A program made the translations under genes and the position numbers. From positions 558,001 through 622,000 of the forward strand of contig NZ_CP113939.1 in NCBI RefSeq assembly GCF_029392315.1: a stretch of DNA of 64,000 nucleotides, read 5' to 3'. Of this stretch, positions 1 to 64,000 are shown piece by piece. The DNA is from Bifidobacterium sp. ESL0690. GTDB taxonomy: Bacteria; Actinomycetota; Actinomycetes; Actinomycetales; Bifidobacteriaceae. A model generated the notes under the pieces. The model did not search any database, was not told the origin of the DNA, and worked only from the letters and a program-made list of their open reading frames with translations. Within the stretch, counting starts at the first letter, position 1. Each line of letters opens with the position of its first letter.

Positions 1-658
1 AAACACCGGCCAGGAACGCCGTCCACAGGTTGAGCGTCCACAACGCCATCAGGCTGCCGTTGGCATTGCCGAGTGGCGGAATAACGGCGATGACGTATTT
101 GAACGAGCCGAAAGTCTGTGTGAAACCTTGGGTGATGGTTTTGAGGCTCGGTACGATATGCGCGATGGTCGTGTCGTTCAGGGCGATGATGGGCCCGACG
201 AGGAACTGGGCGAGGACCAGGAAAACGATCTGCCACCACAGTTTCAGCGCCGGATTGACTCCGGCCAACGCAATCAGAACGCCAAGCAGCGCTGCCGGAA
301 TGGCTGCCATGGCCCAGACCAGAACGTTGCCGTAGACATCGATGAGATTGGCGGAATTGAGGCAGACGGCGACCAGAACGAGCAGCGCGCCGATGGCGGC
401 GGTGGCCCAGGGGCGGCGCACGGTGACGAACATTTGTCGCTGGCCGTTGCTGGTGGCGGTCAGGGCGATCGGGGCCCGGGTCGTGCTTGCCCACGTGCCG
501 GTGGTGTTGGTGCCGGTCGTGCCGGTGAAATCGGGGAGGGAGACCGAAGCGGAAGCAGCCGCAGAAGCAGAGCCGGAAGTCTTGGAACGGCTTGGATTCG
601 CTCGGCTCTGGCTTGTCCGGCCCGTCGGATTGATTGCCGCGTTAAAGGAATCGCTCAT
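1..658 (-). CDS. tgm: Transglutaminase-type membrane protein of the PFNA cluster, N-terminal part
   Basis: Partial gene: 219 codons lie in the window and the 3' part is beyond the left edge. A Ser/Ala/Thr-rich cytoplasmic tail (about residues 1-80) is followed by hydrophobic helices near 84-101, 111-133 and 140-161, with more hydrophobic sequence from about 186. The start ATG overlaps the stop of the DUF58 gene (ATGA), so the two are probably translationally coupled. In bifidobacterial PFNA clusters the gene after duf58 encodes a TgpA-like multi-pass protein with an extracytoplasmic transglutaminase domain. That domain is not visible here, so the identification rests on position and the membrane N-terminus. 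Confidence 0.75.
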   Translation of the reverse strand, partial: MSDSFNAAINPTGRTSQSRANPSRSKTSGSASAAASASVSLPDFTGTTGTNTTGTWASTTRAPIALTATSNGQRQMFVTVRRPWATAAIGALLVLVAVCLNSANLIDVYGNVLVWAMAAIPAALLGVLIALAGVNPALKLWWQIVFLVLAQFLVGPIIALNDTTIAHIVPSLKTITQGFTQTFGSFKYVIAVIPPLGNANGSLMALWTLNLWTAFLAGV

Positions 659-2022
659 TTCAGCGCCTCCATGATCAAAGGCAGGTCGTCGAGCGCCGAA
701 AGCGTGGCCAGAGTGAAGTCATCGTATTGGTGGATGGCGTTGCCGGCGATAGGGTCGATCTGCAGCATCACGCAGATGGATTCCCGGCTCAGCGCTGCGG
801 CAATGCGGCGGAGACGTTGGAGTTTGGCTCCCGAACCGACCACGAAGAAATAGAACGAAGCGCCGGGGCTCGTAGCGAGAGTCGCGACGGCGAGGTTCGG
901 GTTTTCGTCTATGTCCGGCTTGACCCCGCTCATCCAGTCGAGGAAGGGCATCGCCCCGCGCGCAATCAGGGAATCGGCGGCGGCCTGCACGGCCAGCGGG
1001 CGGTCTTCGAGCAGACATTCGGTGCCGATGGAGGAGGCGACGCTCACGGCGAGCTCGAATTCGTCTTCGGACGAGTAATCCGTAGGGTTGACGCCAAGGG
1101 TGATGGAAGTATCGGTGCGTTTGGTCGCTTCGTATTGCCGCACCATCATCGTGCCGGTTTTCGCCGACGAAAGCCAGTGGACGTTGCGCATGTCATCGCC
1201 GGGGCGGTATTCGCGCAGACCGTAGAAGTCGAGATCGTCGTCGACCACCTGGCCGGAAGGGCTGCCTTCGAGGTCGCGGAAAATACCGGAATCAAGGGTA
1301 TTGAGGAACACGGTTTTCGGATGGATATAGACCTGAACGGACTGCGAAAGCGACTGCTCGTGCCGCACGATGCCGAAGGGGTCACCTTTGCTGATTTTCA
1401 AGGGGCCGACGGGCAGGATGGCGCGCGAAGTGGCGCGGAACTCGACCTGCTCACCTTTGGCTTTGCCGGGAGCCAGTGCGGGGATGCGGAAACGTTGGTG
1501 CATCTCGCCCATCGGCAGGTCGCCGAGCACACTGACGGTTGGGCTTTTGCCGGGGTTGGAGATATTGATATCGACCTTGACGCTATCGCCGACGGTGATG
1601 CGGTTATCTGAAACGGATAGTTCTGCATGGAATTTTGTGTTTCCGAGCGACATCGCGATGCCGCAAAGCAGCATCACCAGTCCGATGATGCCGCAGACCA
1701 GCAGTTCGTGCCATCCAAGCGACGGGAACGCTGCTAGGCAGACCACGGCCATACCGGTTACCGACCAACCGAGCGGCGAGACGTAGGCGGTGAGCCATCC
1801 AGGCAGCCTTTTGCGCAAACCGGCCGCATTGTGCCGAACCTTGAGCCAAAGATGGCCAAGACGAGTGTTGTTTTGCAACAGGCTGGGTCTACGCCCTTTG
1901 AGGCGGCGACGGCCTTGTTGACTTTGCCTTCCCGCGTTTACCGCCATAGCCCCGTTCTGGGTGGATGCGGAGAAACCGGGTGGCGTCGCCTGCGGCTGGT
2001 GTCGGTTTTTGGTAAAGTGCAT
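655..2022 (-). CDS. duf58: DUF58 domain protein of the PFNA cluster
   Basis: 455 aa. A basic N-terminus (to about 75) precedes two adjacent membrane helices (about 80-125). An Ig-like beta region follows, then the DUF58 core with its signature REYRPGDDMRNVHW near residues 265-280. DUF58 proteins resemble VWA domains and nearly always accompany a MoxR ATPase, here encoded 10 bases upstream. The pair is thought to act as a chaperone-like module assembling or activating envelope proteins. Within this cluster the likely clients are the giant FN3 protein and the transglutaminase-type protein, which is inference. The stop overlaps the next start. Confidence 0.9.
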   Translation of the reverse strand: MHFTKNRHQPQATPPGFSASTQNGAMAVNAGRQSQQGRRRLKGRRPSLLQNNTRLGHLWLKVRHNAAGLRKRLPGWLTAYVSPLGWSVTGMAVVCLAAFPSLGWHELLVCGIIGLVMLLCGIAMSLGNTKFHAELSVSDNRITVGDSVKVDINISNPGKSPTVSVLGDLPMGEMHQRFRIPALAPGKAKGEQVEFRATSRAILPVGPLKISKGDPFGIVRHEQSLSQSVQVYIHPKTVFLNTLDSGIFRDLEGSPSGQVVDDDLDFYGLREYRPGDDMRNVHWLSSAKTGTMMVRQYEATKRTDTSITLGVNPTDYSSEDEFELAVSVASSIGTECLLEDRPLAVQAAADSLIARGAMPFLDWMSGVKPDIDENPNLAVATLATSPGASFYFFVVGSGAKLQRLRRIAAALSRESICVMLQIDPIAGNAIHQYDDFTLATLSALDDLPLIMEALK

Positions 2023-2032
2023 GGTCTTGCTT

Positions 2033-3640
2033 TCAGGCTCCCATGGCAGGGGCTGGGACGGATTCGACGATTTCGGAGACGACCTGTTCGGCGGTTTCGC
2101 CCTTGAACGCGGTTTCGGCGTTCAGAATGATGCGGTGGGCGAGCACCGGCACGGCGAGGTCCTGCACGTCGTCGGGGAGCACGTAGTCGCGTGCGTCGGC
2201 GGCGGCCCAGATGCGGGCGCAACGGGTCAGTGCCAGTGCGCCACGCATGGAGGAGCCCACGCGAAGTTTTTCGCTCAGCCTGGTGGCCTCGATGAGGCGT
2301 TCGATGTATTCAAGGATGCGGTCATCGACGCGCACGTCCTTGGCCGTCTTGCGCAGCCTGATGATGTCGTCGCCACTCAAAACCGCGGAAACGGTGTCGG
2401 CGCGGTCGGTGATGTCGATGTCCTTCAAGATGCCGATCGACACGTCGTGGCCGGGCGCGCCCACGGAGGTCTTGATGAGGAAGCGGTCCATCTGGGCCTC
2501 AGGCAGCTTATAGGTGCCAAGCTGTTCCAGCGGATTCTGGGTGGCGATGACGATGAACGGCTGCGGCATCGGGTAGGTCTTGCCGTCGACAGTCGTCTTC
2601 TGCTCTTCCATGACCTCCAGCAGTGCGGACTGGGTCTTCGGCGAAGCACGGTTGATCTCATCGGCCAGCACGATGGAGGCGAAGATCGGGCCCTCACGGA
2701 ATTCGAATTCGCCGGATTTCTGGTCGTAGAAGGTCACGCCGACTACGTCGCTCGGGAGCAGGTCGGGGGTGAACTGGATACGCTTGAACGAGGTGGCGAT
2801 GGAATTGGCCAGGCCTCGCGCCAGCTGCGTTTTGCCGGTGCCGGGGTTGTCTTCCAGCAACACGTGGCCGCCGACCATCAGCGCGGTGACGCACAGTTTG
2901 ATTGGTTCGGGCTTGCCGACCACGACCTTGCCGATGTTGTCGACCAGTGCGTCGAAGGAACGCTTGAATTCAAGAATGGAATCCTTGGGCGGGGTGATGA
3001 TCGTCGAAGCCGGCGTGGCCGCGGCGTACGGGGCCGAAAGCGAATCCGGGCTGACGGAAGCGTTGGGGGAGACCTGCGACTGGAAGCTGCCGGTTGACGA
3101 AGTGTATGACATTGAGGATGGTGCTTGGTAGCCACTTGGCGTCGGGTTCGTGGTATTGCCGGTGACGGGCGCCAGGTTTGCGGTTGCAGGAGTGGCGGAA
3201 GACGCGAAAGTAGCTGCAGAAGCGCTAGTAGAAGTCCCCGTGTAAGCACCGTCGGGAATTCCGGCAGGCGTGGCCGGAGAAGCAACATAGCTTCCGCCGG
3301 TTTGCGCGTCTAGCCCCGCGTCCGCAAAATTTTCAGTAGGAATGACCGGGGCATCGTTGTTGCTGCCGGGCATCGAGGTGCTCAATACAGTCTCTTCGGA
3401 GATGTCCTCATCCTCGCTGATGCCGTGGCTGATGGAACCAAGTACGGTGCTGTCGTCGCTCGGGTCAGTGGCCGTGTGCCTGGGTTCCCCCGAACGCTTC
3501 GGCAGCGAGGGGAACGCGCTGCCGCCGCCATTGGTCGTATCGTCGCCGGCGCTGAATTGCGGAAGATGGGCGGCTTCAGAAAGATGCGTGGCGTCCGAGA
3601 TTTGCGTCTCATCGTTGGGTTTCTCTGGATTGTTGCTCAT
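2033..3640 (-). CDS. MoxR-family AAA+ ATPase of the PFNA cluster
   Basis: 535 aa. The AAA core runs from about residue 220: Walker A EDNPGTGKT at 263-271, Walker B with LADEIN ending at 330, then the sensor sequence IATQNPLEQ. The first 215 residues are an unusual Ser/Thr/Ala/Pro-rich acidic extension with no visible domain; most MoxR proteins are about 320-350 aa and lack it. It may be a disordered linker or a substrate for the cluster kinase, which is inference. The start is supported by AAAGGAG a few bases upstream. It lies between the FN3 gene (87-base gap) and DUF58 (10-base gap), the standard MoxR-DUF58 pairing. Confidence 0.93.
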   Translation of the reverse strand: MSNNPEKPNDETQISDATHLSEAAHLPQFSAGDDTTNGGGSAFPSLPKRSGEPRHTATDPSDDSTVLGSISHGISEDEDISEETVLSTSMPGSNNDAPVIPTENFADAGLDAQTGGSYVASPATPAGIPDGAYTGTSTSASAATFASSATPATANLAPVTGNTTNPTPSGYQAPSSMSYTSSTGSFQSQVSPNASVSPDSLSAPYAAATPASTIITPPKDSILEFKRSFDALVDNIGKVVVGKPEPIKLCVTALMVGGHVLLEDNPGTGKTQLARGLANSIATSFKRIQFTPDLLPSDVVGVTFYDQKSGEFEFREGPIFASIVLADEINRASPKTQSALLEVMEEQKTTVDGKTYPMPQPFIVIATQNPLEQLGTYKLPEAQMDRFLIKTSVGAPGHDVSIGILKDIDITDRADTVSAVLSGDDIIRLRKTAKDVRVDDRILEYIERLIEATRLSEKLRVGSSMRGALALTRCARIWAAADARDYVLPDDVQDLAVPVLAHRIILNAETAFKGETAEQVVSEIVESVPAPAMGA

Positions 3641-3727
3641 CGATTCTCCTTTGTGATGGCTTTACGGCTTTTCTTGATGAGGTATTGGTTTGTTGGTTTA
3701 TAAAACAATCTGTATGGCTTCATGGGT

Positions 3728-6700
3728 TTACGACCTTGGTGACTGGAGCGCATGCTGGTCCGCAGCTCGCACATAGTCGTCCAACGTGAGCGTCTGGGCG
3801 AACACGCGAGGCGTCAGCGACTCGGAAGTGGGGGCCGGACGGGTCACCGATGTGGGGAATGTTGTTTTTTCGGTGTTGGCGTTGAGTTCGGATTCACTTG
3901 CGCTGGTCACCTTGATCTGCCAGGAATCTGGAGTGCCGGTGAAAGAACTGACATCAACGCTTGTCGTGCCTGCCGTCGGGGTAAAGCTTGCCGATGTGCC
4001 CCCGTCGTAGAGGATGAGCTCGACGGCTACATTGGCGCGACCGTATGTGTCGGGAAGCTTGCTGAGATTGATGTGGTCATGATCGGCCCAGGTGACAGTG
4101 ATGCCACTTACGTCAGCTGGCTTTTTCCAGAGATCGTTATTGCTCGCGCCGGCTTCGTCGCTATCGACTCCGTTCAAGGTCTGCTTGACGGCCTTGCTGC
4201 CACAGGACGTCCACGGCCCGGGAAGGTTATAGGTAGTCGGGCTGGTTGCTGGCGAGGCACCGATCTTGAATCCGGTGTGATCCCCGTTGGCTTCCCAGGT
4301 GAGTGTGCATACGCCGTTGTTTTGGGTCAGCTTCACATTGGCTGGCGGCGCCGGCTTATAACGTGGGGTCAGCGTGGCGGTCAGCGTCTTCGCGTCAGGA
4401 CCGTCTTTTCGCGGCGTGACGACGGCTGTGACGGTGAATGGATTGTTAAGAGCATCTCCGGGAACAGCGACGCTCGTCGTCGGCGAGGAACACGACACGG
4501 ATTGGCCATTGACACTGATGCTGTCGCATCCCGCATTGTGCATGTTTCCCAGAGTTATGGAGACGTCGATTTGCTTGGGGCTACTGCTGTTTTGCGCGGC
4601 TTGCATCGTCGGTCCGATGTCGCCCCAAGGCCCGTCCGCGTTCGACGATGTGCCGACAAGGCCGTCACCGGCGCGGTTGTGGCCGCGTACCGTCGCAGTG
4701 ACGTTCATGCCGTCGTTGATGGAGCCATCGCCGATGTCGAAGCTGCAGCTTGTGGCCGAGCCGTCGACGATTTTGGTGCCGGCCGCCCCGTTCAGGGCTA
4801 CAGTGTATTGGTCGGGCTTGGTGCCCACGTACGAAGCCGGATCCCAGGAGACGGTGATGGTGTGGTATCCGCCTTTCACCTTGATGCCGCTGGGCGCGTC
4901 GGGCACCTTGTCGGGCATGGCGTCCACACTGTTCGACGGCTTCGACCAGCCGGCCTCGTTCTTGGCCTTGACGCTGAAGCTGTAGTTCTTGCCGTTGGTT
5001 AGGCCTGTGATATTGCAGGTGGTCACCGCGCCGCAGGATTTGGCGTTGCCGTCATAGTCCACTTCGTAGTCGCTGATAGGGCTGCCGTTGGCTGTACCGG
5101 GCGTCCAGCTCAGGTTCACCGCACTGTCGGCGGGTTGTCCAGCTACTGGCGAGAGCAGCGGTGGAGCAGGCTTGTCGATGATCGAGACGGTGATGGTGGC
5201 GCTGACTTCACGTTCTTTGGTCTTGGTGGCGTCCTGCACATTGACAACGATGGTGTTCGACGATGCGCCGATGTCGGCGGCCGCGTGGATGCCGATGGAG
5301 CCCTTCGAGCCGCAGTCGACTTTGAGTTTCGCGGTATCGTCGGCCTGGCAGCTCACTACCGTCAGCGACGAGTTCGGGAACGGGTTGAAGGCCCCGTTGA
5401 GGATGTCGACGGTGGTGTCGTCGCCGGCGTTCATCCGCTTGTTGACCCCGGAAATCTGGGCGAGCGGGCGCGTGGATTGCACCACCTGCGCCGTCAGTCC
5501 CGCCGAAACGGTGCCGTTCGAATATTTGATGGTGATGGGAATACTCGACATCGACCCGACGGCGGCGTCAGTCGGTGCCTTCAACGTAAGCTTGCCGCCG
5601 CTGGTCAGATGCGATTCGATGGAACCGGAGGCTTCCCCGCCGGAATAGCTATAGTCCGTTTCGTCGTCATCCAGGCCGCTCGGGGCGTGGGTCAAGGCCG
5701 TCAGGTCGATGGTCTTGGCGTCCTCGCCGGCCGCCACGCTGATGGTGGAGGAGGAGAAGGTGGGCGGCGGCACGTTGCGGCCGATGACGGTGATGGGCAG
5801 TGTCAACACGGACGAATTGATGATCTTGGCCTGCTTTGAACCGTTCTTGTCTTTGCTGTTGTCGTCGCGCTTGCCGTCGGAGACCGTGAAAGTGATGGAA
5901 GCCGGGCCTGCATAATCCTTTGGCGCGGTGAACTTTAGGGTCTGGTCGTTGACGTAATAATCGGAATTATCGCTCTTGGTGGCGCTGATTGAGTTCTTGT
6001 CGACGTACGGTGTCTTGCCGGGGCCGACGCGCACGTAATCGGCGAGATTGATATTGACGCTGCGTTTCGCGTTCACCCTGATCGGCGGTGCCTTCGGACG
6101 CAGCATCGGCGGGAAGACGCCGTATTGCGGCACCTGGACGAAAGCCGTGGAAGTGATGTGATAGGTGGTGTTGGTCACCGTGTAAGGCACACTGCGCGCC
6201 TCGTTGGTGAGGTCGACGGTCACCGTGGTGGATTTCGCTCCGCCCTTGACGTGTGCGTGGTCGGCGGCCGTCGGGTCGATGCCGACCTTGAGTTCGTCGG
6301 CGGTGCCGGAGGGGTTCGCGATCCATTGCGAAAGGTCGACGTCCACGGATTTCTTGTCGAGCGTCGCGGCGGAAGGCACGCGGTAATCGTAGGCCGTGGG
6401 TGGCTCGATGGGTGCGTTCGGGTCGGTGATCACGGTCAACGTGGCGGTATCGGAAAGCCCTGCCTTGTCTTTGACGGTGTAGACGATGTATGACGTTCCT
6501 GCTTGAGCCGGCGTCTTGAACGAAATCATGTTGTCGGCCACATTGGCCCCGGTGATGCCTTGCATCATGAGGTTCTTGTCGACCTTGAGGTCGGTGTTGT
6601 CACCGGAGATATCGTTCTGGGCCACCGGCACATTGGCGGCGGTGTTGGGTCGCAGGGTCACCTGGTCGTCGCGTGCGTACACGCCGGAATCGGAGGTGCC

Positions 6701-9694
6701 CTTGTAGACGCCCACGCGAATCTGTGCCTGCGCTCGCTGGCCGGTCCAGTCTTCTACCGCGTAGGAGAAAGTATCGGTCCCTGATGAATCGCTATAGGCC
6801 TCGTAGACCATATAGTTCGCGCCGACTTCGTCGATACGTCCCATCTTCGGAGACTTGTCGCCAAGGCCAAGCAAGGTGTCGTCGTCGCCGTCGGTGTCGA
6901 TGCCGGTCAGCGTGATCGGGATACGCACCTTCTGTCCGGCCGCGACCTGCGCCTGCGTGTCCTGCGGGGTGGGGGCGGGCTTGTTGTTGGCGTCCTTGGC
7001 GTGCACGGTGATGGTGATGATGCCGGAGGCCGCGTTGCCGAGGTTGTCGCGCACGGTGTAGGTCACCGGGTAGACGCCCGGGGTATTCGAGGCCTGATAA
7101 CGCACGTCGTCGCCGGAAACGAAGACGAGGCCTTTGAAGGTCTTCTTGCTGAACTGCAAGGTGTTCTGCAGTTTCACCGTGGTGCCGTCGGCGTGGGAGA
7201 CGTGGTCGATTACGTCGACGCTGACGATGCCGCCCGTACGCACGTTGGCGTTGACATTGGCGGCTTTCGGCGCCGCGTTGGCGGTGGTCAGGGCCGGCGG
7301 CTGCAGCACGATGGTGCCGCGGGTGGAACCTGCCGCGTTGGCCACGGTATAGGTCAGCTTTACTGGCTTGGTCGGAATTTGTCGGGCGGTCATATAGACA
7401 CGCTTGTGGGCCACGAGCCCGGTTTTGATACCCAGTTTCGGGTCGACGTTGACGGAGGTCACCGAAAGCACGCCGCCCATCGGATCGGTGTCGTTGTTGA
7501 GCGGTTCGACGATGGCGGTGCGGTCGGCGCCCAGCAGCGCCACATCGTTGGCGGCCACCGGCTTGGCCGCTTCTCCGGCCACCGGCTGCACTTCCAATCG
7601 TGCCAGCCCTTGAGCCTCCACACTGCCTTGCGTGATGGTATACGGAACGTAATATGTACCGGGGTTGCTGGCCTTGAACGTGAAGGAAAGGTCGGCGGAA
7701 TTGGTCGACGTCGTGGTGCCGCTTGGAGTATTGACGGCGGAAAGCACGGGTGGCTGGGCGCTGGTGCCGTGCACGTATTGTTTGAGTTCCACGGTGGTGG
7801 AGGTGTCGGGTGTGGTGTTCTTGGTCACCGGGTCGATCAGCGCCGGAAGCGTGTTCGCCGGGCGTACGGAGAAATAGATGAGCCCCATACCGGTGTGCAT
7901 GCCGTCGGAGACGGTGACTTCCACACCCACGCGGCCCCCGGTCAGCGAGCCGGTGTTGAAGACGAGCTGGCCGTCGGCGCGGGTGGAGATGGCCACCTGG
8001 TCGTTGTTCTGCGCCACGGCGGAGACGAGCGTCATCGGGTCGCCTTCCGGGTCGCTGAAGCTGCCCAGCGCGTTGACGGTGAAGGTGGCTCCCTGCTCCA
8101 CGTCGTATTCGGGCGGGGTATCGGTCTGGGCCGGAGGCTGGTTGACGGTGCCCCCGGTGATGTTGAGATTGACCGTCGCGGAGCTGGACTGTCCGCGTCC
8201 GTCGTTGATTTCGTAAGTGAAGCTGGCCTTGCCCGCACTGGCGCCTGAGGCGTCAAGTTGCAAATAACGTCCGGAATAGATCGGGGCGACGGTGATGCCG
8301 GTGCCGGAAACGGGCCCGACCTTGGTGATGTGCAACACCGAGCAGTCGGTCTGTTCATCGTTGCGCAGCACGTCAAGGATTTCCTGGCCGCCCACGCGCG
8401 CGCCGAAATTATCGTCCTCGGCCTTGATCTCGCCGGACTTGGTGGAGCAGGTGGGTTTGAACTGCGTCTGGTTGTTGGCCGAGTCTGAGTTCTTCTGCTG
8501 GTTGGTGGTCTTCTTCGTTTCGATTTGACGCCATTGGATCTTGATGACCTTGTTGGACTGATCCGGGTTCCACACGTTGCCGTTGGTGATGTCGTTCAAG
8601 ACGACGAGCCGGTGGTTGGTGCGGAAGACGAGCTGCGAGGTCGGCGAGATGGATTGCAGGGTCTGCCATTGCGCCTGGGTGGTGTCGCCTTTGGCCTGGT
8701 CCGGGCTCGCGGCGCCGTCGGCGGAGCAAAGCCGGATATAGTTGTGCGCCTGCTGCGACCAAGCTGCATAGACACAGCCCTTGTTCGAGACGGGTTGTGC
8801 AGCATCGGCCGTGCCCTTGTTCATGAACGCGGCGGTTTTGTTGCTGTGCTTGAAATCGACGGTGAAAATGCCGTTGCGTGCGCTCGCGGCCACCCAGTCG
8901 CCCTGCGCGTCGTCGACGGCCGGGGCCTGGAGCATAACCGGTCCGCGCGAATCAATCTGCGCGCTGCCGCCTTGCCACATGATTTCCTGCTTGGTGGCGA
9001 TGACGGGTCGATCGCCAATGACGGTGAAGCTGTCGGCATTGGTCTCTTTGCCGTTGGTGATGGATTTGAGTGTTTTCGCCGCGCTGTGTGCGCTGTCCAT
9101 CTTGATTACTGCACCATCCGCCGGCCGGTAGCCGTAAACCGCGCCGTTGCGGTCGACGGCGAGAAGCCCGTGAGCCCCGAGCTGCATCTGAGGGGCGGAA
9201 GTCTTGGGCGCTATGGAATCGATGTTGTTTGAATCGCCGACCCACACGTTGCCGGTTTTATGGTTCAGAAACGCTGCAGTGGCCCCACCGATGAACGTCG
9301 AAGTGGAATTTTTGAGATCAGCCTTGCCGTGGATGCCGAGGTTTGAGGCGACGATGCCCTGCGCCTTCGCCCCGTCGGAGAGAATCACGTCGTCATCGTG
9401 CTGACTGACGTCGAAGGTCGGGGTGGTGGGGGCGACGGCCCCGTTGGCCTGCTGGAGCTTGACGTTGAAACGTGCGGCCTTGCGGTCTTTGAGCGAGGTG
9501 ACCCATACCGTGCCGTCGTCGAGGTGGACGTGCGTGCGCGTCAAGGTATTGATGATGATGGCCCCGGCCACGATGCCCAGCAGCAGGAGCAGTACGAGCA
9601 CCGGCGTCAGCCATCGACGATTGGTTTGTGAATTCAGGCGTCTCAAGGCAAGACGAATGCTATGCTCACCCTGTGGTTTGCGCGATGCCTTCAT
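3728..9694 (-). CDS. fn3: Giant membrane-anchored FN3/Ig-like repeat protein of the PFNA cluster
   Basis: 1988 aa. A short basic cytoplasmic N-terminus is followed by one hydrophobic anchor (about 31-50), with the rest probably outside the cell. About 60-400 resembles a beta-propeller-like or quinoprotein-like region. Next come many cadherin/VCBS-like beta domains with repeated D-x-D and NDG/SDG turns. Two fibronectin type III domains lie near 1540-1740, and an Ig-like tail follows. There is no sortase signal, so anchoring is by the N-terminal helix. GAAGGAAG precedes the ATG. In bifidobacteria the fn3 gene of this cluster has been proposed to act in adhesion or host interaction. It is by far the longest protein of the window. 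Confidence 0.9.
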   Translation of the reverse strand: MKASRKPQGEHSIRLALRRLNSQTNRRWLTPVLVLLLLLGIVAGAIIINTLTRTHVHLDDGTVWVTSLKDRKAARFNVKLQQANGAVAPTTPTFDVSQHDDDVILSDGAKAQGIVASNLGIHGKADLKNSTSTFIGGATAAFLNHKTGNVWVGDSNNIDSIAPKTSAPQMQLGAHGLLAVDRNGAVYGYRPADGAVIKMDSAHSAAKTLKSITNGKETNADSFTVIGDRPVIATKQEIMWQGGSAQIDSRGPVMLQAPAVDDAQGDWVAASARNGIFTVDFKHSNKTAAFMNKGTADAAQPVSNKGCVYAAWSQQAHNYIRLCSADGAASPDQAKGDTTQAQWQTLQSISPTSQLVFRTNHRLVVLNDITNGNVWNPDQSNKVIKIQWRQIETKKTTNQQKNSDSANNQTQFKPTCSTKSGEIKAEDDNFGARVGGQEILDVLRNDEQTDCSVLHITKVGPVSGTGITVAPIYSGRYLQLDASGASAGKASFTYEINDGRGQSSSATVNLNITGGTVNQPPAQTDTPPEYDVEQGATFTVNALGSFSDPEGDPMTLVSAVAQNNDQVAISTRADGQLVFNTGSLTGGRVGVEVTVSDGMHTGMGLIYFSVRPANTLPALIDPVTKNTTPDTSTTVELKQYVHGTSAQPPVLSAVNTPSGTTTSTNSADLSFTFKASNPGTYYVPYTITQGSVEAQGLARLEVQPVAGEAAKPVAANDVALLGADRTAIVEPLNNDTDPMGGVLSVTSVNVDPKLGIKTGLVAHKRVYMTARQIPTKPVKLTYTVANAAGSTRGTIVLQPPALTTANAAPKAANVNANVRTGGIVSVDVIDHVSHADGTTVKLQNTLQFSKKTFKGLVFVSGDDVRYQASNTPGVYPVTYTVRDNLGNAASGIITITVHAKDANNKPAPTPQDTQAQVAAGQKVRIPITLTGIDTDGDDDTLLGLGDKSPKMGRIDEVGANYMVYEAYSDSSGTDTFSYAVEDWTGQRAQAQIRVGVYKGTSDSGVYARDDQVTLRPNTAANVPVAQNDISGDNTDLKVDKNLMMQGITGANVADNMISFKTPAQAGTSYIVYTVKDKAGLSDTATLTVITDPNAPIEPPTAYDYRVPSAATLDKKSVDVDLSQWIANPSGTADELKVGIDPTAADHAHVKGGAKSTTVTVDLTNEARSVPYTVTNTTYHITSTAFVQVPQYGVFPPMLRPKAPPIRVNAKRSVNINLADYVRVGPGKTPYVDKNSISATKSDNSDYYVNDQTLKFTAPKDYAGPASITFTVSDGKRDDNSKDKNGSKQAKIINSSVLTLPITVIGRNVPPPTFSSSTISVAAGEDAKTIDLTALTHAPSGLDDDETDYSYSGGEASGSIESHLTSGGKLTLKAPTDAAVGSMSSIPITIKYSNGTVSAGLTAQVVQSTRPLAQISGVNKRMNAGDDTTVDILNGAFNPFPNSSLTVVSCQADDTAKLKVDCGSKGSIGIHAAADIGASSNTIVVNVQDATKTKEREVSATITVSIIDKPAPPLLSPVAGQPADSAVNLSWTPGTANGSPISDYEVDYDGNAKSCGAVTTCNITGLTNGKNYSFSVKAKNEAGWSKPSNSVDAMPDKVPDAPSGIKVKGGYHTITVSWDPASYVGTKPDQYTVALNGAAGTKIVDGSATSCSFDIGDGSINDGMNVTATVRGHNRAGDGLVGTSSNADGPWGDIGPTMQAAQNSSSPKQIDVSITLGNMHNAGCDSISVNGQSVSCSSPTTSVAVPGDALNNPFTVTAVVTPRKDGPDAKTLTATLTPRYKPAPPANVKLTQNNGVCTLTWEANGDHTGFKIGASPATSPTTYNLPGPWTSCGSKAVKQTLNGVDSDEAGASNNDLWKKPADVSGITVTWADHDHINLSKLPDTYGRANVAVELILYDGGTSASFTPTAGTTSVDVSSFTGTPDSWQIKVTSASESELNANTEKTTFPTSVTRPAPTSESLTPRVFAQTLTLDDYVRAADQHALQSPRS

Positions 9695-9835
9695 CAGCTG
9701 CTTCCTTCTTTTCCGTTAACCCGGCGGACTCACCCAAAATCCCTGCCGCTCGCCCAAAAACTTGCCTGCGTTTGCGCAGCTTCAATCGTTTGAGCGTTGC
9801 TTTTTACTGCTACGTTCGTCACTGCTTTTACTGCT

Positions 9836-11308
9836 TTACTGCTTCGTTACTACACAGGCCATTGCGGGAGTGGCAGACATATGTCCGTCAACTCTTACAA
9901 TACTAACCTGAATACACGTCTGTGGTTTACCGTTATTCACAATGAGGCTGACCTTCGGCTCTTTGACGATTGAGGTCTGGCTGCCGGGCGCTGCTGAGCC
10001 GTCCTGGACTTCCGCCCAAGCGTAGGTATCGCCGGCCTTCGGCTCCGGGTTGCTCCAAGTGAACGTCACATTCTGTCCGTCGGAGGTCCCCTTGAGATTC
10101 GTGGCTTGCGGTACTGCTGCTCCTGCGTCCTCGCTGGTGATGTCGTCCTTCGGCGCATCCTTCTGCCCGTTGTGGCCCTTCGAGCCGTTCTTGGCGGAGT
10201 CGGATTTTGTATTACCTGAATCGGCGCCCCCGTCATGCGGTGTCTGCATCGTGTTGATCTGGGTGCGGTCGTCCGATTTGCGGCTGTCCATTCGTGGCAT
10301 CACAACGAAAACGAAAGTGGATACGACGATGGCCACCGCGGCCAACGCGGCGATGGCGATGACCAGCGGCTTCTTCGAGCGCTTGCGCTTCGGCATAGCC
10401 ACCTTTGCCCCGAAACGTCCTTTGTTCGACTGCGGCATCGAATGATGCGGCGGGAATTCGTCGCAGTCCTCCGCCACGAACGGCGTCATGTTGAACCCGC
10501 AGTCTTGCTGCGCCTGCTGCAATGCCCGGCCGAACTGCTGCGCCGAAAGGTAGCGGGCGTCCGGGTCCTTGTCCATGGCCTTCAGAAGAATCTGCTCGAC
10601 CTCTTTGGGCACGTCGGGGATGGCGTTCTTCGGCAGCGGATCGGCGACGATATGCCGCGCCAGCTCGTTCTGTGTATGCGGGTGGAAAACGTATTCGTAG
10701 GGCGATTTGCCCGCCAGAAGCCCGTAAAGCGTGGCCGCCAACGAATAGATGTCGGAGGTTTCGGTGCCGCCGCCCTTGCCGGTCAGCACTTCCGGCGGGG
10801 CCCACGGCACAGAGAAGCCGGTGCGCGACTTGGCTTCGTAGATGCTGGTCGAAATGCCGAAATCGGAAAGCGCGGGCTGGTTGGCCGAAGTCACCAGAAT
10901 ATTGGCCGGTTTGATGTCGCGGTGGATGATGCCGTGGCGGTGCGCGGTCTGCAGGGCCCCGCTGAGCTTCACGCCGAGGTCGAGCACTTCGGCGACGCTG
11001 AGCCTGCGGCTGCGCATGATCTCCTTGTAGGAGCCGTGCGGCGCGTATTCGAGCACGAGGTAGGGCAGACGGGTCTCGTCGGTGAGCCCGGAGCCGTAAA
11101 TGGAGACGATATAAGGGTGCGCCGAAAGCTGGGCCATGATCTTGGCCTCTTTTTCGAACGCCTCGTCGAAGGTGCGGTCTTGCCTTGATTTGCCCACTTT
11201 GACGGCGACTTCGCGGTTGAGGTTGTGTTGGCGATAGAGGTACACGTCGGCCGTCGATCCGGCTCCCAGCTCGCGGATGAAATCACAATCGGGTATCGTC
11301 GGCGCCAT
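9836..11308 (-). CDS. pkb2: Membrane Ser/Thr protein kinase Pkb2
   Basis: 490 aa. An N-terminal Hanks-type kinase domain (about 10-265) has the glycine loop GAGSTADV (15-22), ATP lysine K37, catalytic HRDIKPAN (129-136), DFG (149-151) and the APPE-type motif near 170. A basic stretch precedes one transmembrane helix (about 314-336). The roughly 150-residue outer part holds a disordered Asp/Lys-rich linker and an FN3-like domain rather than PASTA repeats. This layout matches Pkb2, the PFNA kinase of bifidobacteria. The kinase probably senses an outside cue and phosphorylates cytoplasmic proteins. AGAAAGGG precedes the start. It is the first gene of the minus-strand cluster. Confidence 0.93.
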   Translation of the reverse strand: MAPTIPDCDFIRELGAGSTADVYLYRQHNLNREVAVKVGKSRQDRTFDEAFEKEAKIMAQLSAHPYIVSIYGSGLTDETRLPYLVLEYAPHGSYKEIMRSRRLSVAEVLDLGVKLSGALQTAHRHGIIHRDIKPANILVTSANQPALSDFGISTSIYEAKSRTGFSVPWAPPEVLTGKGGGTETSDIYSLAATLYGLLAGKSPYEYVFHPHTQNELARHIVADPLPKNAIPDVPKEVEQILLKAMDKDPDARYLSAQQFGRALQQAQQDCGFNMTPFVAEDCDEFPPHHSMPQSNKGRFGAKVAMPKRKRSKKPLVIAIAALAAVAIVVSTFVFVVMPRMDSRKSDDRTQINTMQTPHDGGADSGNTKSDSAKNGSKGHNGQKDAPKDDITSEDAGAAVPQATNLKGTSDGQNVTFTWSNPEPKAGDTYAWAEVQDGSAAPGSQTSIVKEPKVSLIVNNGKPQTCIQVSIVRVDGHMSATPAMACVVTKQ

Positions 11309-11372
11309 CGCGACCCTTTCTCCTCATCTCCCAAAAGAAACTGGTTGCATTTTACCTTGTGTATCGAACTTT

Positions 11373-11396
11373 ATACGATTTGATAACTTATCGTAT
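11373..11396. promoter_or_regulatory. Inverted repeat in the divergent pkb2 / aldo-keto reductase region
   Basis: The arms ATACGAT and ATCGTAT (7 bp) are separated by 10 bases, in the AT-rich 184-bp gap between two divergent genes. The spacing suits a dimeric repressor or activator site, but no binding protein can be named. Confidence 0.35.
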
Positions 11397-11492
11397 GGTT
11401 TAGCACTGTCTGGAGAAGGGCAGAAAGAAAAATCCGCTTGGCTACGTAGGCTGGAACCATAGGTTTATCGCATTGCCAGACAAAGGAGCAAC

Positions 11493-12365
11493 ATGGTATT
11501 ACATCGTAACTTGGGTCCGTTCGACACCACCGCCATCGGTTTGGGCGAGATGCCGCTGACCATCGAAAACAACCTGGGTGAGGCCAAGGGCATCGAGACC
11601 ATCCATGCCGCACTCGACGCCGGTTGTCGCCACATTGATACGGCGTGGTCCTATTACTGCTCCGGCGGCGAAGAGCAGACCGGCGAAAAGCTGGTGCGTC
11701 GCGCCATGGAAAGCTGGGACGGCCCAAAGGATGAGGTCACCATCGCCACCAAGGTCGGCCATTTCCGCAACTTCGCCGACGACGGCACAACCCCGACCTG
11801 GGGCGTCAATGGCCAGCCCGAACACCTGATCGAGGCCGGCAAGCAGTCGGCGCTCGCGCTCGGCGTCGACACCATCGACCTGCTCTATTTCCATCGCCCC
11901 GACCCGTCCGTTCCTTATAACGAGTCCATCGAGGCCATCAAGCAGCTGCTGGACGAAGGGGTGGCCAAGGAGGCCGGCATCTCCAATGCTTCTGTCGAAC
12001 AGATCGACATCGCCCGCGGAATTTTGGGCGACAAGCTCATCGCGGTGCAGAACCAGTTCTCGCCGACTTACCGTTCCACGCAGGATACGTTGGATTACTG
12101 CGAGAAGCTGGGATTGGCGTTCGTCTGCTGGAGCCCGCTCGGCGGCTATCGCAAGGCCAAGGACGAGACCAAGTACGACCCGTTCCGTGAGGTCGGCCGC
12201 GCCCACGGGGTGAGCCATCAGCAGGTCGTGCTCGCATGGGAACTGAGCTTGGGCAAGCATGTCTTCGTCATTCCCGGAGCCCATCGCCCGGAGACGATTC
12301 TCGACAGCCTCAAGGCCGGTGACCTCGAGCTCACCGACGAGGAACTCGCCACATTTAACGCCTGA
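11493..12365 (+). CDS. Aldo/keto reductase
   Basis: 290 aa, a single (beta/alpha)8 barrel of normal length. The AKR catalytic tetrad can be placed: Asp in HIDTAW, Tyr in WSYY, Lys in ATKVG, and His in YFHRPDPS. The protein probably reduces aldehydes or ketones with NAD(P)H in the cytoplasm; the substrate cannot be read from sequence. CAAAGGAG lies 8 bases before the ATG. It stands alone: divergent from the kinase cluster and followed by a repeat-rich gap. Confidence 0.9.
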   Translation: MVLHRNLGPFDTTAIGLGEMPLTIENNLGEAKGIETIHAALDAGCRHIDTAWSYYCSGGEEQTGEKLVRRAMESWDGPKDEVTIATKVGHFRNFADDGTTPTWGVNGQPEHLIEAGKQSALALGVDTIDLLYFHRPDPSVPYNESIEAIKQLLDEGVAKEAGISNASVEQIDIARGILGDKLIAVQNQFSPTYRSTQDTLDYCEKLGLAFVCWSPLGGYRKAKDETKYDPFREVGRAHGVSHQQVVLAWELSLGKHVFVIPGAHRPETILDSLKAGDLELTDEELATFNA

Positions 12366-12389
12366 AACCGTCGAACTGTTCTTGCAACT

Positions 12390-12438
12390 AATAGGGAAGG
12401 TGCAATGTGATGAAAAGTCGCATTGCACCTTCCCTATT
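12390..12438 (+). terminator. Long perfect hairpin after the aldo/keto reductase
   Basis: Two perfect 18-bp complementary arms (12390-12407 and 12421-12438) flank a 13-base loop, starting 24 bases after the stop codon. The 3' arm ends in TATTTG rather than a strong T run. It may terminate transcription, or it may belong with the hairpin repeats that follow. Confidence 0.6.
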
Positions 12439-12465
12439 TGCCGCTGCAGCGTTGGCGACTTCTCA

Positions 12466-12576
12466 ATGCGTTGTTTCCCGCACTCCACACACATTTGTGC
12501 GGGAAAAGTCGTAAAAATAAGTCAGGAATACGTTGTTTCCCGCACAATAGACCCGGTTAGTGCGGGAAAGGTCGTA
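12466..12576. repeat. Two-unit hairpin repeat, 62-bp period
   Basis: Two units each begin CGTTGTTTCCCGCAC (12469 and 12531, exactly 62 bp apart) and end GTGCGGGAAA plus GTCGTA. In each, TTTCCCGCAC pairs with GTGCGGGAAA (12474-12483 with 12497-12506, and 12536-12545 with 12560-12569). The loops differ completely. Together with the hairpin at 12390, this fills most of the 337-bp gap before the U32 gene. Confidence 0.8.
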
Positions 12577-12702
12577 TTCACACGTTCAAGGTGTGCTGCG
12601 ATGTTTTTGGGCTGCGGCGTTATACCGCGAGTTACCGTGGCCGCGTCGGTTTAGACTGGAACGGTGCAATCGGGCAAGTATGAGAAGAATAAGGATGATG
12701 TG

Positions 12703-14232
12703 ATGGCCGAGAACAGCAAAAGCAAGCTGATTCAGACGACGATGGTACGGCGACGGAAGCCCGAAGTACTGGCTCCGGCGGGCAACTTGCGTGGTCTGAA
12801 GACGGCCATCGACTTCGGCGCAGACGCGGTGTATTGTGGCGGCAAGGAATTTGGGATGCGTTCGGCACCGAAGAACCTTTCGATGGATGACCTCAAAGCG
12901 GGCGCGGAATATGCCCACGAACGCGGGGCTCGAGTTTACGTGACCTGCAACGTTCTGCCGCACAATAATGAGGTCGAGGACATCAAGACCTATATCGTCC
13001 ATCTCGCCCAGACGGGCATCAACGCGCTGATCGTCACCGATATCGGCGTGATGATGGCCGCCCATTCCATCGCCCCGCAGCTCGAGCTCCACGTTTCCAC
13101 GCAGGCCGGCGTCACCAACTATCTGGCCGCCAACGCTCTCTATGAACTGGGCGCTCGTCGCGTGGTGCTGGCCCGCGAACTCGATTTGCAGGCTATTCGT
13201 GACATCCGCGCGAACATCCCGGAGGATATGGACATCGAGTGCTTCGTACACGGCTCGATGTGCATGGCGTTCTCCGGTCGCTGCCTCATCTCCAACTACA
13301 TGAACGGGCGCGACGCCAACCATGGCGAATGCTCGCAGCCCTGCCGCTGGAAGTACCACGTCGTCGAGGAGAAGCGCCCCGGTCAGTTCTTCCCGGTCGA
13401 GGAGAACGATGAAGGCACGTTCCTTTTCAATTCGCAGGACATGTGCATGCTCGACCACCTGGACGATATGATCGACGCCGGCGCCACCAGCCTCAAGATT
13501 GAAGGGCGCGCCAAAAGTGCGTATTACGTTGCGTCGATGGCCAACGCCTACAAGTGCGCGGTCAATGAATATATGGTGCAGCGTGGTTTCGAGGACGCGG
13601 ACGGCAACCAGCTCAAGCCGTTCCATGACATGGTGCGTCGTTCCGACGTCGTACGGGTGACCAAGGCGGTCGGCCAGCTCGAATCCAGCGGATCCATCGG
13701 CTTCCACGGTGTGCAAAGCGCCGGTGCCGAAGCTGCCGCCAAGACCACGATTTCCGCGACCGTGCCGGCTTTGGTCGGTGAGGAGGCCACGAAAGCGCAA
13801 GGTTACGCCGAACCGAAGCACGTCGAACTGCCGCAATGGCTCAAGGACGAACCCTACAAGGTTTCGCACCGTGACTATTCCACAGGTTTCTATTATCCGG
13901 AGCACAAAGCCGGGCAAAACACGGACCGCGGCGGCTACTTCCGCGACTGGCTCGTGGTCGGCGAGGTCATTAGCTACGACGAAGCGGCGCAACGTTTGAC
14001 TTTGATGAGCCGTAACAAGATTGAACCCGGCCAGCTCATCGAATTCCTGATTCCCGGGTGCGAGCCGGTTGATTATACGGTTGCCAGCGGCGGGATGGAA
14101 GATGCCGACGGGCAGCCTGTCGAGGAAATCAACAATCCTGCGCACGTCTTCTCAATGCCGCTGCCATTCGCGATTCCCGAGCATTCGATGATTCGTTCCC
14201 ACGCGAAACAGCGCACGCTTAAGGCCGAATAG
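12703..14232 (+). CDS. U32 family peptidase / RNA-hydroxylation-type protein
   Basis: 509 aa. It begins with the U32 opening PEVLAPAGN and carries the family signature ECFVHGSMCMAFSGRCLIS, with conserved cysteines continuing in GECSQPCRW. U32 members include collagenase-type peptidases and tRNA/rRNA hydroxylation proteins (TrhP/RlhA type). The Cys-rich pattern fits the latter class, but the substrate is not determinable here. I prefer ATG 12703 because AAGGA sits 8 bases upstream; a GTG 13 codons earlier is possible. A gap of about 200 bp separates it from pgeF. Confidence 0.88.
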   Translation: MAENSKSKLIQTTMVRRRKPEVLAPAGNLRGLKTAIDFGADAVYCGGKEFGMRSAPKNLSMDDLKAGAEYAHERGARVYVTCNVLPHNNEVEDIKTYIVHLAQTGINALIVTDIGVMMAAHSIAPQLELHVSTQAGVTNYLAANALYELGARRVVLARELDLQAIRDIRANIPEDMDIECFVHGSMCMAFSGRCLISNYMNGRDANHGECSQPCRWKYHVVEEKRPGQFFPVEENDEGTFLFNSQDMCMLDHLDDMIDAGATSLKIEGRAKSAYYVASMANAYKCAVNEYMVQRGFEDADGNQLKPFHDMVRRSDVVRVTKAVGQLESSGSIGFHGVQSAGAEAAAKTTISATVPALVGEEATKAQGYAEPKHVELPQWLKDEPYKVSHRDYSTGFYYPEHKAGQNTDRGGYFRDWLVVGEVISYDEAAQRLTLMSRNKIEPGQLIEFLIPGCEPVDYTVASGGMEDADGQPVEEINNPAHVFSMPLPFAIPEHSMIRSHAKQRTLKAE

Positions 14233-14436
14233 TCTTGATGGTCGTCGCAAGGGCTGTGCACGCGAAGGGATGGCTAGGCAAGCTGACCAACTGGTATAAC
14301 AAATTCAAGCAATGGCCGCGCACGCAAAGCGATGTCTGCCATTGCAGATTTGTGATGGATATGAGTCTCTGCCACTCTATGCCGGTTGAGCTATCGGCAA
14401 GATGAAACGACTCAGGCACTCGGTAGAGTTGGGCTT

Positions 14437-15651
14437 ATGAGCGATTCCATGAACCAAACCTCCGAAAACGGCCAGTACGATGACGCGATTCTCGACAGCA
14501 ACGCCATCGCGCCGGTTGATAAGGCTGGCAATCCCATTCCCGTCACGATTCCCATCGACCTGGCACCCGGCGTCAAGGTCGTTTACGCCACGCGGCTTGG
14601 AGGCGTGAGCACCGGCGATTGGGGAGATCTCAATCTTGGCGGCAAATCGGGCGATAACCCTGCCGCCGTGAAGGCCAACCGTGTCGCGCTAGCCGAGGCC
14701 GTTGGAGCGCCGCTTTCGTTGGTGGCGCAGGTTCATTCCGGCAAAGCCGTCGATATCGACAAATTCTTCGAGCGCAACGCACCATATGGTTGCGATCGTT
14801 CCGGCACGATTATCGATTCCAGCGACGCTAATGGTGATGACAGCGCGAATGCCGACGATGCCAATGAAATCGTGGTAGAACGCGACATCAAGGAAATCGA
14901 TACCGATAACGGGGCCGAAATCGAGACAACCGAAACGCGCACAGAAATACTCGAATCCGATAATGCAAAAAATGATGAAAATTCTTCCGCTGGAACGACA
15001 GATGCCACGAACCAGCCGGCAGCCTACCCAAGACTCGAAGCGGATGCTGAGGTCACCTCGAAAACCGGCGTGGCGCTAGGGATGTTCGCCGCTGATTGCC
15101 TGCCGGTGCTGCTGACCGACCCGCAAGCCGGTGTCATTGGTGCGGCTCACTGCGGGCGCAAAGGCCTGCAACGTGGGGTCATTGGTGCCGCCGTCGATTT
15201 GATGGTTTCCAAAGGCGCGAAGCCGGAACGTATTGTGGCCACGCTCGGCCCCTGCATCTGCGGCGATTGCTATGAGGTGGGCGATGAGATCGCCGACGAA
15301 TTCGACGCGCAATTCCCCGGAACCTTCACCCTGACCCGCTTCGGCGGCCCCGGCATCGATATCGCCAAAGCCGCGTTGCAGGAACTAGCCAAGGCCGGAA
15401 TCCCGCGCGACAATGTCATCGATTCCACCCCACGCGTCGGCGCTGCAACGCAATATCTCGACCAGGATACCGAACTTGCCACGCTGTGTGCCGCCGATGG
15501 CGAAGGCAGCCCGAACTTGAATGAACGCATCGGCGAGGTGCGCCACAGCCTGTGCACGCTCGAAAATCCGCTCTGGTACTCGCATCGCCGGGCAAGCCTC
15601 GCACATAAAGCCCACGAAGGCCGACTGCTCGCGCTCATCGTACGCGAATAG
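14437..15651 (+). CDS. pgeF: Peptidoglycan editing factor / polyphenol-oxidase-like laccase-domain protein
   Basis: 404 aa. The YfiH/PgeF family (CNF1-like fold) uses a zinc or copper site of two His and one Cys. These appear as H100 (QVHSGK), C221 (AADCLPVL) and H238 (GAAHCGRKGL). The family hydrolyses mis-incorporated residues in peptidoglycan precursors and has purine-nucleoside activity. Residues 112-198 form a highly acidic, low-complexity insertion rich in Asp, Glu, Asn and Thr, where homologues have only a short loop; most family members are about 250 aa. The start is uncertain: an upstream TTG would add 17 residues. Confidence 0.85.
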   Translation: MSDSMNQTSENGQYDDAILDSNAIAPVDKAGNPIPVTIPIDLAPGVKVVYATRLGGVSTGDWGDLNLGGKSGDNPAAVKANRVALAEAVGAPLSLVAQVHSGKAVDIDKFFERNAPYGCDRSGTIIDSSDANGDDSANADDANEIVVERDIKEIDTDNGAEIETTETRTEILESDNAKNDENSSAGTTDATNQPAAYPRLEADAEVTSKTGVALGMFAADCLPVLLTDPQAGVIGAAHCGRKGLQRGVIGAAVDLMVSKGAKPERIVATLGPCICGDCYEVGDEIADEFDAQFPGTFTLTRFGGPGIDIAKAALQELAKAGIPRDNVIDSTPRVGAATQYLDQDTELATLCAADGEGSPNLNERIGEVRHSLCTLENPLWYSHRRASLAHKAHEGRLLALIVRE

Positions 15652-15703
15652 AAAACCTTCTGTTGCAATATTCAGCACCATACTCCGCGCTAGACTTGGA
15701 ACC

Positions 15704-16417
15704 ATGGAACACTTGAACGTTGTCATCTCCGGTTTCAATCCCTACGAAGGGATCAAAAACAACCCTTCGCACGTGGTGCCGCACGCGCTGGTCGACCAAG
15801 GACTCGGCGATGTGTCTGCGCTGGAAAGCGATGATGTATTACGTGACGTGGATATTTCGATCAATGCCGTCGACCTGCCGGTGGACGTCAATGAGTGCTG
15901 GCCGCAACTCAGGGAAACGCTGGAGGCGACGCACCCCGATATTGTCGTCGCCACCGGTCTGAAGGCCGCCTCGCGCGGGATTCTCTTGGAACGCTGCGCC
16001 AACAACATCATCGACACGGCACGCACCACGATTTTGGGCGAGATGACCGGCCTTCCCGCCGACCCTGCCGATGAAGCGTCGCGCAAACCGATCGCTTCGA
16101 ACGGGCCAGCCGCATTTTGGACGCGTCTGCCGTTGCGTTCCATTCTGGAGGATTTCGCAGCCGAGGAGATTCCCTCCGCGCTGAGCTCGGACGCCGGTAC
16201 GTTCGTGTGCAACTCGCTTTTCTACAACCTGATGAAATGGACGGCCTCGCAGCACAAGGTGCTTTCCGGCTTCGTCAGCCTGCCGATCATCAACGAGGAG
16301 CCACATCCGCAACACGGTTTGACGCTGGATCAGCAGGTCGAAGCGTGCCGCGTGGTGGTCAGGCAGACCGCTCGTTACTTCCTCGAACCGACGTCGTCCA
16401 ATATTCTTATCGCCTGA
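15704..16417 (+). CDS. pcp: Pyroglutamyl-peptidase I homologue, catalytic His apparently replaced
   Basis: 237 aa. Fits the C15 family in length and motifs: GFNPYEG near the N-terminus, the catalytic Glu in LERCANNI, and the nucleophile Cys in AGTFVCNSLFYNLM. In characterised enzymes the catalytic His lies in GFIHIPY; here the aligned segment reads GFVSLPI, with Ser in that place. The protein may therefore be inactive, use another His (for example in EEPHPQH), or act on a different substrate. The start ATG 15704 is about 50 bases after pgeF. I reject the longer upstream extension, which overlaps pgeF in another frame. Confidence 0.82.
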   Translation: MEHLNVVISGFNPYEGIKNNPSHVVPHALVDQGLGDVSALESDDVLRDVDISINAVDLPVDVNECWPQLRETLEATHPDIVVATGLKAASRGILLERCANNIIDTARTTILGEMTGLPADPADEASRKPIASNGPAAFWTRLPLRSILEDFAAEEIPSALSSDAGTFVCNSLFYNLMKWTASQHKVLSGFVSLPIINEEPHPQHGLTLDQQVEACRVVVRQTARYFLEPTSSNILIA

Positions 16418-16458
16418 TAAACGCCGAATCGCGTGGTGTCTGTGTGGATTAAATGCAT

Positions 16459-16486
16459 TTGGACAGAAATTTTCCTAAAATATACT
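16459..16486 (+). promoter_or_regulatory. Sigma-70-type promoter before the DivIVA-like gene
   Basis: TTGGAC (16459-16464) and TATACT (16481-16486) are separated by 16 bp and placed about 70 bases before the start codon, in an AT-rich stretch. Confidence 0.6.
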
Positions 16487-16555
16487 ACAATGAGCCATTA
16501 GTATTTATCAGCTTTCAAAAACTGCGACAGAAGTCGCAAAGCGAAAGGAATCACC

Positions 16556-18451
16556 ATGGCGGATGACCGCTTCACGACAGAATTGCGCGGGTATAACAAG
16601 GAGCAGGTGGATCAGGAGCTGGCTGCCCTGCAGCAGACGCTCGACCGCATGCGTTCGCAGGTCGATTCCAGCGACCAGACGATTTTGCAACTGCGTGCCC
16701 AGCTCGAAGAGGAAAAGAAGAACTCCAAGAAGGCTTCGCAGAACAGCTCGTTCGCGTCTTTGGGAGCCAACGCGCAGCAGATACTCACCAGCGCCGAGCA
16801 GACCAGCACGGAGCTAATCAACCGTGCCAAGCAGGACGCCGCAAGCACCCGTGCCGCCGCTCAGCACCAGGCCGAAACGCTGATTAACAACACCAAGCTC
16901 GACGCGCAGCACATCACCGACGAGGCCAATTCCAAGGCAGCCACCATTCTGGCCAAGGCGCAGACCGAATCCGAGTCAATCACGACTTCCGCCAAGCAGG
17001 ACGCCACCAGGCTGCGCGAGGAGACTGCGAAGAAGGTCACCGAGCAGCGTGACACCATCGAAATCGAGCTGACCAACTCGCGCGAAGAGCACAACAAGCG
17101 CATGGCCAGCGAAAAGGCCAAGCAGGACCGCGAAATCGCCGAGCTGAAGGCCAAGACCACCCAGCAGGTCGCCGAGCAGCGTAAGGCCGCCAACGACGAG
17201 GTCGCCAAGCTCAAGAGCGACGCCAGCGACCAGATCGAGACTGCGCTGGCCGAAGCCAACAAGAAGCTCGCCACCGTGCGTGAGCAGGTTTCGCGTATGA
17301 CCACCGAAGCGCAGCGCAAGGCCACGGAGATCACCGACGACGCGAAGGCGAAGGCTCAGGGCATCACCGACGAGGCCGAAGTGCAGCGTACCAAGACCAT
17401 CAGCCAGGTCAACGCCGAGGTTGAGCAGATTCGTACCGACATCTCCAAGCAGCAGGAAGAAGCCACCGCCAAGGTCAATGACCTCTTGAAACAGCTGGAA
17501 GAGAGCCGTGCGGCCGCGAAGAAGGAAGCGGACAGTCTGGTCTCCAAGGCCAAGGACCTGCGCGACGAGGCCGACAACTATACCGTTACGAAGCGTCAGG
17601 AAGCCGACCGCAAGGCCGAAGAAATCGTTACGAAAGCCAAGCGTGACGCCGAGGCACGCGTCGAGGAGCGCCGCAAGGCCGCGCAAGGCGAGCTGGACGG
17701 GCTTCAGGATCGCATCAAGGATCTTCAGGAGCGCGAATCGACCATCACCCAGCGTGTCACCGAGCTGCGTTCGATGTTCACCAATGCGTTCGCAGGGTTC
17801 GGTTTCACTGACGGCAAGGATGCCGAGTCTGGTCTGAATGTGCCGGTGGTCAATGCTGTTGCCAACGACCTTGATGATGCCGCGCAAGAAGACAAGCAGC
17901 GGGACGAGAAGAGCGAAGGCGACGGCCGCGAGGAAGCTGAGGCTGATACCGCCCACCAGGCTGCTCCTGCAGCGGCTCCGGCTCCTCAGGCTTCGTCGCG
18001 TTCAACGGCTTCGGCGGCTGCTCCGGCAGCGACCCAGATGCCGGCGTCTTACGCGCCTGCGGGTGGTGCAGCCAGGAAGCCGGTTTCGCAGCCTGCGCAG
18101 AACAATCGCCAAAACGGTGAAAATACGCAGCAGGCGCAGCAGACCCAAGAGAAACCGCAAAACGAATCTCGCCCTCAGCAAGGCGGCGAGTCCGAGAGCG
18201 GTATGAAGCATCTCTCCAATCTGGTGAACAATACTGAAAACAAGAAGCCTGTGGTCAATGAAGCCAAGCCTGCCGCTCCTGCCGGGAATGCTCCTGCCGC
18301 CGCCAAGAATGCCCCGGCTGCTGCCCCTGCAAGTCGCAAGGTCGCGGCCAACGCGAAATTCGCAGCCACCAATAAGAGCCGTATCAACTACGACAACATC
18401 ATCTTCCCTGAGGGTGGCGAACCTGCAGGCGGTGGTCCTGCTGAGGAGTAG
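16556..18451 (+). CDS. DivIVA-like long coiled-coil protein
   Basis: 631 aa. The N-terminal part (FTTELRGYNKEQVDQEL) resembles the DivIVA membrane-binding opening. About residues 30-400 are continuous heptad-type coiled coil rich in Ala, Lys, Glu and Gln, with repeated 'A-E-A-K' blocks. A Pro/Ala/Gln-rich disordered tail follows, ending in a short conserved-looking piece (INYDNIIFPEGGEP). Such proteins mark cell poles or organise the envelope in actinobacteria; the exact role here is inference. AAAGGA precedes the ATG, and a good promoter lies about 70 bases upstream. A terminator follows, so it is probably monocistronic. Confidence 0.75.
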   Translation: MADDRFTTELRGYNKEQVDQELAALQQTLDRMRSQVDSSDQTILQLRAQLEEEKKNSKKASQNSSFASLGANAQQILTSAEQTSTELINRAKQDAASTRAAAQHQAETLINNTKLDAQHITDEANSKAATILAKAQTESESITTSAKQDATRLREETAKKVTEQRDTIEIELTNSREEHNKRMASEKAKQDREIAELKAKTTQQVAEQRKAANDEVAKLKSDASDQIETALAEANKKLATVREQVSRMTTEAQRKATEITDDAKAKAQGITDEAEVQRTKTISQVNAEVEQIRTDISKQQEEATAKVNDLLKQLEESRAAAKKEADSLVSKAKDLRDEADNYTVTKRQEADRKAEEIVTKAKRDAEARVEERRKAAQGELDGLQDRIKDLQERESTITQRVTELRSMFTNAFAGFGFTDGKDAESGLNVPVVNAVANDLDDAAQEDKQRDEKSEGDGREEAEADTAHQAAPAAAPAPQASSRSTASAAAPAATQMPASYAPAGGAARKPVSQPAQNNRQNGENTQQAQQTQEKPQNESRPQQGGESESGMKHLSNLVNNTENKKPVVNEAKPAAPAGNAPAAAKNAPAAAPASRKVAANAKFAATNKSRINYDNIIFPEGGEPAGGGPAEE

Positions 18452-18482
18452 TTTCGGCTTCGCTCGATTCGCATAAAACATG

Positions 18483-18521
18483 AAGTGCGCTGTGGTAATT
18501 TGAACCACGGCGCACTTTTGT
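18483..18521 (+). terminator. Terminator after the DivIVA-like gene
   Basis: A 14-bp stem (18483-18496 with 18504-18517, one G-U pair) with a 7-base loop is followed by TTTTG. Confidence 0.8.
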
Positions 18522-18732
18522 ATTTCTGTACTGTCTTGCCGTATCGTATTTTCGGGTTATGGGCCAAATTCTAGGTATGCGGTAAATATTCCGGCCAATG
18601 ACTCTATTTTCTGTATTACTTGCTGATATCCCCGGATTTCGAGGCGTGTCTTCACTCTTTATTTCGGTCTGCGTGTCGGATACAGCGCATGGAATATGGT
18701 GGAAAGTAAACCAATCAAAGGAGCATTATCTG

Positions 18733-20070
18733 ATGAGTGAAATGAAGCCGTTGAGCGCCGACCGTCTGGGGCAGCTACGGGACGATTTCGAGGGCAAGCC
18801 CGTCAACACGCTGGCGATGAACGCCGTCACCACCTCCGGCATCAACCCGGTGGCGCACAATTACGACCGCGCCCGCAGGCTTCAGCGCCGTTTCTCCGTG
18901 ACCGTCGACAACGGCGAGGTCACCAACCAGAACCGTTCCGGGCGTTGCTGGCTCTTCAGCTCGCTCAACGTAGCGCGCTTCGTGGCCAAGAAGAACCTCA
19001 ACTTGGACAAGTTCGAGTTCTCGCAGAACTATGCTATGTATTACGATAAGCTCGAGCGCATCAACTACTTCCTGCGCGACGTCGCGAATCTGGTGCGTGC
19101 CGGCGAACCGGCTGATTCCCAGCTCATGCAGCACCTGCTTGCCGACGTGATGGGCGACGGCGGACAGTGGACGATGGCGATGAACGTCTACAAGAAGTAC
19201 GGCGCTGTGCCCAAGGATTTCTTCCCGGAGACCGCGTCTTCGAAGTCGACCGGCGAGATGAACACACAGTTACGTCGCCTGCTGCATGCTGCCGTTGCGC
19301 ACATGTATGCCGATCCGTCGGCAATCGACCGTGTGGTGGACGAGACCGTCGAGGCCGGCCATCGCATGCTCACCATCCATTTGGGCGAGCCACCGAAGAG
19401 CTTCGATTGGGAATGGACCGACAAGGACGGTGCCTTCCATCGCGACGGCGAGACCACGCCGGTCGAGTTCTGGAAGAAGTACGTCGGGTCCGCGCATCTT
19501 GAGGATTACGTCTGCCTCGTCGACGATCCGCGTGCCGAGCATGCCAAGGGCAAGAAGATCGGTATCAAGCACTTGGGCAACGTCGTCGGGGGAGACGCGA
19601 CCGAATATCTCAACGTACCCAACCGGTTCATGAAGGATTGCGTGCGTCGCATCCTTTCCGAGGAAGGCATGCCGGCTTGGTTCGGTGCCGACTGCCATCC
19701 GATGATGGATCGCGACAACGGCGCTTGGGCCACCGACCTCTATGAGTACGGCAAGGTCTACGACGTCGATTTCGATATGGACAAGGAAGCGCGCGTGCGC
19801 TACGGCGATTCCGCGATGAACCATGCGATGGCATTCGTCGGCGTCGACGTGGCTGACGACGGCGAGACCACCAACCGTTGGCGCGTCGAGAACTCATGGG
19901 GTTGCAAGGTGGCTGACAAGGGCTACTTCACCATGAGCGACGATTGGTTCAGCGAATACGTCTACGAGGTCGCCGTCCCGAAGTCGATGCTTCCCGCCGA
20001 ATACCAGGCTGCCCTTTCCGAGCCGGCGACCATGCTCCCGGCTTGGGATCCAATGGGGGCACTTGCGTAA
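18733..20070 (+). CDS. pepC: Aminopeptidase C (C1 family, bleomycin-hydrolase type)
   Basis: 445 aa, normal for the family. The papain-type triad is visible: Cys in RSGRCWLFSS, His in MNHAMAFVGV, and Asn in VENSWG. It is a cytoplasmic, usually hexameric, cysteine aminopeptidase that trims peptides taken up by the cell. ATG 18733 follows AAAGGAG by 9 bases. The open frame runs a further 45 codons upstream but lacks a better start. Immediately downstream is a cluster of hairpins. Confidence 0.95.
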   Translation: MSEMKPLSADRLGQLRDDFEGKPVNTLAMNAVTTSGINPVAHNYDRARRLQRRFSVTVDNGEVTNQNRSGRCWLFSSLNVARFVAKKNLNLDKFEFSQNYAMYYDKLERINYFLRDVANLVRAGEPADSQLMQHLLADVMGDGGQWTMAMNVYKKYGAVPKDFFPETASSKSTGEMNTQLRRLLHAAVAHMYADPSAIDRVVDETVEAGHRMLTIHLGEPPKSFDWEWTDKDGAFHRDGETTPVEFWKKYVGSAHLEDYVCLVDDPRAEHAKGKKIGIKHLGNVVGGDATEYLNVPNRFMKDCVRRILSEEGMPAWFGADCHPMMDRDNGAWATDLYEYGKVYDVDFDMDKEARVRYGDSAMNHAMAFVGVDVADDGETTNRWRVENSWGCKVADKGYFTMSDDWFSEYVYEVAVPKSMLPAEYQAALSEPATMLPAWDPMGALA

Positions 20071-20071
20071 G

Positions 20072-20258
20072 AAAAGCCCGGTGGGCTTTTCGTGCGTGCG
20101 CCCGTGGCCTCGTCTTAGGACGAGGCCACGCAGAATTGAGTGTTCGCGTAGCGAACTCAATAATTGCAGGGCTCGGAGAGCGTTGGCCTGAGAGAAACAG
20201 CCCTGTGGGCTGTTTCTGGCCAATACGCGCCTGAGGCCAGACTCTTCTGGCCTCAGGC
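20072..20258. repeat. Cluster of five hairpins after pepC
   Basis: Five separate inverted repeats lie in 187 bp: 20072-20090 (8-bp stem, 3-base loop, probable pepC terminator); 20103-20130 (12-bp perfect stem, loop TTAG); 20136-20160 (imperfect, GTTCGC/GCGAAC core); 20193-20217 (11-bp perfect stem, loop TGT); 20229-20258 (13-bp perfect stem, loop CTCT). Four of the five have perfect stems, and their sequences are unrelated to each other. Confidence 0.9.
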
Positions 20259-20361
20259 AACCATTTAAACCTGATAAAGTAGATTTTAGATATCGGTTAA
20301 GCAGGAAAGCTTGCCTAAGAAAATCCTTCACACATCATCGAACAGACAAGGAAGTAAGCCG

Positions 20362-20559
20362 ATGAGAAATTATTTCTGGAATCATCCTGTGGTCGTGGCC
20401 ATTGTCTTTGCGCTGATTATGTTTGGCGTCGATGTCATTGGCGTGCTCGTCGATATCGAGAGCGTCGACGTGCTTTTGCCCTCCGGTATCAAGGCTGTGA
20501 TAGCTGCAATCATCTTTTATGCACTGACGCGCTGGACCGCTACGAAATTTAATAAGTGA
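20362..20559 (+). CDS. Small two-helix membrane protein, unknown
   Basis: 65 aa. Two hydrophobic segments (about 8-27 and 41-57) are separated by an acidic turn (VDIESVD), with a basic C-terminus (RWTATKFNK). AAGGAAG lies 7 bases before ATG 20362; the frame extends 17 codons further up without a ribosome site. I recognise no family. It lies alone between the hairpin cluster and the DAHP synthase genes. Confidence 0.7.
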   Translation: MRNYFWNHPVVVAIVFALIMFGVDVIGVLVDIESVDVLLPSGIKAVIAAIIFYALTRWTATKFNK

Positions 20560-20590
20560 CTATTTGGCTGTATTACTTGTTTAAATCGAT

Positions 20591-20596
20591 TATAAT
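20591..20596 (+). promoter_or_regulatory. Consensus -10 box before the first DAHP synthase gene
   Basis: A perfect TATAAT lies about 65 bases before the start codon. No convincing -35 is visible at 16-18 bp spacing. Confidence 0.45.
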
Positions 20597-20656
20597 GAAT
20601 AATCTGTTGCCGATTCGGTTTGGCAGCGGTGAACATCCACGAAAGTAAAGGAGGGA

Positions 20657-21796
20657 ATGATGGCGATTATGCGAGGGCCTGGAAGTTCTGAGGACGAACG
20701 TCGATTTAGCGAGGAAGCCGTCTACCCCGAAACCGTGGATGTCAACATCCGCCAGCTTGACCCGATTCCCGCACCACGCGCGTTCCTGAAGGAAACCCCG
20801 CTTACCAAGCCGATGAGCGATTTGGTTCTGAAGTCTCGTCAGGAAATCCGCGACATTCTGCATGGTCGCGACGACCGCCTGCTCGTCATCGTCGGCCCCT
20901 GCTCGATTCATGATCCGAAAGCGGCGAAAGATTACGCGCAGCGTCTGGCCAAGGCCAATGAAGAGCTCAAAGACCGCCTGATGATTGTCATGCGCGTGTA
21001 TTTTGAAAAGCCGCGCACCACCGTGGGCTGGAAGGGTCTGATCAACGACCCGGATCTCGATGGCGAATTCAATATCCGCAAGGGCATGCATCTGGCTCGC
21101 AAGGTCCTTTCCGACGTACTGGAGCTTGGCCTGCCCGCCGCCACCGAATGGCTCGATCCGATTTCTCCGCAATATCTCTGCGATATGGTCAGCTGGGGGG
21201 CCATCGGCGCACGCAACACCGAAAGCCAGGTCCACCGTGAGCTGGCCAGTGGAATGTCGATGCCTATCGGTTTCAAGAATTCGACCGACGGTTCAGTGAA
21301 GGTCGCCGCCGATTCCTGCTACGCCGTGGCCAACGAGCATCACTTCCTTTCTATCAACCTTGACGGCCGTGTGATTTCGGCGGAAACCAAAGGCAATCCG
21401 GACTGCCACATCGTCCTGCGTGGTTCGAATGAAGGTCCCAACTACGACGCAAAGTCCGTGGCGGAAGCGCTGGAAACGCTGAAGCAATCCAAGGTCACTG
21501 GTCCCAGCGAACACGGCCTGGTCATTGACGCCGCCCATGGCAATTGCGGCAAGGATGAGGTGCGCGAGGCCGAGGTGATTGAGGAGATCGCCGCGCGTCT
21601 GGCCAAGGGCGAGCCCGGAATCTTCGGCGTGATGATGGAAAGCAATATCCGTGGCGGCCATCAGTCGCCTGCGCCGCTTGACCAGCTGGTCTACGGCCGC
21701 TCCATCACCGATTCCTGCATCTCCTGGGATCGCACCAACGAGCTGCTGCATACGCTCGCCGATGCCGTCACCTCCCGTCGCAAGCTCGACCGCTGA
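20657..21796 (+). CDS. 3-deoxy-7-phosphoheptulonate (DAHP) synthase, class I, first copy
   Basis: 379 aa. Condenses phosphoenolpyruvate and erythrose 4-phosphate in the first step of the shikimate pathway. AroF/G/H-type motifs are present: VGPCSIHDP, MRVYFEKPRTTVGWKGL, SWGAIGARNTESQ, and a metal-site EMN-like segment MMESNIRGGHQ. A very strong ribosome site (AAAGGAGGG) sits just before two consecutive ATGs; the second (20660) gives better spacing. A close paralogue lies 300 bp downstream, so the pair probably differs in feedback control by aromatic amino acids. The sequence does not show which copy answers to which. Confidence 0.95.
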   Translation: MMAIMRGPGSSEDERRFSEEAVYPETVDVNIRQLDPIPAPRAFLKETPLTKPMSDLVLKSRQEIRDILHGRDDRLLVIVGPCSIHDPKAAKDYAQRLAKANEELKDRLMIVMRVYFEKPRTTVGWKGLINDPDLDGEFNIRKGMHLARKVLSDVLELGLPAATEWLDPISPQYLCDMVSWGAIGARNTESQVHRELASGMSMPIGFKNSTDGSVKVAADSCYAVANEHHFLSINLDGRVISAETKGNPDCHIVLRGSNEGPNYDAKSVAEALETLKQSKVTGPSEHGLVIDAAHGNCGKDEVREAEVIEEIAARLAKGEPGIFGVMMESNIRGGHQSPAPLDQLVYGRSITDSCISWDRTNELLHTLADAVTSRRKLDR

Positions 21797-21811
21797 ATAA
21801 CCGTTACTGAG

Positions 21812-21984
21812 GCGAAAAGCACCTTTTGATGTCAAGAAAGGTGCTTTTCGCTTCAACGTTGGTGCGATCACGTGAGAAAAGCACTAAAAAGTGCCCGAAA
21901 TGGTGCTTTTAGTCTCAGTGAACGCGTAACTGTAGACGAAAAGCACTTTTTAGGCCCCATTTTGGTGCTTTTCTCACGCAATCG
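21812..21984. repeat. Hairpin array, 62-bp period, three units
   Basis: GTGCTTTT occurs at 21841, 21903 and 21965, exactly 62 bp apart. Each copy pairs with an upstream AAAAGCAC. The first unit is a perfect 15-bp stem (21812-21826 with 21837-21851) and probably ends transcription of the DAHP synthase gene. The other two stems are 8-12 bp with longer loops. The array fills most of the gap between the two DAHP synthase genes. Confidence 0.88.
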
Positions 21985-22097
21985 AATCCTGGTTCGGTTA
22001 TGAGTGGGCTATGCTTTGCTGGCGCTATGATTGGTATGTAATCGATGGCTTCGTATGATGGCAAATGTCGAAAACGACTATGGAGAAGGGCTTCGTG

Positions 22098-23342
22098 ATG
22101 GGGAACGCCGAAAACAATCCGAATGGCAAACTTGAAAGCGATATCGCTTCGGGCTTGCCCGATGAGAACGTCGACGACGCCAAGAACCGCGCCGCTTTCG
22201 AAAAGGCGCTGAAAAACGGCGAAAACCCACTGAAAGTGGCGGGCGTGCCACGCTGGGAAGACGAAGCCGGTGTCAATCGCATCGTCAACCGCCGCGTTTT
22301 CGAGCTCGAGCCGTTGCCGACCCCGGCGGATGTGCTTTCGAGCATGCCGCTGAGCGCCGAAGCGACGGATCTCGTCATTCGCTCGCGGGGTGAGATTCGC
22401 GATTGCCTTTACGGCAAGGACGACCGCCTGCTCGTTATCGCGGGTCCCTGTTCCATCCATGATCCGCAAGCCGCACTCGATTACGCCCATCGTCTCGCCA
22501 AACTGAAGGACGAACTTGGCGACCGGCTTTTGATCATAATGCGTGTCTATTTCGAGAAGCCGCGCACCACCGTGGGTTGGAAAGGCCTGATCAATGACCC
22601 GGATCTCGACGGCAGCCACAACATCAAGAAGGGACTGCTGCTCGCGCGCAAGATTTTGCTCGGTGTACTCGACGAAGGTGTGGCCGCGGCGACGGAGTTC
22701 CTCGAGCCGACCAGCCCTCAATACATTTCCGACGCCGTGAGCTGGGGTGTCATCGGCGCTCGCAACACCGAATCGCAGATTCATCGTCAGCTCGCCAGTG
22801 GGCTTTCGATGCCCATCGGCTTTAAAAATGCGACAGACGGCTCGGTCAAGGCCGCCATCGACGGGTGCTATACAGCCACCCAGCAGCATACCTTCTTCGG
22901 CATCGACCACCTCGGCCGAGCCAGCGCCGTCGAAACGCTAGGCAATCCCGATTGCCACGTCGTGCTGCGCGGTTCCTCGCACGGGCCCAATTACGACACC
23001 GCTTCCGTGCAGGAGGCGATGCAGGCCATCCGAGGCGAAATGCCCGAAGATTCCGCCGCCTGCCATGGCCTTATCATCGACTGTTCGCATGGCAATTCCG
23101 GCAAGGACGAGATTCGCCAGGCCGAGGTCGCGCGCGAGTTAGCCGGGCGCATCGCCACCGGCGAGCCCGATATCACCGGGCTCATGATGGAAAGCAACAT
23201 CCTCGGCGGCAATCAGCCCGCGGCCCCGCTTTCGCAGCTCGAATACGGCAAGTCGATCACCGACAAGTGCATCGCATGGCCTGAAACGGAACGCTTGCTG
23301 CGTGAGCTCGCCAACGCCGTAGACGTTCGTCGTGGTGCGTGA
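22098..23342 (+). CDS. 3-deoxy-7-phosphoheptulonate (DAHP) synthase, class I, second copy
   Basis: 414 aa, with the same motifs as the neighbouring copy (AGPCSIHDP, MRVYFEKPRTTVGWKGL, SWGVIGARNTESQ, MMESNILGGNQ). It has an N-terminal extension of about 30-35 residues that is acidic and poorly conserved. I chose ATG 22098 because GGAGAAGGG precedes it; ATG 22065 is in frame but lacks a ribosome site. The N-terminal region is where class I enzymes bind regulators, so the extension may alter feedback response, which is inference. No other shikimate gene is present in the window. Confidence 0.94.
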   Translation: MGNAENNPNGKLESDIASGLPDENVDDAKNRAAFEKALKNGENPLKVAGVPRWEDEAGVNRIVNRRVFELEPLPTPADVLSSMPLSAEATDLVIRSRGEIRDCLYGKDDRLLVIAGPCSIHDPQAALDYAHRLAKLKDELGDRLLIIMRVYFEKPRTTVGWKGLINDPDLDGSHNIKKGLLLARKILLGVLDEGVAAATEFLEPTSPQYISDAVSWGVIGARNTESQIHRQLASGLSMPIGFKNATDGSVKAAIDGCYTATQQHTFFGIDHLGRASAVETLGNPDCHVVLRGSSHGPNYDTASVQEAMQAIRGEMPEDSAACHGLIIDCSHGNSGKDEIRQAEVARELAGRIATGEPDITGLMMESNILGGNQPAAPLSQLEYGKSITDKCIAWPETERLLRELANAVDVRRGA

Positions 23343-23480
23343 AACCGAATCATAAATAATGTGCTATTGAAGGTTTCTGGCGTGAAATTCTGCCGGAACC
23401 GTCATATCGGCATCTGAATATACTTAAAAACAGCCATATTCGAAAATAACTTTGCTTGAAATAACAAGAAACGAGGAACT

Positions 23481-24173
23481 ATGAAGACCGTCGCCATCAT
23501 CGGAGCCATGGAAGAGGAAGTCGCGTTGATCGCCAAGTCGTTGAACAACGTCGAGCACAACAAGACCGCGAGCCTCGACATCAACGTCGGTACGCTCACC
23601 TCCAAGGCCGGCGAGCAGATTACCGTTGCGGCGACGGTGGGCGGCATGGGCCTGGTCAACGCGGCCGCCACCACGCAGTGCCTCGTCGACAACTACCATC
23701 CCGACGCCGTGATTTTCTCCGGTATCGCCGGTTCGCTCAACAAATCCATGCACATCGACGACGTCGTGCTCGGCGGCACCCTGCGTTACCTCGATTCCGA
23801 CATGCGCATGATCGCCCAGTGGAAGCCCGAAACCGAGGAATTCCACAGCGACCAGCATCTGCTCGACGTGGCGAACGCGGCGCTCGACGAGATGGGCATC
23901 CACCATATGACTGGCGTGATCGCATCCGGCAACAATTTCATCGGCACTCCCGAAGCCGCCGCCGTGGTCGCCGAAAAGACGCACGCCGACGCCGTGGAGA
24001 TGGAGGGTGCGGCAGTGGCCCACGTCGCCGCCCGCAACGACGTTCCGGCGCTGGTCATCCGCGCGCTTTCCGACGAGGCCGACACGACCTACGAGCAGTT
24101 CAAGGAATTCGACATCTCCGAGTACGCCGACACCGCCGCACGTCTCGCCGTCGATATCGTCACTCGGCTCTGA
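23481..24173 (+). CDS. mtnN: 5'-methylthioadenosine/S-adenosylhomocysteine nucleosidase
   Basis: 230 aa, full length. Cleaves adenine from MTA and SAH, feeding methionine salvage and removing methyltransferase inhibitors. Family motifs are present: IGAMEEEV at the N-terminus with the catalytic Glu, SGIAGSL, VEMEGAAVAHVA, and RALSDEAD with the catalytic Asp. CGAGGAA lies just upstream of the ATG. It is followed by a terminator, so probably monocistronic. Confidence 0.95.
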   Translation: MKTVAIIGAMEEEVALIAKSLNNVEHNKTASLDINVGTLTSKAGEQITVAATVGGMGLVNAAATTQCLVDNYHPDAVIFSGIAGSLNKSMHIDDVVLGGTLRYLDSDMRMIAQWKPETEEFHSDQHLLDVANAALDEMGIHHMTGVIASGNNFIGTPEAAAVVAEKTHADAVEMEGAAVAHVAARNDVPALVIRALSDEADTTYEQFKEFDISEYADTAARLAVDIVTRL

Positions 24174-24188
24174 ACGTTCGTTAAGCAT

Positions 24189-24233
24189 TCCGAGCCTTGT
24201 TCGCCCAATGAGAAAAGCAAAGGCTCGGATTTC
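24189..24233 (+). terminator. Terminator after mtnN
   Basis: A 10-bp perfect stem (24189-24198 with 24220-24229) with a 21-base loop is followed by a short T-rich tail. Confidence 0.65.
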
Positions 24234-24261
24234 CTGTATTAGAAGGGTTCCTGCGAGAAAA

Positions 24262-24436
24262 GGTCGGTGGTCTGCCAAGCGGTTGGTCGGTCGCGTCGTA
24301 ACGATTTGGCCGTTATGTAATACAATAAAACCGTTACGAAGACAATATTTACGGGTGAATAAAACACTGCCAAAAAGCAAAAAGGTCGGTTCCGCATTTG
24401 AGGCAAGGTCGGTGGCAGATTTTTCGATTGGTCGGC
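24262..24436 (+). promoter_or_regulatory. Direct-repeat operator-like region before pstS
   Basis: GGTCGGT (last copy GGTCGGC) occurs at 24262, 24285, 24384, 24407 and 24430. Within each group the spacing is exactly 23 bp, and 99 bp separate the groups. Copies share flanking bases (GGTCGGTGG ... CGRTTGGTCGG). This is the usual layout for an OmpR/PhoB-type regulator on tandem direct repeats. Control by a PhoP-like phosphate regulator is inference from the neighbouring gene. A complementary TCGTAACG/CGTTACGA pair lies between the groups. Confidence 0.6.
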
Positions 24437-24525
24437 AGCGAAGTGCGCAAACGCAACTAAAAAACGGCGGAATGTCTAGTGACCGGCGGCAGACCTTCTG
24501 TCATAATGAAACGGTGAGCAACATC

Positions 24526-25647
24526 ATGCACAGCACTAAGCTGAAGCGCCTCATCGCTGTTGTTTCCTCGTTTGCGATGATGGCGGCACTTTCGGCCTGC
24601 GGTGACAATACCCCGGTCGATTCCTCCAGTGCATCCAAAGGCAAGAATTCCGGCATTTCCGGTGAATTCCACGGTGCCGGCGCTTCCTCGCAGCAGGGGG
24701 CTGTGGAGGCTTGGATCGCGACGTACCAAAATCACAACCGCAACGCGAAAATCGCCTATAATCCTTCGGGTTCCGGGGCGGGCGTGAGCACATTTCTGAC
24801 CGGTGCCACCGCTTGGGCGGGAACTGACGCTCCGTTGAACGACCAGCAGATCGAGCAGTCCAAAACCATCTGCAAGTCCGGCAGCGCTTTCGACGTGCCG
24901 GTCTACGTTTCGCCGATTGCCGTCATGTTCAATCTCAAAGGCATTTCCGGTCAGGGCAAGCACCTCAACATGGACGCTGCGGTCATCGCGCGTATCTTCG
25001 ACGGGAAAATCACCCAATGGAATGATGAGGCCATCAAGGCCGAAAATCCGAAGGTGAATCTGCCCGCCACGCCGATTACCGTGGTCCATCGTTCCGACAA
25101 GTCCGGCACGACCAACAACTTTACTTCGTATTTGAAGGCTGCGGCGCCGAATGACTGGGGTTTCCAACCGCAAGAAAACTGGCCGAACGAGGTCGGGCAG
25201 GCCGCGAAGGGCACCGACGGCGTGGTCAGCAGCATCGGGCAGGCCGACGGCACCATCGGTTACGCGGACCTGGCCAAAGCCGGTACTTTCGGCACGGTTT
25301 CGGTCAAGGTCGGAGCCGATTACGTTGCGCCCGCGTCCGACGCCGCCGCAAAAACCGTGAACGCCTCGCCGCTGCACGCGGTGCCCAAAGGCAGCAAACG
25401 CGTGGTGGTGAACGTCGAGTATGCCACCACCGTCGCGGGCGACTATCCAATCGTTTCATCCTCGTATGCCGTGGCGTGCCCGGCCTACAAGGACGCGAAA
25501 ACCGGTGCGTTCGTGCGCGATTGGCTGAGCTATGTCTTGAGCGACAGTGGCCAGAAGGTCGCAGCGGACAATACGGGTTCGGCCGCGCTTGGGGGAGCGT
25601 TGACGCAGAAGGCCTTGAAATCGGTGAACACGATACAGGCGAAATAG
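24526..25647 (+). CDS. pstS: Phosphate ABC transporter substrate-binding lipoprotein
   Basis: About 373 aa. The signal peptide ends in the lipobox LSAC, with lipidated Cys, followed by a Ser/Lys/Asn-rich linker. PstS phosphate-site motifs are GAGASSQ, NPSGSGAG, AGTDAPL and HRSDKSGTT. It captures phosphate at the cell surface and passes it to PstCA. The start is uncertain: ATG 24526 or GTG 24514, neither with a strong ribosome site. TCATAAT at 24501 could be a -10 box. A long gap with a microsatellite separates it from pstC. Confidence 0.95.
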   Translation: MHSTKLKRLIAVVSSFAMMAALSACGDNTPVDSSSASKGKNSGISGEFHGAGASSQQGAVEAWIATYQNHNRNAKIAYNPSGSGAGVSTFLTGATAWAGTDAPLNDQQIEQSKTICKSGSAFDVPVYVSPIAVMFNLKGISGQGKHLNMDAAVIARIFDGKITQWNDEAIKAENPKVNLPATPITVVHRSDKSGTTNNFTSYLKAAAPNDWGFQPQENWPNEVGQAAKGTDGVVSSIGQADGTIGYADLAKAGTFGTVSVKVGADYVAPASDAAAKTVNASPLHAVPKGSKRVVVNVEYATTVAGDYPIVSSSYAVACPAYKDAKTGAFVRDWLSYVLSDSGQKVAADNTGSAALGGALTQKALKSVNTIQAK

Positions 25648-25667
25648 TTTGGTATGAGTAAACGAAT

Positions 25668-25755
25668 ATCTGAATAATTGAATAACTGAATAACTGGGTA
25701 ATCAAAATAATTGAATAATTGAATAACTGAATAACTGAATAACTGAATAATTAAA
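25668..25755. repeat. 8-bp TGAATAAY microsatellite between pstS and pstC
   Basis: About ten tandem copies of TGAATAAC or TGAATAAT run through this stretch, broken once in the middle by a degenerate unit (TGGGTAAT, CAAAATAAT). It is almost pure A/T, in strong contrast to the flanking genes. The rest of the 293-bp gap shows no gene. Confidence 0.9.
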
Positions 25756-25940
25756 AATAACTAGTAATTAGTCTGACAAAATTATCAAGCGGACAAATAA
25801 CTCACTGGACGAAAACATCCGGTAGACGAAATAATCCGACCAATCGATTCACAGCTGTTTCCCGAAAATCGTTTGGTTGCAGGAAACAAAAAGCCGATTC
25901 GGCTCGCTTAGAACTTCGAACTTTGAACGTAAGGAAAAGC

Positions 25941-27002
25941 ATGGCGAATACATCTGAAAGTAGCAGCGCGGGGCAGGCGATGCCCGTGGCTGTCGGCCAG
26001 ATTAGCGCAGGTTTGAGCGCTCCTGGTGGAGGCGGCACGGACGGTCGTCGCAATGGCCTTGATTTCAGCGACGCCAAACCAGGCCGGCACAGCCAAGACA
26101 AGATTTTCCACGCGGTGGCTGTTGGCTGCGGGGCCTTGATATTGGTGGCGCTGGGCGCGGTGGTGCTCTTTCTGCTGCTGCGTGCCTGGCCTATTTTCGC
26201 GGGCCCGCAGGCCAAGACTTCCGCGGTTTTCGCCTCCCTGAGCGGCGGCAAGGCGCACGGGTTCTGGCAATATGTCGGGCCTTTGGTTTTCGGTACTGTG
26301 GTGATTGCGGCGCTTGCGCTGGCAATCGCCTTTTTTGTTGCCGTCGGCGTGGCCTTGTTCATCACTTTTTATGCTCGCAAACGCATTCAAACTGTACTCA
26401 ACTATGTCGTTGACCTGTTGGCCGCGATCCCCTCGGTTATCTACGGGCTGTGGGGTGCGCTGGTACTGGTTCCGGCGACATACCCGTTCTGGAACTGGGT
26501 GAGCGCCCACTTGGGTTGGATTCCGCTTTTCGCTGGTCCCGCCGCCAACCCGCCGCGCACTGTCGCCAGCGCCGCAGTGATTCTGGCCATCATGATCATG
26601 CCGATCATCACTTCGATGACCCGCGATATCTTTGCGGCTACCCCGCGCCTCAACCAGGAGGCGGCGCTCGCGTTGGGTGCCACCAAATGGGAGATGATCA
26701 AGCTCACTGCCTTGCCGTTTGCCAAGTCCGGCATGGTTTCCGCTTCGATGCTCGCGCTTGGGCGTGCGCTTGGGGAGACGATGGCTGTGATGATGGTGCT
26801 TTCGCCGGGCATGACCTATTCGTGGCACTGGCTGCAGGCTTCGAAAAGCCAGACCATCGCCGCCAACATCGCCGCGCAATACCCCGAGGCCGATTCGCTC
26901 GGTGTCTCCGCGCTGATCGCAACCGGCTTGGTTTTGTTCGTCATCACGTTCGTGGTCAATCTCCTTGCCCGACGCATCACGAGGAAGGGAGGTGCGCGAT
27001 GA
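25941..27002 (+). CDS. pstC: Phosphate ABC transporter permease
   Basis: 353 aa. A 50-residue polar N-terminus is followed by six membrane helices. The EAA loop contacting the ATPase is in NQEAALALGATKWEM. With PstA it forms the channel of the high-affinity phosphate importer. AAGGAAAAGC precedes ATG 25941. Its stop overlaps the pstA start (ATGA), indicating translational coupling. Confidence 0.96.
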   Translation: MANTSESSSAGQAMPVAVGQISAGLSAPGGGGTDGRRNGLDFSDAKPGRHSQDKIFHAVAVGCGALILVALGAVVLFLLLRAWPIFAGPQAKTSAVFASLSGGKAHGFWQYVGPLVFGTVVIAALALAIAFFVAVGVALFITFYARKRIQTVLNYVVDLLAAIPSVIYGLWGALVLVPATYPFWNWVSAHLGWIPLFAGPAANPPRTVASAAVILAIMIMPIITSMTRDIFAATPRLNQEAALALGATKWEMIKLTALPFAKSGMVSASMLALGRALGETMAVMMVLSPGMTYSWHWLQASKSQTIAANIAAQYPEADSLGVSALIATGLVLFVITFVVNLLARRITRKGGAR

Positions 27003-28078
27003 AAGAAAGCGATAAGAAAGTCGTGGAATCAAGTGTTGCGCAAAGTTCTGAGCCTAAGCCTGCCACCGTTGCGCCAGTGACGGAAACTTCGAATCCTGTA
27101 ACTGCCGTGGCTTCGGAAGCTGCCGGTCCAACTCCGGATTTCTCGAAATTCAAGCCTTCAAACGCTCTGCTCAAACAACGCGAATGGAAGAGCCGGATTA
27201 TGGCTGGTGTCATCGGTCTTGCGTTCGTCGTTGCGATGATCCCGCTGATTTCCCTGCTCTGGACCACCATCGCCCGCGGCGTTAAGCGGCTTAACCTGAA
27301 CTTCCTGACTTTCAATATGTCCGGTGTTATCGGCGGCATGCCCACGCCGAGTGGTGGCCACGGTGGCATCGAGCACGCCATCATCGGCACGCTGGAAGTC
27401 ACGCTCGGCGCGATACTGATTTCGGTGCCGGTCGGTCTGATGTGCGCGATTTATCTGACCGAATATGCGCGCGGCAGCAAATTCGCCAAGGCCATCTCGC
27501 TGCTGGTCAATGTGATGAGCGGCATCCCCTCAATTGTCGCCGGTCTCTTTGCCTTCTCGCTGTTCGCGATTCTGATGGGACCGGGCGTTTCCAACGGTTT
27601 CGAAGGCTCCGTCGCGCTTTCGATCCTGATGATTCCCACCGTGGTCAATTCCAGCGTCGAAATGCTGCGCATCGTTCCCGACGACCTACGCGAGGCTTCG
27701 TACGCGCTCGGCGTCACCAAATCCCGAACCATCGTCAAAGTCGTCTTGCGCACCGCGCTTCCCGGCATCGTCTCCGGCGTCATCCTCGCCATCGCCCGCG
27801 TGATCGGCGAAACCGCGCCGCTTTTGATGACTGCCGGTTTTATTGTCACCACCAACTGGAACCTCTTCAGCGGCCAAATGACCACGCTGCCGGTGTTCGT
27901 CTATCAGGAATACAGCAAGATGTCCGTGACCTGCCCGCCGAACGCGGGTCCGGGTTGCGTCGCTTCCATCCCGTCCGAGCGTTCGTGGGCCGCAGCCCTT
28001 GTGCTCATTGCCATTGTGCTCGTCTTGAACCTCATCGGCCGGCTGGTTCAGCGCCTGTTCAGTGTGGAGACGAAATGA
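26999..28078 (+). CDS. pstA: Phosphate ABC transporter permease
   Basis: 359 aa. It has an unusually long polar N-terminus (about 60 residues, Ser/Pro/Val-rich), then six helices and the EAA-type loop LREASYALGVTKSRT. The ATG is embedded in the pstC stop. The frame continues open upstream through pstC, but that part is a shadow. A 346-bp gap containing a 51-bp tandem repeat separates it from pstB, which is unusual inside a pst operon. Confidence 0.96.
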   Translation: MKESDKKVVESSVAQSSEPKPATVAPVTETSNPVTAVASEAAGPTPDFSKFKPSNALLKQREWKSRIMAGVIGLAFVVAMIPLISLLWTTIARGVKRLNLNFLTFNMSGVIGGMPTPSGGHGGIEHAIIGTLEVTLGAILISVPVGLMCAIYLTEYARGSKFAKAISLLVNVMSGIPSIVAGLFAFSLFAILMGPGVSNGFEGSVALSILMIPTVVNSSVEMLRIVPDDLREASYALGVTKSRTIVKVVLRTALPGIVSGVILAIARVIGETAPLLMTAGFIVTTNWNLFSGQMTTLPVFVYQEYSKMSVTCPPNAGPGCVASIPSERSWAAALVLIAIVLVLNLIGRLVQRLFSVETK

Positions 28079-28130
28079 GCGATATCGCGGGGTTAACCAC
28101 GTATCATGCTCCACTGGCCTCGATGCAGAG

Positions 28131-28380
28131 CACTTTTCTGACAGTAATGCGTAAAAAGTGCATGTTAATCGCATCAAAGTGCACTTATTCGACGGTGGCG
28201 TGCGAAAAGTGCGTTTTGGGTTCGACAAAGTGCGCTTTTCTAACGGTTGTGTGCAGAAAGTGCATGTTGGTTGTGCCAAAGTGCGCTTTTCTGACGGTGG
28301 CGTGTGAAACGTGCATTCCAGATTCGGTAAAGTACACTTTTTGGACGGTAGTGTTTCAAAGATGTGCGATACGTAAGGGT
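28131..28380. repeat. 51-bp tandem repeat array inside the pst operon
   Basis: Five degenerate units have anchors (the C of YGC/CAC before TTTT) at 28131, 28182, 28233, 28284 and 28335, exactly 51 bp apart. Each unit contains an AAAGTGCGCTTTT-type palindrome and a second GAAAAGTGC element. The reading frame from ATG 28123 to a stop at 28455 is open across the array. It would encode 17-aa repeats with a CxxC in most units (CEKC, CRKC, CETC). No ribosome site supports that frame, so I do not call it a gene. Confidence 0.9.
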
Positions 28381-28424
28381 TACGCGGATTCCAATATCGG
28401 TATCAACAATGAAAGTGAGTCATC

Positions 28425-29204
28425 ATGGGGCAACGCATCGATGTCGAACATTTGAACGTCTACTATGGCGATTTCCTGGCCGTCCAGGACGTCAATATCA
28501 ACATTCAAGCCAACAAGGTCACCGCCTTCATCGGCCCGTCCGGTTGCGGCAAATCAACGGTCCTGCGCACGCTCGACCGCATGCACGAGATCACGCCAGG
28601 CGCCCGCGTTGAAGGCAAGGTGCTGCTCGACGGCCATGACCTCTACGCCAAGGGCGTCGACCCGGTGGCCGTGCGCCGCGACGTCGGCATGGTCTTCCAG
28701 AAAGCCAACCCGTTCCCGACGATGTCTATCCGCGAGAACGTCTTGGCCGGCATCCGCCTGAACAACCGACACATCTCCAAAACCGATGCCGACGAGCTGG
28801 TGGAATGGGCTCTGCGCGGGGCGAACCTCTGGAACGAGGTCAAAGACAGGCTCGACAAGCCGGGCATCGGGCTTTCCGGTGGTCAGCAGCAGCGCCTGTG
28901 CATCGCCCGCGCCGTCGCCGTCCACCCACAGGTACTGCTGATGGACGAGCCGTGCTCCGCCCTCGACCCGATCTCCACGCTCGCCGTCGAGGATCTGATC
29001 AACGAGCTCAAGCGCGACTACACCATCGTCATCGTCACCCACAACATGCAGCAGGCCGCCCGCGTGGCCGATTATACGGCGTTCTTCAACTTGAAGGCCG
29101 TCGGCAAGCCTGGCCACCTCGAGTACTTCGCCGACACGACGACGATGTTCAACAACCCGCAAAATGAAGAGGCCGAGCGCTACATCTCCGGTCGTTTCGG
29201 CTGA
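28425..29204 (+). CDS. pstB: Phosphate ABC transporter ATP-binding protein
   Basis: 259 aa, full length. Walker [10 protein letters not shown], the signature [14 protein letters not shown], Walker [13 protein letters not shown], and the switch His in IVTHNMQQ. It drives phosphate import through PstCA. It is followed by an imperfect stem and then the sugar cassette; no phoU or two-component genes follow within the window. The repeat array upstream could uncouple its expression from pstA. Confidence 0.97.
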
Positions 29205-29228
29205 GTTTGGTGTGGGTTTGGGGGAAAG

Positions 29229-29276
29229 GCTGCGACATAAGGCCTTCGTAATCGGAACATGCACCTTATTCGCAGC
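29229..29276 (+). terminator. Imperfect stem-loop after pstB
   Basis: GCTGCGACATAAGG (29229) pairs with CCTTATTCGCAGC (29264), with one bulged base. No T run follows, so the terminator role is weakly supported. Confidence 0.4.
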
Positions 29277-29335
29277 GTCCCTAAAAAGTTGAAGCTGGTT
29301 TCCTGGGTTCACTTTGCAAGACAAAACCTTCTGAT

Positions 29336-29364
29336 TTGACGAGGGATACGGAAAGTAGTATATT
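29336..29364 (+). promoter_or_regulatory. Promoter of the sugar cassette
   Basis: TTGACG (29336-29341) and TATATT (29359-29364) with an ideal 17-bp spacer, about 37 bases before the LacI-type gene. Confidence 0.75.
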
Positions 29365-29382
29365 TGAAATTAGCAATAAACA

Positions 29383-29392
29383 TAAACGTTTA
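29383..29392 (+). promoter_or_regulatory. LacI-family operator palindrome
   Basis: The perfect palindrome TAAACGTTTA, with the central CG typical of LacI-family operators, lies just after the predicted transcription start. The regulator encoded 9 bases downstream probably represses its own cassette. Confidence 0.65.
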
Positions 29393-29400
29393 GGATTTCA

Positions 29401-30480
29401 ATGAAGAAGCATTATGGAGTGACGCTCACCGACATAGCCGATGAACTGAATCTGTCGATATACACGGTTTCCCGTGCTATCAACGGATTGAGCGGTGTGT
29501 CGAAAAAGACCCGTGCCATCGTGCTGGAAGCCGCCGAACGCCATGGCTATATCCCCAACGCCAATGCCCGTGATCTGCGCAAAGGCGTGCACCATTCGGT
29601 GACCCTGCTGACCGCCGAGACTTCCAATCCTTACTATCTTGACTTGATAAGCGGTATCGAAAGCGTATTCCAAGACAAAGATGAAAGCCTGCTGATCGCT
29701 GATATGGCCGTCAACGGCAAATACAGCGAATCCAACGAGACGATGCTCTTGCAGCAGGTTCTCGAGAATCGTCCGGGCGGCATCATTTCCACCCTGGGCT
29801 TGAGCGATGCCAGCAGGCAACAGCTTCTGGATTGGAAAGTTCCCGTCGTCTTCGTGGACTCGGTGCCAGGGGACGGGAAAAGCGATTTTTCCTATGTCGC
29901 CACCGATAACGCGGCCGCTTCGGCGATGCTGGGGGAGCACCTCGCCTTCCATCATTACCAGCGCTGGCTCTTGGCCATCTATCCGGGCGTATGGAACAGC
30001 CGTTTCGTCCGTGAAAGCGGATTGCGCGCGGCCGCAAAGGCTTGCGGAGCGGAAATAAACGTTTTGGAATGTCCCAACGACCAGCGCGACGCGTGCAAGG
30101 CCTATGAGGATTTCCTCGCCACCAGTTCCTACCATCCCGACGTCACGATCGCGGCCAACAACCCCATCCTTCTCGGCGTGCTGAAGGCGTTGAACCACCG
30201 GAACCTCCGCGTTCCCGACGACATGCCTTTGGTCGCGTTCGATGATTTCGCCTGGTCGGACCTGCTTTCGCCGAAAATCACGCTTGTCGCAGAAGACAGC
30301 CATGGCATCGGCGCTAGGTCTGCGCAACTCTTGTTGGATCTCATCGAGTCAAGAAAGGAGGCGGAAGACAAGACCGGGGAACCGGCGCATAAGCAATCAA
30401 TTCATGAATCATTTGAAGCGACCCTCAAAGTACGAGAGTCGTGCGGCTGTTCATACCACCAATCCGATGGTGCAAAGTAG
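29401..30480 (+). CDS. LacI-family transcriptional regulator
   Basis: 359 aa. The N-terminal helix-turn-helix (LTDIADELNLSIYTVSRAINGL) and hinge helix are followed by a periplasmic-binding-protein-like ligand domain, ending near DMPLVAFDDFAWSDLL. It should bind a sugar and release the operator palindrome just upstream. It heads an importer cassette, with the binding-protein gene starting 33 bases after its stop. The sugar is unknown. A short Lys/Glu-rich C-terminal tail extends past the usual end. Confidence 0.92.
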   Translation: MKKHYGVTLTDIADELNLSIYTVSRAINGLSGVSKKTRAIVLEAAERHGYIPNANARDLRKGVHHSVTLLTAETSNPYYLDLISGIESVFQDKDESLLIADMAVNGKYSESNETMLLQQVLENRPGGIISTLGLSDASRQQLLDWKVPVVFVDSVPGDGKSDFSYVATDNAAASAMLGEHLAFHHYQRWLLAIYPGVWNSRFVRESGLRAAAKACGAEINVLECPNDQRDACKAYEDFLATSSYHPDVTIAANNPILLGVLKALNHRNLRVPDDMPLVAFDDFAWSDLLSPKITLVAEDSHGIGARSAQLLLDLIESRKEAEDKTGEPAHKQSIHESFEATLKVRESCGCSYHQSDGAK

Positions 30481-30513
30481 CAAACAGTCGTTATAGAGAA
30501 AAAAGGAATATCA

Positions 30514-31476
30514 ATGAAGATCAAGAATAAACTCACCGTGGCATGCGCTGCGCTTTTGGCCGCCACCATGCTGCTGGCAGGCTGCGACAACGGCGACGAA
30601 GACAAGACGGCGAATTCCACGCCCAAGGAGATCAAGAGCATTGGTCTGATGGTGCAGGATATGTCTAACCCGTTCTTCTCGTCCATGCAGAAGGAAGCCA
30701 AGATTCAGGCGAAGAAGATCGGTGCCAAGCTCAACGTCCAGGACGCCCAGCTTGATCTGGCCAACCAGGACAATCAGATTTCCGCTTTCATCGAGCAGAA
30801 AGTCGATCTGATCATCGTCTCCGCGGTCGATGAATCCGGACTGAAGCCCGCCATCGAGCGTGCCCGCAACGCCGGCATCATCGTCGTGGCCGTCGATACC
30901 CCGGCCAAGGGCGCGGACGCGATCATCACCACAAACGGCGTACAGGCAGGCAACCTTTCCTGCACCTATCTTTCCGAGAAACTCGGCGGCAAAGGCAACA
31001 TCCTCATCGTCGACGGCACTCCGATTCAAACCATCACCGACCGTATCAAGGGCTGCAAGACGGCGTTGAAGAAGTATCCTGGCGTCAAGGTCGTGGGCCA
31101 GCAGGCTTCCAAGAACGATCGCGCAACAGGTCTTTCCGTCACCACTGATATGTTGACTGCAAACAAGGATGTGCAAGGCATCTTCGGTATGAACGATCCT
31201 TCGGCTCTCGGCGCTTCCCTCGCGGTTGAGCAGGCCGGCCGTCAGAAGCAGATCATCGTCACCGGCGTTGACGGCAGCCCGCAGGCTGTGGACGAGCTGA
31301 AGCGTTCCGGTTCCTCGTTCATCGGCACCGCGACGCAGAACCCCGCCGAAATGGTTCGCCAGGCGGTCAAGTTCGGCCAGGATACCGCCAAGGGCAAGAA
31401 GCCCAAGAAGACGACCATCCTCATCCCCAGCAAGATGGTCACCCGCGATAACGTCAGCGAGTACAAGGGATGGTGA
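30514..31476 (+). CDS. Sugar ABC transporter substrate-binding lipoprotein (RbsB type)
   Basis: 320 aa. The signal peptide has the lipobox LLAGC, then a type I periplasmic-binding fold of the ribose/galactose class: SIGLMVQDMSNPFFSSM, the QNDRATGL-like segment QASKNDRATG, and VTGVDGSPQAVDEL. It captures a monosaccharide or similar ligand outside the membrane. The ATG follows AAAAAGGAA. The stop overlaps the ribosome site region of the ATPase gene, so the two are tightly coupled. Confidence 0.93.
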   Translation: MKIKNKLTVACAALLAATMLLAGCDNGDEDKTANSTPKEIKSIGLMVQDMSNPFFSSMQKEAKIQAKKIGAKLNVQDAQLDLANQDNQISAFIEQKVDLIIVSAVDESGLKPAIERARNAGIIVVAVDTPAKGADAIITTNGVQAGNLSCTYLSEKLGGKGNILIVDGTPIQTITDRIKGCKTALKKYPGVKVVGQQASKNDRATGLSVTTDMLTANKDVQGIFGMNDPSALGASLAVEQAGRQKQIIVTGVDGSPQAVDELKRSGSSFIGTATQNPAEMVRQAVKFGQDTAKGKKPKKTTILIPSKMVTRDNVSEYKGW

Positions 31477-31478
31477 TT

Positions 31479-32993
31479 ATGGATTCGAAACGTTCACCAC
31501 TGCTGGAGCTCAAGGATATCGTTAAGAGCTTTTCGGGTGTGACAGTTCTCGACCATGTTAGCCTAAACCTTTATGACCATGAAGTTCTGGCGCTGATGGG
31601 CGAAAATGGCGCAGGCAAATCGACATTGATGAATATTCTTTCGGGTAATCTGAAGATGAACTCCGGGGGAATATTCATCGATGGCAAGCCCGTCGAAATC
31701 GACACCCCGAAAGCCGCCTCAGATCTGGGCATCGCCATCATCCATCAGGAGCTCAACGTGGTTCCGACGATGACGGTTGCCCAGAACATGGCCTTGGGAA
31801 ACGAGCCTAAAACGCATACCGGCCTGATCGACAAGAAAAAGATCAACGACGATGCGGTGCAAAAGCTCAAGGTCATCGATGCCGACATCGATCCCCGTGC
31901 CAAGCTTGGCGATTTGGGGACCGGCGAGCAGCAGATGGTCGAAATCGCCAAGGCCCTGGCGCAAAAGGCGAGGGTGCTGATCCTGGACGAGCCCACCGCT
32001 TCACTTTCGAAGCGTGAGTCCGAACAGCTGTTCACTTTGGTCGAAGGTCTTCGTAAACGCGGCACCGGCCTGATCTACATCTCCCACCGTATGGAAGAGG
32101 TCTGGCGTCTTGCGGATCGCATCACGGTTCTGCGCGATGGCCAGACGGTCATGACCACGGACATGGAGCATGCCGATCAGAACGCCGTCGTCGCCAAGAT
32201 GGTTGGCCGTAAGGTCGAGAAGCTTTACGAGCACCCTGTGCGCAACCCCGGAAAGGCTGTGTTGCGCATTGAGGACCTCAAGCTTCCCGGCGTCGACGAA
32301 CCGGTGTCATTCACCCTGCACGCCGGCGAAGTGGTCGGCATGTCCGGCTTGGTCGGGGCGGGCAGAACGGAAATCGCCAGAGCCATCATCGGTGCCGATC
32401 CGCTTGATTCGGGCAAGATTTATCTGAACGACAAGGAAATGACGTTCAAATCCCCGAAGCAGGCCATCGGCCATGGCATTGCCTATCTGCCGGAGAGCCG
32501 CAAAACGCAGAGCATCTTCTCGGTGCGCAGCGTCGAAGATAACATCTCGATTTCCTCGCTCGATAAGTTCCAACGTTTCCACCTGATCGAGAAGCACAAG
32601 CTTCGCGGCGCGGTGAAAACGGAAATGAAATCGGTGAACATCGCCGACCGCCTGATTCGCCTGCCTATCAGCAATCTGTCCGGCGGCAATCAGCAGAAGG
32701 CCATCTTCGCGCGCTGGATGCTTCGCAATTCGGACGTTCTGTTGCTCGACGAGCCCACCCGCGGTGTTGACGTTGGCGCCAAACAGGAGATCTATGAGCT
32801 GATCAACGCCCAGGCCGCCAAGGGGAAGGCCATTCTGGTCATCTCCTCCGACCTGCCTGAGGTGCTGGGTATCAGCGACCGGATTCTCGTCGTGAGGCAA
32901 GGCATGATTTCCGCCGATCTTCCCGCCGCTTCGGCAACGGAAGAGCAGGTCATGTCGTACGCCACGGGTGTATCGAAGGCTCAATCGAAATGA
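31479..32993 (+). CDS. Sugar ABC transporter ATP-binding protein (RbsA/MglA type, two ATPase domains)
   Basis: 504 aa. Two fused ATPase domains: the first has a canonical Walker A (GENGAGKST), signature and DEPTASL; the second has the degenerate P-loop GLVGAGRTE and the signature LSGGNQQK, as usual for this class. It powers import by the neighbouring permease. I place the start at ATG 31479, since AAGGGA is 8 bases upstream and it lies just past the previous stop. ATG 31470 is possible. Confidence 0.94.
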   Translation: MDSKRSPLLELKDIVKSFSGVTVLDHVSLNLYDHEVLALMGENGAGKSTLMNILSGNLKMNSGGIFIDGKPVEIDTPKAASDLGIAIIHQELNVVPTMTVAQNMALGNEPKTHTGLIDKKKINDDAVQKLKVIDADIDPRAKLGDLGTGEQQMVEIAKALAQKARVLILDEPTASLSKRESEQLFTLVEGLRKRGTGLIYISHRMEEVWRLADRITVLRDGQTVMTTDMEHADQNAVVAKMVGRKVEKLYEHPVRNPGKAVLRIEDLKLPGVDEPVSFTLHAGEVVGMSGLVGAGRTEIARAIIGADPLDSGKIYLNDKEMTFKSPKQAIGHGIAYLPESRKTQSIFSVRSVEDNISISSLDKFQRFHLIEKHKLRGAVKTEMKSVNIADRLIRLPISNLSGGNQQKAIFARWMLRNSDVLLLDEPTRGVDVGAKQEIYELINAQAAKGKAILVISSDLPEVLGISDRILVVRQGMISADLPAASATEEQVMSYATGVSKAQSK

Positions 32994-33049
32994 GACATTG
33001 CGGCGCGCGGTAGCGTCGCGGTGTCCGGCTCGAATTTCAAGGAACAAGA

Positions 33050-34048
33050 ATGAAAGTAAAAAATAATTCAAAGGTTGATTTCGCGGGAATCTGGGAGAAA
33101 GTGGGCATGCCCTTCGTTCTCCTGGTCCTGATCGTCTTCATGCTGATCAAGGCCCCGAACTTCGGCACGCTCAGCAATCTGTTCAACGTGGCCCGTTCAA
33201 TTTCCATCAACGCGATCCTCGCGGCAGGCATGACGTTCGTCATCATCACCGCCGGCATCGATTTGTCCGTCGGTTCCATAGTGGCGGTCAGCGGTTGTGT
33301 CTCCGTCCTGGCCACCGGCAACGGTATGAATCCTGTGCTGGCTGTGTTGGTCGGCGTGCTCGTAGGCGCCATCGCGGGTCTCGTCAATGGATTCCTGATC
33401 GCGTACTGCAATCTGACGGCGTTCATCGTGACATTGGGTACGATGACCTTCCTCAGAGGTCTGGCCTACACGATTACCGGCGGCTTGCCGATCGTCAACA
33501 ACGGTCTGTCGTTCCGCGCCATCGGAAACGGATACATTTTCCATATCCCGATTCCGTTTATCATCATGATAATCGTTTATATTTTGATGTGGATCCTGCT
33601 TGACAAGACCCGTTTCGGCTCCCACGTTTACGCTGTCGGTGGCAATCCGGAAGCGGCACGTCTGGCCGGTATCAACGTCAAAGGCGTTCTGTTGGCCGTC
33701 TATGTCATCTCCGGCATCTGCGCCGGCCTGGCAGGCTGCATCTTCGCGGCACGTGTGGTTTCCGCACAGCCCACTGCAGGCACGGGCTATGAGATGGATG
33801 CGATCGCAGCCACCATTCTTGGTGGTACCGCAATGGCGGGTGGTAAAGGAAAGATTCCTGGTACCCTTGTCGGTGCCATTATCTTTGGCGTACTCACCAC
33901 CGGCTTGGTGCTTATGGATGTCCCGTTCTTCACGCAGCAGCTTATCAAGGGCGTCGTCATCATCATCGCGGTGCTGATCGATGGATTGAAGCAGAACTCG
34001 TTCTCCCTGAACCTGTTCAAGAAAAAGCCAGAGTTAGCTAGCGAGTGA
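33050..34048 (+). CDS. Sugar ABC transporter permease (RbsC type)
   Basis: 332 aa, about ten hydrophobic segments. Family motifs are present: ITAGIDLSVGSIVAVSG, the GGNPEAARLAGI cytoplasmic loop that meets the ATPase, and GGTAMAGGKGKIPGTL. It probably works as a homodimer with the RbsA-type ATPase. The 56-base gap upstream holds no terminator, so it is cotranscribed. No sugar kinase follows, unlike a classical ribose operon. Confidence 0.94.
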   Translation: MKVKNNSKVDFAGIWEKVGMPFVLLVLIVFMLIKAPNFGTLSNLFNVARSISINAILAAGMTFVIITAGIDLSVGSIVAVSGCVSVLATGNGMNPVLAVLVGVLVGAIAGLVNGFLIAYCNLTAFIVTLGTMTFLRGLAYTITGGLPIVNNGLSFRAIGNGYIFHIPIPFIIMIIVYILMWILLDKTRFGSHVYAVGGNPEAARLAGINVKGVLLAVYVISGICAGLAGCIFAARVVSAQPTAGTGYEMDAIAATILGGTAMAGGKGKIPGTLVGAIIFGVLTTGLVLMDVPFFTQQLIKGVVIIIAVLIDGLKQNSFSLNLFKKKPELASE

Positions 34049-34061
34049 GGAATCACATTCG

Positions 34062-35435
34062 ATGAATACTCAAACCAAGAAATTTACCGTCCGCAATACG
34101 GAGAAAGGAGCGTCGCGCCTCCAGCCGGTTACCATAGAGCTTCCAGCCTCATGGATCTCGCCGCTGATACGCGGGACGAGCGATGACGGGCAGACGTTTG
34201 TCGCCCAGCGTATCGCCTCGCAGAGCACGGGTGACGCATCGGTATATATCGGTGTCTTCACTGTGCGCGACGGGCAGTCTGTGCAGTTCGAAGACACCCC
34301 GGTCGATGCCGATTCCGTTGACGGACCGGTTATCACCGAAGTGCCGGATACCCGGGAACGTGATGCGATTTGCCGGCTGAATACTGGCTATTTCGATCTC
34401 GAATTGTGCCGGGGAACCGGTAAGGGCGAAGGGGCCTCGAAATGGGGTATACGCCATTTCAGCTCGCTCGCGCAGAACTTCGACCTTCTGGCCAGTGGCA
34501 ACAATGCGATAGGAGGGTTCTACGGGCCGTTCTTCACTCCGGACAACGGCCTGATCAATCCTCCCGAACATGTCGTCGCCGACGTTACGGCAGTGGAAGT
34601 CGGCCCGATAGTACGCAGGTACCGCCTTTCCGGCCGGATTCCGGACGGGCTGCTGCCGGAACTCAAAGGCAAGTCGTTTGCCATTGACTTCACGTTCTAC
34701 GCCGGAGCGGATTGCTTCGATCGTGTCTACCACGTCGACCATTTCCAGACGCAAGTCAACGGCAGAAGCGTCACCGACCGGATCACTGTCGGCGATGAAT
34801 TCGAAGGCGGCCAGAACGCGCTCGCGTTCGATCGCTTCGATTCCTTCAACCGTACGCCGTACCGAAGTGGCGACCCGTATGCCGAACTGCTCAAGCAGGA
34901 GGTCAAGCGCACCATTTCGTCCGACGAACCGGGCAATGAGCGCTTCGGCTATTTCCAGAAGCTCTTGAACCGGGATCTGGAAAATGCCCATTGGGACCTT
35001 TATTGGCGCCTGTTCTCCTACTGGGAGCATGCGCTTGACGAGGATTCGCTCAACGAGCACCTCGGGCATGTGCGTTCGGTCGCCCACGTCGTGGCGGATA
35101 AGGAGGATCGCGTCTGGCAGTTCCCGGAGGCGCCCGTCAACGTCTCCCAAGTCGATGACCAGACGATTTTCGCCGGTCCTGCGCAGTATAGCGCCGAATT
35201 CAATACCGAAACGGGGCAGTGCATGATCTGGCTGACCTCCTCGCCGTCTTCGGCCTTCCAGATCGTTCAGCGTCCGCAGTCTGGATGGGTCAACTGGGGA
35301 ACGAACGGCGAAAACGAGTGCCCTTCGTTGCCTGTCGGGTCGACGGTAAGGTCCATCTACGGTCCTTACGCCGATTCGTGGCGTGACGAGGCGTTGGGCC
35401 ACATTCCGGGCGCTGTGCGTCTGGAAGCCTGCTAG
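34062..35435 (+). CDS. Unrecognised 457-aa protein of the sugar cassette
   Basis: 457 aa, no signal peptide or membrane helix, so cytoplasmic. It is 13 bases after the permease and before the terminator, hence the last gene of the cassette. Composition suggests an all-beta fold rich in aromatic residues, Gly and Asp (GGFYGPFFTPDNGLINPPEH, FYAGADCFDRVYHVDHF, GWVNWGTNGENECPSL). This recalls mutarotase-superfamily or carbohydrate-active beta-sandwich proteins, but I cannot assign a family. The likely job is the first chemical step on the imported sugar, which is inference from position only. ATG 34062 follows GAGGAAT. Confidence 0.85.
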   Translation: MNTQTKKFTVRNTEKGASRLQPVTIELPASWISPLIRGTSDDGQTFVAQRIASQSTGDASVYIGVFTVRDGQSVQFEDTPVDADSVDGPVITEVPDTRERDAICRLNTGYFDLELCRGTGKGEGASKWGIRHFSSLAQNFDLLASGNNAIGGFYGPFFTPDNGLINPPEHVVADVTAVEVGPIVRRYRLSGRIPDGLLPELKGKSFAIDFTFYAGADCFDRVYHVDHFQTQVNGRSVTDRITVGDEFEGGQNALAFDRFDSFNRTPYRSGDPYAELLKQEVKRTISSDEPGNERFGYFQKLLNRDLENAHWDLYWRLFSYWEHALDEDSLNEHLGHVRSVAHVVADKEDRVWQFPEAPVNVSQVDDQTIFAGPAQYSAEFNTETGQCMIWLTSSPSSAFQIVQRPQSGWVNWGTNGENECPSLPVGSTVRSIYGPYADSWRDEALGHIPGAVRLEAC

Positions 35436-35505
35436 CGCCGGATAGATCATAATCTGGTCGGATTTACAGTCCGGTGAGATTATGGCCTGGCTAGCTTACG
35501 GTTCC

Positions 35506-35548
35506 AAAGGGACCTGTGCCGATTCGTCGGCATGGGTCCCTTTATGTT
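35506..35548 (+). terminator. Terminator of the sugar cassette
   Basis: A roughly 17-bp stem with two mismatches begins AAAGGGACC (35506), has loop TTCG, and ends at 35543 with T-rich sequence. It follows the last cassette gene by about 70 bases. The rest of the 380-bp gap to 35815 holds no gene I can support. Confidence 0.75.
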
Positions 35549-35815
35549 TTGGAAATGCAATTTTATTGCCTTTTAATGCAATGATTTTTAGTACAAAAGA
35601 CAGCGAACACACTAGGAAAATGTATGGCTATGACGGGTGTTATATTCGTGGTGTCCGTGGGAACGCGGGCGAGTCGCAGCAACCTCCGTATCGTCGAATC
35701 ATTCATCAGCAGCTAGTGAAGTTCGTCGGTCTTGGCGTGTTGAAACGCGTTAAGTGCCGACCGCCCCTTTTCTGCAATCTGACTTGGCGATGCTCAAACC
35801 AAGGAAGAGAGAACG

Positions 35816-37210
35816 ATGGACAGGTTCTTCCATCTCAAAGAAAATCACACCAACGTATCCACTGAAATCACGGCGGGTATCACCACCTTCTTCGCGATGA
35901 GCTATATCATCGTCGTCAATCCGCAAGTCCTGAGCACCACCGGCATGCCGTGGGGCGCTGTATTCCTTGCCACCATCATCGCTTCCGTCGCCGGAACGCT
36001 GGTCATGGGACTTTTCGCCAACGTGCCTTACGCGCAGTCAGCAAGTATGGGTTTGAACGCGTTCTTTGCCTATACCGTTTGCGCCGGGCTAGGGTTCACT
36101 TGGCAGGAAACGCTGTGTATGACATTCCTGTGCGGCCTGATCAATATCGTGGTCACCGTCACCTCCATCCGCAAGCTCATCATCGCCTGCATCCCCGAAT
36201 CCCTGCAGCACGCCATCGGCGGCGGCATCGGCCTGTTTGTGATGTATGTCGGCATGTTGAACGTCGGCTTCATTTCCTTTACTCCCGGCGATCCGAAAGC
36301 CGCGGCCAAGGGCGGACCGATTCACGCCACCCCGGGTCTTTCCGCGCTCAACAATCCTGAGCTGTGGGTCTTCCTCATCGGCCTGGCCATCGCCATCGTG
36401 CTTACGCTGCTCAATGTTCGCGGAGGCCTCTTGATCTCCATCATCGCCGCGGCCATTATCGGCATCCCGTTCGGCATCACCAATATGAGCAACTCGATGT
36501 CCATCAGCCAGACCTTCTCCCAGCTTCCCACCACCTTCCTCGCGATCTTCAGCCCGAAAGGCTTCCCGTCATTGTTCGGCAATCTCGGACGCCTGCCGCT
36601 GGTCATCGTCACCATCTTCGCCTTCTCGATGTCCGATATGTTCGACACCATCGGTACGCTCGTGGGCACTGGCCGCAAAACCGGCATCTTCTCCGACGCC
36701 GATATCAAGAACATGGTCAACGGCCACGGCTTCAGCTCCAAGATGGATAAAACGCTCTTCGCCGACTCCATTGCCACCTCCGTCGGCGGCCTGTTCGGCA
36801 CCTCCAACGTCACCACTTACGTCGAGTCCTCGGCCGGCATCGCCGCGGGCGGGCGCACTGGCCTCACTTCGGTGACGGTAGCCGTCTGCTTCATCATCTC
36901 GATGTTCCTCTCGCCGTTGGTCTCCGCTATTCCGTCCGCTGCGACCGCTGGTGTTCTGGTCGTGGTCGGTTGCATGATGGCCTCTAGCCTGAAGGAAGTC
37001 GACTGGGGCGACCTCGGCGAAGCCATTCCGGCTCTCTTCGCCTCGGTGTTCATGGCGCTTTCCTACTCGATCTCCTACGGCATCGCCGCGGGCTTCATCA
37101 TGTACTGTCTCGTCAAGATTTGCAAGGGCAAAGCCAAGGAAGTCCATCCGGTGATGTGGATTGTCACCGCCCTCTTCATCCTCGACTTCGCTCTGCAGGC
37201 CGTGCTTTGA
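35816..37210 (+). CDS. Purine permease, NCS2/AzgA-type (guanine-hypoxanthine-adenine)
   Basis: 464 aa, about 12 membrane helices. AzgA-subfamily features: MSYIIVVNPQVLSTTGMPWG near the N-terminus, QSASMGLNAFFAYTVC, FSMSDMFDTIGTLVGTGRKTG, and ESSAGIAAGGRTGLTSV. It imports purine bases by proton symport. GGAAGAGAG precedes the ATG. An untranslated region of up to 270 bases lies upstream; I see no recognisable purine riboswitch core in it. Downstream is a hairpin array. Confidence 0.9.
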   Translation: MDRFFHLKENHTNVSTEITAGITTFFAMSYIIVVNPQVLSTTGMPWGAVFLATIIASVAGTLVMGLFANVPYAQSASMGLNAFFAYTVCAGLGFTWQETLCMTFLCGLINIVVTVTSIRKLIIACIPESLQHAIGGGIGLFVMYVGMLNVGFISFTPGDPKAAAKGGPIHATPGLSALNNPELWVFLIGLAIAIVLTLLNVRGGLLISIIAAAIIGIPFGITNMSNSMSISQTFSQLPTTFLAIFSPKGFPSLFGNLGRLPLVIVTIFAFSMSDMFDTIGTLVGTGRKTGIFSDADIKNMVNGHGFSSKMDKTLFADSIATSVGGLFGTSNVTTYVESSAGIAAGGRTGLTSVTVAVCFIISMFLSPLVSAIPSAATAGVLVVVGCMMASSLKEVDWGDLGEAIPALFASVFMALSYSISYGIAAGFIMYCLVKICKGKAKEVHPVMWIVTALFILDFALQAVL

Positions 37211-37237
37211 TTGTTGGCCGTCTGATTCGCTGATTTC

Positions 37238-37500
37238 GTGCTTTTCGTCGCAGCTTCATCGTGAGCGCGACGAAAAGCACGTTTTTGCTCTGTTTTTCGT
37301 GCTTTTGGTTGCAGCGTTGCCGAGATCCCGTGCAAAAAGCACCAAAATCGTCCTGAAATGGTGCTTTTCTCCTCGACGGAATCCCGAATCAGTGGGAAAA
37401 GCACCAAAATCGCCGTAAAAAGGTGCTTTTCTCCTCAGTGGGGCCCACAATCAGTGAGAAAAGCGCTATTTCGGTGCCTTTTTGGTGCTTTTGCACTGAT
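37238..37500. repeat. Hairpin array, 62-bp period, five units
   Basis: GTGCTTTT occurs at 37238, 37299, 37361, 37423 and 37485 (spacings 61, 62, 62, 62). Each copy can pair with AAAAGCAC-type sequence in the same or the next unit. The first unit is a 14-bp perfect stem (GTGCTTTTCGTCGC). Later units also share CTCCTC/CAGTG flanks. The array fills the gap between the purine permease gene and the L10 leader. Confidence 0.9.
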
Positions 37501-37537
37501 TGGCGCGTGCGCGTGTCGCGCGGTCGGGCGGCGTCCG

Positions 37538-37543
37538 TATACT
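37538..37543 (+). promoter_or_regulatory. -10 box of the rplJ-rplL operon
   Basis: TATACT lies about 20 bases before the structured leader. The -35 region is not convincing. Confidence 0.4.
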
Positions 37544-37559
37544 GTTCATCTGTAAACCA

Positions 37560-37696
37560 CAGACTGTTGGTTAGAGGTGCAAGCCTCTCGAAGTTTGGTT
37601 CGCCAAGCCAACATAGGTTGAATGTCATAAGCTTTTTACGAGGTGGGTCGCGTAAGCGGCCGGTATGGTGCTCTGCCTATGTGCAGGGCATTTTTT
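37560..37696 (+). ncRNA. Ribosomal protein L10 leader with attenuator
   Basis: An outer stem TGTTGG (37565) with CCAACA (37608) encloses two small hairpins, AGAGG/CCTCT (37573-37588) and TTGGTTCGCCAA (37595-37606), giving a three-way junction. Downstream, TGCTCTGC (37669-37676) pairs with GCAGGGCA (37683-37690), followed directly by TTTTTT: an intrinsic terminator before rplJ. This fits the L10(L12)-binding leader that controls the operon by autogenous feedback. Assignment is by structure and position. Confidence 0.7.
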
Positions 37697-37791
37697 GTAA
37701 GCCTGCAAATTTTGCAGCAACGCAACAAAGTGTCCATAAACGCTAAACGTTCCGAATTTCCCAATCAATGGTCGACTCAGGAAGGAACGCC

Positions 37792-38313
37792 ATGAAAAGG
37801 CCCGAAAAGGAAGCGGTGATCGCCGAGCTTACGGATCAATTCCGTAACGCCGATGCGGTTTACCTTACCGAGTACCGCGGGCTTACCGTTCCGCAGATTT
37901 CCGATCTGCGCGAAAAGCTAGGCCGCGATACTTCCTACTCAGTGGCTAAGAACACGCTCGCTCGCATCGCTGCCAAAGAGGCTGGGTACGAGGGCTTCGA
38001 TGAAGCACTATCCGGCCCGTCGGCAATCACCTTCGTGAAGGGTGATTACGTCGAGGCTGCGAAGGTCCTGCGTGACTTCGCCAAGAAAAACAAGGCCCTC
38101 GTCATCAAGGGTGGTTTCGCAGACGGAACCATGTACGACGCCGAAGGCTTCATGAAACTCGCGAGCCTCGAATCTCGCGAAACCCTGCTCTCCAGGATGG
38201 CAGGCGACCTCAAGGGCTCCATGTCCAAGGCCGCTCGCACGTTCGTCGCTCTGCCTACCAAGGCTGTGCGTACGTTCGACGCCCTGCGCGAAAAGCAGGA
38301 AAAGGCCGCTTGA
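37792..38313 (+). CDS. rplJ: Ribosomal protein L10
   Basis: 173 aa, typical length. The N-terminal L10 motif VYLTEYRGLTVPQISDLR and the C-terminal helix that carries L7/L12 dimers are present. It forms the base of the GTPase-stimulating stalk of the 50S subunit. ATG 37792 follows GGAAGGAA; an ATG 8 codons earlier lacks a ribosome site. It is preceded by the L10 leader and attenuator and followed by rplL 121 bp later. Confidence 0.97.
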   Translation: MKRPEKEAVIAELTDQFRNADAVYLTEYRGLTVPQISDLREKLGRDTSYSVAKNTLARIAAKEAGYEGFDEALSGPSAITFVKGDYVEAAKVLRDFAKKNKALVIKGGFADGTMYDAEGFMKLASLESRETLLSRMAGDLKGSMSKAARTFVALPTKAVRTFDALREKQEKAA

Positions 38314-38434
38314 TTTCCGCGCGGTTCCGGCCGCGTAAATTTCAGGCAGTTGCAGTGAATAATTAAAAATATTTAAGAATTTAGATGGCGGAACCAAACA
38401 AAATATTCGTCATCATGATTGAAAGGAAGCCATT

Positions 38435-38818
38435 ATGGCTAAGCTCTCAAGCGATGAGCTCCTCGATGCGTTCAAGGAAATGACCCTGGTTGAACTCTCC
38501 GACTTCGTCAAGAAGTTCGAGGACGAGTTCGACGTCGAGGCTTCCGCCCCGGCCGTTGCCGTTGCTGCCGCTCCTGTCGCTGGTGCAGGCGCTGGCGAAG
38601 AAGAGAAGACCGAGTTCGACGTCGTTCTCTCCTCCTTTGGCGACAAGAAGATTCAGGTCATCAAGGCCGTCAAGAACATCACCGGCAAGGGCCTGGCTGA
38701 CGCCAAGGCGCTCGTCGACGGTGCTCCTACCACCATCCTCGAGAAGGCCAAGAAGGATGACGCCGAGAAGGCCAAGGCTGAGATCGAAGAGGCCGGCGGT
38801 TCCGTCGAACTCAAGTAG
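38435..38818 (+). CDS. rplL: Ribosomal protein L7/L12
   Basis: 127 aa. N-terminal dimer domain, Ala/Gly-rich hinge (about 35-53) and the C-terminal domain that recruits translation factors ([21 protein letters not shown]). GAAAGGAAG precedes the ATG. Second gene of the L10 operon, closed by a strong terminator. Confidence 0.98.
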
Positions 38819-38893
38819 TTCTTTCCTTCTTGAAAGCTTAAGGCGGCTGCGGTGTGAAATCGCAAGCAGCTGAAAGTTTTTGATACATTGTTG

Positions 38894-38938
38894 CAAACCC
38901 TGTGTGCGGAATCTCCGCTCGCAGGGTTTGTTCATTTT
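38894..38938 (+). terminator. Terminator of the rplJ-rplL operon
   Basis: CAAACCCTG ... TGCGGA pairs with TCCGC ... CAGGGTTTG (38894-38930, small internal bulge), followed by TTCATTTT. Confidence 0.75.
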
Positions 38939-39097
38939 GTCGGCTATCGTAGTATCTAAAGCTTGTCTTTGAAAGCAAAAGCAAGGGCAGGCTCATGCGT
39001 GAGTGTTGTCAATGTCTGTCGTTTTTCTGTAGATTCCAAGAAAATGATGGCACAATGAGATTAGCATGAGCAAAAGTGTATATGGGGAGGCCGCAAG

Positions 39098-40816
39098 GTG
39101 TCTGATCCGCGAACGACAAAACATTGGGTCATCAAAGTCAATGGCTCCACGAAAGTCGATGTCGGTCCCGGCGAAAACGTTGAGATTGGCCGCAGGCCTT
39201 TGCGTCCGCTGAGCGATGACGGGCATCACCGTTTGGAGATTGACGACGATACGCGTTCCATGTCGAAGCGTCACGCGCTGTTTAGCGTCGCTTCCAATGG
39301 TGGGGCGTCGGTTACCGATCTCAATTCCACGAACGGCTCGTACGTAGTCGAGAAAAAAGGTTTGCGCCCGCTTACGCCAAATAAGGATTTCATTTTTCCG
39401 GATTCGCCGATGCGATTGCAGTTCGGCGACGTTCCCGTTGATTTTGTGCGTGTTGATGTCGATGAAAGTGATGAAGTCGGCCGCAAGATCACGGATTTGT
39501 TCGACTATGCGGTAAGCGGCGGTGAAAGTGCCGATATCGAGCCGGACCTGAACGAAATGTCCGTCGACGACATTTTGAATCTGCGCGCCGGCGAGCCGAC
39601 CACGGCTTTCAGCGCCGCGGATGTGGCCAGTCGTATCGAAGCCTCGGCTTCCGTTTCCTCTCCAGCGGATGATAGTGCTAGTGGCAATCCTCAAAATCCC
39701 GATGAACAGGCGGCTAAGAACGCCGATGGCAGCGCAAGCAAGAGTACGGATGAAAGTGCGTCGCCAGTTGTCGCCGAAACTGACAAGAAACGAGAAAACC
39801 CGCAGGCCGACCATACTATTGACCAGATTTCGCTCAACGTTGTGACCCCTGAACCGCAGGTTGAGGAGGCCAAAGCGCGCGATTTGTTCAAAGACGCCAT
39901 GCAGGGCGAAGCCGAAGTGAAAGCCGCTCAGCCAGGCATTGCCGCCAAGAAGACGACAAAGTCGGCAACGACTGGTGCTTCTGCCCCTGCCGAAAGTCAA
40001 AGCAGACCGTCACAAGCAAAGCCGCAGGCTCAGCAGGTGTCGTTGCCTTCTCGTCAGAGCAACGGGCAAAACCCCCAGAATGCTTCACACGCGCAACAGC
40101 CGATGGGTTCACCCGCAGCAATGCAACCGCAGGCCAATGCGAATGGCGTCAATAATAATGTCAACGTCAATGCAGGCGTCAATGGCAGCGTTTCGGCAGG
40201 TCAGTTCAATCCTCGAATGGCCAATGCTAAGAATGGTTCCGCTGCTCCTGGCCAGACTTTTGGAAATCAAGGCGCTCCAGTATTCGTCGCCATGGATGAA
40301 AATCCCAACCAAGGCAGCGGTGGCGGTGGCGACCGTCCCGGTTTGAATTTGGGCGGTTCGCAGGATCCGCAAAACGATGCGGCAGGCAGCAATGCTTCCC
40401 GGGAACGCAACAAATTCATGCCACCGATAACACAGGTCGCGGATACTTCAACGGTTTCCGCCGTTTCGGCTGCCGCTAACGGCGCGTTCGGTGCAGAGCA
40501 GACCTTCAAACCGAGTTTCGAACCCGGCTCGGTGTTTGAAAAGGTGTCGAACGGCGAATTCAACCAGCCGGAGCCCGAAGTTGAAGTGGACGGCATGAGC
40601 TCGCAGGAAGCCAAGCAAACCACGGACTTCTCTCTCCAGTTCGAAATGGCAAAGCATCCTGAACTTCTGCCGTTCCTGGCGATGAACCCTTCGTTGTATG
40701 ACGATTTGTATGCGTGGCTTTCGGCGGTAGGCAACGATGACATCGACACCGCGCTTTCGCAGAATTCGGGATATATCGAGTATCGTAATAAGGTCGGGGA
40801 GGGACGTAACCAATGA
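39098..40816 (+). CDS. FHA-domain protein with long disordered linker and variant leucine-rich-type C-terminus
   Basis: 572 aa. An N-terminal FHA domain (about 8-120) keeps the phosphothreonine-binding residues: G31-R32, S56-x-R58-H59 and the STNG at 77-80. The middle (about 150-490) is low-complexity, rich in Ala, Asn, Gln and Ser. The last 65 residues (HPELLPFLAMNPSLYDDLYAWLSAVG) resemble the variant leucine-rich repeat found at the ends of actinobacterial regulatory proteins. The start is GTG with GGGGAGG 7 bases upstream. Its stop overlaps the next start (ATGA). It is a plausible reader of Thr phosphorylation by kinases such as Pkb2, which is inference. Confidence 0.85.
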   Translation: MSDPRTTKHWVIKVNGSTKVDVGPGENVEIGRRPLRPLSDDGHHRLEIDDDTRSMSKRHALFSVASNGGASVTDLNSTNGSYVVEKKGLRPLTPNKDFIFPDSPMRLQFGDVPVDFVRVDVDESDEVGRKITDLFDYAVSGGESADIEPDLNEMSVDDILNLRAGEPTTAFSAADVASRIEASASVSSPADDSASGNPQNPDEQAAKNADGSASKSTDESASPVVAETDKKRENPQADHTIDQISLNVVTPEPQVEEAKARDLFKDAMQGEAEVKAAQPGIAAKKTTKSATTGASAPAESQSRPSQAKPQAQQVSLPSRQSNGQNPQNASHAQQPMGSPAAMQPQANANGVNNNVNVNAGVNGSVSAGQFNPRMANAKNGSAAPGQTFGNQGAPVFVAMDENPNQGSGGGGDRPGLNLGGSQDPQNDAAGSNASRERNKFMPPITQVADTSTVSAVSAAANGAFGAEQTFKPSFEPGSVFEKVSNGEFNQPEPEVEVDGMSSQEAKQTTDFSLQFEMAKHPELLPFLAMNPSLYDDLYAWLSAVGNDDIDTALSQNSGYIEYRNKVGEGRNQ

Positions 40817-43800
40817 GCGAGACGAACCAGACAATGAACGGCATCCAACGGATGCGCAAATGGTACGACAGTTATCGCAACGGACTTGTTCCTTCGCCTT
40901 TGGAAGACGTCGGGCAGCTCACCGCGCAACTCGACCTCACCCATGCTCATCCGTCCGGTATCGCGCAGCTTTTCGCCAGCGGGCACACCAGCCTTGATTC
41001 CATGTTCCGCGACGCCGGGATGCTCCGTGCCGCCGGCCGCAGGCTTGAACGCGTTCTCGACGACAAAGCCGTCAAAACGAGGTCCGCCGGAGTCGCCGAG
41101 CTTTCCCTGGTGGTGGGCGTGGCCACGTGGAAGGGCAATTCGGTTCCCGTCCTGCTGTACCCGGTCGAAGTGCACCGCAAACCGGATGGCCGCGAAACCG
41201 ATGCCATCATCCGTTTCACCGGGCACGTCAGCCTCAACCCTGCGTTCACAACGGCCATGCACGAACAGCATATCGATATCGATGAAGCCGCCCTCTTCGA
41301 CGGCAGGAACTATGCCAGCGGCACGCCCGACACGTCTTCCGTGTTTACTGCCATCACCGACGAGGTCAAGCCGACCATTGCCGATTTCGACATCGAGCGC
41401 AACATCATCCTGGGTTGCTTCATGGACCCGGCCACCAAGATGCTCGCCGAAAGTCGTCATATCATCGATTCTCTGGCAAGCAAGCCCAGCGGCAATGCGG
41501 CCCTTGACGCGCTGGCCGGTAACAAGGACGCCATCAATGCGTTGAAGGACTCGAAACTTCCGAGCTACAGCCCCTTCGATGCCGATCCCCACAGTGAGCA
41601 CGAGGCTGAGGACGTCGATAACGTCGTGCGCTATGCCGCGAATATGGCGGCGCAAGGCCATTCGCTGTTCTTGGATGACGCTTCTGGCAACGATACCGCA
41701 CAGATTGCCGCGTCTATCGCCTCCCGCTGCATTTCGTCGGGGCGGACCGTGCTTTACGTGCCGGGAGTAGCAGGGCAGAAGAAGCGTTTCACCCACGAAA
41801 TGGATGCCTGCCATATGGGCAGCCGCGTGATTGATATGGCTGATTCGAAGGCCGCCCGGCAGATCGATCAGGAGCTGATCGCAGCCGTTGGTTTCCAGCC
41901 TGGCGCTTCCGTCGCCCGTTTCGACCAGGTCTCCGATGAGCTTGTCGGAGTGCGCTCGCGTCTGACACGCTACCTTGGCGATTTGCACGGTGTGAGCAAG
42001 GAATGGGGTGTCTCCGCTTACCAGACCATCCAGAATCTTGCCAGCATCTCCGCCATGCCTACCCATCCGGCCACGCATGTCCGGCTTTCCAACGAATCCG
42101 CAAGGGCTATCGCCCCGCATATGGACGAGTGGATCAAGAAGCTTCGCAAGGCCGGCGAATACGGTGAATTCACCGTCGGCCCGCAAACCACACCGTGGTA
42201 TGGTGCCTCACTGTTCACCCAAAGCGAGGCGGTCAACGCCTATCAGAAGGTTGAGAACCTGCTGCAGCGCCTTCTTCCCGCCACGCGCGATCAGGTGGCG
42301 TCTGTCGCCGAAACCTGTGGTTTCCCGGTGCCGTCGACGGTGCAGGAGTGGGGCCGTCAGGTCACCGTATTGAAGAACCTGCGCCGCGTCCTCGACGTTT
42401 TCCAGCCCGAGATTTTCGAGCGTGACATCGAGGCGATGATCGAAGCCAGCAAACCCAAGGCCCAGCGTAAGGCCGAGGGGACGAGCATGGGCTTCTGGGA
42501 ACGCCGTCGTCATGTCAAGGAGGCCAAGAGCCTGTTGCGTGCCGGTTCTCAGGTGGAAGACCTGCACGAAGCGTTGCAGGTTGTGGACAAGCAGTCCGAG
42601 CAATGGCATGAGATCGTACCTCACGGCGGCTGGCCGGTGCTTCCGCCCAAACTCGACGCTATCGTGGAAACGCAGGAAGCCCTGATGCGCGACATCACCG
42701 CGCTCGATGCGGTGCTGGCCACCACCGTCGAAGGCGGCGACCTGCAAAGCGTCGATTTGGCCCGGCTTGAGGCCAGGCTCAAGGCGCTTTATACCGACCG
42801 CAAGGCGCTGGATACCCTGCCTGGCCGTGCCGGACTGGAACGCGAGTTCCATTCCGTCGGGCTTGACGGGCTGATTGAAGACATGCGTACCCGTCGCGTG
42901 GCTGTGGATGCCGTGGAAGGGGAGCTTCAGCTTTCTTGGTGGACGACCGTTTTCGAAGACATCGTTCGTTCCTCGGCGATTATTTCCAATCAGGACGGCT
43001 CCGCATTGCAATCTGCTGCCGACCGGTTCGTTCAGGTCGACATCGACCACGTCAATTCTGTTGGGCCGATGCTTGAGCAGGAGTCGATGCGCCACCTTTG
43101 CGATATGCTTTTCTCGCACACGCAGGAGGCCAACCAGTTGCACACGTTGCTGGCGAGCAACGCGCATATGCCGCTGAGCCATATCACCCGTGAATATCCG
43201 CAGATTCTTGCTGCGGCGAAGCCTGTCATCATGGCCACCCCCTTCACCCTTGCCGTGTTGAGCGACCCGCAGCCTCTGGCTGATGTGGCCATCATCGATG
43301 CCGCTTCACATATTCCTTCGCTTGAATTGCTGAGTGTTCTGAGCCGTGCCAGGCGCGTTGTGGTCATTGCCCATAAGGCCACGATTACTTCTGAATCGTT
43401 GAACGCCTTGACCGCGTTGTTGCCAAAGGTCACTGTCGATTCTCGGCCGGTTTGCCGTGACCCACGTCTTTCACTTTTCCTTTCCGCGCAAGGTTATGGC
43501 AACGCCCGCAGGGACGTGGCCACAGAATCGGTACAGGGCAGGGTGCGTTTCCACAGGGTTGAGGCCAATGGTGTGCCGGTGCTTTCCACGGGATTGGTGG
43601 AAAGCAGCCAGCAGGAGATCGACGAGGTCATCGCCATCATCAAGCAACGCGCTGCGGCTTTTACCGTCGTGCCGACCGGCTATCTGCTCGCCGTAGTCAC
43701 GTTGACCCCGGTCTTCCGCACGAGGCTCGGCGCCGAATTAAAGTCGCTTTCCCTGAAGGACGAGGCCATGGGCCGCTTCCTTCGCCACGTGCGTCTGGTG

Positions 43801-44430
43801 GACCTCGATGAGGTCGCCGGGGTGTGTGCCACCGACGTCATCCTTTCGCTGTGCTTTGCCAAGACCTCGCACGGACGCCTGCTCCAGCAGTTCGGCTCCG
43901 TGGAAGGGGAGGGCGGCGACGGCAAGCTGCTTGATGCTCTTGCCTTGGCCGATCGCAACGTCGATATCATCTCCGCTTTCGGCTCTGCCGACATGGAAGA
44001 CGATCGCCTCCACCAGCCAGGCCCGAAACTTTTAAAGGTCATGCTCAAATGGGCCGAGGGCCTAGGCAAGGAAGTGGTGCGTCCTTCGGTGTCGCTGAAG
44101 GGCGACAACGTCCTGTTCAACGATCTGGCAGACCGCATCCGTGCGCGTGGGCTCAGGGTGGCCGCCAATTACGGTTTCGATGGTGGAGCCTCTATTCCTC
44201 TGGTCGTCGGTCTGAAAGACAAGCCGTTCGCCCTCGCGGTGATGACCGATGATGCCCAGTTCATGGGCATCCAGTCCACCCGCAAACGTCATCGTGTACT
44301 GATGCAGGATTTGGCAACACTTGGTTGGTCGGTGATGACGGTCTGGAGCGTGGCCGCGTTCGTCAACCCTGATAAGGAAGTCGATCGAATCGTCAGCCGT
44401 ATCAGCGATCTCTATCAAGAGGTCCGTTGA
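40813..44430 (+). CDS. Large pseudo-helicase-nuclease (degenerate SF1 helicase + endonuclease-like domain)
   Basis: 1205 aa. The order resembles DUF4011 / AAA SF1 helicase / MTES1575-Vsr-like nuclease proteins known in bacterial defence, but the catalytic residues look lost. The Walker A position reads DDASGNDT (288-295) in place of GPPGTGKS. Motif II reads DAAS (829-832) for DEAS. The motif VI region reads LDALALADR (1040-1048) for LNVAITRAR. The C-terminal nuclease-like domain (about 1100-1200) lacks the Asp and E-x-K pattern. An N-terminal DUF4011-like beta region (about 95-140) and a central coiled coil are present. It is translationally coupled to the FHA gene and the next small gene. 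I infer a scaffold or regulatory role; the family assignment is by eye. Confidence 0.75.
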   Translation: MSETNQTMNGIQRMRKWYDSYRNGLVPSPLEDVGQLTAQLDLTHAHPSGIAQLFASGHTSLDSMFRDAGMLRAAGRRLERVLDDKAVKTRSAGVAELSLVVGVATWKGNSVPVLLYPVEVHRKPDGRETDAIIRFTGHVSLNPAFTTAMHEQHIDIDEAALFDGRNYASGTPDTSSVFTAITDEVKPTIADFDIERNIILGCFMDPATKMLAESRHIIDSLASKPSGNAALDALAGNKDAINALKDSKLPSYSPFDADPHSEHEAEDVDNVVRYAANMAAQGHSLFLDDASGNDTAQIAASIASRCISSGRTVLYVPGVAGQKKRFTHEMDACHMGSRVIDMADSKAARQIDQELIAAVGFQPGASVARFDQVSDELVGVRSRLTRYLGDLHGVSKEWGVSAYQTIQNLASISAMPTHPATHVRLSNESARAIAPHMDEWIKKLRKAGEYGEFTVGPQTTPWYGASLFTQSEAVNAYQKVENLLQRLLPATRDQVASVAETCGFPVPSTVQEWGRQVTVLKNLRRVLDVFQPEIFERDIEAMIEASKPKAQRKAEGTSMGFWERRRHVKEAKSLLRAGSQVEDLHEALQVVDKQSEQWHEIVPHGGWPVLPPKLDAIVETQEALMRDITALDAVLATTVEGGDLQSVDLARLEARLKALYTDRKALDTLPGRAGLEREFHSVGLDGLIEDMRTRRVAVDAVEGELQLSWWTTVFEDIVRSSAIISNQDGSALQSAADRFVQVDIDHVNSVGPMLEQESMRHLCDMLFSHTQEANQLHTLLASNAHMPLSHITREYPQILAAAKPVIMATPFTLAVLSDPQPLADVAIIDAASHIPSLELLSVLSRARRVVVIAHKATITSESLNALTALLPKVTVDSRPVCRDPRLSLFLSAQGYGNARRDVATESVQGRVRFHRVEANGVPVLSTGLVESSQQEIDEVIAIIKQRAAAFTVVPTGYLLAVVTLTPVFRTRLGAELKSLSLKDEAMGRFLRHVRLVDLDEVAGVCATDVILSLCFAKTSHGRLLQQFGSVEGEGGDGKLLDALALADRNVDIISAFGSADMEDDRLHQPGPKLLKVMLKWAEGLGKEVVRPSVSLKGDNVLFNDLADRIRARGLRVAANYGFDGGASIPLVVGLKDKPFALAVMTDDAQFMGIQSTRKRHRVLMQDLATLGWSVMTVWSVAAFVNPDKEVDRIVSRISDLYQEVR

Positions 44431-44636
44431 TGGCTCTGTCCTATGACCCTAATCGCCGTTCGTCGCGTACCCACAAGCGTGTGGTGCGCAAAGGCAGTGA
44501 ACGCTTCGATGTTGATGGCGTAGAACTCGACCCGGAAGACCGCCGTCCGAAGGGCAGCAAGCAGCATGACGATGACAACCGTATCCTGCGCGAACTGCCT
44601 CCGCATTGGGGCATTTTCAGCGAACGGGACAAGTAA
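44430..44636 (+). CDS. Small basic protein of the FHA cluster, unknown
   Basis: 68 aa, strongly charged (Arg/Lys/Asp-rich: NRRSSRTHKRVVRKG; PEDRRPKGSKQHDDDN), with a conserved-looking end PPHWGIFSERDK. No family recognised. The ATG shares a base with the stop of the pseudo-helicase gene, so translation is coupled; a terminator follows. It is third and last in the cluster. Confidence 0.75.
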   Translation: MALSYDPNRRSSRTHKRVVRKGSERFDVDGVELDPEDRRPKGSKQHDDDNRILRELPPHWGIFSERDK

Positions 44637-44662
44637 CGTTCAAGATTCGTGAGGATATCGGC

Positions 44663-44700
44663 AAAAGGGTGATGGTGATAGCAAGCCGTCACCCTTTTTA
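44663..44700. terminator. Terminator after the FHA cluster, possibly bidirectional
   Basis: A 13-bp stem with one G-U (44663-44675 with 44686-44698), with A-rich and T-rich flanks. It lies between convergent genes. Confidence 0.8.
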
Positions 44701-44752
44701 TTATCACTTCGAAGTCGCGTTTACTCGGTTCCATGCGCCTGATTTCCGTCTT

Positions 44753-45568
44753 TTAGAATTTGGCGGCCATAATCGGCATGCGCTCCTGCACCGCCATGAT
44801 GCGCGCAGCGTCCTGCGGCGGCATGGCAAATTGCGTGGTGACATTGCCACCATCATCGCGATGTGGATTGCCGGTGACAGTCGCGAGTTTGACCAGCATG
44901 CAGGTCTGTCCATCCGATTGCGTGGGCATCTCCTCGCCTGGTACTTCGGCATTGTCGTCCGTCTCGCCTCCGCTCTCACTGGCCTCACTCTGTCCTTGTG
45001 CCGCTTCCTCTTCTGCACCGCTTTCATCAGAGAGATTTGCTGTAGGGTTGGCTGCAGGCTGTTGTTTTGCAGCGGAGCTTTGAGCTGGTGGATTTGGCAC
45101 GGCGCTGCATCCCGCGCTGCCGACAAGCGCGACCCTGTTACCGGGAATCAAGCCGGTTGACGACCCACTGAGTTTGACGCCGATGGTGGTCAATCCATGC
45201 CCGATTACCGGCGAAGCCCGCGCCATGGGCCGGGCGATCAAGCTGCCGGTTTCAATATTCACCTGCGCAATCAGCCCTTTAGCGTCATCGGTGGTGCTGA
45301 ACGTATTCGCCAAGGCCGGGCTGTCGGCTATTTGTACGGTTTTGAGATCGTCCGCGCGGATAGTCTGCCCGCGTTTGATGGCATGGCTCGCGGTCACTGC
45401 GGTTTTGGTCGCAACGCTGCTGGAGATTGACTGCAACGCAAAGAAAACCGCGAGTCCGGCACATAGAGCGGCCAGCACGGTACGCGTCTGCCGCATGGCG
45501 CGTCGCTGCTTGAGCGTCGGTTTCCTGACGCTTAAGCCTTCTTTGTTTGTATGATGAAAAAGGTCCAT
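44753..45568 (-). CDS. SAF-domain membrane protein (CpaB-like)
   Basis: 271 aa. A basic N-terminus and one membrane helix (about 28-48) are followed by an extracytoplasmic SAF domain (SHAIKRGQTIRADDLKTVQI) and a long acidic, Ser/Ala-rich low-complexity stretch before the last conserved part. SAF domains occur in pilus-assembly protein CpaB and in flagellar P-ring proteins. In actinobacteria a solitary SAF gene commonly sits beside fmdB and 5-formyl-THF cyclo-ligase, as here, with unknown function. I chose ATG 45568; an upstream TTG would add 35 residues of doubtful value. Confidence 0.75.
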   Translation of the reverse strand: MDLFHHTNKEGLSVRKPTLKQRRAMRQTRTVLAALCAGLAVFFALQSISSSVATKTAVTASHAIKRGQTIRADDLKTVQIADSPALANTFSTTDDAKGLIAQVNIETGSLIARPMARASPVIGHGLTTIGVKLSGSSTGLIPGNRVALVGSAGCSAVPNPPAQSSAAKQQPAANPTANLSDESGAEEEAAQGQSEASESGGETDDNAEVPGEEMPTQSDGQTCMLVKLATVTGNPHRDDGGNVTTQFAMPPQDAARIMAVQERMPIMAAKF

Positions 45569-45811
45569 GACTCTATGATGAACCAAAACGCAAAATTTCC
45601 GAGGCAAAAACGGGTACTGTGGTCGGATGATAGGGCTTATCAACATTTGAGGCGTGTCGCGGTGGAGCAACAAAACCAGTTATCCACATCAAAATAATCA
45701 AGTGGCAGTCTGGATTATTGTTTCTGTGCGGGTCAAGAAGCAAGAAAAGTGAAAGCCGGCACCTGCATCAAAAGCAAGTTACCGGCCTTTTTAAAATTCA
45801 ATTATCCGCAA

Positions 45812-46015
45812 TTATTCTTTCGACGAAGACGACGAACCGCCTTTGTCGGTGCGGTAGAAACCGTGCCCCTTGAACTCGATGGGAACTGCGGAATAGACCT
45901 TGCGCACCTGCTCCTTGCCGCATTTCGGGCAGACGGTGATGGGGTCGTCGGAGAATGACTGCTGCTCGGTGAAATCGTATCCACAATTCTTGCAACGGTA
46001 ATGATAAGTAGGCAA
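45812..46015 (-). CDS. FmdB-family zinc-ribbon protein
   Basis: 67 aa. The zinc ribbon has cysteines C8, C11, C29 and C32 (CKNC and CPKC), followed by a conserved YSAVPIEFKGHGFY and a Ser-rich tail. The family is a putative regulator and its target is unknown. It lies between the SAF gene and the cyclo-ligase gene on the same strand; the 252-bp gap towards the cyclo-ligase shows no clear feature. Confidence 0.9.
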   Translation of the reverse strand: MPTYHYRCKNCGYDFTEQQSFSDDPITVCPKCGKEQVRKVYSAVPIEFKGHGFYRTDKGGSSSSSKE

Positions 46016-46267
46016 CGGTCCCCTCCAGGAAAATAAACACTCAACAAGTCAACTGTTCATATCCTAGTCCCAGCCCTGACGCCCGTTCGTTTCCGGTGAA
46101 GTTAAGGGAACTTTGAGTCGAAGACAAGAAACGGATTGTGTGTGCAGTAGAAGAATTGTTGGGGAAGCGACTAGCTTCGTGCCGAACATTTGGCGCAGGA
46201 AAATTTTGAGGCGGTTTTATGATTTACAATGCCGGAACATCCTATAAAATGCATCATTATTTAAGCT

Positions 46268-47053
46268 TTACTGCAATATGATGATTCGCTTATTCGTTAT
46301 CACTGTATTGACCGGAATATCATGGACTTCACGAGGCACAGCGCCGTGACGATTGATGAATTCCCAGTCCCAGCAGACCCCGATTTTAATCGCATCGGCG
46401 CGGCAAAGACCAAGAACCTGATCGTACCAACCGCCACCGCGCCCGAGCCGAGTGCCATCAAGGTCGATGGCGAAAGCGGGTATAAAGACGATTTTCGCGT
46501 CGGCGATGGCTTCGGGCTCCAATGTCTTGCCGTCGGGTTCTGCGGGTCTCAGTCCGCCCGTAGCGGTATGCGGCATTTTGTGTAATCCAGACTTTCCGCC
46601 ATATTTGCTCCAACCGATATCGCGCCCGCTGCCGAGTTGCGGCACCAGCACTCGCAACTCACACTCGTCTAGTTCATCGAGCAATCCGAACGTCGACACT
46701 TCCGTCCCCATCGAAACGTACGCCGCGACCATGTCTCCGGGCTTCAGGGCGGTGGTTAGCCAGTTGGTGTTGATGGGAACGGAGAGATTGATACCAATGT
46801 CATTCGAATCATTGGTGTCTATAGTCACGGAATGATCGACATCATTCACTTCGTTGGTAGTAGGACCGATATCCGCGCGGAAATCTTCACCCTCCTGGCC
46901 ATTCAACAGACCATTCAGCAGCTGTGCAGCAAGTTCTCCCAATCGCACGCCCGCCTCTGCCCGCTCGTCTTCACCGACTTCCTTGCGTCTGCCAATGGCC
47001 TCACGCCGCATATTTTGTTTCAACGTATCAATGTTTTCCGTACTGCCGCTCAT
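46268..47053 (-). CDS. 5-formyltetrahydrofolate cyclo-ligase
   Basis: 261 aa. Converts 5-formyl-THF to 5,10-methenyl-THF using ATP. The family signature IDLDGTRLGRGGGWYD is present near the C-terminus, and the N-terminal basic helix (MRREAIGRRKEV) fits. An Asn/Asp/Thr-rich insertion of about 35 residues (near 60-95) is not typical. ATG 47053 is the best start; a TTG 13 codons earlier gives a longer form. It is divergent from the surface-protein gene. Confidence 0.88.
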   Translation of the reverse strand: MSGSTENIDTLKQNMRREAIGRRKEVGEDERAEAGVRLGELAAQLLNGLLNGQEGEDFRADIGPTTNEVNDVDHSVTIDTNDSNDIGINLSVPINTNWLTTALKPGDMVAAYVSMGTEVSTFGLLDELDECELRVLVPQLGSGRDIGWSKYGGKSGLHKMPHTATGGLRPAEPDGKTLEPEAIADAKIVFIPAFAIDLDGTRLGRGGGWYDQVLGLCRADAIKIGVCWDWEFINRHGAVPREVHDIPVNTVITNKRIIILQ

Positions 47054-47106
47054 ATTTTCATCGTATACGATGAAAAATCGTCCGTGGTTCAATAAGCTGA
47101 CGTTTC

Positions 47107-47135
47107 TTGTTGCAATATACAGTTATTGTTGCAAT
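47107..47135 (+). promoter_or_regulatory. Direct repeat before the surface LRR gene
   Basis: TTGTTGCAAT occurs at 47107 and again at 47126, 19 bp apart, about 70-100 bases before the start codon in an AT-rich divergent gap. It is a possible regulator site; the protein is unknown. Confidence 0.35.
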
Positions 47136-47203
47136 GTCTAAGCAGTAATGCAAAATTTAACTGTTGTATTTCGGTTTCAAAGATGTGCTGAAAAGAGAAA
47201 ATA

Positions 47204-49207
47204 ATGATAAAGAAGAGACGTGTATTGGCTGCTGTGGTGGCTGCACTAGCAGGTTTTGGGATGGTAGCTCCATCCGTGGCGATGGCAGATCCGCCAAGCT
47301 GTGTGGTAGATACGAGCACAATCGCCCAGTGCTTCCCTGACCATAATCTTGCTCTTGCAGTAGCGAGCGGGTTGTATAGCGGTTACACCGATCCCAATGC
47401 AAATGTCAATGCTACATTCACATCGAATCGTGCGAATGGAACTGTTTTGAATTTGGACAGCCGATATCCGGTGGGCAGCCTTGAAGGTGTCCAATACCTT
47501 ACCAAACTTGAAAACCTTCAAATCCAAGATAGCTCTGTCATTGACCTTGCACCGATTAGAAGCTTAAGTCGCCTCAAGTTCCTTTCACTTCGGAGCATAA
47601 AGCCGAGAACATTGGATATTGCTCCAGTGAGTGGATTATCCAACTTGGAGTCGCTGGATATAAATACTTACACAATAAACAACTTCGATGCCCTTGCCGG
47701 TGTCGGTAAATTCCCAAAGCTGAAAGATTTGAATTTGAGCGCTGACAATTTAACCAATCTTAATGGTCTGAAGGATATGCATAGTCTACGAGCTCTATGG
47801 CTGGATGGCAATCATTTAGACGAAAAGGGGAGTCTGGGCGCACTCGCTGGAGTTGGCAGATTCCCGGATTTGAATACACTGTCGCTGCAGAATACGCCGA
47901 TAAGCGATCCTTCTGCGTTTAAGGATCTTACCAATCTGCAAGATTTGCTTATTACATATCCTTATTCACCTATAACCAATATGGATTGGGCAAAGAATCT
48001 TACTAACCTGAAAAGATTGTGGGTTGTCTCGACCTCTCTTGCCAATATTGATGGTCTTGCTGGAGTTGGTAGGTTCCCGAATCTTGAAGAACTGCGACTG
48101 CATGATGGAACGATGACGAATGTAAACGCTCTTAAGAATCTTACCAGTCTGAAGACATTGGAGGTTTCCAATGCGAAACTCACCGATGTGCAGGGGTTGA
48201 AGAATCTGACTGGTTTGACTTCGTTGGATCTTAACGGTAATCAAATTCTCGATGTGGATGCGCTGAGTGGTTTGCCAGCTGTAACCGAGATGAATCTTAC
48301 TGGCAACGCAATCACGGATGTCAGCAAACTCAGAAGTCCGAAGTGGTCGTCAATAGGATATGGTTCCGCTGGGCAAAAAAACAAGGGGCTGACATATCAG
48401 CAGATTGCTTTGTCTTCGGTAGATGTGAAGTCGAGCGTGCAGGTGCGTACGGCGGTTGACGAGAACGGTAACTATATCCAGCCTTCATACTTGTCGCCTG
48501 CAAACGGCAGCTATGATTCGCAGACCGGTCTGACGACATGGAGTGGTCTTTCCGCCCCTGGCAAGGTGTCTATCGGTTTCGATAAAGACGTCAAGGTCGG
48601 CGATCCGTCTGTCAATAATGGTCTGGTCCAGTTCTCGGGTCAGATTGATCAGCCATATACACTTAATGGAAAGGATAATAGCGAATCTGTTTCTTCTGGG
48701 GCGGGAACCTCTGGCAATGCAACAATCAAGCTTCCGACTCCGGCTTCGGTCGCGCCGAAGTTCACCCAGTTGACCCCTGCCAACAAGGGCTCGCTGTCGG
48801 TGCCTTCAACGGTCAATGCGGGTTCCACGTATCGCTTCTACACGATGAATGTGACTCCGGCTGCCAAGGCGAAGGTGGATGCTGGTCAGCCTTACACGAT
48901 CTACGCGTTCATTTATTCCGATCCGGTGGCGTTGACCTCGGATGGGCATAACACCGCGTTGCAATTGAAGAAGGATGCGCGAGGCTACTATGTCGATGCC
49001 CGTATACCGGACGGCTATTTCGGTCCACACACCATCGCACTGGTTGATCCCGACGGTTCGATTATTGGTTGGTCGAAAGTGACTGTCTCGGCCAAGGGCG
49101 GGGCCACGTTGGCAACTACCGGTTCATCGGTATCAGCCATTGCTGTGGCTGGATTGCTCCTTCTAATGGCAGGCGCAGGTTTCTTGCTTGCTCGGCGAAG
49201 GGTATAA
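47204..49207 (+). CDS. Sortase-anchored leucine-rich-repeat surface protein (internalin-like)
   Basis: 667 aa. A Sec signal peptide (1-29, cut near AMA-DPP) is followed by about ten 22-residue leucine-rich repeats (roughly 75-390), with the internalin-style pattern L-x-x-L-x-x-L-x-L-x-x-N. A beta-sandwich-type region follows. The sortase signal LATTG is at 636-640, with a hydrophobic helix and ARRRV tail. It should be exported and linked to the cell wall, and may bind host or microbial ligands. The LRR half is visibly more A/T-rich than its neighbours and uses different codons, which suggests transfer or rapid evolution. GAAAAGAG precedes the ATG. Confidence 0.92.
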   Translation: MIKKRRVLAAVVAALAGFGMVAPSVAMADPPSCVVDTSTIAQCFPDHNLALAVASGLYSGYTDPNANVNATFTSNRANGTVLNLDSRYPVGSLEGVQYLTKLENLQIQDSSVIDLAPIRSLSRLKFLSLRSIKPRTLDIAPVSGLSNLESLDINTYTINNFDALAGVGKFPKLKDLNLSADNLTNLNGLKDMHSLRALWLDGNHLDEKGSLGALAGVGRFPDLNTLSLQNTPISDPSAFKDLTNLQDLLITYPYSPITNMDWAKNLTNLKRLWVVSTSLANIDGLAGVGRFPNLEELRLHDGTMTNVNALKNLTSLKTLEVSNAKLTDVQGLKNLTGLTSLDLNGNQILDVDALSGLPAVTEMNLTGNAITDVSKLRSPKWSSIGYGSAGQKNKGLTYQQIALSSVDVKSSVQVRTAVDENGNYIQPSYLSPANGSYDSQTGLTTWSGLSAPGKVSIGFDKDVKVGDPSVNNGLVQFSGQIDQPYTLNGKDNSESVSSGAGTSGNATIKLPTPASVAPKFTQLTPANKGSLSVPSTVNAGSTYRFYTMNVTPAAKAKVDAGQPYTIYAFIYSDPVALTSDGHNTALQLKKDARGYYVDARIPDGYFGPHTIALVDPDGSIIGWSKVTVSAKGGATLATTGSSVSAIAVAGLLLLMAGAGFLLARRRV

Positions 49208-49373
49208 GCCAGCCAGTTAAATAATTTTGAATCCGTCTATCGAGTTTGAGCATTGTTGTAATGTTTGGAACCGATGGGCGGTTTCTTTTTTGAGTAGGTA
49301 TTGTCAAGCTTTTTAATCCTAAGAAGAGGGGCTGCACCAGCCAGTAGCTCAAGAGCGAGCGTACTATAAAGCT

Positions 49374-50021
49374 GTGTCTGTCTTTCGATCGCTGCGTAAC
49401 GCACTTGCGCCCAACCCCAACGCCATCACCATGCCGAGTGAGCTGTTGCCTCCTGAGGGTGCTATACAGATTCGTCTGCGCCCGATGACGGCTGAGGACG
49501 AAGCGGGATGGAGTGAAACCAGACAACGCAATGCAGCGTGGCTTGCGCCGTGGGATTCCAACGATCCGATGCATGGTCCTGGTCTGACGTTCAACACTTG
49601 GTTGCAGCGGCAGCGAAATGATGAAGCTTCGGGTGCCGGGGCGCTTTTCGTCATCGAATATCAGATGGCGATTATCGGTCAGATTTCCGTAGGTGCGATC
49701 TGCTATGGATCGATGCGAAGCGGCAATATCGGTTACTGGATTGACCAACAGCATGCCGGTCACGGCATCGCTCCGTTGGCTGTAGCGATGCTAGCGGATT
49801 GGGCAATGTTCAGTCCCACTGGCCCTCGGCTGCATCGTCTGGAGATTTCGATGTTGCCGGAAAACCAGCGTTCCCGTAGGGTAGCGGAGAAACTACAGGC
49901 GCATCACGAAGGCGCGCGCCTCAAGAGCATGTACATCCATAACCAGTGGTGTGATCACGATGTGTATAGTTTGCTCGCTGAGGACGCACCGCATGGTTTT
50001 ACGCAGCGTCTGCTCGTATGA
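49374..50021 (+). CDS. GNAT-family N-acetyltransferase (RimJ/RimL-like)
   Basis: 215 aa. The GNAT fold has the acetyl-CoA segment in IGYWIDQQHAGHGIAPLAVAM and the late motif HRLEISMLPENQRSRRVAEKL. This resembles enzymes that acetylate ribosomal protein N-termini; the true substrate is open. The GTG start has no ribosome site, but TACTAT lies 7 bases before it, so a leaderless transcript is possible. ATG 49431 is the alternative. The stop overlaps the start of the next gene (ATGA). Confidence 0.85.
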   Translation: MSVFRSLRNALAPNPNAITMPSELLPPEGAIQIRLRPMTAEDEAGWSETRQRNAAWLAPWDSNDPMHGPGLTFNTWLQRQRNDEASGAGALFVIEYQMAIIGQISVGAICYGSMRSGNIGYWIDQQHAGHGIAPLAVAMLADWAMFSPTGPRLHRLEISMLPENQRSRRVAEKLQAHHEGARLKSMYIHNQWCDHDVYSLLAEDAPHGFTQRLLV

Positions 50022-51667
50022 CACGCCCCGAATTACATGGGTGTAAAAAGTCACTAACTCTCTCTATTCTTGGGATTATGGATTATGCGTGGGTGAGCGG
50101 TGTTGTTGTACTGGTCATTCTCGTGATTCTGATACTTGGCTGGCTGCCGCGGCGTACTGCGGATAGCATGAAAAGGGTGGTCGAACATCGCGAAGACAAG
50201 TACTCGCCGTCGTTGCATCTGGTCGATGCCGACAGCGGTACCCGTTTCAGCGACGGGCGGCAGCCTTTGTCGAAAGGGATTGTCATGCAATCGGAACGAA
50301 AGAATATTGCCGCGAGTCTATCGAAGGCACCGGTTGCACGACCTACGAAAGCCATGAAAGAACGCGCAAGAGTCGCGCATATTCGTCAGCTTCGTCGTGA
50401 GGCAGCACGTAGGCGTGCCATTATTTCCGCAGCATTGCTGGTTATCACCGTTGTGGTATTTGCGATTTCGTTCCCGTTGAAATTCAGCGCGCTGTTTGCT
50501 TTGATTCCTGCCGCATTGCTCGCCGTTGTCGTCGCGTTGGGCGTGCGTACGGCCAACCATGCCAGGGCGTGGGAGCATAACCTTAAAGTGAAGCGTGCCG
50601 CGAATGCCAAAGCTCATCAAGTTCAGCGTAACGGTTCGGCTGCGTCCAATGCCCAAGTCGCTGCGAAGTATTCCGTAGAGCCAGTTTCCAGCGATGAGCA
50701 GCCTACCGGTCTGATGGCCGAGCGGGAAATCAAGAAGGCCGTGGAGCAGTCTCGGGCCGAAAAAGAACGTATCGAAAGCCGTCGTGCCACCCAGCCACAG
50801 GCCGAATCTGATCAGAAGATTGCTGAGGCCCAGTCCGTCAAGAAGTCTCGGAATACTGTGGCTGCTGGCAAACAAGCTGCTGACGTGACGAAAACTGAGA
50901 CCAAGTCTGGCAACGTCGTTGCAAAGCGCAATGTGGCTCAGAAGCAAGCGTCGTCGGTTTCTGCGCGTCAATCAAATAAAGCCACCGATTCGGCTAAGAA
51001 GAAAGCTGCTAAATCTTCAATTGACCGTCGTAAGAATGCCACCGCTAACGCTTCCAGCAAGACGAATGCAGCCGTGAAGAAGCAGCGGATTGAGCCGAAT
51101 GACGCCACCAACGAGCTGAAGCAGGTTCATCCGGCACAGGCTTTGGACGTGGTCGACTTGGCTCCGAACCAGGATCTCATTTCGTTCTCGCTGGGTGCGC
51201 CGCGCAATGGTGTGGAAGTCAAAAACGAAGAGCCGAAGAGCCTCGAAATCAAGTCTACCCGTCAGGTCGCCAAGGCCAAGGTGCCTGCAAAAGGCGCGGA
51301 AACCACCTCATCGTCGGCATCGAAACATACGAAGAAAACCGCCGACCAATCCGCTGAGAATGGGCACGAGGATTTCAATTCGTTGGTTTTCCATGCCGCT
51401 GAAACGCAGACCGAATCCGATCAGGCGGAAGGTTCCGCAGGCGTCCTGATTTCCAAGAAGAACCGCAAGCGGGCCCGCGCCATGGCCAGACGTGCACGTG
51501 CCGCCGCCCAGCGTAATGGTAAGGCGAAAGGCGAGAAGCCGACCTATACCAGCGACCCCGAGAAATTCCATGCTTCGGAAGTCGCGGCAGATACTGAAGC
51601 TCCGGCAGTGTCGTCGGATTCTCTGGGAACCGGGTTGGAAAAGATTCTGGAACGCAGAAACGTCTGA
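50018..51667 (+). CDS. Membrane protein with long Lys/Ala-rich tail, unknown
   Basis: 549 aa. One N-terminal helix (about 27-45), a 65-residue basic loop, two helices close together (about 127-167), then a 380-residue cytoplasmic low-complexity tail rich in Ala, Lys, Ser, Gln and Glu, with KNRKRARAMARRARAAAQR near the end. No family recognised; actinobacterial proteins of this shape are usually annotated as hypothetical. Translationally coupled to the GNAT gene. The start could instead be ATG 50078, 20 codons later. Confidence 0.75.
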   Translation: MTRPELHGCKKSLTLSILGIMDYAWVSGVVVLVILVILILGWLPRRTADSMKRVVEHREDKYSPSLHLVDADSGTRFSDGRQPLSKGIVMQSERKNIAASLSKAPVARPTKAMKERARVAHIRQLRREAARRRAIISAALLVITVVVFAISFPLKFSALFALIPAALLAVVVALGVRTANHARAWEHNLKVKRAANAKAHQVQRNGSAASNAQVAAKYSVEPVSSDEQPTGLMAEREIKKAVEQSRAEKERIESRRATQPQAESDQKIAEAQSVKKSRNTVAAGKQAADVTKTETKSGNVVAKRNVAQKQASSVSARQSNKATDSAKKKAAKSSIDRRKNATANASSKTNAAVKKQRIEPNDATNELKQVHPAQALDVVDLAPNQDLISFSLGAPRNGVEVKNEEPKSLEIKSTRQVAKAKVPAKGAETTSSSASKHTKKTADQSAENGHEDFNSLVFHAAETQTESDQAEGSAGVLISKKNRKRARAMARRARAAAQRNGKAKGEKPTYTSDPEKFHASEVAADTEAPAVSSDSLGTGLEKILERRNV

Positions 51668-51852
51668 GAACGTATCTGAATCCTACTGGATTTGTTAAGT
51701 TTGTGGTTTGTCAAGACGAGCCATATTTATGTTCGTCAGTTCCTGTAAGTACGCATCTTCCATATTTCATGATCAATAGTGAATTTGTTTTACCGATATT
51801 CGCCTGAATTTCGACATTATTCGCCCCAATTGTGAAGGTTTCACTCAGAGCG

Positions 51853-51879
51853 TTAGCACTCGGGTTGGCAGAGTGCTAA
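51853..51879 (+). promoter_or_regulatory. CIRCE operator (HrcA site)
   Basis: A perfect TTAGCACTC, 9 bases, GAGTGCTAA, 123 bases before groES. It marks heat-shock control by the HrcA repressor. Confidence 0.97.
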
Positions 51880-51894
51880 TTTTCGCGCTATGAT
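51865..51894 (+). promoter_or_regulatory. groES promoter overlapping CIRCE
   Basis: TTGGCA (51865-51870) lies inside the CIRCE loop, and TATGAT (51889-51894) is 18 bp further on. HrcA bound to CIRCE would block RNA polymerase directly. Confidence 0.7.
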
Positions 51895-52001
51895 AGACAC
51901 GTAAGCGCAAAGGGACGGTGCCGAAAGTGATCGTCAGCCTCTGAAAGCGGTGTCCTCGCGCGAGGAAATGCAACTCTCACTTAAGAAAGAGGAGGTCCAC
52001 A

Positions 52002-52295
52002 GTGTCGATCTCACTTACACCGTTGGAAGACAAGATTATTGTCAAGCAAGCCGAAGCGGAGACCCAGACCGCGTCTGGTCTCTACATTCCGGACAACGCC
52101 AAGGAGAAGCCGCAGCAGGGTGAAGTCCTGGCCGTCGGCCCGGGTCGTCGCGACGACAACGGCAACCGCATCCCGATGGATGTCAAGGTCGGGGACAAGG
52201 TGCTCTATTCCAAGTACGGCGGCACCGAAGTTCACTACAACGGCGAGGACTACCTCATCGTCGGTGCCCGCGACGTGCTCGCGATCATGAACTGA
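52002..52295 (+). CDS. groS: Co-chaperonin GroES
   Basis: 97 aa. It has the GroES opening [16 protein letters not shown], the mobile loop ([26 protein letters not shown]) and the closing [17 protein letters not shown]. It caps the GroEL chamber during protein folding. AGAGGAGGT provides a strong ribosome site. It is monocistronic: groEL does not follow, as is common in actinobacteria with separated chaperonin genes. Expression is set by CIRCE/HrcA. Confidence 0.98.
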
Positions 52296-52324
52296 TTGAC
52301 GTAATCGCCAAGTTTTTTTTAGTT

Positions 52325-52360
52325 GCGTTCCAGCCATCCAAATGGTTGGAACGCATTCTT
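52325..52360 (+). terminator. Terminator after groES
   Basis: GCGTTCCA-GCCAT pairs with ATGG-TTGGAACGC (52325-52354), followed by TTCTTATTT. A run of T's also precedes the stem. Confidence 0.6.
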
Positions 52361-52517
52361 ATTTCGTGGCATCTTCCCGTCGTACCGGTCTTAGGCCACA
52401 GGCCCGTTTTGATTCGTATTGATATTGATTGTGCAGGTTCGTTCGCCCGATCCCGTTTCGTCTTAAAAATAGCCCGTAAAATGTGCAATATCTCTCGTTT
52501 CGGCCTACAATGCGATT

Positions 52518-53600
52518 ATGACTTTCAAACATCGTGCCATAGTTGATACCATTCCTGCCTACAAGCAAGGCAAGCCGGCCCCCGCAGTCGCGGGCCAGCG
52601 TTCCTACAAGATCTCCAGCAACGAGAATCCGAACCCGCCGCTGCCCAGTGTGCAGAAGGCCATCGAAGACCACGCGCTCGACCGCATCAACCGTTACCCG
52701 GATATGGGCGGTTGGCAGGTCATCGAACGCCTCGCCAAGGATTACGAAGTCGGCCAGGACGAAATCGTCCTCGGCTGCGGCTCCACCGAGGTCATCACCC
52801 AGCTCACCAACCTGCTCGCAGGCCCCGGCGACGAGGTGATTTACCCGTGGCGCAGCTTCGAAGCCTATCCAATCATCGTCTCCGGCGCGGGTGCCACCAG
52901 CGTCCAGATTCCCAATCGTCCCGACGGCGGCCACGACATCGACGCGATGATCGCCGCGATCAACGACAAGACCCGCATGATCATCGTCAACAACCCGAAC
53001 AACCCGACCTCTTCGTCGGTAAGCGACAAGGATGCCCGGCGCCTGATGGAAGCCGTTCCGAGCGACGTAATCGTGCTCTTCGACGAGGCCTACATCCACT
53101 TCAACACTGCTCCGGACACCAGCGTGGGTATGAAGCTCTACCGCGAATATCCGAACATCGTGGTGGCTCACACCTTCTCCAAGGCTTACGGCCTGGCCGG
53201 TCTGCGCATCGGCTATGGCATCGCTCAGCCTGACGTGATCACTGGCATGCGCAAGATGTCGCTGCCGTTCGGCGTCACCCAATCCGCACAGATTGCCGCC
53301 ATCGCCTCGCTTGATGCCAAGGACGAGCTGATGGAGCGTGTGCAGGGGCTGATCGGCGAACGCGGCCGCGTGGTCAAGGCGCTGCGCGCTCAGGGCTGGG
53401 ATTTCCCGGAGCCGTATGCGAACTTCTTCTGGCTTCCGCTTGGCAGCAAGACCGGCGAGGCCGCTGCGCGCTTCACGGCCGCCGGCCTTTCCACCCGCGT
53501 CTTCGATGGCGAGGGCATCCGTATCTCTATCGGCGAGACCGAAGCCAACGACAAGGTCATCGAAGTCTGCCAAGGCCTGAAGGATGATGGCATCGCCTGA
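52518..53600 (+). CDS. hisC: Histidinol-phosphate aminotransferase-like enzyme
   Basis: 360 aa, fold type I PLP enzyme. Visible motifs: NENPNPPLPSV near the start, NNPNNPTSS, the FDEAYIHF Asp/Tyr pair, and the PLP lysine in HTFSKAYGLAGLRIGYG. It probably converts imidazole-acetol phosphate to histidinol phosphate, or transaminates aromatic 2-oxo acids, since HisC homologues outside his operons often do the latter. No other his gene is in the window, so the symbol is provisional. Confidence 0.85.
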   Translation: MTFKHRAIVDTIPAYKQGKPAPAVAGQRSYKISSNENPNPPLPSVQKAIEDHALDRINRYPDMGGWQVIERLAKDYEVGQDEIVLGCGSTEVITQLTNLLAGPGDEVIYPWRSFEAYPIIVSGAGATSVQIPNRPDGGHDIDAMIAAINDKTRMIIVNNPNNPTSSSVSDKDARRLMEAVPSDVIVLFDEAYIHFNTAPDTSVGMKLYREYPNIVVAHTFSKAYGLAGLRIGYGIAQPDVITGMRKMSLPFGVTQSAQIAAIASLDAKDELMERVQGLIGERGRVVKALRAQGWDFPEPYANFFWLPLGSKTGEAAARFTAAGLSTRVFDGEGIRISIGETEANDKVIEVCQGLKDDGIA

Positions 53601-53664
53601 TCGCATCGTCTGAAAGTAAAGCGACAGAAGCCTAAAAATCATCCCGATATAAAATTCGTGTCAA

Positions 53665-53709
53665 AATGCCGTCATTCCAACATTTTGTTGGTTTGGCGGC
53701 ATTGTTTTC
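53665..53709 (+). terminator. Terminator after the HisC-like gene
   Basis: AATGCCG and CCAAC pair with GTTGG and CGGCATT (53665-53703, with small bulges), followed by GTTTTCC. Confidence 0.7.
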
Positions 53710-53810
53710 CGACACACTTGGCGTGTCGTGGACTTGCATCCGTCTGCGGTCCGTGCCATTATAGTCAAGTTGCCTGCTTCGAGGCTTTCAAAGTCACGAA
53801 GTGAGTAATT

Positions 53811-53892
53811 GGCGGATTTCCCAAGCGGTCAAAGGGAGCTGACTGTAAATCAGCCGCTGATAGCTTCAGTGGTTCGAATCCACTATCCGCCA
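53811..53892 (+). tRNA. tRNA-Tyr (GTA)
   Basis: The acceptor stem GGCGGAT/ATCCGCC, long variable arm (class II, as usual for bacterial tRNA-Tyr), anticodon loop CTGTAAA with GTA, and T loop TTCGAAT. First of three adjacent tRNAs. Confidence 0.97.
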
Positions 53893-53893
53893 C

Positions 53894-53966
<73 letters not shown>

Positions 53967-53969
53967 TCT

Positions 53970-54043
53970 GGCGGGATAGCTCAGCTGGCTAGAGCGTACG
54001 ACTCATAATCGTAAGGTCAAGAGTTCGAGTCTCTTTCCCGCTA
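53970..54043 (+). tRNA. tRNA-Met (CAT), elongator type
   Basis: Acceptor GGCGGGA/TCCCGCT with a terminal G-U pair, D arm AGCTCAGCTGGCTAGAGC, anticodon loop CTCATAA, T loop TTCGAGT. It is probably cotranscribed with the two tRNAs before it and rpmG after it. Confidence 0.94.
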
Positions 54044-54092
54044 CAAACTACCGACAGAAGTTGGCAAGAAACAACACGCAGAAGGTGAACCA

Positions 54093-54263
54093 ATGGCAAG
54101 CAAAAGCGCCGCAGTCCGTCCGGGCATCACGCTGGCATGCACGGTGTGCAAGGAGCGTAACTATATTACGACCAAGAACCGTCGCAATACCCCGGATCGT
54201 CTCGAACTCAAGAAGTTCTGCCCTCGTTGCGGCAAGGAAACTGTGCATCGCGAGACTCGTTGA
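54093..54263 (+). CDS. rpmG: Ribosomal protein L33
   Basis: 56 aa. L33 of the zinc-binding (C+) type: CTVC near the N-terminus and CPRC near the C-terminus, with [19 protein letters not shown] between. GAAGGTG lies 6 bases upstream. It follows tRNA-Met by 50 bases, the usual actinobacterial tRNA-rpmG arrangement. Confidence 0.97.
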
Positions 54264-54279
54264 GTTTCAGCATTGATGG

Positions 54280-54304
54280 AGCCTGACTTCGGTCGGGCTT
54301 TTTT
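54280..54304 (+). terminator. Terminator after rpmG
   Basis: An 8-bp stem (54280-54287 with 54292-54299) with loop TTCG is followed by TTTTT. Confidence 0.92.
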
Positions 54305-54347
54305 CATATTCGGAGAGCAGATACGAAAGCAAAGATACGACGGAAAG

Positions 54348-55625
54348 ATGGGTTACGGCGACATGACAGGGCAAGTGGATTCGCAAAAGCAACCAGCTCC
54401 AACTTTGGCACAACTCACCACCATCGGTGTAGGTGGGGCTGTCGATCGATTTGTCGAGCCGCAAAGCGAAGAGGAATTCGTCGACGCTGTACGTGACGCC
54501 GATGCCGCGGGTCTGCCGCTGTTGGTCATTGGAGGCGGGTCTAATCTGCTCGTCGCCGATGAGCCGTTCCATGGCGTCGTTGTGCGCGATGCCCGCCGAG
54601 GTATTTCGGTGTTGGACGATGATGCCCATGCCGATGTGAACGCCGGCAGTGTTGCCATCGTGGCGCAGGCTGGCGTGAACTGGGACGATTTCGTGGCCTT
54701 CTGCGTCGATTCTGGTTTTTCGGGGATTGAAGGACTCTCCGGGGTTCCCGGTTCTGTCGGGGCTTCGGTGGTGCAGAACATCGGTGCCTACGGACAGGAA
54801 GTCGCTTCCTGCGTCTCCTCGGTCCGTGTTTTCGACCGGGAAAACCAGCGTATACGCCAGCTTGACCGTGACGATATGTATTTTGGATACCGTAGTTCGG
54901 CTTTGAAATCCAGTATGTATACCGCTCCGGCAACTCCGGCCGGCAGCTATTTCCCGACACCGCGCTACGTCGTGCTTGCCGTGACGTTTGAACTGCAACG
55001 CAATCGAACTGACGAAGTTGCTTTCGACCAGCTCGCCAAGGCTCTTGATATCGAGGTGGGGGAGCGGATGCCGAATGCCGACATTCGGCAGGCCGTGCTC
55101 AAGGTGCGCGCCGCCAAGGGCATGTTGGAAGACCCGAACCGATACTTGCTGCCTGTGATGCGTGGTTGCAAGAATTTTCATACCTTTGCCGATGCATTCT
55201 CGGCAAACGATCTGGCAAGTCGAGATAGCTTAACCAATGTGAGTGGCAAAGCGGGATTCCCTCTGAACTTCGACCGCCATAGCTGTGGCAGTTTCTTCAT
55301 GAACCCGATACTGACCAAACAACAGGCGGCCAAGCTGCCCCCTGAAGCTCCACAGTTCAAAGCGTCGCTGCCAAATGGCGAACCCGGTGTCAAAACCTCG
55401 GCCGCATGGCTGATCGACCATGCAGGTTTCCACAAGGGCTACAAGGTGCGTCCCGATGCCAAGGCCGGTCTCTCGACGCTCCACACACTTGCGCTGACCA
55501 ATCGTGGCGGTGCCCACGCCGGCGATGTCGAGGAACTTGCCAAGACCATCCAAACCGGTGTCGAAGAAAAGTTCGGCATCCGCTTGGTCCCCGAGCCGGT
55601 GGTTGTGGGCATGGATCTGCGCTGA
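54348..55625 (+). CDS. murB: UDP-N-acetylmuramate dehydrogenase
   Basis: 425 aa. An FAD enzyme that reduces UDP-GlcNAc-enolpyruvate to UDP-MurNAc for peptidoglycan. FAD-binding motifs TTIGVGG, IGGGSNLLV and GVPGSVGASVVQNIGAYG are present, as is the catalytic Ser segment CGSFFMNP. It is longer than type I MurB (about 340 aa), mainly in the middle. ATG 54348 is my choice; ATG 54363 is also possible, and any start before 54305 would fall in the rpmG terminator. Confidence 0.95.
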   Translation: MGYGDMTGQVDSQKQPAPTLAQLTTIGVGGAVDRFVEPQSEEEFVDAVRDADAAGLPLLVIGGGSNLLVADEPFHGVVVRDARRGISVLDDDAHADVNAGSVAIVAQAGVNWDDFVAFCVDSGFSGIEGLSGVPGSVGASVVQNIGAYGQEVASCVSSVRVFDRENQRIRQLDRDDMYFGYRSSALKSSMYTAPATPAGSYFPTPRYVVLAVTFELQRNRTDEVAFDQLAKALDIEVGERMPNADIRQAVLKVRAAKGMLEDPNRYLLPVMRGCKNFHTFADAFSANDLASRDSLTNVSGKAGFPLNFDRHSCGSFFMNPILTKQQAAKLPPEAPQFKASLPNGEPGVKTSAAWLIDHAGFHKGYKVRPDAKAGLSTLHTLALTNRGGAHAGDVEELAKTIQTGVEEKFGIRLVPEPVVVGMDLR

Positions 55626-55716
55626 AACCGGTAACGTTGTCGTCATGTCATCTCCATATGCTTTCGGTAGGTCCATTCACTTAGGGTTGAGAAACGGACG
55701 AAGGGGATAGAAGGTC

Positions 55717-57276
55717 ATGAATCTTTTCAGAACGAAATCGGTGGAGCAAGCGCTGGCCGAAACGGCTACCGGCGACCGCAAGCTGGTACGCAACCTCGGC
55801 GCTTGGGATTTGGCCGTCATGGGTGTGGCCGTTGCCGTCGGTGCCGGCATCTTCTCCATCGGCGCGCAGGCCGCCGCCTTCCACGCCGGTCCTGCGGCCA
55901 TCCTGAGCTTCCTTATCGCCGGCATCATCTGCGGGGCCGCGGTGATGTGCTACGCGGAGTTCGCCTCGATGATTCCCGCCGCCGGTTCCGCCTACACATT
56001 CACTTACACGACAGTAGGAGAGCTGGTGGCCTGGATCATCGGCTGGGACCTGATTCTCGAGATGCTGATGGCCGGTTCCGTGGTCTCCAAATATTGGAGC
56101 GTCTACCTCAACGATTTCCTGCGCCTGATGGGCTTCAATTCCAGCACGGAAATTCATTTCGGCAAATTCACGTTCGATTGGGCCCCTCTGATTGTCATCA
56201 CGTTCTTCACGGTGCTTCTGGTGCTGGGTACCAGAATCGGCGCTCGTGTCGACGGTGCTTTCACCATTCTGAAAATCGGTATTGTCGTCTTCGTGGTCGT
56301 CGTCGGTTTCTTCTATATCAAAACATCGAACTATACGCCGTTCATTCCGCCGTCCGAGCCTGCCAGCAAAGTGCTTGGGCCGGATTCCGGCGGCGTTATG
56401 ACACAGCCGCTTATGCAATGGGTCACGGGCCAGCAGCCGACCGTTTACGGCGTTTCCGGCATTATCTCCGGCGCCGCTCTGGTCTTCTTCTCGTTCCTGG
56501 GCTTCGACGTGGTGGCCACCGCCAGCGAGGAGACCAAGAACCCCAAGCGCAACGTGCCTCTGGGTATCGGCCTCGGCATGGTGCTGGTCATCGTCATGTA
56601 CATGCTCGTTGCCATCGTCACCACCGGCATGGTTTCTTATAAGGACCTTGCGAAGGCCAAGGATCCGTCGTTGGCTACCGGTTTCGAGCTTGTGGGGGCC
56701 ACCTGGGCCGCCAAGATCATCTCCTTCGCCATTGTCATCGGTCTGACCACCGTGGTCATGGTGTTGCTGCTCGGCCTGACCCGCGTGGTCTTCGCCATGA
56801 GCCGCGACGGCCTGTTGCCGCGTGGTCTCTCGAAAGTCGGCAAGCGCGGCACGCCCGCCAAGCTGCAGATCGCCGTGGGCATCCTCTTTGCGATTGTGTC
56901 ATCGAGTTTCAACGTCTCCATCCTGGCCGACATGGTCAATATCGGTACGCTTTCGGCCTTCACGCTGGTCGCGATTTCCATCCCGATCATGCGTAAGAAA
57001 CGCCCCGACCTGCCGCGTTCCTTCAAGATTCCCGGCAGCCCGTGGGTTCCGATTCTGATCGCTGTGGCCAACCTGTGGCTGATGCTGAATCTGACGGTTC
57101 TGACGTGGATTCGTTTCGTGGTCTGGTTGCTGATCGGCTTCTGCATCTATTTCGGTTATTCCTATCGTCACTCTTTGCTCGGTACCGGGCAGCTTGACAA
57201 GGATGTGGAAGAGGCCGAGGAAAATCTGGATTTGGCCGGTCTGACGGAGGAAAATACCGAGGCCCGGAGAGCTTAG
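55717..57276 (+). CDS. APC-superfamily amino acid permease (cationic-type)
   Basis: 519 aa, 12-14 membrane helices. N-terminal VMGVAVAVGAGIFSIGAQAA is the GxGIF substrate-binding segment of the family, and FLGFDVVATASEETKNPKRNVP is the CAT/YfnA-type motif. Probably imports or exchanges cationic or branched amino acids; specificity is not readable. It ends in an acidic tail. It lies between murB and fdxA. Confidence 0.9.
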   Translation: MNLFRTKSVEQALAETATGDRKLVRNLGAWDLAVMGVAVAVGAGIFSIGAQAAAFHAGPAAILSFLIAGIICGAAVMCYAEFASMIPAAGSAYTFTYTTVGELVAWIIGWDLILEMLMAGSVVSKYWSVYLNDFLRLMGFNSSTEIHFGKFTFDWAPLIVITFFTVLLVLGTRIGARVDGAFTILKIGIVVFVVVVGFFYIKTSNYTPFIPPSEPASKVLGPDSGGVMTQPLMQWVTGQQPTVYGVSGIISGAALVFFSFLGFDVVATASEETKNPKRNVPLGIGLGMVLVIVMYMLVAIVTTGMVSYKDLAKAKDPSLATGFELVGATWAAKIISFAIVIGLTTVVMVLLLGLTRVVFAMSRDGLLPRGLSKVGKRGTPAKLQIAVGILFAIVSSSFNVSILADMVNIGTLSAFTLVAISIPIMRKKRPDLPRSFKIPGSPWVPILIAVANLWLMLNLTVLTWIRFVVWLLIGFCIYFGYSYRHSLLGTGQLDKDVEEAEENLDLAGLTEENTEARRA

Positions 57277-57357
57277 GTTCGCGTTGCCGGCGACGCCTGT
57301 CCGTCGTTGCTTAAACGTAGGCTGATACTACTTGAAGCTTGTAAGGAGGCCTCTTCA

Positions 57358-57681
57358 ATGGCTTATGTGATTGCTCAGCCCTGCATCGACGTCAAAGATA
57401 AGGCGTGTGTGGACGAATGCCCGGTCGACTGCATTTACGAGGGCGACCGTACGCTCTACATCAATCCCAATGAGTGTGTGGACTGCGGCGCCTGCGAGCC
57501 TGTGTGTCCCACCGAGGCGATTTTCTACGAGGACGACGTGCCTGAGGAATGGGCTTGGTACAAGGATGCAGCGGTCACGTATTTCAACGATCTCGGTGAT
57601 TTGGGCGGCGCTCAGGCCGCCGGTCCGTCCGGCAAGGACGAGGCCCGTATCGCTGCGCTTCCCCCGCAGAATCAGGACTGA
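57358..57681 (+). CDS. fdxA: Ferredoxin, 7Fe-8S type
   Basis: 107 aa. The first cluster motif is C-x7-C-x3-CP (KACVDECPVDCI region). The second is C-x2-C-x2-C-x3-CP (CVDCGACEPVCP). It carries low-potential electrons. Strong ribosome site GTAAGGAGG before ATG 57358; the frame extends 17 codons further but is not needed. It is followed by a terminator, then dapC: the fdxA-dapC order is typical of actinobacteria. Confidence 0.96.
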   Translation: MAYVIAQPCIDVKDKACVDECPVDCIYEGDRTLYINPNECVDCGACEPVCPTEAIFYEDDVPEEWAWYKDAAVTYFNDLGDLGGAQAAGPSGKDEARIAALPPQNQD

Positions 57682-57710
57682 TTTTCCGGCTTACGTTTAA
57701 GACGTTTCGA

Positions 57711-57754
57711 CCCGCGTGTTTTCACTTTCCAATGTGAAATTCGCGGGCTTTGCC
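57711..57754 (+). terminator. Terminator after fdxA
   Basis: CCCGCG ... TTTTCAC pairs with GTGAAA ... CGCGGG (57711-57747, small bulge), followed by CTTTGCCTTT. The remaining gap to dapC shows no other feature. Confidence 0.8.
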
Positions 57755-57985
57755 TTTGTAAGCATAGTCTGATTTTACCTATCGTTTCTCTGCCATTTCA
57801 GCGTTTCAAAGGTATCTTTGAATATTGCGGAGACGATTGAGGCGTACCTCGGACTTTTGGCCAAGGTAAGGTCTGTCCGAAGGCAATTTCGCTGGTTGCG
57901 TGATATATGGAGATACCTTTTGGCGCTGTCGCCGGTATCATCGCTAGTATATGTTCTACCGAAATGACGCGAAAGGCGACGTGAG

Positions 57986-59122
57986 ATGGGTTTTTACAGG
58001 TTTGATTCTCCCTACGATTGGAATCGTGTCGCACCGTACAGGGAAACCGCCAAAAACGCACCAGGTGGCATGATTGACCTTTCCGTCGGCTCACCGGTTG
58101 ACTCGGTACCGGCCAGCGTCCAGCAGGCGCTCGCCGATTCCTCCGATGCCCCGAATGCCCATGGCTATCCCACCGTTGCTGGAACCGAGACTCTACGCAA
58201 ATCTGTGCGTGAGTGGTTCCAGACCAATCGCGGTGTCGATTTCGAAGCGATTGACGCTGACTTCGTGCCCACCGTCGGCTCCAAGGAGGCCGTGGCGCTG
58301 ATGGCGTCGCTGCTGCATTTCGGCCCAGGTGATGTCATTGTGCAGCCCGAAGTATCCTATCCCACTTACGATATCGGCACCCAACTGGCCGGTGCCAAGA
58401 CCTACAAAGCTGCCGATATCGCCGACGTCGATTCGTGGCGTTCCGTTCCCGGCGTCAAGGCCATCTGGGTCAATTCCCCGAGCAACCCGACCGGCGAAGT
58501 GCTTTCGGCCTCGCAGCTTCACCGCATCGTTGCCGCGGCCCGCGAAATCGGCGCCGTGGTTCTTTCCGACGAATGCTATGGACTGCTCACGTGGGCTGAT
58601 GGCAATGATGTCGAGCCAAGTCCTGCTCCCTGCATGCTGCAGCCCGATGTTTGCGACGGCAGTGCCGAGGGCATTCTCGTGCTTTACTCACTGAGCAAGC
58701 AGTCCAACATGGCCGGTTACCGTACCGCGCTCATCGCCGGTGATCCCACGCTCGTTCGCCCGATGACGGTTTATCGTAAGCAGATTGGCGAAATCATTCC
58801 CGGCCCGGTTCAGGCTGCAATGGCCGCAGCGTTGCATGATTTCGGCTCGGTCCGTGCCCAGCGTGCCCGTTATGCCCAGCGTTTGCAACAGCTGGTCGAG
58901 GGCCTGCGTGCCTACGGCTACGACGCACGCATGCCGCAAGGTGCACTCTACGTCTGGGTCCGCGCGAAAAGCGGCAATTGCTGGCAGGATATGGCCGATT
59001 TGGCTCGTCTCGGCATCATTGCCAGTCCCGGCGAATTCTACGGCGCCCCTACTCATCTGCGTTTCTCCGCCACAGCTCCCGACGCTTCCATCGCTGAGGT
59101 TGTCGCTCGCCTGCACGGCTAA
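57986..59122 (+). CDS. dapC: Succinyldiaminopimelate (or LL-type) aminotransferase
   Basis: 378 aa, PLP fold type I. Motifs: LSVGSPVDSVPASV near the start, WVNSPSNPTGEVLS, SDECYGLLTW, and the PLP lysine in YSLSKQSNMAGYR, which is characteristic of actinobacterial DapC. It makes N-succinyl-LL-diaminopimelate in the lysine and peptidoglycan pathway. The fdxA neighbour supports the call. Confidence 0.92.
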   Translation: MGFYRFDSPYDWNRVAPYRETAKNAPGGMIDLSVGSPVDSVPASVQQALADSSDAPNAHGYPTVAGTETLRKSVREWFQTNRGVDFEAIDADFVPTVGSKEAVALMASLLHFGPGDVIVQPEVSYPTYDIGTQLAGAKTYKAADIADVDSWRSVPGVKAIWVNSPSNPTGEVLSASQLHRIVAAAREIGAVVLSDECYGLLTWADGNDVEPSPAPCMLQPDVCDGSAEGILVLYSLSKQSNMAGYRTALIAGDPTLVRPMTVYRKQIGEIIPGPVQAAMAAALHDFGSVRAQRARYAQRLQQLVEGLRAYGYDARMPQGALYVWVRAKSGNCWQDMADLARLGIIASPGEFYGAPTHLRFSATAPDASIAEVVARLHG

Positions 59123-59140
59123 ATCCGTTATTTCAACGAT

Positions 59141-59240
59141 GCGACCAAAAGCGTGGAATTCAAGCTTCTTGGTCGCGTTTTTGATTTTGCTGTGACAAAA
59201 GCACGTTTTAGCCGCGGTTTTTGTACTTTTGGTCGGTCGC
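59141..59240. repeat. Degenerate AAAAGC hairpin repeat after dapC
   Basis: GCGACCAA (59141) pairs with TTGGTCGC (59169), and AAAAGC recurs at 59147 and 59197 (50 bp apart), ending with TTTTGGTCGGTCGC. It resembles the GTGCTTTT arrays but is shorter and more degenerate. It may also end dapC transcription. Confidence 0.65.
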
Positions 59241-59349
59241 ATCTTCAATTGCGTCCGTAGTGGAAAGTCCAGTTGTGATAAGAAATCTCGTCTGAGAGCT
59301 ATCGATATCGGATAATTTTGGTAAGTATGCTGGGTTATCCTATATAACT

Positions 59350-60363
59350 ATGCATGTCGATCAGAGAGTAAGAACCAGCGATCTGCTTACACAAGATCAT
59401 CCTGAGCGTTTACTGGGTCGGGATAAAACGATGTCCCATCCCAAAAGGCTGAACCCTTTGCTTCGCGGCCTCGTTTTCCTGGGTGTGTTCATCTTCGTCG
59501 TATTTGACGTGTCGCTCATACTGGCTGCGGTGAGTTTGGTAATGACCGGCAATTTGAAGATGTTCTATACGAGTGATTTGAGTTCTCCCAGCGCGCTTCT
59601 TGACATGATCATCGAAGTCGCGGCGGCGATTGCCGGATATCTGGTCGTCGTCTACGGCATGGAACAGCGCTCGCATCCATTTGAGTTTCGTCTGGCCAGG
59701 TGCAAGGGGCTGATTCTCGGCGGCGTCATAGGCTTCGGTGCCATTGCCATATGCGTTGGAATCCTTGCTCTGACAGGAAACTATCGGGTCTTGGGCTTTA
59801 ATTCCAATTACTATCACACTTGGCGGGATATCATCACCATAGGCATCTGTGCCGGCGTTGCCGAAGAGATTATGATGCGTGGCATGCTGCTTCGCTTGGT
59901 CGAGGAGTGGCTCGGTTCATGGGGCGCGCTGGTGGTTTCGGCGCTGGTGTTCGGGCTCATGCATTTGGGCAATGAGGACGGCTCGCTCTGGGGAGGACTG
60001 GCCATCGCCATCGAAGACGGTATTCTTGCCGCGGCGCTTTATTTCGTGACCCGTTCCCTCTGGGTGTGCATCGGCGAGCACATTATGTGGAACATCGCCG
60101 AAGGGCCGATTTTCGGCTCCATCGTTTCCGGCAATGGCAGACAGGATTCGTGGCTGAATGTTAAATGGTCTGGATCCGACATCATGACCGGAGGCAGTTT
60201 TGGTCTCGAAGCCAGCATCGTTCCGGTGATTCTTCTGGGTGCTGCTGGCCTTGCGTTGATGGTCTATGCTCAGTGCAAAGGTCTGTTGGTCCGGCCGTCG
60301 TGGGTGCGCAAACGTATGGTAATCGCTGAAGATACTAGGAAATCAATTTTTCCCGAATCCTGA
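59350..60363 (+). CDS. CPBP-family intramembrane metalloprotease
   Basis: 337 aa, about eight membrane helices. The CPBP/Rce1-like active-site motifs are present: EEIMMRG, FGLMHLGN and EHIMWN. The family includes prenyl-protein proteases and bacteriocin self-protection proteins; the target is unknown here. Start uncertain: ATG 59350 sits right after a TATCCTATATAAC promoter-like stretch and may be leaderless, while ATG 59431 gives a 310-aa form. Confidence 0.85.
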   Translation: MHVDQRVRTSDLLTQDHPERLLGRDKTMSHPKRLNPLLRGLVFLGVFIFVVFDVSLILAAVSLVMTGNLKMFYTSDLSSPSALLDMIIEVAAAIAGYLVVVYGMEQRSHPFEFRLARCKGLILGGVIGFGAIAICVGILALTGNYRVLGFNSNYYHTWRDIITIGICAGVAEEIMMRGMLLRLVEEWLGSWGALVVSALVFGLMHLGNEDGSLWGGLAIAIEDGILAAALYFVTRSLWVCIGEHIMWNIAEGPIFGSIVSGNGRQDSWLNVKWSGSDIMTGGSFGLEASIVPVILLGAAGLALMVYAQCKGLLVRPSWVRKRMVIAEDTRKSIFPES

Positions 60364-60516
60364 TTTTTATCGTATGTCCCATCGAAGAAGTGAACAGGCT
60401 CAAAATCCTTGAGTGGATTCGCTGATTTGTCGTCGTAAGTTCGATTTGGAATAGACCCTAAGGTACGGCAGTATGTCATTGAACTTGTTTGGACGTGGCA
60501 TGCGGAGCTATATGAT

Positions 60517-62172
60517 CTACTGTTCCGGCTTGCTGTTGTTGGCGATTTGCTTGGCTTTCCAGTCGCCGTGCTCCAGGCCGAGGGTGGCCGCGCCCGATCC
60601 GTAGCGCTCGCGGACTGCGTCGAGCACTGTTTCGGCGCTGCGGATGCGCTCTTTGTTGTTTCGGCCATTTCCGTAAGCGTTATTGTTGCGGTTGGCATGG
60701 GTTGGGTTGGCGTGGTTTCTGCCGCTGTTGCCTTGGCCTTCGTTGTTGCTTGCGATGCCGTCATTGCGTGTGTTGCCTGCGCTGTTGCTGTTTGCGATGG
60801 TGCCGTTGCTCTTGCCGCTGTGTGACTCACTATTGCTGTTAAAAATGCTGTTGCCAGCGTTGTCTTCGTCCTTGCCCTCTCTGTTTTCGCCGTTACCGTT
60901 CATGCCGATACCATCTTTATTTCCAGCGTCTGCCCCGACACCCTCGTCAGAGCCTGCGTCATCGCCCAGCAAATCATCAATCGTCAGCTGCACAGGCGTG
61001 GAGCCCTTGGCGCTCAGCGAGCTGGCGCTGACACCCGCGAGCCGAATCTCGCGCGGCAGGGGAGTGTCGTCGCTGGCATCGGCCGGCATCTTGAGCATGG
61101 CTTTCAAGAGCGCCACGGACTCGGGGTACATCGCAGCGGCTGTGTCGATGGGCCGCTCGAGCGTGTGCGCCTTGGTGGAATAGCTCAGGTCGGCGAACCG
61201 CAGCTTCACCGTCACCGTGCGCGCCTCCAAACCCTTCTGCCGCAAGGCGTGCGTCACTTCGTTGCTGCAATGGTGCAGCAGTTCCCGCACTTCCTCGAAA
61301 CTCCGAGTGTCCTGCTCAAAGGTGATTTCCGCACCGATGGATTTCTCCGGCGCATGCGTGACGATGGGTCGTTCGTCTTCTCCGCGTGCCGCGAGATACA
61401 GGTTGTGCGCAGTGATTTTTGACCGTGTCGCCTGCAGCAATGCTGTTTCGTCCATTTTGGCCAAGTCCGCGACAGTCTTGACCCCCCACTCGTTAAGCCG
61501 TTTCTCGAGCGACGGTCCGATGCCGGGAATCCCGCGCAATGGCATCATCTGCACGAACTCAGCGTGCCGTGCCTTCGGAATGAGCAGCATCCCGTCCGGC
61601 TTCGCGTTGGTTGAGGCCACTTTCGCCACGAGTTTGTTCGCCGCAATGCCCACTGAGCAGGTAATTCCGAATCGTTGCGCGACTTGTGCGCGAATCCATG
61701 CCCCAATGACGCTCGGCGACTTCCATCGCAGCAGCGCGCTCGAAACATCCATATAGCCTTCGTCGACGGAGACCTGCTCGGTCTGGTCGGTGACTTGCCG
61801 GAACACTTCGTCGAAAATTCGTTTCGACATCATTCTGTAATAAGTCATGTCGACCCGTACGTATGCGCCGCCTGGGCAAAGCTGCCTCGCCCGCACCATA
61901 GGCATTGCCGAGTTGACACCGTATTTGCGTGCCTCGTAATTGGCCGCCGACACCACGCTTCGCGGCCCCGGCCAGCCAATAATGACGGGTCGTCCGCTCA
62001 ACTCCGGATGCCGTGCGATTTCCAGCGAGGCGTAGAAGGCGTCCATGTCGATATGCAGCACCGTGCAACCGGTCTCGTCGTGACCCCAGTCGCGTTTCGC
62101 GGCGGCGTTCCTTGGTGCTGTGCTCATGCTCCCATTGTAAGTGTGCGCCGAGTCCATTGTCGTGCCATTCAT
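60517..62172 (-). CDS. dinB: DNA polymerase IV with Asn-rich insertion
   Basis: 551 aa. Y-family translesion polymerase: VLHIDMDAFYASLE, catalytic SVDEGYMDV, thumb HhH IPGIGPSLEKRL, and little-finger domain to about residue 400. A roughly 100-residue Asn/Gly/Ser-rich low-complexity stretch follows, then a conserved-looking tail (SAETVLDAVRERYG) that in homologues follows directly. So the low-complexity part is an insertion, not just a tail. Several starts are possible (M1, M6, M16). It is divergent from the EamA gene, with a 320-bp AT-rich gap holding no obvious gene. Confidence 0.92.
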   Translation of the reverse strand: MNGTTMDSAHTYNGSMSTAPRNAAAKRDWGHDETGCTVLHIDMDAFYASLEIARHPELSGRPVIIGWPGPRSVVSAANYEARKYGVNSAMPMVRARQLCPGGAYVRVDMTYYRMMSKRIFDEVFRQVTDQTEQVSVDEGYMDVSSALLRWKSPSVIGAWIRAQVAQRFGITCSVGIAANKLVAKVASTNAKPDGMLLIPKARHAEFVQMMPLRGIPGIGPSLEKRLNEWGVKTVADLAKMDETALLQATRSKITAHNLYLAARGEDERPIVTHAPEKSIGAEITFEQDTRSFEEVRELLHHCSNEVTHALRQKGLEARTVTVKLRFADLSYSTKAHTLERPIDTAAAMYPESVALLKAMLKMPADASDDTPLPREIRLAGVSASSLSAKGSTPVQLTIDDLLGDDAGSDEGVGADAGNKDGIGMNGNGENREGKDEDNAGNSIFNSNSESHSGKSNGTIANSNSAGNTRNDGIASNNEGQGNSGRNHANPTHANRNNNAYGNGRNNKERIRSAETVLDAVRERYGSGAATLGLEHGDWKAKQIANNSKPEQ

Positions 62173-62492
62173 GCCCGTTGTGAAACCTGCGATGAGCTGA
62201 AACTGCGGAAAATTACGTTTGCTTATTTCCTCGCCACAGCAAGCAAAAGCGACGTCTATGCAGGTTTAAGATTTTTGAGGTTTATCGGTAATTATTAATG
62301 GTTGAAAGCCCGTTAGCGCTACAAAAATCTCTATAAGTGGCGGGTGCGCGCGAGTGTCGGAATTTTCCGGACCTGTTGAGAATATCGAATTGACAATAAG
62401 TCCGTTCGCCTGCTTACGTCGTCATCCTCGATTGTGTCACGTCGTAAAATCACCCTTTCGCTATTGGGCAGTTCGGTGTAATTTAGGTGATT

Positions 62493-63518
62493 ATGCCGTC
62501 TTCTTCCTCTTCGTCTTCGCCTGCGCCACAAACCCAGCCTGAAAAGCCGCGTTCTGCACGAATCGAACCGCCAGGTTCACGCTTGGATGCCGTGTTCAAT
62601 CGCATTCCGGTGGTTCTTATCATCATGGGCGAAGGCTTGATGATTTACTTGGCCACGTCTGTTGCCAAGCTTGCGTTCACCCAGCTCGACCCGCTGCTTG
62701 CAGCCTGGTATCGCATCGGTTTCGGAGCCATGCTCATGATGATCTGGCGTCGACCGCTCTCGCAAGCGAAGCGTGCGGGCCTGCCGCGCACCTCGCGCGA
62801 TTGGTGGATCGTCGCGCTCGCAGGCATCTCCGTGATGCTGATGAACACGCTGTTTTACCTGGGCATGAGCAACATGGACATCGGCATCGCGGTTTCGATA
62901 GAATTCATCGGCCCGCTCGGTGTCGCCGTCCTGACCGGCCACAGCTGGCGCGAACGCGTCGGCATCCTACTTGCAGCGGGCGGCGTGGTGTTGTTGGCTG
63001 GCGTATCGTTCGCGAACCCTGCCAAATACCCGCACTTCATGATTGGTCTCATTGCCATTCTTATCGACGGCGTGATGTGGGGCTGCTATATCGTCTTCGG
63101 CCGCATGGTCGCCAAGCGTTCCAACCCGCTTGATTCACTGGCATTGAGCATGTTTATCGGTTGGTTGGTGCAGTCCGTTTTCCTTGCCGTTCCGGCGATT
63201 AAAGGGGTCATCAGCCCCAAGCCGAGCGCGACGTGGGCGCGCGGCGAATTCGGCTCGTTGAAGTTGCTTGGCGTGATGCTGGTCGTTTCGGTTTTCGCCT
63301 CGTTCCTGCCCTATATCATCGACCAGGTCATCATGCGCCGTATCTCTTCCGCGCGCTACTCGGTTATCCAGGCGATCAATCCGGTGATGGCCTTGCTGGT
63401 CGGCTTGATTATCGGTGAAATCCCGACACCGGGGGATTTGGCGGGGGTGGCTCTGGTCATTGTCGCTGTAGTGATTACGTTCTCGGGCCAGCACGCCCCT
63501 GATCCGGAAACGATGTAA
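62493..63518 (+). CDS. EamA/DMT-family exporter (RhtA-like)
   Basis: 341 aa. A Ser/Pro-rich N-terminus precedes ten membrane helices in two EamA repeats (IYLATSVAKLAFTQLDPLLAAWYR; SVFASFLPYIIDQVIMRRIS ... NPVMALLVGLIIGE). RhtA-like members export threonine, homoserine or other amino acids. I chose ATG 62493; GTG 62487 is two codons earlier. No operon partner follows. Confidence 0.88.
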   Translation: MPSSSSSSSPAPQTQPEKPRSARIEPPGSRLDAVFNRIPVVLIIMGEGLMIYLATSVAKLAFTQLDPLLAAWYRIGFGAMLMMIWRRPLSQAKRAGLPRTSRDWWIVALAGISVMLMNTLFYLGMSNMDIGIAVSIEFIGPLGVAVLTGHSWRERVGILLAAGGVVLLAGVSFANPAKYPHFMIGLIAILIDGVMWGCYIVFGRMVAKRSNPLDSLALSMFIGWLVQSVFLAVPAIKGVISPKPSATWARGEFGSLKLLGVMLVVSVFASFLPYIIDQVIMRRISSARYSVIQAINPVMALLVGLIIGEIPTPGDLAGVALVIVAVVITFSGQHAPDPETM

Positions 63519-63745
63519 AAGCTCGGATATCGTGTGCATCGCCGGCCGTTTCTAGCGAAGTTTCCGGAATCAGTAATGTTTTTGGAGGCGGTAATGACGC
63601 ATGTTTCATTGGTTGTGTCTTATCGTCGGTAAGAACAGGAAGCCGAGTAAAAGAAATGGGGACACGAGCGAAATTCGGAGTGGCGTGCGTCCCCTGATGC
63701 TGATATAGTATTGAAATGTTGCGCTCGCGTATGCGTCCGCAGCTC

Positions 63746-63832
63746 GGAGCTGTGCCTGAGTGGCCGATAGGGGCACCCTGCTAAGGTGTTAACTGCGCAA
63801 GCGGTTCGAGAGTTCGAATCTCTCCGGCTCCG
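63746..63832 (+). tRNA. tRNA-Ser (GCT)
   Basis: Acceptor GGAGCTG/CGGCTCC (one G-U), anticodon loop CTGCTAA with GCT, long variable arm, T loop TTCGAAT. Confidence 0.97.
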
Positions 63833-63837
63833 CGAAT

Positions 63838-63871
63838 AGGGCTTTCAAGGATTTCCTTGGAAGCCCTTTAC
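63838..63871 (+). terminator. Terminator after tRNA-Ser
   Basis: AGGGCTTTCAAGG pairs with CCTTGGAAGCCCT (one G-U), followed by TTTACTG. The last 130 bases of the window are AT-rich with no feature I can support. Confidence 0.85.
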
Positions 63872-64000
63872 TGTACGGTTGCGGCCTGTCTTTTATAGCA
63901 ACCTATAGATTTGTCGTATAGCGGCAAAGCCGATATGTATCGAATCTCACTAAAAATTCTCATAATCCAATAATAAATTGGGTAAAATTATCACTGTTCC

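Follow-up and report, generated by a model that had tools for sequence, protein, structure and literature searches.

What can a protein still do when it has the plan of a helicase-nuclease and none of the catalytic residues? The question is raised by the second of three consecutive forward-strand genes in the window, the stretch of 64,000 nucleotides of Bifidobacterium sp. ESL0690 DNA that we analyzed. The first gene, at 39098 to 40816 with a GTG start and GGAGG nearby, encodes an FHA-LRV adaptor protein of 572 amino acids; the second, at 40813 to 44430, a pseudohelicase-pseudonuclease of 1205 amino acids with a UPF1-like SF1 fold and an MTES_1575 domain; and the third, at 44430 to 44636, a 68-amino-acid tail protein starting at the ATG inside TGATG (a mechanical ORF call gave 69 amino acids from TTG at 44427 and was corrected). 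The first-pass annotation described the genes as joined by overlapping stop and start codons, and both junctions are present in the sequence: the FHA gene and the helicase-like gene share the four bases ATGA, and the helicase-like gene and the tail ORF overlap by one base within TGATG. Beyond the tail ORF lies a conserved downstream setting, made up of a convergent SAF-domain gene (44753 to 45673, reverse strand; Pfam SAF) followed by two genes at 45812-46015 and 46268-47092 that are presumably FmdB-like and 5-FTHF cyclo-ligase-like, respectively. Of 20 loci from the order, 16 had homologues of FmdB and/or the ligase lying downstream in convergent orientation; these 16 include L069 and L072, two relatives that keep every motif in the same chromosomal setting.

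The 1205-amino-acid protein was predicted to adopt a helicase fold of the UPF1/IGHMBP2/Dna2-type SF1 class, with two RecA-like domains in a UPF1-like arrangement; structure prediction and Foldseek comparison, proposed beforehand as a check, thus recovered the fold. Owing to the large size of the model, TM-scores against single solved chains, taken by query length, reached only 0.13-0.31. For the helicase-like protein, a sequence search of solved structures turned up nothing meaningful, and its best protein matches were Bifidobacterium proteins named helicase. Alignment with the intact homologue L069 placed every suspected loss in the correct column, as the first-pass annotation had claimed for the ATPase motifs. 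At the former Walker A region (residues 288-295, DDASGNDT; 41674 to 41697) GPPGTGKSQT is replaced by DASGNDTAQI, at former motif II (residues 827-833, IIDAASH; 43291 to 43311) FDEAS by IDAAS, and at former motif VI (residues 1043-1048; 43939 to 43956) ITRSRR by LALADR with loss of the arginine, so that the GKS/GKT of Walker A, the DE box, and the motif VI arginine of SF1 enzymes are all missing.

The nuclease part has fared no better. The MTES_1575 (Vsr-like REase) domain, residues 1104-1197 (44122 to 44403), was matched by Pfam above the gathering score (E 4.8e-11, 43.0 bits against a cut-off of 38.2), and the D and E that we take to be catalytic, found in L069 as IDL and ETDG, are replaced by P and M (PIDLAV / VAVETDG in L069, SIPLVV / LAVMTDD here), which agrees with the earlier claim that the nuclease residues were lost. 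This domain rests on Pfam and alignment because the VIA structural list covers model residues 5-1089. Together with sub-threshold matches to the ProA, Hhe, and PDC-S37 profiles and the helicase fold of the model, the MTES_1575 match confirmed the DUF4011/SF1-helicase/MTES1575 plan first suggested for the protein. We concluded that it has kept a helicase fold but not the residues needed to hydrolyze ATP or cut DNA.

We then considered how widely the gene occurs. It is present as a single copy in its genome. Matches to the window's protein at E <= 0.001, which may include a few other DUF4011 proteins, were found at family level in 143 of 151 genomes (in 128 of the 130 good-quality ones) and at order level in 292 of 297 (in 279 of the 281 good-quality ones). 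All 30 further chosen order genomes matched at E <= 1e-50. Any match at E <= 0.001 was obtained in 150 of 246 genomes of the class, and the full-length matches outside the order, among the matches listed, came from family codes f38 (21 genomes), f25 (one genome), and f45 (one genome). In two family genomes, G007 and G056 (completeness 99% and 95%), neither the pseudohelicase nor the FHA gene was found, be it through true loss or through an assembly gap. The dN/dS ratios of the gene against six relatives were 0.035, 0.041, 0.046, 0.059, 0.059, and 0.057. The gene therefore belongs to the core genome of the order as a whole, has been inherited vertically, and is under strong purifying selection.

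These results bear on two explanations for the missing motifs. Loss of every catalytic motif is what one might expect of a defense gene in plain decay and still awaiting loss; however, the dN/dS ratios of 0.035-0.059 refute this unless a long overlapping constraint explains them, no internal stop was seen in the family matches listed, and the dead state recurs in 78 of 89 related sequences, so that we give decay almost no credence. The first-pass annotation had likewise argued against it, and the retention of full length, the ratios, and the order-wide presence uphold that judgment; decay of a local copy is ruled out by the ratios and the spread. A second explanation holds that an immune origin has been retained, with the protein acting as a non-catalytic sensor or guard of phage or damaged nucleic acid that would signal via FHA while others cut. 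The nearest profile relatives are indeed the anti-phage ProA and Hhe, and the 11 sampled sequences of ProA/Hhe type are all intact. Defense genes are usually patchy in distribution, whereas this one has the spread of a core gene (292 of 297 genomes of the order) and a conserved setting, and its scores fall far under the cut-offs for ProA (NCBIfam NF058533; 182.8 bits against 1500, with intact L069 reaching only 807.2) and Hhe (NF042953; 46.6 bits against 2000), excluding membership in either. We regard a retained immune role as unlikely. Of the proposal that a defense effector had been turned into a scaffold, the turn to a non-catalytic role stood, but a recent taming within this operon did not, given the gene's vertical inheritance in the core genome of the order.

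To place the losses in order, we used a tree of 100 sequences, made up of 89 family rows and 11 outgroup rows of ProA/Hhe type, in which the family separated from the outgroup with support of 100. The ATPase K, D, and E were kept in 11 of the 89 rows. The first-pass annotation had reasoned that orthologues with intact motifs would show this copy to be simply mutated; intact ones exist, yet the other 78 rows lack the ATPase residues and selection is strong, and that reading fails. Parsimony required two changes, with a large dead clade of 77 rows (support 89), and a 44-row mixture-model tree again gave two (support 92). The losses were likely more than two, because eight intact sequences carry the same family code, f17, as five dead ones (L073, L121, L122, L125, and L151). 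Both nuclease residues were retained in 7 of the 78 ATPase-dead rows, and both, together with the motif VI arginine, were lost in 29 of 29 rows of the clade holding the window's protein (support 100), so that the ATPase was generally lost before the nuclease.

Steps along this path can be seen in living lineages. The Walker lysine was kept in 37 of 40 named Dermatophilaceae-like loci (L180-L219), among them Phycicoccus sp. Soil802 (L210), which is identical to L069 over the query; it was gone in L211 (GATQT), L215, and L216 (both GRTQT), apparently by recent losses. In all 40 Arthrobacter-like loci (L220-L259) the lysine is a glutamine within a uniform GQTQT loop, which suggests nucleotide binding without hydrolysis. 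It could be argued from this retention of the rest of the loop by Arthrobacter and its relatives, and from the 7 ATPase-dead rows with both nuclease residues, that catalysis is cryptic, with non-canonical residues processing ATP or nucleic acid, or that the degenerate site is a nucleotide switch without turnover. In Bifidobacterium, however, the Walker A loop is variable, lying at the 7th percentile of 8-mers for conservation among 39 sequences, and both nuclease residues are replaced throughout the 29-sequence clade, so that we consider cryptic catalysis improbable, somewhat more so than a retained immune role. In the same 39 sequences motif VI was likewise low (35th percentile), motif II was average (51st), and motif V and the N-terminal HPSG region were highly conserved (94th and 96th). 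When non-Bifidobacterium relatives were added to give 85 sequences, the Walker A stretch rose to an average 52nd percentile, and some ligand may therefore still be bound at the degenerate site in other lineages.

The third gene encodes what some other lineages carry as the end of the helicase-like protein itself. Its product matched no known family in profile searches, and the one part common to the downstream ORFs of the order is a C-terminal signature of the approximate form (D)xRLLRERPPHW(G), at times with PPHY or PPHF, present here as DDDNRILRELPPHWG at residues 47-61 (44568 to 44612). Among the 89 family rows the tail was separate in 64, was fused as the C-terminal end of the helicase in 12, and was missed by a strict rule in 13, some of these having little downstream sequence and one, L109, being positive by a looser rule; at least seven switches between fused and separate states were needed. 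The 80 named loci had fused tails in 54 cases and separate tails in 22, the remaining four being three incomplete loci and one (L202) without a tail. Of the 51 Bifidobacteriaceae loci, 49 yielded the ORF by similarity and the remaining two were recognized by PPHF; the ORF's dN/dS was about 0.03-0.08 against seven relatives. In four loci of family code f38 (L090, L102, L104, and L106) the tail ORF does not adjoin the helicase but follows it after about 700-930 bases. Thus, most relatives have a short RPPHW ORF after the helicase-like gene and others have it built into one chain with the helicase, and the fused copies weaken the earlier view of an independent small basic protein as a third component. 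In a model of residues 126-1325 of the fused, intact L214 the tail was flexible with a short helix (pLDDT about 28-46), and it was not docked onto the remainder of the modeled chain. A search of the genome for a second PPHW tail (codon pattern CCNCCNCAYTGG; PPHW only) gave as its sole other match an antisense sequence in an AMP-ligase-like gene.

The FHA-LRV protein consists of an N-terminal FHA domain (residues 30-87, 39185 to 39358; PF00498, 28.9 bits against a cut-off of 20.7), a long low-complexity linker, and a C-terminal LRV_2 domain (residues 506-555, 40613 to 40762; PF25591, 43.3 bits against 27) that was absent from the earlier description. The residues G-R, S-x-x-H, and S-T-N-G, which we take to bind phosphothreonine, were kept in 20 of 20 relatives, consistent with the prediction of an intact FHA domain. 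The LRV_2 region aligned in 19 of the 20, the exception being L164, which differs at its end; in this relative (G109; L164, L014) the end of the FHA gene aligns badly and its C-terminal part lies in an ORF of its own, apparently because of a frameshift or a mistake in the assembly. The FHA gene, whose coupling to the helicase-like gene was proposed from the ATGA overlap, was found in all 51 Bifidobacteriaceae loci; it was absent from the 19 loci of the order that hold upstream sequence (of 20, L063 starting at a contig end). At E <= 1e-10 FHA matches were found in 137 of 151 family genomes; all 8 family genomes without the helicase also lacked FHA, and 6 had a divergent or partial helicase match and no FHA match. 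Because the FHA gene was seen only in Bifidobacteriaceae, we place the death of the ATPase long before its arrival.

A PFNA-type gene set (DUF58, MoxR-like AAA, a 1988-amino-acid Fn3/Big_9 protein, and a Ser/Thr kinase) occupies 655-11308 of the window on the reverse strand, placing its Pkb2-like kinase about 28 kb from the FHA operon on the opposite strand and excluding an operon link between the two here; the connection to Pkb2 suggested in the first-pass annotation would thus be a hypothetical one, through signaling. According to the available part of one report, the PFNA cluster of some species holds another fha gene (PMC8430577). Several threonines of the 1205-amino-acid protein, e.g., T174, T857, T859, and T1156, are kept in 39 Bifidobacterium sequences and rare elsewhere, and are possible candidate ligands for the FHA domain.

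We propose, with a probability of roughly 55%, that the protein is a non-catalytic platform with an RPPHW docking tail that in Bifidobacteriaceae is tied to Ser/Thr phosphorylation by the FHA-LRV protein. The 1205-amino-acid protein probably now works as a scaffold. Because conservation is kept at motif V, at the N-terminal HPSG region, and in a basic helical stretch but not at the ATP site, we infer that it would be clamp-like, still gripping nucleic acid and/or partner proteins without using ATP. The tail, present in cis or provided in trans through translational coupling, would dock a conserved putative partner, and in Bifidobacteriaceae the co-translated FHA-LRV protein would link the platform to phosphorylation by reading phosphothreonine on the platform itself or on a client. 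A wider version, in which the Actinomycetales as a group would possess a core nucleoprotein platform whose universal RPPH(W/Y/F) tail serves a putative broad partner, with FHA-LRV putting that of Bifidobacteriaceae under Ser/Thr-kinase control, is offered more tentatively, and we lean against it.

Among known systems, ProA/PDC-S37 and Hhe have the same DUF4011 - SF1 helicase - MTES_1575 plan, with homology detectable along the chain; the 11 sampled sequences of this type are intact and 1690-2433 amino acids long, whereas the present protein is shorter, dead, order-wide, and accompanied by the RPPHW tail. It differs from UPF1, IGHMBP2, SETX, and Dna2 in lacking the Walker A lysine, the DE box, and the motif VI arginine. 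As far as the accessible text on it goes, the Deinococcus radiodurans PriA pseudohelicase likewise keeps a helicase fold for a non-catalytic cell function, but it belongs to a different helicase family in one lineage, while the loss described here spans an order and includes a nuclease. In the portion available of a report on the Pseudomonas aeruginosa cDHS1 flank, a core DUF4011 gene stands beside a small conserved gene (PMC10250203), a likeness of setting. In the literature on DUF4011/Hhe/PDC-S37/MTES_1575, pseudohelicases, Bifidobacterium FHA/Pkb2/essential genes, and signature proteins we found no title describing this protein and no order-wide dead helicase-nuclease with living intermediates and a fused-or-split tail. 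Functional dead helicases are thus already known; an order-wide helicase-nuclease version with a tail was not found published.

A near-universal gene of a large bacterial group, including gut bifidobacteria, has been annotated, in the annotations found, only as a helicase or hypothetical protein, and, judged by its motifs, this "helicase" cannot be a working one. If the wider version of the platform reading is true, enzymes would have been turned into scaffolds repeatedly and under selection through loss of catalysis. With intact, ATPase-dead, and fully dead orthologues extant at one locus, the change can be tested stepwise. The missing partner could be fished for with the RPPHW tail as bait, and the FHA gene offers a handle on phospho-signaling in bifidobacteria.
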